Shown here: positions 1 through 64,000 of the stretch, in pieces
How positions within the stretch are numbered: position 1 is the first letter of the stretch
Layout: each line of letters begins with the position of its first letter
Source of the DNA: Bryum argenteum
Lineage: Eukaryota > Streptophyta > Bryopsida > Bryales > Bryaceae
Reading direction: 5' to 3'
DNA length: 64,000 bases
Assembly: GCA_037043015.1 (NCBI GenBank)
Contig: CM073322.1
Location: 33,563,364-33,627,363 of the forward strand
Notes under the pieces: generated by a model
Told to the model about the DNA's origin: nothing
Seen by the model: only the letters and a program-made list of their open reading frames with translations
Database searches by the model: none
Translations under genes and position numbers: made by a program

Positions 1-985
1 CCTGCAGGGTGGTCTAACGCTGCTACTTATCAATTTATCGAATTCTACTGTGAACGTGGCTGCCAACCTCGTATCTCATTCACAAGACGAACCAATGTCA
101 CACGGCGAGAAGAAGACAAAATCGCAACTCATACCTAAGAAATTTAAGGTCCCGAAATCCTCAAAATCGAGATTCGAGTATCATTTATCCGCCCCCAATC
201 AAGATCTTCATAGTCAAACTGCTCTGCTAAATGGGATACCTCTCGAAGTAACATATTCTGGAGATCTCCCCAATCTGGACCCGATCGTGATGGAGAATTC
301 TTCCCCAATTTTAGTTGGGCCACTCTCCATTGTTTTCGTTGTCTTGCCAGATGCACATGTTCCGATCTGCAAGGTTCAAACTTCTACGAAGTGAGTGTTA
401 ACGACACACTCACCGCAAATATGTTGTCATGTCGGTAAACTATAATAAAGTTGAAATTCGTGCCGAGTATCTTCGGAGTACATCTTCATTTGTCTCTCCC
501 AATATGTTTGACCTCCGCTTCCACGGAATAGCCTTTTTTAGTAGATGACGGAGATTCTCTTCGGTAATCTTGAAATATTCCCTCCCTCTTTTGAACGCTC
601 TAGGAGCAGGACAATGGGACTTTGTAGACAAAGTTCCATTGTTATGGGATTTGTAGCTTCTTCAAGAATTGTTTTTAAATGTGTTATTTTGACTCTGCTT
701 TACAGAGAACCATACCATCAATTTCGTAGATTTATTAGATGATTTACGTCGCTCAAGCAAGATGTTACAATAATGATCTGTGGCAAGAACGTACACGGAC
801 TAGTATTACATGAATAACGATTACATGTTCCAACAAAAAGGTGTCAAGGGTTAGTAGGAGGACTCCTCGCCCAACCAGTACAATGGATTGTCAACTAATG
901 GTAGCCTGCTCGCTCCTTTACCAACAAAATTACATTCGTTCCAGCAGCATATCGGTGGTATTCACAACTCGCTCATGCTCTCTCT
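1..985. other. 3' flank of CHLH, no gene seen
   Basis: This stretch lies downstream of the minus-strand CHLH gene. Its short open frames (for example 50-394) have no recognisable domain and no splice-linked partner. The part nearest 985 must include the CHLH 3' UTR. Confidence 0.5.
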
Positions 986-3900
986 CTACCTGTCAATGCC
1001 CTCTATCCTGTCCTCTACATCCTGGTACAACTGCTTCAATTTCTCCAGGTTCTCCTCAGATGTCTCCCAGTATCCACGCCCGTTCGCTTCCAAGAATGTC
1101 GACACCAGCTTCCGGAACGAGTTCGGGTTTGTCTCCAACAGCCGCTTCTGCATCTCCTCGTCATTGATAAACGTGTTGTTCGCTTCCTCATACACCCAGT
1201 TATCAACCTGCAAAACCGCATCACATATCAATAAAAAAAATTCATGGTGGTGAAAGAGACCGGATTTTGAATGGGGTTCAAGTGCTTGTGCTTACAGTTC
1301 CAGAAGTTGCGCTCCAGCCCATCGTGTTGGTGAGCCGCTTCTCAATCTCGCGAACACCCTCGTATCCGCTGGACAGCATACCCTCATACCACTTGGGGTT
1401 AAGCATCTTCGTGCGCGCGTCCAGTCTCACCGTCTCTGCCAAGGATCGGACCTGGGCGTTCGCGGTGGTGGTATCCGCAATGTAGGAAGCGGGTCGCTTC
1501 TTGTCTGGCCTCAAGCTTTGCACAAGCTTGGTAGGATCGGAGTCAAAGTAATGGCTGACATCCGTCAACGAGATTTCGGACGAGTCCAGGTTCTGGAACG
1601 TCGCCTCGGCCGTTGCAAGAGCGGATTCGAAGATCTGCCTCTTCTCGCTCATGCCGGCACCGGGGGCATCACTGTCAAAAGCGAACGACTTTCGTGACAG
1701 GTACATGTCCTGCAGTTGCTTCTCATCGTTCCAGGACGAGTTCTCCACAGCCAAGTTCACATTTGATGAGTATGATCCAGATGCGTTGGAGTAGATACGG
1801 GTCGCAGCTTCACGAAGAGAGACACCGAGTGTGTCTACTTGCTCTAGTGCGTGCTTGCGGACGAAGTTCATCTCTACTGGCTCGTCAAGCTCTGCCACTG
1901 TCTTCACGGCCCTGTCCAGCAAGTTCATCTGGTTGATGAACAGATCCCGGAAAACGCCGGAGCAGTTGACCACGACATCAATACGAGGACGTCCAAGCTC
2001 TTCAAGAGGGACTGGCTCGATCTTGTTGACACGGCCGAGGGCGTCAGGTAAGGGTCGAACGCCGACCATCCAGAGCACCTGAGCAAGTGACTCTCCGTAC
2101 GTCTTGATGTTGTCCGTGCCCCACAACACGAGAGCGATCGTCTCAGGGTACTTTCCACCATTCTCGATCTTCTGGCGCTCTAAGAGACGGTCTACGACGA
2201 TCTTCGCACTCGCAAGAGCGGCAGCGGTGGGGATGGCCTGAGGGTCCAAAGCATGGATGTTCTTGCCCGTGGGTAGCACCTTGGGGTTTCTGATGGGGTC
2301 ACCTCCTGGACCGGGCTCGACAAACTTGCCTTCAAGAGCTTGCTTCAGGCCGCCCAACTCGTTATCGGCGACCACTTGCTTCAAGCAGAATGCCAAAAAC
2401 TCAAAGAGAGTATTCAGCTTCGCCTGGTCGACGTTCCTGTACTTCGTGTTGCGAAGAGCATCCATCCATGGCTCCCTCTTCGCAAAGCCGAAGAGGTTAG
2501 CAAGTGCTGGTTGCACATTCACAACCTGTCCAGCCTTGTTGGTAGTTTTGGATACGAACGCGCCCACAACCTCCCGCGATGTCTGCGTGATGTCGTTGAG
2601 CAGGGTGACATCGGCCAGCACACCACGATCAGAGTTTCTATAGATGTCCTCAATCTCGCGGCCTACGGACTGAGCCAAGAGTCCGGGCAAGCCACAGATC
2701 TCCTCCTCCGGCCTATCGATGGCAGCAATGTTCACGAGCGTTGCCACAGCCTCTTCAGCGCTGGGAGGCTCTCCGATGACGTGAAGCCCGCATGGCAGGA
2801 GCCTCGACTCAATCTCCATCAGCTTCCCGTAAACTCTACCCACCACTGTGTCTCTCTCGTCAGATGAAAGCTCCACATCCTCGGCTGGAAGCTCCACGTC
2901 CTTGTCCAGGTTGCACTGCTTGGCCGTGCTAATGATACTGGACACAATCTGTACTCCACGACCCGAGTCTTTCAATGACTGATACGAAGAGATCAACTCA
3001 CTCAGCTGCTTCAGACCCTTGTACAAACCGGCATTCTCCGCAGGAGGGGTGAGGTAGCTGATAGTGTTCGCGTAACTACGTCTCTTCGCAATGGTAGCCT
3101 CCGACGGGTTGTTGGCGGCGTAGTAATAGATGTTCGGAATGTTTCCGATCAAAGCGTCGGGGTAGCAGATATCGCTCATACCCACCTGCTTTCCAGGCAT
3201 GAACTCCAAGGAACCGTGAGTTCCGAAGTGCAGGACAGCATCGGCCTTGAAAATCTTCTCCAAGAAAGTATAGTACGCGGCGAATCCGTGATGAGGGCTG
3301 GCTGACTTTGAGAAGAGGAGTCGCATCGGATCACCCTCGTATCCGAAAGTGGGCTGGACACCGATGAAAATGTTGCCAAACTGCTTCCCGTACACGAGAA
3401 GGTTCTGGCCATCGGAGTTGAGCGTTCCTGGAGCCTTACCCCAGCTCTCCTCCAAAGCCTTCGCGTAAGGAGTCAGTTGGTAGTACTCTCGGGTGGGCAT
3501 CTTGTATGCGATGTTCAGATCAGGGCTGCTGAACTTCGCCTCCTTGTCGTGAATCACTTCCTCAATGAGACCCTCCGATGAGTCAGGCAATCCCTCGACG
3601 TTGTAGCCGTCTGCCTTGAGCTCCTTCAGAACGCTGTAAATGGATGAGAACACGTTCAGGTAGGCAGCAGTACCGACATTGCCCTTGTCTGGTGGGAAGC
3701 TGAAGACGGTGATGGCCAACTTCTTCTCGGCCTTGGACAAGCGCTTAAGGTTGGCCCACTTGATGGCACGCGTGCAGAGCTGATCGACACGGTCATGGAG
3801 AGCATGAGACTTTCCTGCAAGTGGACAGCACAGATCAGTATCAAATCAACGGAAAATGACTTGAGGCGGAAGGACGAAAGACGGTGTTCAACGTACCAGT

Positions 3901-5681
3901 CCGGCTGTCACGCCCAGAGAACACAATCGGCTCCAGACCTCCATCTAACTCAGGAAGAGCAACCTGGAGCGCGACCTGGATGGGGTGCAATCCTAAGGAG
4001 CTGCCCAACCACTCTTCGGTAGTTTGGAACACCAAAGGCAGAGCAACCAAGTATGGAACATCAAGCTTCGACAATGCTTCGATGGCCTTGGGGTGATCCT
4101 GGCTCGCAGGGCCTCCAACCAACGCGAAACCAGTCAATGAAACCACCGACTGCACCAATGACTTCTTGGTGATGGGGTTGTAGAAAAATCTGTCCACAGG
4201 GCCCGAGAAATCTAGACCACCTGCAAGACATCAATCAATCTCCTTCTTGTTAGAATCAAATGGATGATGGGGGAATCAAAAGACAGTGTGCAGAGCTCAT
4301 ATTATTTTGTGCTGAGAGTGTCACCTGCAAAGATGGGCACGACCTTGGCGCCCCTGGCCTCCATCTCCATGATCACGGCAGCGTAATGACCTTCGTCACC
4401 GGTCACAATGTGGCTCCGCTGCAAGACAATTCCGACAATCGGGGCGTTGGGGTCCTTCAGGGCGTCATTGGCGTCACGCCTGGTATCGTACCAGTTCAGA
4501 TACTCCTTGATGTCATCGTACATCTGAGGAGCCATGGGATGCCAAATTCCGGTGTCCAGGAACACAACAGGGTCATCGAACTTCATATTCGCCTTCGACA
4601 ACGAGGGCACGTAGGCCTGGGAGATCATGACGAGGAAGTTCTCGATGTTCTCCGGTGAGCCTCCGAGCCAGAACTGCAGACTCATCATGAAGTTCCTCGC
4701 ATCCTGAGCCTTGTCGGTGGGCAAGTACTTCAACACCTTGGGCAGCGTGCGGATGAGCTTCAACATGCCTTCCTCAAAATTGCCCACATTCTCCTTCCTC
4801 TTACGCCTCATGAACTGCGCAATGGCACTCTTGGACTGCCCCAATTGCGACATGGAGAATGTACCAAGCTTGTTCAAACGCATGACCTCGGGCATGGAAG
4901 GGAACACCACGACCGCGTCCAACCTGTCCCTGTTCGCCTCTACAACATCCTTCACCTTCTGGGCGAGCTCCTCAACGAAAATGAGCGATCCGATAAACAC
5001 ATTGGCATCGGCAACGTCCTTCTTGAAAGTCTCGAAATTGTCCTTGTCACGGAGCTCCTCGACCAGGTAACCCACGACCTCGACGCGGACCTCCTTGCGC
5101 GTTCTGTTGATGTTCCTCACAGCCGCGGACAGCGACGATTGATACTGCGCTTCCAGCACCACGTACACCACCTTGACGACGGGCACGCCGGGCCTCGACT
5201 CCGGCACGATGCGTCTCACCTCCGGGCGAGTCTGGGTGAACATGCCACCGCCGCCACCACCCATCATCGCCTTCGTGGTGATTCTCTGCGCCTTCCTCAC
5301 ACCCTGGGCAACCGGGGCTGATACCGAAGCTCCATGGAGCTCAGACTACAATGCCAATCAAAAATCCAACATCAAATTCCATCCCCCAATCAATGCAAAC
5401 ACAAACGTATCAGTCCGAAACCTCACCTTGCCGAGCTTGCTGACATCGCTCACTTGCTTAATTCCGTCAAATGTGGGTAACAGACCACCCAAACCAGCTG
5501 TCAAAAACAACAAACACCACCCTCGTGTTAACACAATGTGACTCAATCGGAATGCGAAATCTCGGAATGGCTGCATGCACTGACCTCGGCATTGGAGGCG
5601 CGCGGCAGGCCGCGTGACAACGGGAGTCACGGCGCAGGACGACGACGTCACGGTGGCCGAGAATGGAGACACGGCCGCCAT
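986..5681 (-). CDS. CHLH: Magnesium chelatase H subunit, plastid (6 exons)
   Basis: This is the large porphyrin-binding subunit of Mg-chelatase. With CHLI and CHLD it inserts Mg2+ into protoporphyrin IX in the plastid, the first committed step of chlorophyll synthesis; it is also known as GUN5. Exons on the minus strand: 5585-5681, 5427-5497, 4325-5303, 3897-4220, 1296-3814, 986-1207. They join in frame to 1403 codons plus stop, close to the ~1380 of Arabidopsis. All introns are GT-AG. I chose ATG 5681, which opens a Ser/Thr/Ala-rich plastid transit peptide (starts [10 protein letters not shown]); a GTG two codons upstream is not needed. The mature part begins near [13 protein letters not shown] and follows the plant family throughout, for example [50 protein letters not shown], and ends in EGIDR. 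I see no frameshift or lost residue. Identification is by protein similarity recalled from the family. Confidence 0.97.
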
Positions 5682-6518
5682 CTCCACTCACTCCCACAGA
5701 GCTACGATTCTCTAAGCAACCCAACACAAAAAACCACACAGAGCACACAAGGGTGGGAGGGGAGAGGGAGGGGGCCCTAGAAGGAGACTGATTGGATTGA
5801 AGAGGAGAGGAGAGAGAGTGTTCTAAATTAGTCTGAGAGATGAAGAATGCATGCTTGGAATATAATGGTTTGGAATTGAGCGGAGGTTTGTGGCGATGGA
5901 TTGCGCACGGGAGGGCGCGTCAGCAGCATTGAATCAGCGCCGGGCTGGGAGCGCGCAGGCCAGTCCTTCCTCCAGACCTCCGCGAACGAGAGAGACGCCC
6001 CGCATATGGATTGGGTTCCCTTCCTCCCCATTGGCTGCCGCGCTCTTAGGACCTATGCGCCCTGTCGCCGTGGTGGAATTTGGTGTCATTCCTTCTGTTC
6101 CGTTTTCTGTTCCAGTTGGTTAGGGTCTCATCACATCCAGGTAATGGATTCCGTTTTGAAAACTAAAAACGTTTTGAGGTTTAATTATGGGGTTTAATTT
6201 TAAGATTCTGGGTTGAAGTAGATTTGGGTCTCTAACTAATCCAGGTTTTCAAACTCAAATCTTAAATTTGAAAAAATAAAAATAATGGAAAAATACCCTC
6301 CCAAATAAACACACCGTGTTTTCACTTTTTATCTACCTTGATATGATGAGACCTTCAGTTGATAAGTGAGACTTCAAACTACTACCTTTTTGGCTTGTGA
6401 ATCCTATCTCTAAGAAAGGATAGAGTTTGAGTTGACATTCTAAAAAGACACATTGATCTTTAGTCTACAACATTTTTTCCGAGAGTTCAACTCATGTGAT
6501 TTTTAGTTTAGAATATGG
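5682..6518. promoter_or_regulatory. CHLH 5' flank / presumed promoter
   Basis: This non-coding stretch lies upstream of the CHLH start codon on the minus strand. The first ~300 bases are purine-rich and GC-rich (AG-rich tracts near 5750-5820), as expected for a 5' UTR or core promoter. No TATA box could be assigned with confidence. Short open frames here show no domain. Confidence 0.4.
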
Positions 6519-6624
6519 CAATCACCTACGACGAGGGTGATATGAAAATAAATCTCTCGCTGAGGAGGGAGGAGCGTGACGAGGAGGGAGATTTATTTTC
6601 ATATCATCCAAGGAGGCAGTGATT
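6519..6624. repeat. Inverted repeat / hairpin, MITE-like
   Basis: A 19-bp perfect inverted repeat (6538-6556 against 6588-6606, TGATATGAAAATAAATCTC) encloses a 31-bp purine-rich loop. Imperfect complementarity extends outward (CAATCAC near 6519 against GTGATTG near 6618). The form fits a small MITE remnant or a hairpin locus. No clear target duplication was found. Confidence 0.55.
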
Positions 6625-6704
6625 GTCTGTCGTAAACGTTGCCTAATTAACGAGAAATCATTCAGAAATTGAATGAGAAGTGGTTCTGTAGATGAAATTC
6701 GTGT

Positions 6705-6780
6705 AATCCCCGTTTGGGAGGGGAATACCGCGAAAGCAGCGATTACAAGCCATAACCCGCCCACCAAATGAACGGGGATT
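6705..6780. repeat. Short inverted repeat
   Basis: A 10-bp inverted repeat (AATCCCCGTT at 6705-6714, AACGGGGATT at 6771-6780) encloses 56 bp. It may be the remains of a small transposon with short terminal repeats. Confidence 0.35.
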
Positions 6781-7104
6781 TTTGCGGCAAGCATGACGCA
6801 TGTTTTGTGATTGCAAGCAAATCATGAAAAAGAAAAGAAAAAATCAAATTAAAAATAAGCGTCCACTCGTATAATCTTGAGATAAATTTCAAAATCTCTT
6901 GATGAAAGGTTCTTTGATCCAAAAAACTTTGATATTAGATTTGGATGATGTTTATATATAAAACAAACTGAAAAATTTCATGGTTTTTGTGGAGTTGTAT
7001 CTCCTTCATCTACCTTTCAGTTTCAACTTTATTATTTTTTGGATAAATTTCACTTAAGGTTTAGTTTTATTGGTAAATCCTTAGCTCAGTTACGTATTTT
7101 GAAG

Positions 7105-7179
7105 GTTAGGCATGTATTTGAGTGCAAAAGTTAGGCACGAATTTGAGTGCAAAAGTTAGGCATGAATCTGAGTGCAAGA
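7105..7179 (+). repeat. 25-bp tandem repeat, 3 copies
   Basis: Three head-to-tail copies of a 25-bp unit that starts GTTAGGCA and contains GAGTGCAA lie at 7105-7129, 7130-7154 and 7155-7179. They differ at only a few positions. The sequence is non-coding. Confidence 0.8.
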
Positions 7180-9690
7180 GTTAAAAGTGATAGTTTTTTG
7201 ATTTGGTGGTTAAGATCTGTGGCCCTCCAACAAAGAAGTTTGTTCAATAGTTAGTGTACTACAAGATCATATGGTTGAGATCTGAATAACTTATCTTTTA
7301 TTTCCATATATGACAGTTTTTGAAACTGTGTCTTTAACTCAAATTATTCAGGGATGTATAGGGGTAAAAGTTTCTACGACAAAAACAATACCACATTTAG
7401 AATTAAATTCATTAAATAATATAGAAATCTAATGGTGAATGAAGGAAATACAACTCCTCAACAATCATGTGTTTCTTAAGTTTTCTCAACATAGAAATAA
7501 CATTACAAGTCTAATTCCAAAAATACTTCAATACAACAATTATTTTAAAATAAACAAATTTTTGGTGGCTCTTAAGACACTTTTGTATAATACAAATTCA
7601 TGGAAAATAAAGATTTGATTTGACAAAACAAGCTCCATCTTTTACAACCCTAAAATAAGAGTTGCTTGCACAAATATGAAGGTCAAAAATCCACAAGACC
7701 TTGGATTGATCTTTATTTGTACCACTAAAATCAGATTTAATTTGAGTTTGAATGCAATAGATATTGTGAGATATGAAATTCAAGACGAAGAAGTTATGGC
7801 TTTGCAAAGTTTCAAAGCTTCATCCAAAATGTCAAATCTTGAGATTGTGGACGTTTGTAAAATAAGCCACTAATGGAGAACTTTAGCATTATCACCAGTC
7901 TCTTTGCCATATTTTTAGCAAGCTTGGTGGAACGAGACACTCTTCCTAAAAATGGTTGTAAAAAGCTTGGTGGAAATACCACACTTTTTGTAGTGCTTAG
8001 CAAACAAATGAACCATCAATGATGCAAAATATGCCCCTTGCAAAGCTCAAAATTCTAATCATATGCTCAAATTATGAACTTGACACTTGAAATTTATATC
8101 TAAATCGAGTAGTTTCACTTGCAAATAAATATGAAGTGCTTCTTGCGTAAAGTGCGATTGAAGAAAAGCTAAAATAGTGCAAAAAAAAGGTAAATAAATG
8201 TTAATTTTACAAATTCTTAAGGTTGAAGCCCTTGGGAGTTAAGCAGTGGCGCCAACTTTGATGAAGCACCAATAAAAGGGTGGTATTTCCATATACCAGG
8301 GATGACCGGTCGAATCAGGCCGCATGAGGTGTTGTTAAAAGCGGGTTTTTTTTTTTGTAGAGTTGTGGAAAGATCGGATCGCAAAACATGTTTACAAATC
8401 CCGAGATATTAAATTTTAAAGAGGGCATACTACTTATGGCCCCCAAATCATCAAAAATTACAATCGACCTAATTTAAATGTAGGAGAAAAACAAGAGGTA
8501 TATGGTCAAAGTATTTAAGTAAGCATAGCAACGCCGCTAGGGCATACTAGTACGCATAATAACATAGTAATCCCGAATTTGGATATATTGTGCCACTCTC
8601 GACATACTCATGGTGTACAGACCACTATTCCTCTACAATAAAATCTAAGATGTGTTACATGCACTAATTAATATGTGACTACCATAACTTTCTACATTGA
8701 TCAACGAATTTAATAAGTGTGTTCAAGACTTTGCCCCCCTCTAAGCATTATAGGTAGTTGTTCGCTCAATAATTTTCTCTGAAAAGTAAAAAGTCATAGC
8801 AAACCCTAATCATATAGGATGGCTACACTCAACATAGGTTTCAGTGCAATGAATATAACTTGAGTTCATTGTAAGGGTTCCCGTACTAAACAATGTGCAC
8901 ATTATGACTCGAAATAAAACACATCAATTGTTCAAAGAAAAGGGGGAATAACAAATAAATTAACTTTAAATTTGTTTTTTTTTTAAAAAAAAAAAAAAAC
9001 ATTAATTAAAAAAAAAAAACTAAAAAAAAAATTTAAAAAAACTCTCCGAAGGTAGTGTTTCTAAAAATCCTTATGAAAAGCTATGGAGCACCAATGAATA
9101 TTTCAACGTGACAACTTTAAGTTGTGCAATTGCCGCTTGAGGGTGGGAATCTGTAGGGGGACTAGGCTTCATGGACCCCACGATATCCGGTGCGCTTCTT
9201 TGCAGCCAATCTGTGAGCTGCATTGTATCCTCTTTATATCATTCCCTAACATTTTTGCATTCTTGGATGTCGTCTTTGTGGGCCCACTTCTCTTTCCCAT
9301 ATTCCCCAATTGTTCTCTCTTTAGGGAAAGTGAGAGAAAGAATCACTGCAATTGGATGATAAATTGAACTCCAAATGGATGTGTTGGGATCAAATCATTA
9401 CACCATATGAATCTTAGGATGATCTAAACCCTTGAATGCCCATGGGGATCAAAATTGGATCACAACATTTTTGGATTTGGGCATCATGAATGAACCAATC
9501 AATGATGAGCTTGCAACCTCCTACAAGGTTATGTACAGCCCTAACCTACCTACCACAATTCTTTCAAAGCACAAAATCACTCATACAGGTTGTGATGTTT
9601 TGAAATGTAAAATTTCACTTTCTCAGTGCATCACAAGAAGGTGACTAATTTGAGATCAAGATATAAGAGAAAAGTTGAGTACAGTAGAGG
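7180..9690. other. AT-rich intergenic DNA, no gene seen
   Basis: No coding region is supportable here. The stretch includes a partial copy of a dispersed repeat (about 7250-7320, related to 13770-14070). A segment near 7790-7840 resembles the sequence near 37170-37205. An A/T homopolymer block lies at about 8979-9045. It looks like decayed repetitive DNA. Confidence 0.5.
8979..9045. repeat. A/T homopolymer low-complexity tract
   Basis: A run of T is followed by long runs of A with few interruptions. This is simple sequence, possibly the remains of an inverted poly(A)-bearing retroelement pair. Confidence 0.8.
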
Positions 9691-9696
9691 TAGAGA

Positions 9697-9905
9697 TCAG
9701 ATTCTATTGGAAAAGAGCCCCTCAGGCTTGCTTGGGTGTTCAAGGGCTAAAATATTAGAGAGTAGTGGTGTGGTACCTGTAAGGCTTTTGTTACCTTGAG
9801 GTTGCGAGTTTGATCCCTCGATGTGAAATATTAGGTAGAAGGAGTTTACTTCTGTTTTTGTAACTTGTTGATAATATGATTTTCTTTGGAACCGATTACA
9901 CAATT
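9697..9905 (+). mobile_element. Candidate tRNA-derived SINE
   Basis: A tRNA-like Pol III internal promoter can be read. A good B-box-like core, GAGTTTGATCC, lies near 9806-9816 and is preceded by TTACCTTGAGGTT, as in many tRNA-derived heads. A weak A-box-like GTAGTGG lies about 45 bp upstream, near 9763. A non-tRNA body follows to about 9900. No flanking duplication or tail was defined, so the borders are guesses. Confidence 0.35.
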
Positions 9906-12110
9906 ACCACGCGTCTCAAATTCCTCATTTTGAAAATCAGTAAAATATAATCTCAATTCGAAAATGTCATTCTAGAGCATTGGCAGACTTTTTATTTTTC
10001 CTAGCTTATGATCAATAAAAAGTTAGACTCTAGGAGTAACTTCATGCATAATAAAGTGTAGGCCTTTTCAAAATTACTATCTACTTGCTTATTAATGTTT
10101 ACAAACATGTCATCACTCTCCAAACAAATTCAAGAAATCAGTCCTAAAAAGAAGGAGAAGAAGAACACAAGACCCGTAAGGGTTGGCGTGAATAAAGTGT
10201 CTGTTCGACCTACCCTTGATGATATGCCCACAGTCCTAAAAACCCTTACCATACATTAGTAGACTACGCTCACGAGGTTCCTAGAACATGATACAAAGTA
10301 TAGTTTAGCAAAGAAAATTACAAAGATACTCAAATACTTATATTTTACATAGAACAAGTAGAGAAGTCATCTTCCTCATGTCATGTTGAGATTGCTTGAT
10401 TCAACTAAAGAAAACTTAGCTAACTAGGGTTTTGAATCATCATCCAACCCAACCTTGAAACTTGATGTCTAAAAGAAGAAGAAGGCCACCACCCTCCTAT
10501 TATCATGTCCACCCAAAATAGGGGGAATGAATTTACGCGCTTATGATTTGAGGAGAAAAATGTGGCCCCACCACGGCCACACATTCCATTGGGTGAGGGA
10601 AAATATCTGAGGGCCCCATATGTGGCAGCTTCAGCCTCTCTCCTTTCCCGGCTCATGTCCTTTCCTTTTCTTTTCTTTTGCATGTCATCCATCATGTACC
10701 CTGGCCCCCCTCTGTCTCTCAGCATGTCTCATAATCAAATGGGACATGCGCATTCACACCTGCAGTTTAAAAGAGGCTCCCCCACTCATCACTCCACTGT
10801 TCCTGATTTCATTGCCATTCTCAGCCACCCAGCCAGGAGTCTTCAGGTGCACCACCGGAGAATGTACTCAATTGTTGTGGAATGTTCTTACAGCAAGTAA
10901 CTAAATAAAATGCCCACGGGATATAACAACCTAGTAGCAAGTAACAATTACTTCATATAAAAGAGGTATTGAATTTATGCATTTTCTAGAGCTGTGCCTT
11001 GATTTTAGACATGAAACTATGTAAATGATACTCAATTAGCGTAATGTTCACCCGAGTAGGAGTTCGTAGTCTCACCATTGGTATGATGACCTATAAGGGA
11101 GAGTGCTCAATAATGGCTCAAATTTCGAGGTGAAGTAACTAGTGTAAGCAATCTTTGTGCATGGGGAAATGTGCATGGAAGGATAGTCAAAGTGGATTCA
11201 TGAATTCTAGACTTTTGTACAGTTTGTTGTGACTTTTTGAAGGCAGTCTCGTAGGTGTTTATGAAATGGTGTCCTAGTTTTGCACCCTGCAATGTTTGCC
11301 GTGAAAACATGTTATTGTTGAGTGAAGAAAGCTATTATGTAACTCTATATGAAGAAACCTAGTGCAACTCCATTATTGGTACGGCTCCACGTTTGAGCAC
11401 ACATCCAAGGATAGTTTGGACAAACACTCTATTCACATCAACCTCAAGTAGGTTTGTTGGAGTGATTCTTCTTCTAAGTCAGTGTATGAAGTTCCACAAT
11501 CTCTTCTTGTATTGCATCCGTCGCTAATGCACGAGTTTCATTGTTTCCCTGTCGATGATATAGTTACAGTTATATCCCCGAGTGTAGATTTTGGCTGTGA
11601 GGATTCACTGGCTGATGGGGGAAGAGGGCGGGCGGACGGCATGCAAGGAGGTGGTTGACAGCAATGACAGCGTGTAAGTTAACGCTACTCGATCAATGCA
11701 AAGGAGGTGAAGGGAAACAGCTTTGCAGGATTGGTGCACAACAACACGAGCGCCTGACAAATAGGAGACCATCGCTGAGTGAGTTGTGGCCACGAGCTCC
11801 CCGGCCTTCCATTCATTGTGCACCTTCAGTTCACATTGCTGCAGTATTGACCTACTCTACTCTACTACAGGAGACTACAATCCAGAAAACTCCCCGGGCA
11901 GTGATCGTGATATTTTTTCCTTGCTTTACCTGGTTACTGGTTCCCCCGGTTGCCAGTCGCCATGGAACACCCGGTACATCAGGTTCAGAAGAAAGTGACA
12001 ACACCCCTTGTTTGATTGAGAGGGTAAACTTTCTTTGGAGTTAAAATTGGAATTAGCCCCTCAAAGTGAGCAACCTAAATACAGCCAAATTAGGTATTAG
12101 ATCCTATGGG
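9906..12110. other. Intergenic DNA, no gene seen
   Basis: Open frames here (for example 10562-10900 and 11655-12044) are proline- and serine-rich or of mixed composition. They lack recognisable domains or splice-linked partners. A short segment near 10180-10215 (TTGGCGTGAATA followed by TGTCTGTTC) has a diverged relative near 50264-50288, so at least part of it is dispersed repeat. Confidence 0.45.
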
Positions 12111-12114
12111 CTTG

Positions 12115-12245
12115 TTAAAAATGGAATGTGTCCATAGGATGTGTACATGAACATGTGCACCAAGTCTTAGGTTCAAATTCCTCATCACTTATGAAATAGT
12201 GACGTTATGAAAAGAAAGTTCTTTTTCATGTTGTAGAATGGCAAA
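12115..12245 (+). mobile_element. Second candidate tRNA-derived SINE fragment
   Basis: A B-box-like GGTTCAAATTCC lies near 12170-12181 and follows an accepted tRNA-like stem context (AAGTCTTAG). The A box is poorly conserved. The family may differ from the copy at 9.7 kb. The assignment rests on the B box alone. Confidence 0.25.
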
Positions 12246-12438
12246 ATAAAGTTTTGGGGGCCAAAAAAACCATTTTTGAAAAGAAGTTTGACATGAGGCT
12301 CCTTTAATTCTTGTTCCTAGGTGAGTAAGGAATATGTCTATGTAATTCCTACCCTCATGGGATCTATAAAACTTGAAGAAATGCTTGATTTTTCACTTGG
12401 AGGTATGCTGAAACTCAAATACAAAGGCCCAATTTCAA

Positions 12439-12530
12439 CAATTAAGAAGGCATGTGAAACATTATTGGATTGAAAATCCAGACGTTGAGATCATGCCTTA
12501 CTATTTTTTCTACATGTTGAGAGACAAAAT
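12439..12530 (-). repeat. Dispersed repeat fragment, partner at 36558-36625
   Basis: Read on the minus strand, this segment matches the plus-strand segment 36558-36625. Both share ACATGTAGAAAAA, TAAGGCATGA, GGATTTTCAATCCAATAA and ACATGCCTT in the same order. It is an old interspersed repeat. Confidence 0.7.
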
Positions 12531-13006
12531 GTGAGAAAAAGTAAAATCTCACATTTTGGGGAATTTCAGAAGTTGTTGCGTTTTGATCAATTTTGGGCAG
12601 ATATTTGAAAATAAATGAGCATATACCGCAGTTTGGGCAATTGTGGGCAGATTCTAAACAATGTTTTCAGACTTTGAACGTGAGCATCTCCTAAAGTATG
12701 AGGGTCTTTGGAGCTTAAGATGACTTTTTGGAAAGCTATGGACAAACTCTACCACTTGCAAAAGGTTTCAACTTTATGTGATCTAAAAATAGTAAGTCAG
12801 AGGTTGATTAAAATTCAATCGAACCAATTTGGACCTCACTCACCTTCGAATGATTTAACCTAGAATTTTCAAACCCAAATTCTAAAACCTAAAAACTATA
12901 TCTTAAAAGTAAACCCCGAAATTACTTTTAAATACAAAATCCACTTACGTCGATGTGATGAGACGTAGCCCACGGCCAAGCCCACACTTGCGCATTTGTG
13001 GTTTGA

Positions 13007-13108
13007 GTATACAAGCCACTTCCTGTATACCAACCATTTTTTTTTTTTTTACTTTACAATGGAGCTTGTTTATTTATTGGTTCAATATACAACAAGTGAC
13101 TTGTATAC
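13007..13108. repeat. Small inverted-repeat element (MITE-like)
   Basis: Arms GTATACAAGCCACTT (13007-13021) and its near-perfect inverse at 13094-13108 differ by one base. They enclose ~72 bp that include a T run. The form fits a very short MITE, but no target duplication is convincing. Confidence 0.5.
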
Positions 13109-13704
13109 TTAGATCACATATGTACTAATGCCATTGCTATACATCTTGTGCATGTATCACTTACTTTGATCATTGAAGGAGAGAAACCTATGTTCTCCCT
13201 TATATTCGCCACTTTCATTGCAAGGTGAATATTTACATCTTGATATGTACTTTGAGAATCTAGTAGCGAAATTGTACATGTTGATGTTAACAAAATCTCA
13301 AATGATTCACCATTTGTGAGATCATGATATTGAAAGTTTGTTGCAAAGCTTACATGGTTGTCTCATGATTACTTAATACATCTTTGTTGATATGCAATTT
13401 TTTATTTGTATGTTTTTTTTATTTTCTTTTCTCGGAAGTAACACGAAGTGCTTCACTCAATAAGTGATCATAAATTACAAACAATAGGATGATTGCATAA
13501 ATGGTGCAAAAAACCAAAACACGACATTTATTTTGGAACAACTTTTGGAATCCAAATTAGACACTTGTTTTAAATCCATTGTTGTAGTTTAACTTGCTTT
13601 CTTACGGTTGGATTCCAATTTGAATGAAGTTTTTACAGTAGAAACCTTACTTCCTTCCGAGATGCGAGGAAGTTATGGCATTTGTGCAAGGGGTCTATTA
13701 TTGC

Positions 13705-13706
<2 letters not shown>

Positions 13707-13737
<31 letters not shown>
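13707..13737 (+). repeat. Poly(T) run of 31
   Basis: An uninterrupted T homopolymer. It may be the reversed poly(A) tail of a retroposed sequence. Confidence 0.9.
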
Positions 13738-13743
<6 letters not shown>

Positions 13744-13769
13744 GGGGTAATATTTGGCCATTATATGCG

Positions 13770-14070
13770 CAAAGAAAATTTTCCCATGGTCTTTTTTTGG
13801 TTTGACAGAGTTAACGAGATGAATGTAAATAGCTTTCTGGTTGGTGATTTTTTTATTACAATGGCCTTGTTAGTATCATTTACATTGTAAATTAAAAATT
13901 ACAAAATTTTGTGGTCTTTTTGGGTACTAATACGTTACAATCGAACAATCTATGAGACCTTAGGGCTCAATATTTGACCCATGACCTACAATATGTCTTT
14001 TACAAGATTGTATGGTTAAAATTTGAATGACTTACCTTTCTTTTCATCTATGACGCTTCTCTAAAGATGT
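13770..14070 (+). repeat. Dispersed repeat, inverted partner at 36680-36990
   Basis: This segment aligns by eye along its length with the reverse complement of 36680-36990. Shared blocks include TGGTGA followed by TTTTTATTACA, CAATCTATGA, CAATATTTGACCCA and ACAAGATTGTATGGTT. A third, shorter relative lies at about 7250-7320. It has no coding potential, and the class is unknown (decayed LTR or non-autonomous element). Confidence 0.65.
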
Positions 14071-14491
14071 GTTTTTTGGCTAAAAACATGCTAGGGCGGT
14101 TAGGAGTTAAGGGGTATCGGAACCACCTTTTGAAATGGTGAGTTTGCTTCCTAAAAAAGTGTTCTACAGGATCTTGATTCTTGGACCTTGTATATAGTAG
14201 TAGATATCGATTTGATTCAAAGTTCGGGCAATATAATTTCAAAGAAAAATGATGTATTGTCTCACAAATCTTGACCCTAGTGGAAACATGGTCCTTGTAC
14301 ACCCCACGAGTACACACATAGTGGCACACTACACCCACACTACACCTGAGCTTGGTTGCAGTGTGCCACTAGGAGTGAACTCATGGTGATGGTTGTGAGG
14401 CCCCTGGGGTGGCACCAAGATTTGTCTTGTGACCAATGAGGTAAAGTCATTACGAATAGACGCTCTATTCTTCGATTGTGAGGGTTGGAGT

Positions 14492-14496
<5 letters not shown>

Positions 14497-14535
<39 letters not shown>
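14497..14535. repeat. (TA)n microsatellite
   Basis: About 19 uninterrupted TA dinucleotides. Confidence 0.95.
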
Positions 14536-14540
<5 letters not shown>

Positions 14541-14871
14541 TTGTGAGTAATGAGAGACATCTGATAAGAATTTTTATAAATTGAAACAACTGTATCTTGA
14601 ACCCCAATCTTATTTAAATGCTGGAATTCCGCATAAATGGCAGATTTGGGTGCTCAGAAAAATAATAAAATGAAATTTAAAAAAAAAAAAAAATGGAAAA
14701 AAAACTATTGTAAAAATGTGAAATTTGCCCAAAATTGAAAGAACAAGGTGTCAATTTCTGAGGTTTAAGGTAGTATTACAGGGAATAATGATGAAGGTTT
14801 TGGGAGAGGTGTGATATTATAGAGAGCAACAAAGATGTAACAAAAACTGAGTACAAATAATTATACAAAAA

Positions 14872-15176
14872 TACTAGTAGAAAATAGTGTCGAAAATGGT
14901 GTCCTCAATTACGTGTCTAGAATTACATAGAACCACTCATTTCTTCCTACAGCGTTGTATCCTCAAATCAATTAACACAGCTACCAAAATTATGTAATTT
15001 TGTTTACAACATAGAAGACCAACCTAAGCTAGTATTGAATTAGTAGAAAATTCATTGAAAATTGACAAGTGTAATAATTGATTGAAGGACACAAAATTAT
15101 AGGAAAAGAAAAGCGATTCTATGTAATTCTGGACATGTAATTACATACAAAAGTTGGACACCATTTTCTACTAGTA
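14872..15176. mobile_element. CACTA-type MITE with ~60-bp TIRs
   Basis: The ends read TACTAGTAGAAAAT... and, inverted, ...ATTTTCTACTAGTA. Terminal inverted repeats extend about 60 bp inward and include an inverted AGAATTACATAGAA block (14922-14935, 15116-15129 region). AAA on both sides (14869-14871, 15177-15179) fits the 3-bp target duplication of CACTA elements. The core CTAGTAGAAAA matches known plant CACTA termini; the first base is T rather than C. It encodes nothing. Confidence 0.8.
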
Positions 15177-15472
15177 AAAGTCACCATTTGCGGGTAACAA
15201 ATGCAAGTTCTGGTGTGACGTAATGGAACTAACTTGGAATTCTGTCATTTAAGAGGAATTCCCGCTTACAATAGTAGAAAAGAGCACGTCAAATAATTTC
15301 CCAAATATGGCCTCATTCGTCTTATGAAGGGTTAATCAGCCACTTTGCCATTTAGTAGGGCAACTGAAAGCAATTGAATGTCAATGCAAGCACACCGGTT
15401 GATAACTTAATTCTACACTCATTCATTCATGAAGTTTAGTCATAAGCGGAACAGATTGAGAAACATTGAAAT

Positions 15473-15563
15473 CACTAGTAGAAAAGTGTCGTAAATATAC
15501 CAGGCAATATACCAGGGAGGGGCACACCCCATGTGGTGTACTTACGACATTTTTCTACTCGTG
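15473..15563. mobile_element. Miniature CACTA MITE (91 bp), near-complete hairpin
   Basis: The element begins CACTAGTAGAAAAGTGTCGT and ends in the inverse of CACGAGTAGAAAAATGTCGT, so almost the whole element folds on itself. It is flanked on both sides by AAT (15470-15472, 15564-15566), the 3-bp duplication expected for CACTA transposons. It is too short to encode anything. Confidence 0.85.
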
Positions 15564-16329
15564 AATGTTTCGTTTGAAAAGAAATTCCTAGTGGGCAGGG
15601 CTCACAAAACGGCTCCAAGTAGGACTGTTGCTGCAAGTGAAGACTCATCTTCCTGTCCACTTCAGAGTATTCATACCAGCTGACTTGCAATTCCAAATGC
15701 TGTTACAGCTAGCTCTTTACTCCAGCTTTCACTGATGATTTTGTTCTTTGAATCGAATGCCGAATAACTGATGCTGACAATGTATAAATCGAAATTGCTG
15801 TTTGCTGGTACTGGGGTGTGGTTTAATTGTGCACAAGAAGCTTACATGTCGAGAATCATGACAAGTTGACTTGATCAAGATGACTTTACTGTTCCATCAA
15901 TGCATGCTACATTACAGTACTGTAGTTCCCTTTGATCGACGAGGCATTTGCAAAGCGATCGAAGCACGGCTTAATGGTGGAGTGCGTTACGCTACTTGAG
16001 TGGTTTTTAGCGATTCACCTCTGCTACGTTTAGGTTCATATTTCATTCGTTTGATCATCGAGGGTGGCTATCGGGAGGGAAGCAGGCTGGAATTGGTGGA
16101 TCTTTAGGGTTTCGATTTACCGACAGCGTTGATCGGAGGTTTATGTAGGTCACCATCCTCCCTAGTCATATACTGTGTACAATTTTCCTCAGGAAACCCG
16201 TCCAATTTGTGGATCCATTGCCTGGAGCGATCGCAAATGATTACGAGTGTTGCTAGAGTATTAGGGCTGCATGCTCACGGAACCTCGTTAGCCCATTTTT
16301 TATCTTGAGGAAAACCCCAGCAGTTTCTA

Positions 16330-16980
16330 AAACATTGTATCCGAACTAGCAAACATCATTAGAACCACTAGACTGAAATCTTTGAAGTGTTCAGAAGCCT
16401 CGTGTTGGTTTAGTTTGATGTTGAGTATTTTTGTCGGTAGAATCTCCTTCACCCGCGCTTGTTGAACTGGTTTTCTGACTTGGTGGCGCTTCTAACTCAA
16501 GGCGATCATCTCTAGAGTTATACCTGTATGTGTTATTCACATCCTTGCACTCCTTCAAAATTCCTGTTTCTTCCATATTCATTCTCCACTTCTGGGCAAA
16601 GTCCTCTGGCTTGCAGCTAAGGTAGGTCAGTCTGTGATGAAAGGGTTTGAGATTTCCATATGAAATTACTCTAGTAGGATGGCTCCCGATCTAGCAATCA
16701 TCAGATGTTTTCGGTGTATTTTTGCAGTGGCAATCTTTCTGCAAGCTGACGCAATATCAAGACATTATCAACCTTGTTTTCTACTACAGAGGCGGCCATA
16801 ATCTAGGCATGTGATAGTTTGGCTGTCGGCACTCTCTGAAGCCCAAGGCCTTCTCACTTTCCCGGAACGATTTGGTCGCTTTGCATTTGTTGCTGAGAGC
16901 ATTTTTGGACCATATATGTAGAGTAGTGTGCTCGAGAAAAGTAAATCTTTGGACGTGTGTAAAATCCATCGAAGGCCGTC
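16330..16980 (+). repeat. Left flank arm of the inverted TNL duplication
   Basis: Upstream of the plus-strand TNL gene, this DNA matches the reverse complement of about 30190-30890. Shared blocks include the CAGAAGCCTCG region, CTGGTT...TTGGTGGCGCTTCTAACT, AGGGTTTGAGATTTCCA and TTTTTGCAGTGGCA. The duplication therefore copied at least ~650 bp of promoter and 5' region together with the gene. Confidence 0.7.
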
Positions 16981-19900
16981 ATGGCAGAGCATGAAATAGA
17001 GCCAACAGCCAAAAGGCGGTATGTTTATTTATTTTTGATGACGACAGAGCTCATGCACAGTTGCTGATGCAGTTCATATGTACTCTAGTCCTTTGATATC
17101 CAAGTGTTCGCAGTTGGTGGGCCGAGATTTGTATTGCTAAAATGTCAAGTCACTAGCTGCTGAAGATTGTGATTCTTACATGTGATTCTTCGATTAGTAA
17201 TGTGTGGTGTTGATTTGTGCAGACGACTTCCTCAGCCCCTTCCCAAGCACATCATATTTTTAAGTCACAGCGGGAAAGAGAAAGCATTTGCTGAACAACT
17301 GTGCGAGGATTTAAATGGGATGAATCATTATCCTTTTTTCGATCAAGATACAGACAGTTTACCAAAGGGAGAGAGCTTTCCTTCTTTGATTTTCTCAGCT
17401 GCAGAACAGTGCTTGTTGGCAGTGGTCTTGCTGTCAAAAGGATATTTGAGTTCGAAATGGCCCATGCTGGAGCTGAGCACCTTCGTGAAGTCCAAGAAGG
17501 GGAAAAATCCAAATCTGAAACTGTTCCCCCTCTTCTATAAGCTGTCGCCGAGTGACCTCTCTGCCGAACAAGTGGAGACGAAGTGGAAGGAGTTCTGGAA
17601 GAAGTTGGTGGAGGAGGATAAAGTATCGGCCGAGGAGATTGCCTCATGGAGTGATGCTGTGCGAGAGTTGCGGGTGTGTAACGGCATGGAGTTTAGCAAG
17701 TATGGGACTTCGGAAGTAAAGTACAGGGCAGCCGTTGTGGAGGAGATCTGTAACAACGTGCCTCCAATGATGAAGTATAAGACTGACGACATTCGAGGAT
17801 ATGAACGCCTTTGTGAGGTATGTTGGAGGCGATTACTGAACAGAATAGTATTTGTAACTTGAAGATCTTAAAATGATAGCACTTGAAGCTTTGAACGCCT
17901 TTAAGCTTGGTGTATGTTGGATCTCTTACAGATAACGTCAAGGATGTTCGAGGAGGGAACATCTGAGGAGATCACTTGTAGGGAAGGATGTTGGTATCTA
18001 GGATTATATGGGCTTGGTGGGGTGGGGAAATCTACCCTTTGTAAAGCTATGTGCAGTTATTTCCAAGAGATGTATGGAATGAGGGTATGTCATGTAGAGC
18101 TGCCAAGCAATGCAGAGGAGCTGTCAAGCGCTGCAAGAAAGGATCAATTTTCAAGATTAAAATCTGTAATACAAGAGTTGGCTAGATCTGGCAAAAGGAT
18201 TATAGACAACATCCACTCAGAATCTCAGGTTTGAACTTTCAGATCTACTCATGGTCTTTGAATGAATTGCACTATGCGGAGGATAATTAAACGGGTGATA
18301 CATGTTATGATACATGATTCCTGATGGAAGGAGAGCTAATCTGCTATATGAATTTGGTTGTTTGTTGTATAGGGACTGGAATGGTTACAAAATCGATTGA
18401 GAAGCCATCCACCAGTATTCCTTGCCGTGGATAATGTTGGAGACTCTGAGAGCTCCCGAGATGAAGCACGAGGATTAGTGAAGACTATACTTGCAAGTGG
18501 TAGTAAGGTGATGGTTACATCGAGGAGTCGAGCGATTTTGGAATCCATATTTTGTGAGGAAAAGTATTGTAAGCCCATATCAAGGTTGGAAGCACATGAA
18601 GCGAGAGAGCTATTTCTCTCAGTGGCTGCTCCAAAGAAATTATCATGCCTGCTACAATCATCCGAGGAGAAGATTGTAGAAGCGTGTCTTACACAATGTC
18701 TATTTGCAGAAGATGGGTATGTCATGCAACAATACCATCCTCTTATCCTAAGGGCACTAGGGAGCTACTTCCATGACGTGGGTGAAGATAATATCATGAA
18801 TTGGCGAGAACATATATTGGTTGAGAACAAATTACAAGGATTAAGAGAATCCAAGCATGTAAAAGATATTTTGGGTTTGAACTACTCTTCATTGGATGAC
18901 TCGACAAAATTGATATTTTTGGATGTGGCATTGTTGATGAATGGAAATGGTAGAAAGCTCATTGAGGGAGTAAGTTTTAGGGAGACATCAAATAATCACA
19001 AGTGGCGCATATCTTTTATTGCCACATTGCATGGATTATCTCGACTTTCTGTGGAAAAGAAGGTTAGTAACTTACAACCTTTTTTGGATGTTTGACATTC
19101 TTGTGGGTGTCCAAGAGGGTGTGTTTCTTGTTATTTGATTTTGAAAAGTTTGAAGCATAGAAATGGTTAGTAGAATTTGATAGTTTCATGATGCTATTTT
19201 TGGGCAGGTGAAGGAATTACAACGGAAATCTCTAATTTACGAGTCAAGTCGAACTTTGGGAATGCATGACCTGTATATAGAGTTTGCCAAGTTATTGGTG
19301 AAGGAAGGTTGTAAAGAAAGAGAGTGGTGGGTAAGTTTGAAAAAATGGGCAACAGGAATCAACATTGGATTGGCGAGGAGATTGCACTTTGAGGGGGACC
19401 TGTGGAAACAGCAGAAGATTTTCTGTAATTTTCAGCAACTACAACAATGTCGGAGATTAGAGTGCCTTGTGTTGATTTGTTGCCATGCCCCAGAAAATTC
19501 TAGTTTTGATTTGGGGCGCTTGAAGAGCCTTCGTGTATTGATCTTACGTAATGTAGCAGGCATGGTGGAGATTGTGTGTAATTGTGAAGAAGAAGGTGAT
19601 GAAACGAATCTTCAAGAACTTCAAATTGTATCCATATATGGAGGTGCGCTAGTGCGGATTCCGTTTATAACACATTGTTATAATCTCAAGTCTCTAAAGT
19701 TAGAGTACGTGGGAAAGCAGGTGGTTGATTATATCTATTCTCCAGAAACCAACATATTTGAGAAATTGAAGGCATTAAAAGATTTACATCTTATGTACTC
19801 CAATTGGACATGGCATGTGCATTCGGAAGAAATTCTGAGGAATGCATCGAGTCTGCAATCCCTATCCCTCAAGAAAGTGGAATTGCATTTGGATACCTGG

Positions 19901-20277
19901 TTAGCATATTCCGAAAGTATGGGGTTGGAAGTGCATGTGGATAGCTCACCATTTTGGCAAGCTACTAGGATACTTGATGTAAGCGGACTTGGGCGCTTGA
20001 CTTCTTTTGTCTGCCCTCTCTCTTTGTATGACCCAGTTAGGCTTTGAACACCTATCTCCGTATTGCTCCCAAGTTTTGGGGTTCAAAGGAGTAGACCGAC
20101 TATCCCATCTGACTACGTTGGACTTACAAGGTTATTTCAACCTTTGCGTATTGCCAAACCTTGACATACTGCCCAATTTACGAGAGATTTGTATACGCAA
20201 ATGTTGTTTTCTTGAAGATAATATGCATTTTTTGAAGAGATATCAAGAATTCAAAAAACATCACATCTACTACAAGG
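16981..20277 (+). pseudogene. TIR-NBS-LRR gene, frameshifted in LRR (TNL-1)
   Basis: An intracellular immune-receptor type protein. Exons: 16981-17018, 17223-17817, 17932-18228, 18373-19062, 19208-~20277, all GT-AG and in frame. ATG 16981 opens exon 1 (MAEHEIEPTAKRR). Exon 2 is a TIR domain (IIFLSHSGKEKAF ... KWPMLELSTFV). Exon 3 has the P-loop GLGGVGKST. Exon 4 has a kinase-2-like FLAVDNVGD and an RNBS-B-like KVMVTSRSR. Exon 5 has an MHD-type MHDLYIEF followed by leucine-rich repeats. Compared with its twin at 26.7-30.2 kb, the LRR frame is broken by one extra T in the TTTT run at 20005-20008. The first frame stops at 20045-20047, while the next frame continues the LRR to a GT donor after 20277. 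The final exon was not found. It could be a recent pseudogene, a shortened receptor or a sequencing error. Confidence 0.85.
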
Positions 20278-20315
20278 TATGCATGATGACATATCCACAT
20301 TGTGAATGCCTTTAG

Positions 20316-21592
20316 TTATTAAAGTAAAAAAAGCATTGTTGGTTACTCTTAAAACTTGAGATTGGAATAATTGGAGATATTTTTCATGTATTACTAAACA
20401 ATTGACTTTATCCCTTAGCTTAATGTTGGTTACTTTGAAATGTGAAGTCATGTGTCAAGTGGTAAGGTTGAGTTGTTATACTAGTTATTTCTTCTATCCA
20501 AGATATATGTTTCTTAGAGAGCTCATTAAACAAAAAATGTTAAATAAATAAGTATGTAATATTTAGAGTTTTCTAATACAAGTACTTTCATTGATAAATA
20601 TTCATTGAAGTATTGTTCATGTTTGGATGACAAATCTTGAAATGTCTAGAATTGTACTAATAAAGTAAAGCCTTGCAAACCAGAACAAAAAGAGCATGAG
20701 CCTTTAAAACCCTTGAATGTGTTGTGTGAGAGATTGCATGAAAGGCTTGAGAGTGAGTGTTGTATAAGAGATTGCAGATGATAAATATGTGAAGATTGTG
20801 CAGGGCAATGACGGCCATCGACCTTTTTGCAACCGACCAAGGTGCAAAGTTTGTGCAAATCGCCAGGAGAGATTAAGAGGAACATGTCAATTGGAGCATT
20901 GTGGCATTTGTGCTATGTAAAGACATTAAAGACTAAGAATGTAGTACAAAGTTCCCTAGATGTTTTATATGCCTAAGCATGCGCGGTGCCTGCTTATCAT
21001 GGCTCAAATAATCTGACAATGATACTATGATAGAGGTTCTAAACTTTGCAAATTATCTCATGATAATGCCATTTTAAGAGTCAAAGCTTCAATTGAATAC
21101 ATATTGATTTTCTCATAAATGAAACATTCATGTTTCAAATTTATTACTTAGTACAAGGTTAGATGTCTACCATGTTATGGAAAAATTGCAATTTAGGAAA
21201 GTTAAGCTTTCACCTATAGTGCTTTGAGGTGAAAGATCTTCATCAATTTAATTGGTGAAGAGCAGATTATTGGAAATGAGAACTCGTTCTTGACGGTTGT
21301 CGAATGAAACCAACTGATTTCTTGTACGTTCTAAAAGACAGAGAATGAGTGCAATGGGTTGACAAGCTTAACGAACTTGCTTGTATTTCTCCCTAACTAC
21401 CATTTCCAATGTGGTGAGTGAAACCTCTTTTGGAACACTCTTGTACGATTTGATTGGGGCAACATGTTTTGTAAGCTTGGAGGAGTGCACATTGGTGGAA
21501 ATGCAAGTTTGGTTATATTGCAATCTAAAATGTTGAAGGAAAGGATTTAAAGTTGTAAGGTAAAAAGTGAACTACCTGTGTATACAGTGGTG
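20316..21592. other. AT-rich spacer between the TNL genes, no gene seen
   Basis: No coding region or clear transposon border was found. It might hold the missing last exon of TNL-1, but none could be recognised. Confidence 0.4.
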
Positions 21593-21594
21593 CT

Positions 21595-21750
21595 TGGATT
21601 AGATAAACGTTTTCGGACAGACAAAAACGTTGATCTTATCCAAGCGTTGACCATAACGAAACAATGCCTCTTTGCATAATAAAGGGACAGGGACAGCATT
21701 CTTGACTAGACGTTGATCTTAACGAGGTTGATCTTATCTAGGTACCACTG
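21595..21750. mobile_element. Pogo/Tc1-mariner-like MITE (156 bp)
   Basis: Terminal inverted repeats begin CAGTGGT (left CAGTGGTGCTTGGATTAGAT, right inverse CAGTGGTACCTAGATAAGAT). TA on both sides (21593-21594, 21751-21752) fits the TA target duplication. The inner sequence repeats ACGTTGATCTTA motifs. It is non-coding and so non-autonomous. Confidence 0.75.
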
Positions 21751-22267
21751 TATGAAAGCCATGTGTGTGCCATGTGCGGTATATCTGGATCCATGAGATT
21801 TGTGGATCAATATTTATTGATCATAGATTTTAGGAAACAATGCAATTCTATGTTGACATGGTATCATTAAGTGGTTGTAAGATTATTTATAAATCTAAAT
21901 AACTACTCTTGGACTAGGAGCGGTCTAAAAGCATCACATTGGGGGCTCTCCCATTACTATTTGAATACAAAAGTGAACTAAATTGGTTAAATTTTTCTAC
22001 CATCGGCCTTCTCACAAAGCCTAATCCGCTTTCGCTCGCTGCTACTTAGTCTCAGTTGACTACCTTTCCTTTAGCTACTTAGATTTTTCAGTTCGCTAAG
22101 TTTTGAAAGTCCAAAACATACAACACACTTATGGGCCGTCAAGAATTGAGGAGAATTATATTCTACCTATTCTAATGACAATGGCGAGATCTAACACGTT
22201 TACATTTTTCTGCGACCTGCGAAGAGAGCTGCATTCACTGGATCTTTTGGAAAAAGGTTAAAAATTT

Positions 22268-22549
22268 ATGTTACAATTTTTAGCTCCATTTTATTCCAAT
22301 CTGAGTGGTCTTATTGTGTGTACTTTGTTAGGAAGCATTATTCTTTTTGTTATCCCTGATCCCAAAATTCGAATGATACGAAGTATTGGTTTGTGCACCT
22401 CTTCTATTACTTGTCTATATTCCCTTCTCTATCAGATACAATTCGATAATTCTACACCCAAATTTCAATTTGTAGAAACCATTCGATGGCTTCCTGACAT
22501 TACATTATATATCAATTACATAGTATACTCAATTCTATACAATCAATAA
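22268..22549 (+). pseudogene. nad4: Mitochondrial nad4 5' fragment in the nucleus (NUMT)
   Basis: The frame from ATG 22268 reads as the N-terminus of NADH dehydrogenase subunit 4 (starts MLQFLAPFYSNLSG, with SIILFVIPDPKIR, RSIGLCTS, and FQFVETIRWLP). I recognise it from bryophyte mitochondrial nad4. Similarity stops after RWLP near 22495, where the frame drifts to a stop at 22547-22549, so only ~75 of ~495 codons remain. Upstream DNA (about 21960-22267) may also be mitochondrial spacer, but I cannot prove it. It is not functional here: in the nucleus and truncated. Confidence 0.88.
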
Positions 22550-25500
22550 AGAGATTATACGCAACCTACCTTTGTTGATGCTTTATGCTTTATGCTCACC
22601 TAAAAAATTTCTTTCCCAATTTGTGTTTGGTAGGTAGCTTTATTGAATATTGTAATATTAAAATAAGTGGTATTTTTGACTTTGTAATTCAAAGACACAT
22701 CAAGTTTAAAAGTAATTTTGCTCAAAATCAACTACTTGATATTTCTAAGTGCCATTATTCCTGTAAATGCTTGGATTTTCCAATGTGTGCGGTAAAATAA
22801 CAAGAATCTATTTGTGAGCATTTTATACAAGTACTCTATAAAACCTTGTAGTTATAGATTCTTGATTCACCTTTTGAAAAATCTAAGATAAGTTCATTGA
22901 CTTGCAAGTTCATTCATATAGAAAAGTTGAAGCTGTTGAGGCTATACCCTTGTGCATTTAGGGGTTAAGATATTGGAAGTGCATTGTCCTTTTACATCAA
23001 TCTCTACCATTCTTTGGTACTAAAATTATGCACTACACAGCATTCATGTTGTCTCTCAATTTCAAAAACATTCTTCATCTGTTAAAGTCAATGTCTAAAA
23101 GGTGTTGGTCGTACCTTCTGGTTGTCAAAATAACATTCACTCTCTTTTCTAAAGACACATCAAGTTTGCCAATGTGTAAGTAGATTTCTATTTTACGGTT
23201 AGATGAACAAAATTATGTTGTACATTTTTTTAATCATTCCATGATAGTAGGTTAAATATTATTAAGTAGTGTAGAATACTCAAAGCACAAACCACAACAC
23301 TAAATGTGAATAATGGACTTTTTCACAACATTGAAACCCTAATCAATAGTATCTATTGACTTCGGCAAACTTTGGAAAATCCAAATACGAATTTACTGAC
23401 ATTGAAGTTTATCAATTTCACCCTAAGCTTTTATTAAATGAGTTCCAAAAGATCTTCTAGTTCAGCTCATCCTTGTTAACTTTCTAATTTTCTCAATAAT
23501 TTTGTCCAATTAATTGCTTCTTTCAAAAACTTGCATATTAATTTATGAAGATTACAATAATAAAAGAGAAACTTAAACTTGTGAAATTACATATTATATT
23601 AATAAAAATTACATGAGTAAAAGACAAACTTTTACTTATAGATTTTCCTCTCAATGTTTCCGAGAAAAGTGCAACATAGGCACCCAGAACACGATGAAGC
23701 ACAACTAATTGGTAACCATGACAAGCTGTATTGTTTCATGAAAAGCACAACCACAACATAGTACAAGGCGAATACCTTCAAATTACTAATATACTATTAA
23801 AAAACTAATATATCCCCTCAGTATCATGACTTTATCAACCTCACATGACAAGATATTTAACATACAGTGGTGAAAAGTGAATCCTTGATACAACACAATC
23901 TGAACATTGCACTAAATACCATCATCAGTATAATATTTACATTTGAGGGAAACTAAACAACTAAAGATCCAAACATATACAACAGATACGTTCTCCTGCA
24001 TATCCAACATACAAACCACACCCTACCCAAGTACCACTCAAATGGAGTGATCCTAAATAAGAGTCACAAGATCTTGATGAAAATGCACCTCAATGGATTT
24101 ACAGCTATATACCAAAACCTCAACTTGATACTCAATCTCATGTAATTCATTTTCAAAACCATTCGCTACGGAAGCTCTAGGAACATGAAGACCTAAAAAC
24201 CTCTGGAAAATGCAAGCGTTTTATCGTCTATTCATGTAGCTATGGAGGAATATGTCGTACTCGGCAGTGATCCTCGACATGCTGAAGCTCCGATCGACGT
24301 CTGCCAGAACATGAGCAATTATATCAATAACGTACTGATTGAGACCGAGACGTCTTCCGATGCATGTGCGAAAAGGTCAATGCAAACGAATCAGTACAAT
24401 CTGGATTGATTGTTGAGTATTGCTAATTGCTTTGCAAGAGCAGAGATTAGATGGAGATATGTATGAGTATGTACCTGTGGATGCACAAAACAACAAAAAA
24501 AAGAAACTGTCTCCGCCATCGATCGCTCCCGATCCACCCTTCGACGGCGCGCTGCCTGAGTCTCTGAGTCTCTCTCAAGCGCGCCTTGCGCGGCAGCAAT
24601 GGCTTCGAGATATCGATCTTTCTCCGTCAGGACAAGTAAAAGTCTCTGTGTGTACACGAGTCGGAGTACGAAATTCTCCAAGAATTCGTTGCTACGGAGG
24701 ACAAGCCAGTTGACGAGCGATACGGCTGCTAATGCTCAACCGACAAGCTTGCCATTGCAAAATTGCCATGATCATATTTACACACCTCTGAATCATCCTC
24801 CTGAAGATCCTCCGCATGCTCCTCCTAGGAGTTGGTTGTCGTCCTCTATATATCCTCGTCTCGACCGGGTCCTTGGATTCCAAGACCTCCACCCATTTTC
24901 TCATTATTGTATCGAAATCTAGATTGCCTTCTTCTACCCACCAAGCATGTGTGTCAAGTCTGTTGAAAAACAAGGAGACTGGAAAGGTTATCAAGCATGC
25001 ACGATAAACTGTTTTCATTTGAATGTTCATGAATATTGATTCTCATACCACGTTTATGTATCTTGTACAGTATGACCAATCAATCACGTGTAGTGCCGAA
25101 CAATTTATAGAGTAACAAATGGCTTGATCATTTTCAAATTACAGAACTTTCTTAGTTTTCGATGTGCTCACTAACCCCATTCTTGATTTGAGAAATTTAC
25201 ATAAAAATTTGTAGCATTATATTTGTTAAAATACGGCCTTTTTTAATCATCAACCTTGTTTGAGAATCCACCCTATTCATTCCCAAAGTTCAAGCATTTC
25301 TTTAGGTTTTATAGGTTGCATGAGGGTAAAAATTGCATAGACATGTTTCCAACTCACTTAAGAACAAGAGATTGGAGAGCCACACTTCAAATTTACTCAT
25401 AAAATTGGTACTTTGGGCTCACAAAATACATCAAACCCATTTTGCAATAAGGGAAAAAATACTTATTTTTTCAACTTTAATTGTTACAATCTCACAATTG

Positions 25501-26690
25501 GTAAGGAGTTTGAAACTGTGTTTTGATACACACATAGAACCTTGACAAGTTAGGTACAAGATCTTATGCTTACATACTTGAGATTACTTCAGAAGTTGAA
25601 AATATTCATCTTGCATTGTAAGAAGGTGGTCTTGAGGACTTTTAGCGGTTTTGAGGGCTATCGACTTTAGGGGTTAATAAAAGTGCAAATTTTAGTTTGA
25701 GTAATTTGTAGTGGAGTAGTCCACACCTTGAAATTACTTGATGTATGGTTAGAAAAAGTGGAAGATAAGACCAAGTAGAATCATTATTATTAGGCTCTCG
25801 TGCAATTCGTTATGAATTTTTGAAGCTTCAGTAAAGTAGTGCCCTGAAGTAAGACCCTAAAATATTCATCATCAATACATGGAGAACTGGACTTGGAAAG
25901 TGTTGTGTACCTTTGGTTTGGTAGGTCTAGTAAGTCATCATTGATACAGTTCGAATTTTGAGTATTCGCCCTTAATTAGCGTCTTCTCACATCACGATGA
26001 CCTCGTGACTCGTGACGGATTCTACATGCTAAACAACAATTTGTACTTTCTGGTTGATAAGAAGGACAACCTGTCCGATATTCTTTTGTGTGGTTGCAAA
26101 TGTCACAATGCAACTCCAATTGACATGGTCCATGCAATCTCATGTGACGTTGAGTGCAAAGACCGCAAGACACCTCATTGCAAAATGGTTGATGGCACTG
26201 CACAAATTCAAAACACTTAGAAGATTAATTGTGCAATCTCACATACAATACTCTCAAGGACTTTTAAGTCTCATGCTTACTTGATTTTGATTTGCATAAC
26301 TGATTTTATTTTGATATGCATAGCTTATTTTGAGATTTGTATATATACATATATCTTTTTTGCCCAAGAACCCTCAAAAATATAAATATTACCCGGGTTT
26401 ATTTGTAGGGTCAATTATAGCATTGTCCACATGCTTGTATGTAGGAATAAATTGCATGTGACGGTCAACAAGTAAAGCCTTTCCTACCCCCAAATTTTTT
26501 TTTTCTTACAACAAACTAAAGGACTAAAATCCTCCCTTTAGGATTGTAAATAATAATACGAGGCAAAAAATACCATGAATTGGAACATTAGGTAAAGATA
26601 GGGAGTATTTAATTTATTTTGGTCATCAAAATATTTCCTACACTAATATTCCTTCACTGCACGTGATGTACCAAGCCTCCTATAAAGTCA
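22550..26690. other. AT-rich spacer, no gene supported
   Basis: Mostly AT-rich DNA without recognisable genes. A less AT-rich island at 24.2-25.0 kb holds a possible short two-exon gene, noted separately. A small cysteine-rich open frame (26005-26220 plus) has no family I recognise. The 16-base AAAGACACATCAAGTT occurs twice, near 22690 and 23152. Confidence 0.4.
24226..24525 (-). CDS. Possible small gene, unrecognised
   Basis: Weak evidence. A minus-strand ATG near 24525 opens MAETVSFFCCFVHPQ and runs into a good GT donor (CAG|GTACAT near 24476). Further down, an AG acceptor near 24308 is followed by an open frame ending in SFSMSRITAEYDIFLHSYMNRR and TAA at 24226-24228. The joined phase does not match directly, so a middle exon would be needed. 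I recognise no family. The overlapping plus-strand frame at 24599-24922 is an alternative. Confidence 0.15.
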
Positions 26691-27375
26691 CCCCCAAAGT
26701 AAATCAAAGACACATACCTCATGGTAAGTGTGATGCTTAATCTCTTGGTGATTCTTGAAAAGTTGTCTTGCTTGATCTTTTGGTAATTCTCCAAGTCCAC
26801 AACATCCATTGATACAAATCTCTTGAAAATTGGGCAATATGGCAAGGTTTGGTAGTGTTGAAAGCCTTCGACATCCTTCGAGGTCTAATGTAGTCAATCG
26901 AGATAAATGATCTATGCCTTCAAACTTCCAAACACTAGAGCAATTCAACTCCAATGTGGTTAATGTAGATAGTTGTTCCAACCCCTTTATCTCAAACTTC
27001 AAAGGTAAACGAAGTGAAAGGGCTTGCAAAGAAGGTAAGCATCCAAGTGCACTTGTGTCAAATATTCTATCACGTGCACTTGTGAAACCGAGGAAACTCA
27101 TATGAATAAGCAAATGCTTGAGGGAGTGCAGACGTGAAACACTTTTACACAAAGACCCCAATGAGCGGTCCAAGAAGTAACGAAGATGTAGGTGTTCCAA
27201 AGTCATAGGCATCTCTAGTAGTTCTGATTCGATAGAATCAGCTAAACTTTCCTCTCTCACCTCTACGGATAGTGACTTGAGATTACAACAATTTGTCACA
27301 AACGGAATGCTCTTCAAATTTTTCCCAGAGAGCTGGACAAAACGAAGTTCCGGAAGACACTCTTCATCACCCTCC

Positions 27376-27435
27376 CAATTCAACCACTTCCAATTCAACC
27401 ACTTCCAATTCAACCACTTCCGAGTCAACGACTTC
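27376..27435 (-). repeat. 15-bp tandem repeat inside TNL-2 LRR exon
   Basis: Three exact 15-bp units (CAATTCAACCACTTC on the plus strand) and a fourth diverged unit encode a repeated Lys-Trp-Leu-Asn-Trp on the minus strand. TNL-1 lacks the array, so it arose after the duplication. Confidence 0.9.
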
Positions 27436-28051
27436 TGACTCCATCGGATCTCCACCATGCCATCCACTTTCTTCAAGATCAACACACGAAGGCTCTTCAG
27501 GCACCTTGTATCAAGAGTAAAATTCTCAGGAGTTTGACAACCGACCATCACAAGGCATTCTAACTTCTCACATTGCTCCAATTGCTTAGCATTATGGAAG
27601 ATCCTCCCTTTTCCACCATCGAAGCACACTCTCTTCATCAAACCAAGATTCATTCCAGCTGACCAATTCTTGGAATGCACCCACCAGTCCCTTTCTTTGC
27701 TACCTGTCTTCAACACCAATGACTGTGCAAACTCTATATAGAGGTCATGCATTTCCAGAGTAGGACTTCCCTCGTAAACAAGAGACTTCCGCTGTAATTC
27801 CCTCACCTGCTCGATATGTTAGCAGCATAAAACTATTAGAATCTAATAGCTTTCTCTATCATTTGAACTTCTCACAAGAAGCAAGTTACAAGCAAGCTTT
27901 GAAATCACTAGCTTGGCATCCCAACTATCATTTCCAGAAAGTATTTTAAAAAAGACACATAGTACTCACCTTTCTCTCTACCTCAAGCGGAAAAATTCCA
28001 TGTAATGTAGCAATAAATGATATTCGCCATTTCGAATCCATCGCTTCTAAA

Positions 28052-28117
28052 TCGGAACCCGCAACATTAATGAAGCTCATCCCGTCGGACCCCGCAATAT
28101 TAATAAAGCTCATCCCG
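28052..28117 (-). repeat. 33-bp in-frame tandem duplication in TNL-2
   Basis: Two 33-bp copies (28052-28084, 28085-28117) encode GMSFIN(I/V)AGSD twice in the NB-ARC region. TNL-1 has no second copy. The frame is kept. Confidence 0.85.
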
Positions 28118-30189
28118 TACGCAGAAGTAAAGCGCACATTCAATAATAAGGCCACATCCAAAAATATCAATTTTGTTGAGTCATCTAATGAATAATAGTT
28201 CTTACCCAGAATATCATACACTAGCTTTGAGTCCCTAGACCCTTGCAGTTTATCTTGAGCTGGTAGGTGGTCTTTCCAATTCATGATATTTTCCTCGTCA
28301 ACATCATAGTAGAAGCTCCCCAATGCTCTTAGAACAAGTGGATGGTATTGTTGTGTGGCATACCCATTTTCCTCAAATTGACATTCTTGAAGACATGCTT
28401 CAACAATCTCGTCCTCACAAGATTCTAACGGACATAATAATCTCTTTGGAGCAGCCACTGAAAGAAACAGCTCTTTAGCTTCATGCGCTTCCAACCTTGA
28501 TATGGGCTTGCAATACTTCTCCGTATGAAATATGGACTTCAAAATCGCTTTACTCCTAGAAGTAACCATCACTTTGCTACCGGTTGCTAGTACTGCCTTC
28601 ACTAACCCTCGTGCTTCGTCCCGAGAGCTCTCAGAATCTCCAACGTTATCCACAGCAAGGAACACTGGTGATTGGCCTCTCAATTGACTTTGTAAGTACT
28701 CCAATCCCTACGTAACAACCCAAATACAACCCAAATAGTAGATTAGCTTTCCTTTACGAATTATCGAGCCACAATATCATAAACTCAAACACAGAATCCG
28801 TGAAACAATTGATAGGTGTAGTAGTTAACAAGGTGAAGTATCCTATATATCCTTATACTAGAAAGCCCACGAGTAGGAGTGATATTCTTTATCTGAGATT
28901 CTGAACCGACCTTGTCTGCAACCCACGTGTCGGTACTAGTCAAACCTTGTATTACAGATTTCAACCTTGAAATCCGATTCTCCTCTGCACTCCGCTCTCC
29001 CTCTACATCACTTGGCAGCTCCACGTGACATACCCTCATACCATACTCTTGAAAATAATTGCACATTGCTTTACAAAGGGTGGATTTCCCCACCCCACCA
29101 AGCCCGTATAATCCCAGATAATAACATCCTGCCGTACAAGTGATGTCCTCAGATGTCTCCTCTTCAAACATTTGTGATGTTATCTGTAAGGATTCCAACA
29201 TACACCAAGCTTAAAGGCGTTCAAAGCTTCAAGTGCTATCATTTCAAGATCTCCAAACTACTGATACTATTCTGTTCAGTGATTGCCTTCTACGTACCTT
29301 ACATAGGCGATCATACCCTCGAATGCCATCAATCTTATACTTCAATACTGGAGGCACGCACTTGCAGATTTCCTCCACCAGGGCTGCCCTGTACTTCACT
29401 TCCGAGTTCCCATAATCGCGAAACACCATGCCGTTACACTTCCGTAACTCTCGCACAGCATCACTCCATGAGGCAATCTCCTCGGCCGATACTTTCCCCT
29501 GCTGCCACAAATTCTTCCAGGACTTCCTCACTTTATCCTGCTGCAGCAACTTCTTCCAGGACTTCGTCCAGTGTGTTTTCACTTTCTCGGCAGAGAGGTC
29601 ACTCGGCGACAGCTTATAGAAGACGGGAAACAGTTTCAATTTAGGATTTTTCCCCTGCTTGGACTTCACGAAGGTGCTCAGCTCCAGCATGGGCCACTTC
29701 GAAGTCAAATATCCTTCTGACAGCACCACGACTGCCAACAAGCATTGTTCTGCGGCTGAGATGATCAGAGAAGGGAACTTCTCTCCCTTTGGTAAGCTGC
29801 TTGGAACTTGATCGAAGAAAGGACAGAGATTCATCCGTTTTAAATCGATACAGAGTTGTTCCACAAAAGCTTTCTCATTCCCGCTATGGCTTATAAATAT
29901 GGTGTGCTTGGGAAGGGGCTGAGGAAGACATCTGCCCACATCAACACCACACATTACTACACGAAGAATGTACGCAGACAATCAAACCACAATCTTCAGC
30001 AACTACTCACTTATCGTTTTTGAGCAGAAAACAACTAACTCTGCATTCTCGGCCTAACTGCATATACTTGAAAACCAGAACACTAGCGTATATATGACCT
30101 GCATAGCAACTCGTGTATGAGCCTTTTCGTCATTATATATGATCAACATACCGCATTTGTTCTGCTGGCTGTATTTCATGCTGTCCAAT

Positions 30190-30890
30190 GACGGCCTTGG
30201 AAGGCCCGGAAGAGGAGCGCCTCATTGTTCGTGCGTGCAATGCTTGACAATACTGGTCCAAGAATCCTTATCGCAGCTGAGCTGTAACGATCAAATCGTT
30301 TCAAGAAACAGAGGAGATCTTAGGTACCGATAGCTAAACTATATCACGGGTGCTGCTCTTACATTGAACAAGGTTGGTAATGGCTTGATGATGTCTCGCA
30401 GACCCAATCTGGAAGACCAAGCGTTACTCCATTCGATCAACAACACCCCCCAGCTTGCATGTAAACTGCCACTGCAAAAGCACACCGGAAACATCTGACT
30501 GACTGGTCGGAAGCCGTTCTAGTAGACTCGTTTCATGTGGAAATCTCAAACCCTTTCAAAAGGCCAGACTTTGCCTACAACTCCAGAAATGAAAACGAGA
30601 ACGAATAAGAGTAGAACAGGGATTTTGAGAGGATTGGAGAGCAAGGTTGAGAGTGACACTTACGGATGTAAGTCCAGAAATGTTCGCCCTTAAGTTAGAA
30701 GCGCCACCAACTTCAACGAGCGCAGTAACCAGTCCAACGAGCGCGGGTGCAGGAGAGTCTACCCGAAGGAAATACTATATGTCAAACTAAAGTAAGCGAG
30801 GCTTCTGATAACTCCAGAGTGTTCAAAATCCCCAGAGCTATGGGCAGTCTAGTAACCCTAATAAACGTTGCTGTTGTTCGGTAACAACAT
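30190..30890 (-). repeat. Right flank arm of the inverted TNL duplication
   Basis: This is the reverse-complement counterpart of 16330-16980 and lies upstream of TNL-2. Similarity fades beyond about 30890. Confidence 0.7.
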
Positions 30891-31494
30891 CAGCACCATT
30901 CATTAAGACGTGACGACATTGTTGATGTTTCCCGTACGAAAAGAAATTGCTAACGAGGCTTCGTAAGCATGCAGATCTAGTACCCTGGAAACGAACGTTA
31001 CTATTACCAATCGAGTTCAAGGTCGAGATCAGTACGCTCTAGGGAATGAATCCACAAATGTGAGGGGTTGACTGAGGTCGATCGTATGTAGTACACGACA
31101 ATGGTGACCTACTTGTGACCTAAATAAACCTCCGAGCAACCCCGTCGTTAAAGCGAAACCCTCAAAGCCCACCAAGTCCAGCCTCTTTCCCTCCCAATAG
31201 CTGACCCTAGATGCGTACAACGTGCGAATGATTCGTCGAGGTGTGTATTCAGAGGAAACTACAACACTGTAGAGTTGCTTCATAGAACAGTGATGTCATC
31301 CTCATCACGTCAGCTTGTCACAATTGGCTAGTTTTGAGCTGCAACTGCATAAACAACACCTCAATACCAGCGAAGAAAATGTTCTTACATTCTCAGCATG
31401 ACAATTTGGTATCTGGACGAAAACAGAGGTGAAGCTGGAGCAGAAAGTTTCCCGCTTCTGGTAACAGCATTTGGAATACACATCAGAAATGAGA
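30891..31494. other. Intergenic DNA, no gene seen
   Basis: Small open frames only; none was recognised. Confidence 0.4.
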
Positions 31495-31600
31495 AGCTTG
31501 CGGAATGAGTTCAGGTTGATTTCTGACTTACACCTGCTTCTGCATGGATGATCAATCGTCTCGGTGGCTTCCTCGTACACTTGCAAGATCTTACACAACA
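31495..31600 (-). pseudogene. Degenerate fragment of the last CHLH exon
   Basis: On the minus strand this ~100-bp segment reads VYEEATETI ... EINLNSFRKLL. The matching part of the CHLH last exon at 1.0-1.2 kb reads VYEEANNTF ... [11 protein letters not shown]. The nucleotides agree over GTGTA(C/T)GAGGAAGC, ATGCAGAAGC and AACTC(A/G)TTCCG. An indel of about one codon separates them. The rest of CHLH is absent, so this is a duplicated gene fragment. Confidence 0.65.
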
Positions 31601-32668
31601 TTACCGTCAGATATGTGTCGTGAAAAACCTTGAAGGAGATAAATTCTAATATGCAAGGTCCAAGTATCAAGATCCTTCTGGAGTAAACGGCATAAGACTT
31701 ATATAGCAAACTCCTTACATTTCCTTACATAGCAAACTCACTGTTCCAGAAGGCGGCTCTGTCAAGCTCCTTCAGCGAGCCCAGAATGCGGGAGATGGCC
31801 CCTTCGCAGCCTGTCTTACCCTGAGCCATGTGATTCAAGACCCGCCGCCAGAGGTACGACCTCTGGATCCCGGTTGAATATCCAAGGTGCACCATACATG
31901 GTGACATGGTGAGCACACTGATCGTTGTGTGAACTCCTGTAATGAACTCATTTTGTGAATCCCTCAAAGTCGCACCACCGATTGATGTCAAATAGCACAT
32001 GAGAAACAAGTAATTCTTCCATTGAGGAAGTGTACAATGGGCACTCTGTTTTCATGCCAATCTTCATGGCAGCCAAAATGATTAGCTCTCAATCTAGTTG
32101 CATCAAAATGCACTAGTGCTGCTAACAAGTTCATACTTTACTATGGGTGGTCGGCCAGAGATAATATTGTAAGGAAACACACGGTAGGTATGTCACATTT
32201 GTGTACTTCTGCAGCCAATAAATCAAGTGGTTTTCCAAGTAAGATCCAATTCCTAACAACTATAAAAGCAACAAGCTGAAGATTGGATATAACAAGTGCC
32301 CGAACCACGGATCGAACAGACTCTGCGGATGTGCTACAAAACCAAGTAAACTTCTTAGGAGCAGGACTAGACGACTTGCAGTCGCCTGAAAGTGCTACAA
32401 GTCCCTAATTTACTAACTACTAATAATAGGCACATACAGCAATAAATGAAAAACGAAAGCTAGATGATTCAAGTGCTCTACTTTATGTGTACAAAACGCT
32501 AGAAACCAGCCCAACCAGCAGGGAGCTCATGCTAAACTAAGATGCAAGTCTATTAAGAGTAAGAGAAAATGTGCGACACAAACGTGAAGCCGAAGAGCTT
32601 CTACATACACGACCTGCATTACTTCGGAGTTATCAAATAAAGCCTATGTAAGGAAACAGATTTGTGAC
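31601..32668. other. Intergenic DNA and SBDS 3' flank
   Basis: This includes a 94-codon minus-strand frame (31725-32009) of unfamiliar sequence (for example LWRRVLNHMAQGKTGC). It could be an exon or exon fragment, but no family was recognised. The part nearest 32669 should be the SBDS 3' UTR. Confidence 0.4.
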
Positions 32669-34381
32669 CTAGCGACTATACTCATCCCTGTCATTGATGC
32701 CGTAGTCAACATCCGTATCAGCTAAACACTCTTCAGCAGATAGAGGAGGCAATCCACTCATTTTCCTTTTCAAGTTGTGCTTATGCCAATCGCTCTTGAA
32801 ATGCTCCCGATACTGTTTGGCGTCACCAACCTCCCTGTTGCACGTCTTGCACGATTGCTGCTTAACGCCAGTGTCTCCAGAAGCTGATGCTTTTGGTGCT
32901 GGTGTTCTCCTCACCTCTGCGGGAGCATCAGATCCGACTGGCACAGATGCACCGGATACTGATGCCGAATCCCTCAATCTTTGAGCCAAGCGCTCTTCAT
33001 CCACGTGAGAAACATGCGCCGCATTGTAGTCGTCGTCATCATTGAAGTCGTCGATGTTGCTCTCTCCTTCTCCTTGCACGGCCATGGAGACAACCTCAAG
33101 AGTTCCTTGCAACTCTCTCACCAAAGTGTCACACTCACGAAAGTGGCCTGGATCTATCTTGCAAACCTGAAAAGGCAAGTGCAATGTCAGAACTTCAACC
33201 GATTGAAACATCAGCATCCTTTTAAGGTACCACCATTCTAACAATATAGAAGAAACAGGTCATGTAGAAAGAGCATAAGTGCTACTGAAGATTAGAAAGT
33301 ATACCAAGGAAGTAGTGTTGGTCGTCTCTTCTCTGCCTTCGATTTGTGAGTTCCAAGAGTTTAATGTTGTAGAAAGTTGATCAATCTGGCTTGTAGGCAC
33401 CACAAATCGTAGTTTCATGCGAGCTCTAGTGATTGGATACTTGCTCTGCAACTCTCTTATCAACTCAAGTGCCTGCAAACACAATCCAAAGGTTGATAAT
33501 GACTCCATTGTCAAGAATGAACCGACATGTGAACCAAATTGACGTTCATCAGCAGCACGCACCGTGTTTGAATAACTAGCACTCTGGAAAACAGTGCAGG
33601 GGTACGTCGACGACACGAAGAGGAACCATTCACAAAGGGATGAGCTGACGGAGATGAAGGGAGAGCTACCTGCTGCTTGGAGTTTCGATGTGGATCAACA
33701 GCGAAGTGAACCTCTCGCATGAGCCGCTCAATCATTGTGATGGTATAAGGTCGCTCGGTCTCGGGATTTACAGTCTTCGCCATGACGATTGTGGCAATAT
33801 CTCGGAACTGATTTGATAGCTGAGATTCTCTTTCTCTGTCGGCCACCTGCAGTTCGCCTTTCTCCAAAATCTGTTCCAAGAAATTAGGGTTTCAGAATCT
33901 CAACTCTTACAGGGCAGTGAGCGGCAAGGCCTCGCAGCGGAAGAGGAAGAAACAACACGCATGAACTTACTTACCTCCAGGCAAACCCTATCCTCGTCAT
34001 CGGTGCCGAATACTTGAATTAAATCTTTGGATTTTGCCAAAACTCCTTTCGACACATTTGTGAACACAGTATGCGTCTGAAGAACTTCATCTATGTCTTT
34101 CTCCCTGATCACAAACCCACCATGAAACACATCAAGCTTCGCAGACCACCACTATCGTCTCTATCAACCAAAATCAAGAGTCGCAACCACTGTCAACACC
34201 AGCTGGAACGAAGAATAAATCACAAAGATGCGATCTCGGATCATTACACTCGGGATCTCCATGAGAGGACTTTGTTCTTAAAGCAAGCAATCTCAAAGCG
34301 GAAGCCATGTTTACGGACTCGCACAACAGCGACATTCGTTAGGCGCTTCTGCCCAATTGGTTGCTTCACAGACCGCGACAT
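32669..34381 (-). CDS. SBDS: Ribosome maturation protein SBDS (5 exons)
   Basis: In other eukaryotes SBDS works with the GTPase EFL1 to remove eIF6 from pre-60S subunits in the cytoplasm. Exons on the minus strand: 34248-34381, 33975-34104, 33670-33870, 33305-33472, 32669-33166; all GT-AG and in frame, 376 codons plus stop. The start is ATG 34381 ([20 protein letters not shown]). The N-terminal FYSH domain ([34 protein letters not shown]) is followed by the helical domain ([46 protein letters not shown]) and the C-terminal domain (DPGHFRECD). As in Arabidopsis, a C2H2-type zinc finger follows an acidic/Ser-rich linker at about residues 317-345 (CKTCN ... [17 protein letters not shown]). The gene looks intact. 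Confidence 0.97.
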
Positions 34382-34959
34382 GCTTGGAACTACTTCACTC
34401 TTAACTCTGAAAAAAATCAACAATAGAGATTCATCAAAAATTGCTACTATTAGAAACAGAGAGCCTCCAAAAGCTGCACGTATCCAATTCTCCTCTCCGT
34501 TTTTGACCTAAAATTTCACCTCCTCGTCAATTTAACCTAAAAACGCACATAGAGCACAAGACTCAATTTTCGGACGCCATACGATTCTAATCATGCGACC
34601 TAAGTGATTGGAAAAACCAGTCAATTAGTCAGCTTCATGCGAACCTCAATTCTCGTCCAATTTGAAGCGAGTCTAAAATTCCCGATGCAAAAGAACTGAG
34701 CTCTGAATCCACTACATGCAACTGGCGACTTCCAGTATACCGTAATCAGAAGACCTAAGTTAGCTCCTTGACACCACGGCTGCGATCACTGCGAACTTCA
34801 AACTCTCGCAAGGGCAAAGCCGCCGACTCTGGGGGAGGAAGGCAGGACGGGGGCCGATCGGTACTGGTATTTCTCGGTCACGGGTATCAACTAAATAGGT
34901 CGGGTATTAGCATCTCATCTAGAGTACCACGCCTGTATGGCCAATTCGGTAGAAACTAA
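34382..34959. promoter_or_regulatory. SBDS 5' flank / presumed promoter
   Basis: The non-coding stretch upstream of the SBDS start. No specific motif could be assigned. It ends at the Harbinger-like MITE, which lies ~580 bp from the start codon. Confidence 0.4.
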
Positions 34960-35635
34960 AGGTCTGTTCGCACCTGGCCTTTGCAAAGAGCGTGTATAAA
35001 AATTTAACACCTCCTAAAGTTGAGGAGGAATGCCTTCTTTTCAAGAAAGGTGTCTCAATGAGGTTCGTAAAGGTGTAATCGATAGTTGGGGGATTATATA
35101 AGACACCCTCAAGTGCCACATTAGTTAAGTTTACTTTTTAAGTCAAGAAAACTTGGGAATATTTCCAATTTTGGTGCTCCCTTAACAATCACCTACTATT
35201 ATTCAAATATTTTTTGTCCTCCTAAGGCCCAAACCACATGAGAGGAAAGGTGGTAAGTTGGATGAATTGTATTGGTTCAAATGAGCAACTGGTTACTACA
35301 TGAGAGGAAGTATGGGAAGAAGCAAAAATGACATGGAACAACTTTATAGCTTTGGATTTTGCTTTGGATAATGCTTTGGGATCTACATGACAATAAAGTA
35401 AGGTGACATGGCACAATAAATGTATTCCAAACTACCAGGCACTGGTGCTTGGAAGCCCACATTGTAAGGAGAAAAACAAGGAAAAAGAAGGCAAAGTGCC
35501 ATGCTAATACTCTTTCTTTAAAGCGTGCCAGGTAGACATCCATTTAGGATCGGTTATTACCAAAAAATACACACTTTCTTGTGGAAATAATACCCCTTTC
35601 TAAGACCACCACTAAGGCCAGGTGCGAACGGGCCT
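34960..35635. mobile_element. PIF/Harbinger (Tourist-like) MITE, 676 bp
   Basis: The terminal inverted repeats are AGGTCTGTTCGCACCTGG (left) and AGGCCCGTTCGCACCTGG (inverse of right), two mismatches in the first 18 bp, continuing GCCTT. TAA flanks both ends (34957-34959, 35636-35638), the 3-bp target duplication typical of the superfamily. No transposase frame is present, so it is non-autonomous. Confidence 0.85.
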
Positions 35636-36557
35636 TAAGTCCTATTCTGAGTGGTCAAATTTTCCGGGATCATTCTATTTTTCAGAAAGACGTATAGGTA
35701 CCAAAAGAACCGGAATATTGAAGAAAATTGTTTTTTGAATTCAAAAACTCAAATTTAAACATCTATTTGGCACTACATTGTTGAATTGGCCATGTAGGTA
35801 CGGTATTAAAGCAATGGACTGTTAGTTGGCTTATTTCAAGTTAGTTTATTTATTCCATAAAGGAGCGTGGAGTTTGTTTAGAGTCGTTGTTTATTGTAGC
35901 GACGGTCTCAGTTACTAGATATATATAATATGAAGTAAATGTTGTATGAAAAATGTAGAGTTGTCCCATATCGTTCCAACAAGATTATTCAAGTTCCCAA
36001 AATTCTCATACTTCAGAAGATATTAATGTTATCCGTATAGTAAGGGGTGGATTTGGGGTACAAAATTTTGGAGATACCCTATATACCATAAGTTGGAGGG
36101 TAACGACAAACTCAAGACAAAATATTTGAGTCTAGGACATGTGCAAACCAAACTAAGCATGACAACTACATTATTGAATTCCAAATCATTGTAGCTTTAA
36201 AAGTAGGTAGAGTAACTACTTGAAGTACAAGTAAATAACATTCCAAAATTACCATTATTATAGCTTTGAGTATCATTGTCGTCTAAGAAACAAAAATTAA
36301 TATGCAATGATTAAGTAAAGGATATCTAATTTAACAAACAAAATTTTAATGAAGATGTTGAAGTTTGAGGAACAAATCGGGACCAAACGAATCTGGTATT
36401 TCACTTATGAGAATGAGGCTTTGGATAAACGAAGTAGAGAATTTAGGAAGATGGTCGCCACTTACAAACCTTTAACCCCTAAAGCTGAATGAGGCCCAAA
36501 TCGAGTCGATTAGACTTTGGTTAGGTTTCAACCTTATGCAAGCCCAAGTTTGTTATT

Positions 36558-36990
36558 TTCACATGTAGAAAAAGTTGTAAGGCATGACCTCACCGTTTGG
36601 ATTTTCAATCCAATAACTTTTTACATGCCTTTTAACCTCTAAATGGTTTGACTCATTTGTAGTAAAATGAACACATCCTCAAGAGCATTGTCATAGGTGG
36701 AGGTAAAAGTGTGTTATCCAAATCTCAACCGTACAATCTTGTCGTAGACATATTGAACATCATGTGGGTCAAATTTTGAGTCATGAGGCTTCATAGATTG
36801 CGAGATCATAATGTATTAATACTCAAAAATGATCACATAATTTCATCATTTTCACTTTAAAGTGAAAATGCTACCATTAGACTTATTGCAATGAAAAAGT
36901 CACCAATTAGAATGTTGTTCACCTTCATCTCAGTAGCATCCTTGAACAAAAAAAAACCATGACAAAAATTTCTTTGTGCAAATTATGGCC
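36558..36990 (-). repeat. Dispersed repeat, inverted partners at 12.4 and 13.8 kb
   Basis: Inverse copies of two interspersed segments described at 12439-12530 and 13770-14070. Here they lie next to each other, which suggests they are parts of one longer element family. Confidence 0.65.
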
Positions 36991-37952
36991 CTGCAATGGT
37001 GAAAACTGCCCTAAATTCTACAAAGGAAAAAATGTCTAAAACTAGGCTGCTGTCACTGAAATGCATGCCATTAATTCATACTTCATTGTATGGGTCTGAG
37101 ATTTTTACGACATGAACTAGACTTGATTTGGGACCCAACCCAAGTGATTTCGTCCAAAACGGAGTCCGGATGAAGAAGTTATGGCTCTCCAAAGTTTCTG
37201 TCATCCAAAATGTCGTTTTTCGACATTCGGCCCGCTTAAGGGTTAATAATTGAAATTGGCCAATGCCTCGGACACATAGTGCGAATGGTGTCAAGAGTAA
37301 GCTGAAGTTCGTTACCTCCAGGCATTTTTTTTTTTTTTTCAAGCAAGAGACCAAGTTAGCTATGTGCACGATTTGTTTATTTGAACCTTCATCTAATTTT
37401 TCAACTTCATCAAGGTCTGGAACGGACTTAGTTGCTAGTTTCATGACAAACTAGAATTGTGTAAAGATACTCTGGAATCTACAAAATCCAGACGGTGTGA
37501 GTGAGCATCCAAAAATTTGTGAAATTTGGGCATAAATTTCATCAAAAATTATAAGAAGTCACAAAGTTATAAATACCCAATTCACCTTCTAGTTCATGAT
37601 CAAGTTCAGGATCAAATCCATCTTTGTACATCAAATGTGAGTCATTGTATTAACCCCGATGTGTATGTTCTTGCGATGTGAATTGATCTCCATTGAACTC
37701 AATGTCCATCTCAATAAGAGAAATTGTTGCCTAATTGGGGCAAAGATCTGGAAGATTGGCAAGCTAGTTAGTTATGTGTTGCTCTTCTACAAATGGTGTA
37801 GGGCTAAGAGGTTTTGTGATTGTAGTGTGTCTTCTTGCAATCTTCCACTCATGCGGACAAAAATCCCCTCCTACTCTATTTGCATGCATAGAGTTTTGTA
37901 AAGATTGAGTAGGATTTTGATGTCATAAAATTTCATTTTATAATTGACCAAA

Positions 37953-37961
37953 GTTTTCAAC
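37953..37961 (+). repeat. Target-site duplication, left
   Basis: GTTTTCAAC, identical to 48551-48559. Confidence 0.88.
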
Positions 37962-38028
37962 GAGGGGTGCTAAGTCTTAAGCCATAAGCAATGAGCAATG
38001 AGCAATGAGCAATAAACTCTTGAGCAGT
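37962..38028 (+). repeat. MULE left terminal inverted repeat
   Basis: A 67-bp terminus, inverted at 48485-48550 with one 1-bp indel. It contains three direct AATGAGC units, possible transposase-binding repeats. Confidence 0.85.
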
Positions 38029-38339
38029 AATGCATAGTATTGTAACCAACTATGGACCTATGACCGTGTAAAATGATTATATTACAAAATGATGTTGAAG
38101 TGTAAGAGCCAAAATTTCATATAGAAATACATTCAAGACAGTAATTATTTGAGAAGGTAGCCTATAACCGTGGTTTGGTATATGGGTTCAATTTTTGAAT
38201 AAGATTGATCAAAATTAGAATTCACATACATTAGTATCACTGTGTATATACACAATCATATATCTATGAAAATCGTGATAAATATAAACATATACTGAAA
38301 TTAATAAGAAATCAAAGCAAAATGTGCACATATGTAATA

Positions 38340-41300
38340 CTACATAGATATGTTGGAGTCGGAACTACCTTCAACTGAAGAAATAGTGAAGGTATTGTCC
38401 TTCTCAGCCTGTATGTCTATGTAACTATGCACTTTAGGATTATAAGTACGTCGCTTCCAAACTAAAGGAGGTGAGGGGGCTTCTGCTAAAGCCATAGCCA
38501 TATCTTGTGCATAACAAGGTAAAGTAAAAGTATCATGGGGACTGGTTAAGAAGGCCTCCGATGAAGCTCTGAAACACAATGTAGTATAAAGTTAGTTATA
38601 TACAAATGAAAAACAAAGAAAAATAAAATAAAAATGACAGCATATACATAAATGCATAAAATTTACAAGTATACAACTTACGCACAAAAGCGAATGGAAC
38701 GCTGTCGCTTTTGAGGAGGCTCTTCAGGTTTGTCAGATACACGAAGTCCCTGGACTTTCTGCTGTGGTGGAGGAGGGTTGCTTAATGGTGCAAGGAGAGC
38801 CTCAAATATGTTGGCGTCACCTTCAAAGGCTGCAATGTGACGTCTAATATTGTAACAAGCACGTACCGAGGCTCCTGAAAACAAAAACCAAAAACATGTA
38901 TAAAAAGATAAAGAAACTGGTTCACCATAAGTTAATAAAAACTGAAGATAAAATAAAGTATCACCTGTAGATGCAAACCAATCTAAAATAATATCTCCAG
39001 GCTTTAAAAGTACTTCAATCAAGCCTTGCATGAATGATAAGTCTTTCTCCCGAGGACCTCTCCATGGAACTGATCCATTTATAAGCTGAGATTCTTCAAA
39101 TCTGAAGTTGAGAATGCAATCACATTTCTCAAGCCTTGTAACAGTTGCAGAGAAATCAGAACTCTCTCGGAATGAAAACCGTGATACAATCGGTCCTCCA
39201 CGGATGTATAGTTTGATGCACAATCGATTGGTCTACAAAAAAAATGAAAGTTGAATAGAGCATTAGTCCTAAGTAGAAGAAGATTGGAAAAAAAAGTATC
39301 GTGAAAGATATACAATATAATACCTTACTTGTCTTGTCCGTTGGAGAAGTAAGGCGAAGATCTTGGACACCCCACCATTCTTTTTTCAAAACAAAGTTGA
39401 ACTCCGAGGCCCACTCCAACAATATCGCTCAGAAATGGTGGAATGAAAGCGAATGAAATAGAAGTAGGGCAAAGATCATCGTGAAGAAATGCATCGCAAA
39501 TGCAAAAATTGACTCTACACAATTTTTGTCTATGTTGTTCCAAGACGGGATAATTGAGGCGGTGAAGAGATAGAAGGGACCTGTAAGCCTTCGTATATGT
39601 CTCATGCTATGAGTAAGTCAATTCCCCTTATGAGGGCAAATTTGAGCTCACTCGACGTGTGCGGCTGCTCCCAACCTTTATTCAAAACAATAAAGTCATA
39701 TATTTCTACAAAGCGGAGAAAAATACTTGAAAAATAAATGAAGTAGAACAAGCACAAGATAGAAGCTTACCACATCTATAAATCTATGAAGTGCTATCCA
39801 ACGAGGATCTCTCCCTTCATCTCCGTTAGCTCCCTGCAAAGTGAGATCTAACATAGACACATTCTGAATGAAGTTGTATACGGAAGTAGATGAAGTATTC
39901 GTGGAAGCACTTGCACCATGAGGCTGCAAGTGTTTCTTCATCTTTTGCAGATGCAGCTGAGTCGCCTGTGTCAAAGTATGAGCACTGTCTTGCGTGCCAT
40001 CAAAATCGTGAGTAGCAGGACCAGACACCTCAGATGGTGTTGGACGAGGAATAGAAGACAATAGGACATTTGCGGAGGAAGCTCTCTTCCTGGTAGGTTG
40101 TGTCTTTCTCTCCTTTGATGGTCATTGAGCAAGTAGATCCGTATCTTCCTCTTCGGCTTCCTCTTCCGTAAGAGGCATGGGAACTCCACCATTGATGTTT
40201 GTCCTCTCATTAACCTCCTCAAGAGGTGTAAATGTAGGAGGACATTCGAGGTACCAACAACCGGCAGCCAAGTGATTGTCGTTGAACTTCTTCTGTTGAG
40301 CAGGTGTGTAGAAGCAAATGGAGGAGGTCTTATCTAGAAATGATGAGAAGTACGCAGGCATGGAATTCTCGCCAATGGCTTTGTTTCCAATGAGCTCCCT
40401 TTTGATGTATCTGAAGAAATTAAAGAGAATACTGAAGTCAATGTACTTGGAGAAATAGTAACATTATTAACTTTGAAATAGATAGAAAAGATAGTATAGA
40501 ACAATAGAATTAATCTTACCTGTATAAAACTCACTGAACAACGGAAGCTGTGCCTGGATACTTTGTAAACTTGGTTTCTTTCTTGTACACAGGTTCTGCT
40601 ATTGGATTAAAAAAAGGCAAGAATGCCTTATCCCATAGTAGGATCCGGTAGGTCTCAACATATTGAGATGGAGTCTTAATTCCACCAGAGGCTTTCCAGT
40701 CAATCGGTTCCAACTTCTCGCGAATTTTTTCAAATCTCGAAGAAGTTGGTCTTCAAGCTGCAAATATCAAAGTACATGTTTCAGTATAAAAGTAAGACAA
40801 TAAAACTATAAAGAATGAAAGTTGAATATAAAAATTACCTCAGCCCAAAAAGATGCCTTGATTATCCACGTTGCAAGTGGAATCTTGGAATCCGGTGTAG
40901 GAAATTTGTACGCTGCACGCATTGTCGGGGGAGCATTCCACCATGTCAACCAGAGTGCTTTGAATTGTGGTTGGACAGGAGTTGTTGCGATTAAACGCAG
41001 TTTGTCAATAGTCATTTCTGGCTTAGAATACAAACTGTAATGTTCGTTTATCTTCAAAAGTAAGAAAAATATATCAGATTTATATTAGGAAATGAAGTTG
41101 ATAGAAGTTCTTAAAAAAAAACGTGGGAAACAAACCAGTGTGAAGAAAGCTTCTCCATTATTTGGATTAGCTACTGCAAGGTACTTATCAAAGTCCTTGT
41201 TTTGAATGGAATCAACAAGGTTGGTTGCAGCTTTTGTCATCATGTCCCAAACTCCCTGAGGATTTTGTTGATCCTTGGGAGTCTTCTCGTAATATTCACG

Positions 41301-43948
41301 AGAAGCTGCATCCGATGCAGCTGCAATCTCTCTCTGCACAGTACAAGTAACTAGTCATGAAATAAAAACTTGAACTTAAGAATTTGAATAGATCTAATGA
41401 AATAGGAGAAAGGTAGAAACTTATACGACAAAGAAAAGCGATGAAGACTTTCTGAGTCAATGGATACCAAGTCGGGATCGTGACATTCCTGTTTTTCGAT
41501 TTCTCACAGGATTTATATTCCTCTTCTGTAAGAAGATTTTTGAAGTCAGTGAGCTTGAGTCCTCCAAAAGATCGGATCCGTTGAAGTCTTGCTGGAAGGC
41601 TCGTCTTTACATGGTCATTTTCAGTGGACCTGCACAAATAGAATGATAATTGATGAAGTAAAAGATACAAAATAATTGTAAGAAAAAACAATTGCAAAGT
41701 AGAAATAAACTTACCAATTGATGTCATTCATTGCATTCAAAACATCTCCAGCATTCTCCCTTGGATCGATAATAAACGTATCAACAGAATAGTGTCAATC
41801 TTGTTCATCTGCATGGTGCATGTTGATGTGTCTCCGCCAAGCTCTGTGGCGATGATTGCCATCCCACACATACAACATCTTACCGTGGAGATCTTGTAGA
41901 TGCACTTGCCTAGAGAGGAGCTCTTCAAACCTCTCATTTGCCTCGATCCAATATGGATCCCATGCCTCCATTTCCTCCTCCGAAATGGCCTTTGATCTAC
42001 CTCTGTAATCATATGCAGAAACATAGAGAACACGGTCGCCCTCACGATAACCATGCACAAACTCATTCTCCAATTTCTGAATCTCGACCTCACTAACCGG
42101 GCGTACTTTTGGCATGGTAATCATGCGACAGAGAGGTACCGGAATTCGAGCTAAAGTCAAGCTCGAAAGAAGAGCACGGCTGTCCTTCTTTTGTGTTTTT
42201 CGGAGAAGTAACTCTCCCTCAAGTACGTTGTTGATTCCATCAGGAAGTTCTGGTTGAGGGAGGACCTCCGTAGGTACAACAGATTCGGCGGGGGGAATGG
42301 CCTCAAGTGTTGACAATGACCTATGAGTTGAACTCACCTGCAAATATAAACTACAGTCAAGAATTGCTCACATATTGAAGGTCCTACTTGCAAAAAATTA
42401 ATTATATAAATGATATTAACATATCAAAGAAGAAACATACATAGCGCACGACAATTGACCCCGAAACTAACAGAAGTTTTTTAGCACTTATAGGGTGCAG
42501 CAAGAGAAGCTTGCTACCCGAATGTTGAGGGCTGCTTACAAGCGGACCAAGAACTAATTCTGCAAAACAGCATTACTTCGTTACAAAAAGGTTTGAAACC
42601 CTATTACGTCGACAGGCCGCGTGCACGCGGACCGTCTCAATGCCCGTCTCAATAACCAGAATGATCGCAATTTGGACGGTCCGCTTGCACGCGGACCGTC
42701 CCGACGTCGATCTGAAAAACTAAAATTTCGCAATTTTGGCAGTCCGCGTGCACGCGGACCGTCCCGGCATCCGTCTCAAAAACCACAATGTTTGCGATTT
42801 CGACAGTCCGCGTGCACGCGGACCATCCCGACGTCGATCTCACAAACCAAAACGTTCGCATTTTATCATTTGGACGAGCCGCGTGCACGCGGACTGTTCC
42901 TACGTCGGTTTGAAACAACATATTATTCGCATTTCGGCAGTCCGCGTGCACGCGGACAGCAACCACATTCGTTTCAAGCATCAATTCCAGCACCAAAACT
43001 CTAACTTTCTTCACTAACCAACATTTTGCGGTGCAAAACAAACATCACTCAAAACGGAGAATTACACTAAACCCTCCAAATTGTGAGGACTGGAGGAAGC
43101 CGAACCACTATCCGCGCACACGCGGACAGGAAATCAGATTTCTAAATTCCCCATTCTACTAAATCCAAAATTGCTAAACAAACTGTAATCCAGAAATCTC
43201 ACCGCTTGAGGTGTTGGAGAAATGATCTCCAGGTCGTCATTACTTTCTTGGACCGTTTCTTCTACCCCATCATGAGCTCCTCGACCTCCTCGACCTCCTC
43301 GTCGTCGACTACCTCGCGCAGCCCTTCCACGACCACCTCGTCCTCTAAGTCCTTCGCCGCCACTGTCAGCAACTCCTCCACTCCTTGCTTCAATCGCCAT
43401 CTCCAGGTTGTTCTCCATCTACAACGAATGCAAACCAGCAAAAAAAGAGCTCAACACACGTACACCAGCAAAAAAAGAGCCCCAAACAAAACTAACAACT
43501 TCCTTGCACAAAAACCTCAAACCCTAATGCCATGACGGCTACTACCCCTTTCAACCCTAAATGTTATTTACTTTACTAACTCCTGAAATTCTCCACTTTC
43601 CTATCTCTTCAAACTAATTTGGATTCAAGTCACTAATACCTTTGATTCGCTCTCGCCATCGCTCTCACCAAGTGACGGTTGATGATCTAAACTCCGCATT
43701 CCAACAAGTCGATACGGCAGCAATGCAGGCGCAACTGATAGAACTTGGGTTTCTTTGAAAAGCTCCACACCGCAATCTTCAAATGTTAAAGCACGAACAC
43801 TATCTACTACATTCTCATCTATACGACTTCTAACCCTTCTTAGCCGTGATTTCAAAAGCTCTCTTCTACTACTAAAGCGGAATACACTCCGCTTTTTTTT
43901 CCTACTCTCGTCTCTCGCTGCCAATAGAGGTGTTCGAATGTCTAGCAT
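38340..43948 (-). pseudogene. ParB-like + DNA-methyltransferase-like gene in MULE
   Basis: A multi-exon gene. Exons read on the minus strand: 43640-43948 (ATG 43948), 43203-43418 (RGG-rich), 41715-42337, 41427-41629, 41136-41333, 40839-41051, 40520-40757, ~39771-40411, uncertain segments ~39330-39720, 38965-39232, 38682-38874, 38340-38568. Borders up to 40411 and from 39232 are good GT-AG sites. Exon 3 has a ParB/sulfiredoxin-type signature, MLYVWDGNHRHRAW. The C-terminal exons read IILDWFASTG joined to GASVRACYNIRRHIAAFEGD, like the SAM-binding motif I and following region of beta-class N4-cytosine/N6-adenine methyltransferases, where motif I lies C-terminal. A catalytic (D/S)PP(Y/W) motif is not clear; IPPF near 39460 is the only candidate. 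In-frame TGA stops at 41795-41797, 40531-40533 and 40122-40124 and shifts near 40735 and 39605 mark it as decayed. Confidence 0.65.
42615..43127. repeat. Array of seven 18-bp CpG palindromes in an intron
   Basis: The core GTCCGCGTGCACGCGGAC is a perfect palindrome. Copies start at 42615, 42679, 42742, 42806, 42877, 42940 and 43110; copies 3, 4 and 6 are exact and the others differ by 1-2 bases. Starts are 64, 63, 64, 71, 63 and 170 bp apart, and the DNA between copies is itself a diverged repeat (CGTC.CGAC/GC and TTCGCA blocks). The array lies wholly in the second intron (42338-43202) of the methyltransferase-like gene. It is strikingly GC- and CpG-rich against its surroundings. Function unknown; it looks like a set of protein-binding or methylation sites. 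Confidence 0.9.
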
Positions 43949-44457
43949 TTGGACTGGTTGGCGATTAGTTTAAACTTCCAGACATATTCTCTTCGAGCTT
44001 CTCTTCTAATACAAATACTTAAATGGTTTTCATTGCCACAACATTTTCATCAATGCGCACGCCACCTCTACCCTTCTAATTTCAAACAACCATAAACGCC
44101 TTCATTGCATTTACGAAACCATATCTTCCACTCTATATAGTACATACCCTTTTGTCATAAAACCAAATATTTTTATTTGATTCTCTTGTTACATGATTAT
44201 AATTCAAATACTCTGTCCGTGCCGTCAATACAACTACCATGATATGTAACATTAATTCTTGGCGACTCTAAAAACGACTGCAATATAATGTCCACTACGT
44301 TATTTTAAAAAACTCACCTACTTTAAGTACGTTAAGATTTTTCTTAATCTTTTTGAATTCTATGTACTCATGCGAACTCCAAGTGGTAGACAATCTATTA
44401 ATACTCAATCTACCTTCTCTCATCATTCTCTTCTAACCCTTCCATGCTCTTCTCAAA
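43949..44457. promoter_or_regulatory. Shared divergent promoter of the MULE genes
   Basis: The only gap (509 bp) between the two divergent start codons of the element. It is AT-rich, with a TATATAG-like sequence near 44136. It should drive both genes, but no element was proven. Confidence 0.4.
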
Positions 44458-47400
44458 ATGGCTTCCTTCTGTCTTCGTGGTGTAGGACTACCTTTTACAG
44501 TCCCTTTAGGTGTAGATGGAAAGGTTATTGTTCGTGAACACATGCTTAAGGCAAAATTTAATTTGCTTCTTGGATCTTTGTTTGTAGAAAAGATTTTGTT
44601 TAATGAGTCCGGTGTTTCGATAGGGACTTTGCTTGAAAACAAAACTACTGATTCCACTGGAGGGTTTTGGATTGTTTCATCTGGCACGTACTCTGTATTC
44701 GGTAGGGAGTTTGAGTCTCAAATGTTACATTCAACAACTTCCTCTGTCCACTTACCCACTTCGGTTTCTGTGAAGATAGAGCCTTCGGACAATATCATCA
44801 CTTTGCTCAGCGACTCCGATGACGAATCATTTCCTACGGTACATTCTTCTGTACCTACTAACAATCTTTCTTCCTGTAGAATTCCTACAATACAACTCCC
44901 ATCGAAGCCTACTTCTTCTCATCCTTCTTCTTTGTCTAGTGGGCGTCCACCCTTACATCCTGTTCTCTCCTCAAGTGCAATCACTATGATGGAAGCGTTG
45001 GTTCTAACCTCCAAAAGAAGACGATCCAAATCTGAACTTAGTAGTGTAGATTTCAATAACATTCGAGTCGAAGAAGTTAGTTATTTGCCACAACGTTATG
45101 ATGGGAACGTAGTCTTTATCCTACCCTCATTGCCTCAAGGAGTTCCTCAAACATATGGTAAAGGTTTAGATGGGATGGACAAGCAACACGACGGACATGC
45201 ATGGTGCACAACAAGGATAACTCACATTCAGAATGATTACAACATATCCTTTCGTCGATCCTCCTGCGTTGGTGAGCTACAATGCTCTAATGAAGCTTGT
45301 GAGTACATGATGCGGAACTCAGGGCAATGCAATACTACGCAATGGACTGGCCAGACACCAACACGATTTGAAGTTGGACGAAATCCGCCTCCAAAGTCAA
45401 CGTTGCAATGCAAGGTCTGCCATACTCCTCCTGTTTGCCTTCAGACATGCAACGCTGTAATCTTCTATGTAACATCACCTACAATAGAGAGTCGCGCATG
45501 TATCCACTTAGGCGAGCATAAGCACCCTGTGGCTGATGGAATTTGTAGGGAGACAATAGATTTAGTATATCGGTGCGTGGCAAAAGAGGTCTCTAGAACG
45601 CCCAACGCTACGAACTCTGCTATAATGATTGGTACAAGTCGAGCGTTTTTAGAAAACTTTCTTTTCAAAAGCCCCACACCTGGAGAAAAGCGACCATCTT
45701 TAGAAAGTGTTATGGATAAGTATGAAACACTAGCCTCTCCCAATTGCAGAAATTATATTGTAGGTGCAAATAGACTTGTTCGAAGTGATCGTGGGCCTAT
45801 TGATAGCATACAAGCTTTGAAAGTGAATAATCCTTTCATTTTTGTTCACAAGAATAGATTCCTTGGCCAAACAAAAGACAAAGTTTTCATCTTTAAGATG
45901 TCAGTTCAACTTGAAGGTAGTGGTTTTGACCTTGTGAAGCGCATGCAACATGGAGGAGACTTACAAGATTCGTGGGTCATGCTTGATCATGTTAAGCGAC
46001 TAAATGATTGGACGACTATAGGTTGCCATGTCTATGACAACAAATATTGCAAGGTCATGACAATTGCATGTTGTGACATGCAATCAGAAGATGCTAGTGC
46101 TCAAATTCTATTTTGGCAGAATTTAAACTCTGTGATGCATGAGCACGGTGTTTCGAGTATCAACTTCGAAGGCTTCATGGCAGATACTGCTCAAGCTAAT
46201 TGGATTGCAGTGAGGAAGGTTTATGGAGGAGGGGACGGCAATACTCCTATGAAAGACAAGGAGCGAACCTGTCTTTATCATTGGTCTGCCAACTTGGATA
46301 AGTATACGCAGAAGTATATCAAACCATCCATGCAAGCTCATCATAAGCAACTATGTCAAGCCTATAAGAATGCAAAGAGTTTTGAGGAAGCTGAAACTCA
46401 ATTCCACGTCATCAAAAATTGGTGGTTATCATCCGGTGCAGCTACTGAAGATGGTGTGGCACACTTACAAGAGTGGTTTGGATTCTGGCACTTTTGATAC
46501 AAGCAGTGGGGTGGCGAATTTCAAATGGTGAGTTTAGTATATAGATGGTAATGAAATTATAGCTCTTGATTCATACAACTATATTATTTTTTCTTGAATG
46601 AAGTGTACTCATTTGATTTACAAAACACTTTCTTTTTTGCAGGACCTAACTCTGTAAGAGATAGCAAAGGTTCCTACATGCAACCTTGCAGAGACTGTCC
46701 ATAGTACAATGAAGAGGGCATCAGGAAACAAGATGACTTGTCCTTATGAGGCCACCATACACGATATGATTTGTGCTTTCATGCAGATAACAAACTACAG
46801 ATCGTGGGTGAAGGGTGGAAAAGGAGGGACTGGACCAAGCGACACAGCCCTAAAATTGAAGGCAGCAATGCGAAGTGGTGATCCCAATCTTTTGGATGAA
46901 GTAATGAAGACTATTCCAGGTGCCGAAGACTTGCCCCTTACAAACTATGGCTTGGAAGGAGCAGAGATTTTTGGCTCTACAAAGAGGAAATCTGACTTAC
47001 CTCCTGGATCAGAGTTTGACTCTCATCGTCCGGATAAGGTAAATTACTCGGTACCTCATCCTTCTTCACGGGCAACACGAGCACGTATTGAAGAGTCTCT
47101 GAATATACCGTTATATGAGGTGACCCATGTGACGGGTGTCCATGAGAGTGACTGTGATCCTAACCAATGGCACATAGCTCGCACCAATCCAAAATCCCGG
47201 GTGAAATGTCAAGCTATGCAGGTTGCTTCTGGAAAGGCATGTGAGGCACAAATTAACAAGGGCCGCCAAGCAACTTGCGCTCCAACTTATCGTGGCCTGA
47301 AGAAAGCTTACGGAAAAGACACCTTGGAGCTTACGGAGTTTTGGTTCTGTCCTGATGATATTAAGCGATGCGTTATGGGAAAAAAGAATTTTTTTGTAAA

Positions 47401-48003
47401 AGACTGGCCGCCAGTACCTATGGTGTGGCCTATCCAGATTGGTACTAACTTATCCCGGGAGGAACTTCTTGCACTAGAGGATGCTTTGGATTCCAACTAG
47501 AAGCGTGAAAAGCCTTGTCACCAAGGAATCTTTTCAAAACCATTCCTAATCTTCCGATTCCTCTCTCTGGGATTCATATTCCCGAGAATCTTGATAGTCA
47601 TGCGCCAACTAGGTATGGAAAACTTGTTCGTCGAAGTTCTCGGGCTCCCGATCTTCGATCACGAAACAAGTGGGAGAGTTCGGCTCTCATGGATGGATAT
47701 AGCATTGTTGGAGTCACAATTGTCCCTCACCCCGGATATGGAGCGGTTATTTCTCTTGCGGCTCCAACAGATAATGTCTACCGTGTCTCCATCAAGAAAT
47801 TTTCCATATTGTACTTGTCCGACTTCACTAGGATGAGTACAACTTCTCTCGGAAAGAAAGGGAAATGGGTGAATTGCAAGCATTTATATTATCTTCTTAG
47901 GTATTCATCGCAAACTCGACTACACAAAGGATATCTTCATGCATGCACCAACTTGGAGCTATCGGGAGGTCATCCACCTACTACAATCAGCTCAGATAGT
48001 TGA
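44458..48003 (+). pseudogene. MULE transposase with GCM-type zinc finger
   Basis: Exon 1 runs 44458-46527 and exon 2 from 46643, joined at GT-AG. The N-terminal half has a Cys/His cluster of the WRKY-GCM1 kind (SSCVGELQCSNEACEYM ... CKVCHTPPVC ... ACIHLGEHKHPV, about residues 265-365). Next comes a MULE-type DDE core: D in MLDHVKRLNDW, D in FMADTAQANW, and the CxxH of RTCLYHWSANLDKY. After exon 2 (NLAETVHSTMKRASGNK) the C-terminus ends in a SWIM-like LGKKGKWVNCKHLYYLL. In-frame stops: TGA 46495-46497, TAA near 46655 and TAG 47498-47500. One shift lies near 47513, and two mutually cancelling indels near 47803-47820 destroy the PYCTCP cysteines. It cannot make full-length transposase. Upstream neighbour: the methyltransferase-like gene, divergent. 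Confidence 0.82.
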
Positions 48004-48292
48004 TTCTACCAATTGATTTTATTTTCATACATAGTGTTACTTTAATATATGTATCTTTTATAGAATATAAATATTCAATTATCACATGTTTTTGTCAACT
48101 ACAGTATTCTATTTGATTGAGAGACATGTTTTAGGACTCCTATGCTTTATAAATAATAGTCTATACTACTTACTCATGTTTCAAGAAATAAAACATATAT
48201 GTATAGTCGTATCTTAAGGTCCTCTTTTATTGACTTTGAATCTACAATTTCTTTACACGGGTTTTTTTTTCTTGAGGCTCTTTATGTTGAAT

Positions 48293-48324
48293 CTCTATAA
48301 TATGGCACCTCTATAATATGGCAC
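48293..48324 (+). repeat. 16-bp direct repeat, 2 copies
   Basis: CTCTATAATATGGCAC occurs twice in tandem between the transposase gene and the right terminal repeat. Confidence 0.8.
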
Positions 48325-48484
48325 CTAAACCCGTGGCATGACTTGTACATGATGCATTGGTTCACGGATTTAGGCTACTATTCCCACGGTAATAGGCTAA
48401 CAACCACACATGATATTTTGGAAAGTAGCCATAGAACCTATTTCATTTCCGAATATTTCGTAAATTTTGTCTTATACCAAGCTC

Positions 48485-48550
48485 ACCGCTCAAGAGTTTC
48501 TGCTAACCGCTCAATGCTCATTGCTCATGGCTCATGACCTAGCTTCACTC
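48485..48550 (-). repeat. MULE right terminal inverted repeat
   Basis: Inverse partner of 37962-38028. Confidence 0.85.
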
Positions 48551-48559
48551 GTTTTCAAC
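48551..48559 (+). repeat. Target-site duplication, right
   Basis: GTTTTCAAC, identical to 37953-37961. Confidence 0.88.
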
Positions 48560-51029
48560 TATGAAACTACTTGTTTCCCTCGCTTGTGCGATCTCCGTTT
48601 TGGCCCATTCTAGCCTTGCTATTAGGATTTAATTATGCTAGTAAATTTCTAATCAGATGCTTGTTAATCCCAAAATCTTAACACGTGAGGTACCGACTTG
48701 TAGGAGTGATGCCTATAGGTTTTTGAATTTGGCTCCCGAGGCCAATTTTTAGTCTTTCTATGAATTAGCAAACAACAAAGGTGAACTGGATCTAGCAGTC
48801 TAACAATTCTGCTAACCTTATCCCTATGTTGGTTTTTTCTATCCGCCCATGCTAATAGACATGCCTTAGTAACTTCAATTTGGCAGCCTCATCCTTGGAT
48901 TGTGCCCTACAGTCGTCCGGTGATGGAAGCACTTTGATTTGATGGGGAATTCTCATAATTGTTACCATTGCGGAGATCCAACAATTGCTTCTTCTGAAAT
49001 TGGACATCGAGCCCTAGGTTCTTAGGCAATCGTCGAGGTTAACGCCAAATTGGCTCCCGTTCGGCTAGCTACTCCCGCCGATCATCAACAAACTCTTTCT
49101 CCTGATTGGTTGCTATTGCCCATAGCCATTTGGACATTGATGCATGTGTCCCTAAATTTGGTCTTTTTTGTATTTTGTAGTGATTTGAGGCCAAAATTAC
49201 CTGAAAACTCAATATCTTGAACTTCGTTCAGCGGTTTTGCAGTTCGATTGTTTTCCGCAATTCTACGATTAAAACCGATTCTAACGACATTTCATGTGCC
49301 TCCATCCAACCGGCAGTGCCCGAGATCATAATGTCACCTCCAAATCAAAACAAATCAAACAAACCACTTGCTTTAAATAATAAATTATGTGCTCCAAATG
49401 TTATGATTATTACGTGGTTGGGTTCTCTTGCTTTTTTGCTAAATCTGAATTTAGGTCATTTTTAACTTATTGTAATTTGTGGGCCATAATTACTTTAAAA
49501 TATAATATCTTGGAATTCGTCGATTTGTTTTGCGATCCAATTGTTCGGACCGGCGGGTCTCAAGATCATTATGTCACTAACAAATTAGATGAAAACAAAA
49601 CAAAACAAACTACCAGTCTTATATAAAGACTAGCATGGCTTTGGCATTGCTTCAAATATATTGTCAAATCTTGTATACTTAAGTAATTTACTAAAAAAAG
49701 TATAAAAATAATAGAAAATTTTCATAATTAGGTCATTTTTGTAGTTTCTGGTGATTTAGGGGTCATAAATTATTTAAAAATCAATATCTCAAGACTCAAC
49801 GACCCATTCTGCGATCCAAGTGTTTTTAAAAACTCTACAAAGAAATGTGCTTCCAAGTCCATAAACTATAAATCTAAAAGTAGTACTTGCCTTAAATGAT
49901 AGAAAACATGGCCTTAAAAATTCTCTTGTAAAATTCCCTTGTTCACATGGAGTGAAAAGAAAAAAAAACAAACAAGTTGAGCAAGGTTATTCACAATAAT
50001 TTAGGTTATACGTATTATTTTTAAAAATCATATTAATAGGATCTCATGGAGTATAATTTTAAGAAGTCTCGATAGAATGTTTTAGACTTTTTTTCATCAA
50101 ATGAACTAGGAGATCTATGAATCTGATGGAATACAAACATCTAAACAGATTTCGATGAGTTCCAAGCAAGCAAACATTACGATTTACTACGAAGTTAAAA
50201 GCAAGGCTTCTCTGAAGACTTGGACAGATAGATAGATAAGAACTCCAATCTTCAGATCGAAGATTGGCGTGAATACATTGTCTGTTCATAATGTCTTTAC
50301 CTCCATGGCCACAAGACAAAGAGGTAAAAGAGCAAAAAAGACTAGGACACGAAATAACATAATTACCCCCACGATGAGCAAAAATTGTACTTTAGTTTAA
50401 AAATAGAGTAAGTATCAACCTACCTAAGTTCTTGGAGTTTTACATAATTGAAATCTGAGAATACCCTAAAATATTCTGAAAAGTGAACCAAATTAATAAT
50501 TAAATACATTGTAGTAGCTGAAATAATGAAGTGTACAAAGTCCAACAAGATATCAAGAGACACCAAATTAATTTAAAGATACGAGCACACCACTCAAACG
50601 TCAATACCGCATTGAATGGTCAGGAGTCGGTGACTTGGTGGCGCACTACCTTCCCCCACCGAACTCGAACCCGCCTCTTCATGAGGAAGACAAAATCACG
50701 ACTAAATGGATGAATATCGTCGATTAAGTGGATGAACGACGAATTATCATCCAAACGATGTGTTCCCAGCACTCGTTCCAAGTGGAAAGACTGGCGCTCC
50801 CAAGCTCTTCGGTCGTCGCCCTCACCGCTGTTGCAGCTCCAGCTCCAGTTCTTAGCTTCCTCTCCCCTTCCTATTCCCCTCTTCCTTGGCTTCACACACA
50901 CTAGAACTGGGGACTGCGGTACCCCTGTTTTTGCGTACCTCGCCCCTTCCTTGAGCTTTTCCGGGAGCGATCCAGGGCCGGGAGTCGGAGGGCGGGACGA
51001 CATTGCGCACCCTAAGCGGCATCCTTGCA
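48560..51029. other. Intergenic DNA and RabA 5' flank
   Basis: AT-rich with no recognised gene up to ~50.6 kb. A segment near 50264-50288 resembles 10180-10215. From ~50.75 kb the DNA is pyrimidine- and GC-rich and should hold the RabA promoter and 5' UTR. No other motif was assigned. Confidence 0.4.
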
Positions 51030-52822
51030 ATGTCGTACCAAGAGGACCAGAGCGAGGACTACCTCTTCAAGGTAGTGCTCATTGGTGACAGTGCTGTCGG
51101 CAAGTCCAACTTGCTGTCTCGGTACGCCCGGAATGAGTTCAACTCCAACTCCAAGGCCACCATTGGCGTCGAGTTTCAGACTCAGTCCATGGAAATAGAC
51201 GGCAAGGAGGTCAAGGCACAGATCTGGGACACTGCTGGTCAGGAGCGTTTCCGCGCCGTCACCTCTGCGTACTATCGCGGTGCCGTCGGGGCGCTCATCG
51301 TTTACGACATCAGTCGGCGCGGCACTTTCGAAAATGTCAGTCGCTGGCTTGATGAACTCAAAGGTATGTAACATTGTTTGCTTTCTTGAAAGCCGGAGAG
51401 TGAATGTGCTTTTTCAGCTCGAAAACATTCCGATCAATTTTGAGGCGTCGGAAAGTTCCGTTGAGAACGTTGTCTTTCTCGTGGTTTCGATTAGAGCAGA
51501 CGACAGACGTGATGTAGATCGTCCGAATGTTGCGGGTCCTGCTTTGATTCTCGGTCAGGATTCACGTGGAGAAATGACGTCATTACTGGGGAAAGCGAGG
51601 CGCAGTGTTTAGAAGGTGTTAGTGAGTAGCTGTTTTAAGTGATGGTGGTCGTCGCGGTTAGGAAGCATTTGGTTCGGCTGGTGTGAAAAGGCCGTCATCT
51701 TTTTCTTTGGTCGGAATCGTTGAGCATAGAACGGGTTCTTGGACGTCGCAGAGCTTTGTATCGAATGTAGGTTACGTGGGCTTCTCTGTGAAGATTTGCG
51801 AATTTGTTGTTAAGCAGACACTAGTCTTTTCGAACATGTAGATTCAGCTTGTATTTAGGTCTTGCCTCACTGCGGATGTCACTAGCTAGTGAATGAAGGT
51901 TGTGATCTTGAGATTATATTGCGTAGCATTGGTATTAGAATTATCAGAGCATGGCTTAATGCGTTAGAATTAACGATGGAAGCACCATGAATTTTAAAAT
52001 TCTCCTGTAAGTACATACCTTGCCGGTCTGGTCGGGATTGCGCATGAGTTTGGCATAAGCAATTTCTCTTCTTACCAGATCTTACGAATGATTTTGTAGC
52101 GAATTTAACGTTTGCAAGTACAAAGCAGAGAGTCCGTTCGAATTATAGTTCGCGTTTTTCACATGTCCAGGTGATTGTACAAGGCGTATTTGTAGGATAT
52201 CGAGCGGTTTTGGGGGTCATTACTTTGTTAATCACTGGTACTGTCTTAGACTTGGAATCTTGTATTTGATATTGCGTGTCATGCTATTACGTTTACTTCT
52301 TTCATAAGTCATATCTTATTTTTGAAGATGTCATAAGACTGGTAACCCGCTAGCAAGCCCACGCTCGGCACTTTGCACTCTTTGTCGAAGCTTAGGAACG
52401 TGATCTTCAAGAGAAGCTCCTACATAATTTTTCAACATGCATGTGAGCAGTTATGTCTCTTGATTTACTTGAAAATATCGTCTAACGCGGCATTGTCGGT
52501 TTCTGCAGTTCATTCCGACTCTAGTGTGGTTGTAATGCTTGTTGGGAACAAGAGCGATCTTGCGCACATACGGGAGGTTAGTGTGGAAGAGGCGACTGCT
52601 CTTGCTGAGAAGAATACGATGTCCTTCATGGAGACATCTGCTTTGGAATCCGTGAACGTGGTTGACGCTTTCCAGACTGTGCTGAAGGAAATTCACAAGA
52701 TAGTCAGCAAGAAAGCATTAACAGCAGATCCTAACAGGTCAAACACCGTTGTTTCAAGCGGTCAAAGGCTGGCGGGTGGCGACGACACGACACCAAGGAG
52801 GGGTGGGTGCTGCTCGTATTAG
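51030..52822 (+). CDS. RabA-type (Rab11-like) small GTPase, 2 exons
   Basis: A Ras-superfamily switch of the plant RabA group, which directs trans-Golgi/recycling-endosome traffic to the plasma membrane. Exons 51030-51363 and 52509-52822 (GT-AG) give 215 codons plus stop. The start is ATG 51030, in good context just before the conserved YLFKVVLIG. Motifs: P-loop GDSAVGKS (residues 19-26), switch I KATIGVEF, Walker B/switch [21 protein letters not shown]. The C-terminus is RRGGCCSY, with the double cysteine for geranylgeranylation at 212-213. The FQTQSM stretch after switch I points to the RABA4/A5/A6 branches, most like RABA5 from memory. The intron position (after DELK) is usual for RabA genes. 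No damage seen. Its 1.1-kb intron holds nothing recognised. Confidence 0.95.
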
Positions 52823-54382
52823 TGCGGTGCCTACTCTTTCAGTGTACGAGTTTGCACCTCTTCTTTTTAGCCTGATTTCAAATCCCAAACCCCAGTGTGA
52901 GTGTTGACGGAGCATATTAGCTTATGGTTTATAAGGCTGTGTTTGTAGGTGCATGCAATTCCTTGTAGGAACAAGCATGACAATTTCCTTCAGCGCATCA
53001 GAAATTCATGTTAAGGATTTTGACGATCCTCGGTCCTGAGTATCCTGAACCAGGGCAACGATATGGAAATGCGGCAAATTGTAATCATGACACAAAAAGT
53101 GGCCTGTAATATCAGTGTAAATGTGATTCTCAATGCGTTCCAGCTTTGTCCATCTTATCGTCCAGAAGTATGCTTGACGGGATTAGTGAATTCTTGAATG
53201 CTTGCAGTATTTGAGACAGGTCTTAGCATGACGGTAATCTTTATCACAGGGCTCATTCTTGTAATCCTTGTGCTTCCTTTGTTTAGGCAACCATCACGCA
53301 TTGTCCTGTTTCTTCTCCTAACGTTTTTGGTATGTAAATTACTAGATGAAGCCCCTCGGTGGAAAATTTTCTCTCGACGTTTTTCTTATAATTATAATAC
53401 TTCAATTACCCCTACGTTATCAAATGTTTGAACCTTTCGCTGGTCAATCCGGGAATTGGGGGCCGGGGCGTGCCCGAATTCAAGAAACCAAGCAATAGTA
53501 TCACCGACTGAACGTTTCATACGATCAGTTGTGGCTTTCAAAGAGATTTCAGTTTAGCAATAGCGAATTCATACCGACAACAGAAGCATAACATCTTGCT
53601 CGCTGCCGTAAGTACCACAATAAATTGGTGTCAGTGATCGGAGAGGCATAACGGTACGAGTAGTAGACTTAGTTTCGCTTCTGGAATTTTGTACTCGCTT
53701 CCGATTGAAAGCGAAGCACTAACGAACGTAAAATGGTAGCAGATTATGCGGATTAGCAGGAGGTGCTACATTTTAATATGGGTTCCAATTGCTTTACGTC
53801 CGCGCCTGTTGCCAATTGTCATCACTTCGGAGTCTGAACAACTACAGGTATCAACGATAACACTTTAGGGCTTACCCGAATGTTCTTTCTAATCAGTGTG
53901 GTCCACAGTTCACGGACACAGTCACTCTATTTGAGATTACTCTGTTGCGATTCATGCAAATTCGTCGGTTTACGAAGAGTGGGCTCGTGAGGGTCGCTGG
54001 AATCATGCTGATCGTGAAGTGGACTGTACTGTAGATAGTCACTCAAATTTTGAGGTTTCATTTCTATATTATTCTTGTTCTACTTGAGTAGATTAGATAG
54101 TACACGTAGTATATGGCACGTTTCGCAAACTTTTACAGTACAAGTCCGGCTGTCTGCAATATTGATTCTTGGTGACAGCATCATTCCGTATAGTCAACTT
54201 TTGAAGCTCTTTCGCCTGCAGCAACCGGCTCAGATTCTACGGGCTGGTGCCCGATTGAACCGATTAGGTATGGCCTTTTGTTGGGAGGAGGAAATGGGAG
54301 GGGGGTCGCGGAGCTTGCTTTTTTCAGAAGCTAAGGAACAGTGAAAAGAGTGTGGAGTGTGCTTGGGGTTTCTCTGTCGACA
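52823..54382. other. RabA 3' flank and CLC 5' flank
   Basis: No gene recognised. A 77-codon frame at 53198-53431 has two hydrophobic stretches but may simply be 3' UTR or spacer. The region next to 54383 should contain the CLC promoter and leader. Confidence 0.4.
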
Positions 54383-57300
54383 ATGAGGCCACCACGACGA
54401 GTCTCCTGGGGCAATCTCCAGGATCAAGATGATGGTGCCCGCGGGAGCACTCCGAGTCAACGTGATCCTACAGGTCAGTCAATCACTGCTCTTTTTACAA
54501 TTTCGCCATGTGTTCCGATGGTCTGAAGGACATAGAATGAGGGTCCCACTCCTATTTAAAGTGCATGCGTAGCTCTGGATACCTTATGTTACACGGTTTC
54601 ACAGTTGAAGCAGATTTTGTTGTTTGAGCATTCTTCAATTTTAGGTCCCAGTTGCTGAAGCTAATACACCAAGGTTTATGCTTGTTGCTGTAACTGGTCG
54701 TGAAGGTGGCTATGGAGGCGCCTTTTGAATATATTAGCTCTGTGTCTGCTAGGATTTCTTATGGTGTAGTCTGAAAGGTTATCATGCACATCACTTTCCT
54801 GTGAATTCGATAGACATCTCGCTTGATTCATCTGGGTGTTCACTCTTCAATAGTGTATAATGAATTTCTTATATTGCTGATGGCCAGTCGGTAGATTTGT
54901 CCGTTTCAAATTGACAGTCAGTATTAAACTTCATTCTGCGGGACAAGTGTAAACCTCCTTGCGATTTATGGCCTAAGATTTTCTTCCACTGGCAATAATC
55001 CCTTTCACAGTTACACCTTCGTCTTTCTCCATCTTTGTGTTGCATAATTCTACTCAGTGAGGACTCGATCTGATAGTTTGGGTCTTGTTAACTGCACTTG
55101 CAGATTTGCATGTAGACATGGAAGACACAGATATAGCGGACGTTGAGGTGCCGTTACTGTTTAACCAAGGCTACGAGTGCAGCCAGACTCAGGAAGTTAA
55201 AGGCCCTGGCGATGACGATGTTGGCGTTGAAAGCCTTGATTTTGACCCTATATACAATGTGGTTAATGAAAAACTCAAGAAGCGACAATTCAGTCTCAGT
55301 CGTAAATTCTATGGGTACTTCACTTTCCAAGCACATTCAGATGTGCATCGAAAACGAGTATGCTAGAATTTTTCTCTTTTCATCTTGAGTAAGTTTAGCA
55401 AAGCGATTTCAGGGTCTTGATGCTCTACTTTGGCATTGGGTGTGCAGGTACACGGGTCTTACACTTGCGAAGTGGACTATCACGATCATGATCGGAATTC
55501 TTGTTGGTAAAACATTGCCGTGATGTTTAATTTCAGTTTCCATTTTATTGAATGGCATCCAGAGATTCAGGAGAAAAAGTAGAGATTTTAGGTCATCTTC
55601 ATTCACTGTGATGCAAGTACAGAAACGTGAAACTGCTCAAATTCTTCTGATTCTTTTTGATATCTTGATCACTACTTTCAGGGGGAATTGGTGTGTCTGA
55701 ATTGAAAGCAAACTTCTTATGCATTGGAGCTAGGTTCCTCTTGAGGATTAGATGAGGTTTTCCGGTCCAAGGAGGGTGAGACTGGACTAACTTTTTTGAT
55801 TCGTAGGGGTGATTGCGTTCTCAATTGAATCCTTTCAAGATGTTATCATCACTCGCAAGGTGACCTTCCCGTTCAAGCATCAACCCTGACGTATCCTTGA
55901 TTCCCTCTATGTGATTGATCACGAGTCTCATGGCTTCTACTTGGTCCGCAAGGAACAACGTTTTGAGTATCTGATTGCATGAGCTGCAGAAAGAGTGGAC
56001 AGAAGAGTTGATGAATCGTGGACTGGCGCTTGTGTTCTTCAACTACGCAGCCGTCGGTGTGGCTCTGATTCTGCTTTCGAGCTGCCTGGTTTTATTCTGG
56101 GCTCCAGCATCCGCGGGTGGAGGGGTATGCACACCAGCCTTCAGATCCTCAGCAATGCCTGTTCATAGCAACAATTTTGAAATGTGAGGCTGCAGCTGTT
56201 GAAACATATACCCTGGACGTACTAAGGATGCATTGGTTCCTTCGTGCAGGTCACCCTAGTCATGGCTTATTTGAATGGTAATGACATTCCCGACTTTTTC
56301 CGGCACAGAACTCTCTTTACGAAGGTACGCTCTCTGTTTGCTTCCCCTATGATGATGCTGGATAACGTGAAATAGTGTGTCCTTTCATGTTTACTCCTGA
56401 AACTGACGAGGGTTTCCATCCGTGATCATGTATTTACAGATATTGGGTACTATCTGCACAATTTCATCTGGCTTACCGGTGCGTTTCGCTTCTATCTGCT
56501 CGAGGACTTTTCGTTTCACAATCATCTGATGCTTTCTGGGTATGGCTTTTCAAAAATTTGCAATTCTGAACGTTATTTAATCGACCTTGTACTTAGATTG
56601 GTCAAGAAGGACCTATGGTTCACATTGGCGCTGCTATTGCGTCTGAGCTTACTTGGTTGCACGGCCGGTCTCCAACAAGGAGGCATTACGTGCCTGACCC
56701 ACAATCTCGGTGGGAAGTCTGGAAGGAGAAACTTAGGCAGCTCACACCGAAAGCTTGGATATTTGTAAGTGAAGATCATGGTGAAACGATTTTCTATACC
56801 ATCAATGATTTAAGAGTATGTGACTGCATTTGTCGAAATTGATGTCTGCTTGGAATATAGTGGCTGCGATCTCCTTACATGACATCAAATTACCTGCATT
56901 ACAGGACTTTTATAACGATAAGGACAGGAGAGAGTTTATATCGGCTGGAGCTGCAGCTGGGTTCGTGCTGTTCTGACACATTACTATTGTTTAAGTGAAT
57001 ATAGAATATGCCAATCTTTCTATTCTACCTTGGATTCGTTCTGGAATCGAGTGGCTCAAGGCCATTGTGTTATGCAGATCTAGATGTTCGAACATGTCTA
57101 ATCGGGTAAGATTTGTTTCAAGTTTATCAATTGATAAACCTCATGTATTGTGTTAAACAGCTTGGCAGCAGCTTTTGGTGCACCGATTGGTGGAGTTTTA
57201 TTCTCTATGGAAGAGGCCTCTAGTTTTTGGTCTAAAAAGGTACTGGAACTGCTTGTCTTTATAAACCTCGGTTCTACTGCATTGTGCCATTCTTGTGACA

Positions 57301-60300
57301 CACCGTAAATCTCATTAGAGTGTTACACTAGTGCCTAAGCTGTATCTGTCGATGGCTGTGTGAGCAGGTAATGTGGCGGTCACTTCTATGTACAACTTGC
57401 GCCACCATGGTTTTATCATGGCTCAATCTAGGGTATGCCTTATTTTCATCGTTTTCGAGGACTATAATTTGAAAAGTATTCCTCATAGAGCATGGTAGTC
57501 TCTGTTTTACAGGATTTGAGTTCATCTCCGCATGCACTATTGTTCTGTGTTCGAGTTTAATTGTTTTAAATTGATACGGTTCTCTGAAATGCGACAGGCG
57601 ATTTTCTTTCTCATTACCAGGCACCATCTCCTTTCATGGTCTTAAGGTAATTATCTTACTCTGTAGTCAATCATCTGGACTGCCCTTGATGATGACGAGA
57701 ATCCGTAACATGATTATGATACGTTTGGAGTGTCCTTGGAGCAATTTGTGGATCCTTGCAGGATTCACGTCCTTCTTAATGGAACTGTGTAATTTCCTTG
57801 TCCGTCTATGGATCCAGACAGATAGCGACTATGTAATCTGGCATGTATCAGTTTAGAAGTTTGCATTCTTCTGAATGCTCATTCATATCCACTAAAAAGG
57901 AATTAAATGATAATTCTGTGGAGCGTTCAAGAGTGTACCTTCTTTACTGGAGTTAAATTTTCGGGCCTATACTAACAGTTTTGGATTGTGTTGTGCCAGC
58001 CTGAGTTCGATCTCATAGACTTGCCATTATTTGTGGTTACGAGTGTCTTCGCTGGAGTGATTGGAGCGTCCTTGAACATTGTCCATGATTGGCTTGCTCA
58101 ATTTCGACCACCCTCAAAGCGAAGGGCTCTTAGGTTCGGATCACACCTCACAGTATTCTCTATAACATGTAGAATTTCTTTTTGCAGCATGATATATAGA
58201 GCTCAGTTTCTGTCTATTTTCTATGCATGTTCACTTTCTGTAAATGTTAATGTTGACATGTGTAACAACCTCTACAGGGCAACTTGAAACTTGAGCTTGT
58301 GCTGTTCTGGTTTGAGGGGTGCAGGGTGTTCGAGGCCTGCCTTATGACGTTCATCTCAGTTGCCGCCATCTTTATGCTGCCCCACTATTTCGGTCGTTGT
58401 ATACCCATCCAGAAAGAGTATGATATGTTTGTACCCTGCTTACAATATGAAGTATGTTTCGTTTTCTAGTGCGGTTATGTCGATAGCGTTAGCTCAAGAG
58501 ATTCCATTGGGGCACATATCTGGAATAAGTCCAGATCGATGCTTTGATTGTTGATGTTAGGCTCTGGAATGATAGTTTCTAGTTGGAGTTATTACTTGTA
58601 CTCCCGACAGATGTGTGTTTACTGACAAAGTGAGAATGTTATCTTCTGCAGGCAAGAGGGTGATGAATATTGGTATAGGTATACATGTGCGCACTCGGAT
58701 CCGGAAACAGGGATCCGGTACTACAATGATCTAGCTTCTCTCTACTTTGCCGTCCCACGGCAGGTGAGTTCCGCATCGACTGCTGTACAGAAAGTTAGTG
58801 TTGCTTTGGATCTACCGTCTTTGCTTGAAGATTGCCTTTTTCTTGGCATCTATTGACTCTAGAACGGGACTCGTCGTGGAATGTTTCAGACGATCCAGAA
58901 GCTACTAGCATTAGACGGTGGTGACGCTTCTCACTTTGCTGTTTCTACTCTTGCCATTCACTCAAGTTCGTTTCTTCTGCTGTTTATTCTAGCGTACGGC
59001 ATTGCAGCTCCCGGGGGCATTTTCATGCCGTCTATCATGGCAAGTGGGATCTACTCTTCATGGCTTTTCTATTGGGCTTCTTTCACACTTTGCAATGTGA
59101 TGGCATGTTGTTGTGGTGGACAGTCGTACTGAGAGTTGAGGCTGATTATTATTATTTTGTACTTGTCTTATGGTCAATTGACAACAGGTAGGCGCATCTT
59201 TTGGTGCATTTCTGGGGTGTATTTTTCAATCAGCATTCCCACGGTAAGAGGTTGTCCGCGTGTCTTGGATTTGTCAAGGTATTTCATTTGGAATTCTTCT
59301 GCCACGAAAAAAACTTTCTCAGCAGGAGATTTTGTCATGGTCGTCCTTTCTACTATTTTTGTTTCGAATGTATGTCATCGCTGGACAATAAACTGTTAAT
59401 TTATCATGAACTTGAGTCGAGCTTTGGTACTTCAGCTCATTCTTGGTGTCTATGCGTCACTCGTGAACATTGGATGCAGGTGGTCAGTACAACCGGGCAT
59501 GCATGCGCTTGTGGGTGCGACTGCTATGCTTGGTGGAGTTTTCCGAACCTCCATTTCCTTGGTACATTGCGACGTTCAACTTCTTGATCTAGGAATTGCA
59601 GTCACTTAGGCATCACGAATTGTTTGCATCTGTGAAAGTCGGAAGTCGTGAAAGCTTGACCGCTCTAAACGAGACTCATGTTCCATTCAAATGTTCAAAC
59701 AGAATGATGTAAGATGCGGAATCCTATGAGGCAATACATCTCATGGTTTGAAGCAATACCTTCGTTTGTGTGATATATGTACACAGGTTGTGATCATGAT
59801 TGAAGGCACAGGTGGAATCGAGTTTCTACTACCAGTCATTCTTGCCATCGTCCTTTCCAATTGGGTGGCTCATCACATTCATTCCGCAGGGGCCTATGAG
59901 TCTGACTTGGAGCGCATAGGTACGATTCGCCCTTTTCAGTTCCGTGCAAGAATTCTAATAGGTTCTATCTTATGCTTGCAAGCACCTCGATGTTGTTACT
60001 TATGTCTCTTTACTGCTGTCACGGGTTTTCCATGTCGCAGGAGAAGTCCATTTTCTGCAAAGTGAGCCTTCACAAAAACTCCGAATGATCACGGCTGGAC
60101 GCATCATGGCATCGAATGTGATATGTTTCAAGGAGGTAAACAATATGTGAATTTCAAGGGTCTGTGAGAAGAACTCTACCCATAGAATCGACGATTATTG
60201 AGCATGTAATCTTAGAACAAGGATTCATGCGTCTTAACATACTGTGGAGGATGTTGATACCACCTTTCTGATCTTTTCTTAAATGTGCAGATTAGCTCCG

Positions 60301-61418
60301 TCAGTGAGGTTGCGGCAGTGCTCCGTGCCACGAGCCACAACGGCTTCCCTGTGGTTCGACACACGGACGGCGATGGTCAGCTCGTTGGTATTATATTGAG
60401 GAGCCAGGTCTTGTTGCTGTTAGAGCAACGCGCAATTTTCGAGGCCGATGAAGCAACACTGGATCGACCCACGCGTTTCGGTGTTGGTTTAAGGTTGCCA
60501 CGGTTGACCGGGGAGCAATTGTATTTGGACCGGCTTATGCGTGTGTACCATCACACTCATTATCCCCATCGCCGTTACTCAAGCTCCAGACCTGAAGCCG
60601 TTTCTGAACTGGAAATCGATGAACTCTTACAGGTATTTCATGATACATCGAACAAAGTCAATCTGTGAGTTTCAGGATCACTTAAATGGGCAGCTATCAC
60701 ATGTTGCTAGGAAATTGTAACCAACAGGCATTTGCAAGAACTAGGAGTCCTTATGAACTTAAGATAAAGTCCTGCTTCAAATGAGTTATCTCCATTTAAA
60801 GGTTAGATGGTGCATGATTCCATGGCGTCTTTTGCTTTCTGCAGGAATTTGCGATGCGAGGTGTGAATGGCAGCAGTAGTACTGAAGAAGATCATGAGAA
60901 GCTCGAGGATGTGGACGAGGCGTCACATGTGGCCAAAGAATTAGCCGTAGACTTCCGGCCTTGGATGAATCGTGCGCCTCTGACGGTGCGTATAGTTACT
61001 GACAACGTACGTCATGTTGTCGAATGTGTCGGTGTCTTACTTTCGTACGGTTGTGCAGGTTCGAGCAGAAACCTCAGCACGGCGAGTTTACATCATTTTC
61101 CGGACTCTTGGGTTAAGGCATCTGTGCGTAACTGATGCAAGCAACAGGTCAGTCTCCATCAATATGTTGTTGTAAACGAAGGGGAGTTGCTTCATCAAGG
61201 AGTGAATTATAAGTGGGTGAGCTATCGTTGTGTGCAGAGTGATAGGTATGATCACAAGGAAAGACATCGCTAAGGCACACAAGGAGATGGAACTGGAGAG
61301 CGACACTCCGAGAGATCCAGAGTTTGAGAATAACCAGTCCTTCGGAATGAGGTCCTTCAGTTTTCGACCAAGCTTCAGGGAAAGATCTCCTAGGGATGTG
61401 CTCTATTCGTTGCCATGA
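54383..61418 (+). CDS. CLC-family chloride channel/antiporter, 24 exons
   Basis: A membrane anion channel or H+/anion exchanger with CBS domains. Exons: 54383-54473, 55104-55314, 55448-55506, 55807-55859, 55990-56124, 56250-56324, 56440-56478, 56597-56764, 56905-56960, 57161-57239, 57368-57432, 57598-57646, 58000-58133, 58325-58417, 58652-58763, 58890-59039, 59188-59243, 59480-59561, 59787-59919, 60041-60135, 60291-60632, 60845-60985, 61059-61147, 61238-61418; 895 codons plus stop, in frame. Signature parts: [20 protein letters not shown] (in place of GSGIP), GQEGP with the gating Glu at ~225, [13 protein letters not shown], and [10 protein letters not shown]. Two C-terminal CBS domains follow (about 630-700; 800-855, [11 protein letters not shown]). 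The exon 2/3 join was chosen because it restores [12 protein letters not shown]. The intron after exon 16 is GC-AG. It resembles algal/protist-type CLCs more than Arabidopsis CLC-a to -d, judged from memory. Start ATG 54383 is the first in the frame. Confidence 0.93.
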
Positions 61419-62116
61419 CCGGCCAACCAAGATTATGTAAGTCCGGATTGACCACAGCATATGGAGCTTCTCAAGAGATGATGTTGCAACGTATATTTAG
61501 TTGATGCCCACACAGTATTTTAGCGCTTCTGTCTCTTAAGTATGGGTATCATGCTTGGACAGGGTCCGTCAATTTAGAGACAGTATGAGGCTCGGATATG
61601 TAAATTTCAGAGATACAAAACTAGGATATGTATCTTAGACAGGTTGTGCAGTAAGCGACTTGCTGCAACTTGCAAGCCTTCTTTTTTATTGTTTAAGTAG
61701 TAATAAGAAACTATTGCACCATAACCTTCTGGTACTGAAACTGGACTTGGACTGAGCAGAAGCAGTATGTCCATGAGGAGCCCAACTTCCCTCGATGAAT
61801 GGCATAAGCCTCTTATCAGATTCAGCTTTCTTTATTGATTGCAGAGAAACTATAAACTCCCTCCTTTTCAAAACATTGCAACAATCCAAGCTCGCGAGCT
61901 TCCGACATGAAGACCAGGAAGGCCTAGAAATGTTGAAGATTACAATAGCATCACATGGTAACCGACAGTGAAAGTGGCTCAACAGAAAATGCTGTACATG
62001 ATATTTACTGAAACTCGAATCTACACAAATTTGTAAGACATCAGAGATGCTACATTACAATCGAATCATTGTGGGAGCTGCACAGACTACGTTACAAGGC
62101 GATAGGCGGCGGGATC
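61419..62116. other. Convergent 3' flanks of CLC and PLCX genes
   Basis: Both neighbouring genes end toward this 700-bp stretch, which should hold both 3' UTRs. No other gene seen. Confidence 0.6.
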
Positions 62117-63301
62117 CTAGGCAGCGGCAACAGGCACTTGCAAGTTATTTCTCGCGATGGTGACGCCAACGCAAGCATCGACAAAATCAGAGTCCGCGAA
62201 GTCCTCAGAGAAGATCTGCAGCCGGTCACCGAGGCCTTGCTTGAAAACCTCAGCCAGGAACAGACGGGCGTAGCCGCGGATGCGGTTGGTCACCGGCTTC
62301 ACGCACAGCACCGGGCCCGTCACCTGCGGCGTGGCCGTATTCTCCACGCGGTAGAAGTAGGTCCGCTGATCGTTCGGCGGCTGCTTCTGCAAGTTGGTTA
62401 TGTTGCCGGAAAATTTCGTCATCGGCAAGTCCGTGTCAATCCAGTTGTCCTTCAAGAAACCCGAGCTCCACAGCGGCGAGCCCGGTGATGGCGCCGCCAT
62501 TTGCCTGCAGTGCAATGCATCTCACATTTAGCCAAATGTGCAATCAGGCCTGAATATGAATCTTAACGTCATCGAGCTTATGACTCTTAAGCGTATCGAA
62601 AGTTTAAGGAACGCGTAATAATATGAAGGCTGGAATGAATTTGCATGAGACATAGATGTGTTTAAGTTTTTATTATTGAAAGGTGGATTTGGTGTCAGAT
62701 TTTTGGAGCAGTAAAGTGCTTGCCTGGGTTTCCAGATGCAGAACACGCGCTTGGGGAGGAGTTCGATGAGCGGGCGGTCGAAGAAGCTGGCGTCCTGGGG
62801 GATGAGATGATCCCCGAGCTGCTCAATGAGCCAGACATCGAACGCGGGCGGGTCTTGGTAGCTAAACTCCGTACGAATCTCAAGGATGACGATTTCGGAT
62901 TTGGTTTCTGCGAGGAAGCGCTTGAGGTCGTTGATGACGACGTCCACGAGATAGGATTTAAGAATCCCGTGGCACACTTTGCGGTCTTGTTGCACGCGAA
63001 TGTCCAGCACGCGGATGCCGATGCAGAGCTGGTCGTACACGGACAGTTTCTGGCATTGCGCGAATGGGCGCGAGATGCCGGGCAAGCCGATCTTGTTGGT
63101 TGCGGAGTCGTGGGTCCCCGGCCACACCACGTCACGCACCTTCAAGTTCTGCAGCGGCAGCGTTGACATCCATTCCTTCGGATTGATGCAATGGAAATCG
63201 CTCCCCGGAAACGTCACCCCTCCCTCGTCCACGCTCACTTTCTCCTTCAGCTGCCGCTTCTCCCCTTTCACCAGCTTCTCCTTCGACACTTGCGCCCCCA
63301 T
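62117..63301 (-). CDS. PI-PLC X-domain protein, 2 exons
   Basis: Exons 62724-63301 and 62117-62504 on the minus strand join in frame (321 codons plus stop) through a GC-AG intron (AG|GCAAGC ... TGCAG|GC). ATG 63301 starts MGAQVSKEKLVK; Gly2 followed by small and basic residues is a plausible N-myristoylation site. An in-frame extension upstream exists but runs into what looks like an acceptor (TTGCAG near 63315), suggesting a leader intron. The X domain of bacterial-type phosphatidylinositol phospholipase C is clear: VRDVVWPGTHDSATNKIG (His64), LCIGIRVLDIRV, VCHGILKS (His111) and IVILEIR. Both histidines that act as acid/base catalysts in the family are present. No Y or C2 domain exists, so this is the PLCXD-like group, not the canonical plant PLC. 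Substrate unknown. Confidence 0.9.
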
Positions 63302-64000
63302 TGCACAATTCTGCAACACCCCACTCAATCAGATCCATACCGACAACACTCAAAAAAACTAGCTTTCTCCCCGAAATCCTCTTTCCATATTTTTGCTCCA
63401 AGAGAAAAACGAAGAACACTCACCCAAGTCGTCTACTTGAAAGAACTCTTGCACTTCGAAATGCCGAGGTTGAAAGTGGCAACAAGCCAAGTGAGGACTC
63501 CGTCACGCCTCGAACTGAACTGTGGACGACTCACCGTATCCCCAGAAAGCTTCCAAGTGCAGAAAATCAGCAAAGCCGGCCACCCGTCCCCACCAATGCT
63601 CGTCGATAAGAGAAAAAAATACGACGCACGAACTGCTGAATCTATCAAGCTCACGAGAGTACGAGAGTATCAAACTCATTACAAGTAAGGGAGTAGTTCA
63701 GAGTGGTGTCACTTTCCTCGTGCTCGTTTCATCGCTTAATCTATATATCACTGTACGATTGTGCGCATCTTTCCAGCGCATGCCTCACTGGCTGTTTTCG
63801 ATGGCAATAATATAAGAATTGGTACAGGCCACTTCGACTGCAGCTCGAATAGTAATAGCCAAGTGGCCAGTTTGAATATAGGACCTGACAACCAGGTGGC
63901 GGATAATCCCACTTTTCAGTTGTAGGTGGCAAGATGAGAGAGCGGCAGTTGGTAGTGTTCAGCGTCCACGTGGAAAGATAAATTTCAGTCCCTCCAAGCA
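63302..64000. promoter_or_regulatory. PLCX gene 5' flank; G-box at right edge
   Basis: The 5' flank of the minus-strand PLCX gene, probably including a leader intron ending near 63315. Open frames here show no domain. A palindromic G-box-like TCCACGTGGA lies at 63965-63974, typical of bZIP/bHLH binding sites; whether it serves this gene or one beyond the window is unknown. Confidence 0.35.

Follow-up and report, generated by a model that had tools for sequence, protein, structure and literature searches.

A DNA transposon of the moss Bryum argenteum with a transposase and a ParB/methyltransferase-like gene arranged head to head

The window analyzed here, a stretch of 64,000 nucleotides of the Bryum argenteum genome, contains at 37962-48550 a decayed copy of an abundant DNA transposon with two head-to-head genes, a transposase on the plus strand and a ParB/methyltransferase (MTase)-like gene on the minus strand, as reported in a preliminary description of this DNA. 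The element is bounded by the perfect 9-bp target-site duplication already recognized there, GTTTTCAAC, at 37953-37961 (left) and 48551-48559 (right). On the plus strand of the whole window this sequence occurs exactly twice, at 37953 and 48551. The terminal inverted repeats, previously put at ~67 bp, aligned imperfectly over ~78 bp (score 40, whereas 400 random pairs scored at most 20.5); they occupy 37962-38040 (~79 bp, plus strand) and 48474-48550 (minus strand). MULE transposons typically have target-site duplications of ~9 bp and long terminal inverted repeats. Both features were present in the window copy and in a distant 14-kb copy, the duplication being an exact 9 bp in 2/2 copies examined. 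The distant copy has ends related to those in the window, with inverted repeats of ~50 bp counted inward from the duplication, and carries both genes at 50-58% protein identity. We placed its edge at the duplication because at each of its ends TGCT[A/T]AG follows 6 bases in, an arrangement shared with the window copy. Note that the inverted-repeat alignment of the distant copy extends at low identity ~30 bp beyond the 9-bp duplication, and that 8 repeat bases are present once more in the left flank.

The ParB/MTase-like gene begins with an exon encoding an RGG-rich N-terminus (exon 1; 43203-43418, minus strand, as for all exons of this gene). This exon recurs in 17/18 near-copy loci, free of stops in 14 of those 17, and was absent from 14/14 distant loci searched. 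The ParB-like exon (41714-42337) carries the DGNHR motif; exons e2-e6 (40230-41628) were placed by tblastn against distant copies. Motif IV of the MTase-like domain sits just upstream of exon e7 (39333-39551), which encodes the part of the domain that follows it. Exon e8 (38963-39217) encodes both motif X, PWRGxREK, and motif I, DWFASTG; e9 (38681-38875) encodes the end of the domain and e10 (38400-38543) a C-terminal tail, the latter again placed by tblastn against distant copies. The window copy is decayed: the ParB-like exon is interrupted by an in-frame stop, the frame of e7 is broken and the transposase frame contains stops. A 638-aa frame at C1:8339029, considered as an intronless retrocopy, seems by eye merely to read through short introns.

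Transposase exon 1 (44458-46494, plus strand), defined in a 7-member alignment, encodes a Cys/His cluster and a DDE-type core (FMADTAQANW, CxxHW). Beyond an in-frame stop and the following intron, the gene continues at ~46673-47497, with decayed coding sequence on to ~48000. Searched as a DNA pattern, FMAD[ST]AQANW was found at 374 genome places and the reversed-pattern control at none. The preliminary description had called this protein a MULE transposase. This assignment was not borne out by profile searches: 0/7 family members matched any Pfam transposase model, including MULE (PF10551 or related), at E values up to 1, and one member matched a zinc-finger model at E 6.7. PF10551 itself was detected at 52 genome places, 0 of them within 5 kb of any listed transposase place. 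MULE transposases have a colinear DDE core with CxxH between the second D and the E. In hhalign, FMAD...CxxH faced IIDKD...CHFH of the genome's classic MULEs in a weak alignment (probability 0.7%, E 0.084). Pfam, PDB and hhalign gave no answer as to the transposase superfamily; the element is probably MULE-like.

The two genes recur together. Genome-wide, the left end (37962-38100) was matched by 33 places, two of which belong to one element, 0.7 kb apart. Counted against the near-copy matches listed, the MTase exon was present at 22/33, the ParB-like exon at 20/33, the transposase at 15/33 and all three at 14/33. The 11 places without MTase exon all match the left end at ≤85%. Among the 71 transposase matches listed (63 distinct places), a ParB-like or MTase exon lay divergently upstream in 48, upstream on the same strand in 0 and downstream in 4. 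On contig C1 (0-21.4 Mb), 35 of 70 transposase-motif places had a divergent upstream ParB-motif place, compared to a mean of 3.2 and a maximum of 10 in 2000 random shifts. The DNA pattern for [FY]V[YWC][DE]GNH[RS] occurred at 484 genome places (reversed-pattern control, 0).

Both the transposase and the ParB/MTase-like gene are under purifying selection. Values of dN/dS were 0.06-0.10 for e2-e5 (9 pairs with measurable dS >0.3), 0.03-0.12 for the ParB-like exon (6 measurable pairs; median 0.094 in another set of 53 pairs), 0.04-0.11 for the MTase exons e8+e9 (5 pairs, dS >0.2) and 0.11-0.12 for the transposase (2 pairs). For most cross-subfamily pairs dS was saturated and no ratio was obtained. 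Contrary values of 0.57-0.97 were observed for e7-e9 in the pairs L071/L074, L071/L076 and L074/L076, with e7 out of frame in L074 and L076. On e8+e9 alone the same pairs gave 0.28-0.49, on 4-7 changes per class, and a single e2-e5 pair gave 0.26 at a dS of 0.02. MULEs are known to capture genes, and the minus-strand gene might be a host gene carried as a passenger. However, with hundreds of motif places, an arrangement that is constant across diverged subfamilies, the divergence between these and dN/dS near 0.1, we rejected host-gene capture as highly improbable. Because the gene pair recurs, the distant copy has both genes and selection is purifying, the minus-strand gene belongs to the core of the element and is no chance capture, in agreement with the preliminary description. 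The outcomes named there as speaking against this, copies without the minus-strand gene and a C-terminus unrelated to methyltransferases, are not what we found.

The ParB-like assignment made in the preliminary description has weak profile support: besides the GNHR motif, it is based on a single weak match, to a PHROG family (0.0018 in 3/5 members). The ParB-like exon had no match in Pfam, PDB or the ParB_N model; ParB_N (PF02195) had 0 matches genome-wide, whereas the control was found in 10/14 genomes. A viral or bacterial origin of the ParB-MTase fusion was considered and rejected, as the ParB-like alignment had no relative among viral contigs or prokaryote genomes. The window's ParB-like exon had no match in phages, the transposase had no relative in viral contigs, and the MTase alignment gave two matches over 46 residues.

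The C-terminus is related to N4/N6 methyltransferases, as the preliminary description had proposed. Its profile relatives include DpnA (7e-6) and CcrM (3e-4), the latter with DVPENL facing DPPYNL. N6_N4_Mtase (best 2e-7) and a phage DNA methyltransferase family (best 1.3e-8) were each matched by 9/9 members, the former at E up to 1. This profile relationship and the motif order IV-X-I are those of the beta class. The further implication of a working enzyme was not supported, motif IV being altered. In the register of the CcrM alignment, motif IV reads DxP[E/K] in 16/22 readable elements from several lineages and diverges further in the other 6, mostly visibly decayed; the catalytic motif [D/S/N]PP[Y/W/F] was found in 0/22. 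Methylation by this protein is doubtful because its motif IV (DPPY) reads DxP[E/K] and never DPP[Y/W/F]. Alternatively, the protein could be an active methyltransferase, specific for N4-cytosine or N6-adenine, with which the element marks its own DNA, as proposed in the preliminary description and as suggested for the algal proteins. The domain retains motif X, the motif I region and an acidic residue under purifying selection, and algal relatives are described, in the excerpted text of PMC12477816, as predicted 4mC/6mA enzymes. In addition to the changes in motif IV, however, the FxGxG portion of motif I is replaced (variants include DWSASTG and DWFASTG), and changing SPPY to APPA, which replaces the catalytic Ser and Tyr, abolished the activity of bdelloid N4CMT (excerpt of PMC8885841). 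We consider a working enzyme distinctly unlikely. Most likely the MTase-like domain serves to bind DNA or SAM, or as a scaffold, and does not perform standard N4/N6 catalysis. The 'methyltransferase' may not methylate, and caution is needed with the name. A retained fold with an altered catalytic motif is known from METTL14, an MT-A70-type pseudo-methyltransferase, which differs in being a subunit of an RNA complex and in belonging to another class.

Intron 1 of the ParB/MTase-like gene contains a tandem array of six 18-bp palindromes (GTCCGCGTGCACGCGGAC and variants) spaced ~64 bp apart (42611-42957; TRF and pattern search), with a seventh, outlying palindrome with 3 mismatches at 43110-43127. 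This array was absent from the preliminary description. The palindrome of the window subfamily has 18 exact matches in the genome, all ≤1.2 kb from a ParB-like exon of that subfamily; several copies retain only one or two poor sites, and L020 has none. Arrays were read in three subfamilies other than the most abundant one. The two besides the window subfamily bear palindromes that differ from it and are largely restricted to their own elements. Palindromes repeated exactly at least 2 times were present at 18/30 ParB-end loci, compared to 2/30 MTase-end loci (both from one element) and 0/150 shuffled ParB-end loci. Genome-wide, 18/18 places of motif A and 8/8 of motif C lay ≤10 kb from listed element genes. 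Motif B has 114 places; among the first 100, this applied to 82, whereas the other 18, in six clusters, were not close to any listed element gene. The B palindrome is preserved in both 117-bp and 53-bp repeat units, which have one flank in common and otherwise differ. The palindromes of subfamilies B and C are unrelated despite ParB-like exons that are 86% identical, so specificity must be determined by another part of the protein or by the transposase.

ParB proteins bind palindromic sites. We infer that the protein binds the palindromes, lacks catalysis and has an anti-silencing or marking role. Specifically, the ParB-like or another part of the protein would bind the putative sites arrayed in intron 1 or the intergenic region, many molecules would be loaded at the array, and the loaded protein would alter the chromatin of the element's own copies such that both head-to-head genes stay expressible. 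That the protein is such a self-recognition factor, acting on its own palindromes with a non-catalytic MTase domain, is a tentative proposal to which we give slightly less than an even chance. Alternatively, the second protein could be a transposition cofactor, for which mudrB of maize MuDR provides a model, and the palindromes could be transposase-binding, replication or promoter sites. The Cys/His DNA-binding-like cluster of the transposase itself is consistent with this, as is the poor tracking of the ParB-like exon by palindrome class between B and C. However, both elements that were read over their full length have the sites in intron 1 or the intergenic region, away from the termini, and the MTase-like domain is hard to account for as part of a cofactor. 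We regard a cofactor role as unlikely.

Self-recognition by a second transposon protein has a precedent in the anti-silencing protein VANC of Arabidopsis VANDAL elements. As described in the excerpted text of PMC5735166, its short motifs are amplified as noncoding tandem repeats, including in its own intron, and different VANCs recognize different motifs. The likeness to the Bryum element is one of layout only: a second protein, tandem motifs that include the gene's own intron, and a motif that varies by family. In the same text VANC is not described as ParB- or MTase-like, and the motifs in Bryum are long palindromes and putative sites. A VANC-like self-recognition might have evolved independently in this plant transposon lineage from prokaryote-type parts, a ParB-like loader and a non-catalytic N4/N6-methyltransferase fold, that read subfamily-private arrays and keep hundreds of copies open; closely related subfamilies would have exchanged their palindromes. 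This more specific scenario appears possible but rather unlikely. The association of private palindrome arrays with ParB-MTase-like proteins offers a ready binding test. If binding is true, it would represent a second solution beside VANC for a transposon to single out its own copies.

ParB-MTase accessory proteins have already been reported for algal DNA transposons, including a 1104-aa protein encoded on the opposite strand of the element (PMC12477816, excerpted text); such proteins are known from Ectocarpus (Sola1-1_Ec32) and from green and red algae. Going by the description there, they have in common with the Bryum protein an opposite-strand gene that joins ParB-like (weak here) and N4/N6-MTase-like domains. 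The Bryum element differs from that account by its location in a plant nuclear genome, its 9-bp duplications, a transposase that no Pfam model matches, motif places in the hundreds, private palindrome arrays and an altered motif IV. In the excerpts returned by our literature search, a ParB-MTase transposon combination in a land plant was not found, and the text of a MULE survey (PMC6446971) contains no methyltransferase, moss or Marchantia. Proteins of this type, reported there from algal transposons, also occur in the nuclear genome of a plant, where they number hundreds of places and are maintained by selection. DNMT genes are also carried by dinoflagellate and charophyte retrotransposons (PMC5890265, excerpted text). 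These share with the Bryum element the presence of a DNA-methyltransferase gene in a mobile element, but encode C5-cytosine enzymes in retrotransposons, whereas the Bryum gene is of the N4/N6 type and resides in a DNA transposon.

The transposon occupies positions 37962-48550 of the window (10,589 bp). Its ends are set by an exact 9-bp duplication: GTTTTCAAC is present at 37953 and 48551 and nowhere else on the window + strand. The element ends in inverted repeats that aligned over ~78 bp (score 40, compared to a maximum of 20.5 for 400 random pairs). The boundaries in the preliminary description, which gave the repeats as ~67 bp, were thus confirmed with a longer alignment, and its two genes, a transposase (+) and a ParB/methyltransferase (MTase)-like gene (-; exons e1-e10), indeed lie head to head in the window copy. 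This copy is decayed: in-frame stops interrupt both the ParB-like exon and the transposase, and e7 lies out of frame. Both termini (37978-38015 and 48509-48535) contain short 7-bp tandem repeats. An element of another subfamily on contig C4 (C4:6064136-6078197; the distant copy) is flanked by a perfect 9-bp duplication, GTGCCAACT, and its ends are related to those of the window element. Its ParB-like exon is 50% identical to that of the window and its transposase 57-58%. The inverted-repeat alignment of the distant copy also continues ~30 bp beyond the duplication, at low identity; we took the duplication as the edge because it lies 6 bases ahead of TGCT[A/T]AG on either side, a spacing shared with the window element. 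Note that GAGCAGC-type repeats in the distant copy (L089/L070 ends) are positioned like the 7-bp terminal repeats of the window.

To locate further copies, we searched the genome (G000; 258.8 Mb, 25 contigs). The leftmost 139 bp of the element matched 33 places, two of which belong to one element. Among the near-copy matches listed, the MTase exon was present at 22 of these places, the ParB-like exon at 20, the transposase at 15 and all three at 14, demonstrating that copies with the same termini and both genes recur. The 11 places lacking the MTase exon match at ≤85%. In the exon searches, the best 150 of 1013 candidates were scored for the ParB-like exon. For the MTase exon, the best 150 of 1170 yielded 152 matches, of which 150 are listed, and for the transposase exon the best 65 of 1511 yielded 71 matches at 63 distinct places. 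Among the matches listed, a partner exon was located divergently upstream of 48 of the 71 transposase matches, downstream of 4 and upstream on the same strand of none; missing partners are expected, because only the matches listed were compared. A less biased pairing test used two degenerate DNA motifs, one ParB-like (484 genome places) and one from the transposase (374 places), with no hits for the reversed control of either. Within 0-21.4 Mb of contig C1, 35 of 70 transposase-motif places were paired with a ParB-motif place lying divergently upstream at a distance of ≤20 kb, compared to a mean of 3.2 and a maximum of 10 in 2000 random shifts. The remaining places had a same-strand ParB-motif place (6), another placement (3) or none (26). 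This pairing supports the earlier claim that the methyltransferase-like gene belongs to the element.

A nine-row alignment of the METHYLTRANSFERASE-like domain matched DpnA (7e-6) and CcrM (3e-4) in the PDB, and the N6_N4_Mtase profile matched all nine members at E up to 1 (best 2e-7); the window MTase exon by itself scored under the curated cut-off. The domain also matches phage DNA methyltransferase families, and its order is that of the beta class, with motifs X and I C-terminal to motif IV. Thus, the proposed relationship to beta-class N4/N6 methyltransferases stands at the profile level, but a standard catalytic motif IV was not found. DPPYNL of CcrM faces DVPENL of the element protein, and DPP[Y/W/F] occurred in none of the 22 distinct elements with readable motif IV (L075 included; L076, out of frame, left out). 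Sixteen have DxP[E/K] (DIPE, DIPK, DAPE, DVPE, DVPK or DLPE) and six depart further (DISE twice, NIPE, DIHE, YIPR and one with a stop). A report on bdelloid N4CMT states that SPPY to APPA abolished 4mC addition (PMC8885841). We therefore expect, from sequence, a non-standard or non-catalytic domain. The N6_N4_Mtase cut-off was passed at only two genome places, in 150-aa frames at C4:20498341 (26.8 bits) and C7:9878472 (26.7 bits), which may represent genes for host methyltransferases, or element copies in a better state of preservation.

The DGNHR ParB-like assignment was retained in part: a GNHR motif and a weak PHROG ParB-like match (0.0018, 3 of 5 members) favor it, but Pfam, the PDB and the ParB_N model gave no match. 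The seven transposase members have in common a Cys/His cluster and a core that contains VKR, FMAD[S/T]AQANW and CxxHW motifs. None matched a Pfam transposase family at E up to 1, leaving the claimed MULE transposase without profile confirmation, and the PDB gave no match. An hhalign comparison with classic MULE proteins encoded in this genome produced a plausible register without significance. We judge the element to be MULE-like by its duplication length and ends, not by profile membership.

Nei-Gojobori dN/dS values indicate purifying selection on both genes; those of the ParB-like exon were 0.03-0.12 (6 measurable pairs, loci L070-L076) and, among L027-L038, had a median of 0.094 (range 0.03-0.37, 53 pairs). 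Exons e2-e5 gave 0.06-0.10 in nine pairs and 0.26 in a tenth, nearly identical pair. For e7-e9 we obtained 0.07 (L072/L073) and 0.11 (L073/L077), and 0.57-0.97 in three pairs whose e7 is frame-broken. Values for e8 and e9 together were 0.04-0.11 in five pairs with dS >0.2, several of them close to saturation. Three further pairs, with 4-7 changes per class, gave 0.28-0.49. The transposase ratio, measurable in 2 of 21 pairs, was 0.11-0.12. Between L072 and L073, dS was ~1.2-1.5 in e1-e5 and 0.25 in e7-e9, which suggests recombination or conversion among element copies.

Intron 1 of the window minus-strand gene harbors a tandem array of an 18-bp palindrome, GTCCGCGTGCACGCGGAC, with seven window sites at ≤3 mismatches. 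At ≤4 mismatches, at least one site was found in 17 of 18 near-copy loci (range 1 to 8) and none in L020. The distant copy contains CCCACTGTC-TGCTCC-GACAGTGGG nine times between its genes, in 117-bp units. Its palindrome recurs in L031 and L034 in 53-bp units, with one flank common and the rest different. Since exon 1 was not found in loci of the distant-copy type, their array may be intronic or intergenic. A third group of loci has the palindrome AGCTTTCGGCACCGAAAGCT or its core. Exactly repeated palindromes occurred in 18 of 30 ParB-end loci and 2 of 30 MTase-end loci (both of the same element; some loci overlap), and in 0 of 150 shuffled ParB-end loci. Across 92 units of the first type, conservation was 0.87 in palindrome columns and 0.52 in flanks, a comparison biased by picking units by palindrome match.

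Genome-wide, motif A (the palindrome of the window subfamily) occurred at 18 places, each ≤1.2 kb from a ParB-like exon, and motif C at 8, each ≤3.2 kb from one. Motif B (the palindrome of the distant copy) occurred at 114 places; of 100 listed, 82 were ≤7 kb from a listed element gene and 18 were not. Reversed controls gave none. The 18 places form clusters at C2:15575883, C8:1155479, C8:10946508, C8:17376049, C8:17423897 and C9:13109606, which may mark element copies that are worn, lack genes or fall beyond the matches listed. ParB-like exon identity (14 loci) was at least 92% within groups and 86% for B against C, and averaged 49-52% when A was compared with the other groups. Thus, the palindrome changed between B and C while the ParB-like exon changed little.

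We propose that the minus-strand protein would act as a self-recognition factor, loading onto the palindromes and thereby maintaining the genes of the element in an expressible state; palindrome binding, the chromatin effect and the lack of catalysis are what we infer. The layout resembles that of VANDAL elements, which are reported to have a second protein, VANC, and short motifs tandemly amplified in noncoding parts, including an intron of the gene itself, the motif differing from one VANC to another (PMC5735166). Ectocarpus Sola1-1_Ec32 is reported to have a gene opposite the transposase strand, whose 1104-aa product combines ParB-like and N4/N6-MTase domains; the general kind of accessory protein is therefore known. 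Within the literature searched, the new aspects are a plant as host, a transposase that makes 9-bp duplications, the number of copies, a motif IV altered in several lineages, and arrays of palindromes.

Elsewhere in the window, two related, inverted TIR-NBS-LRR-like genes (17173-20047, +; 26688-29981, -; domains named by eye) share inverted repeats, 440-582 nt long at 79-86%, that rank with the longest of the window. Magnesium-chelatase H-like (1278-5345, -) and phospholipase-C-like (62528-63328, -) ORFs, also named by eye, assign the window to the nuclear genome of a plant, photosynthetic by the magnesium-chelatase-like ORFs.
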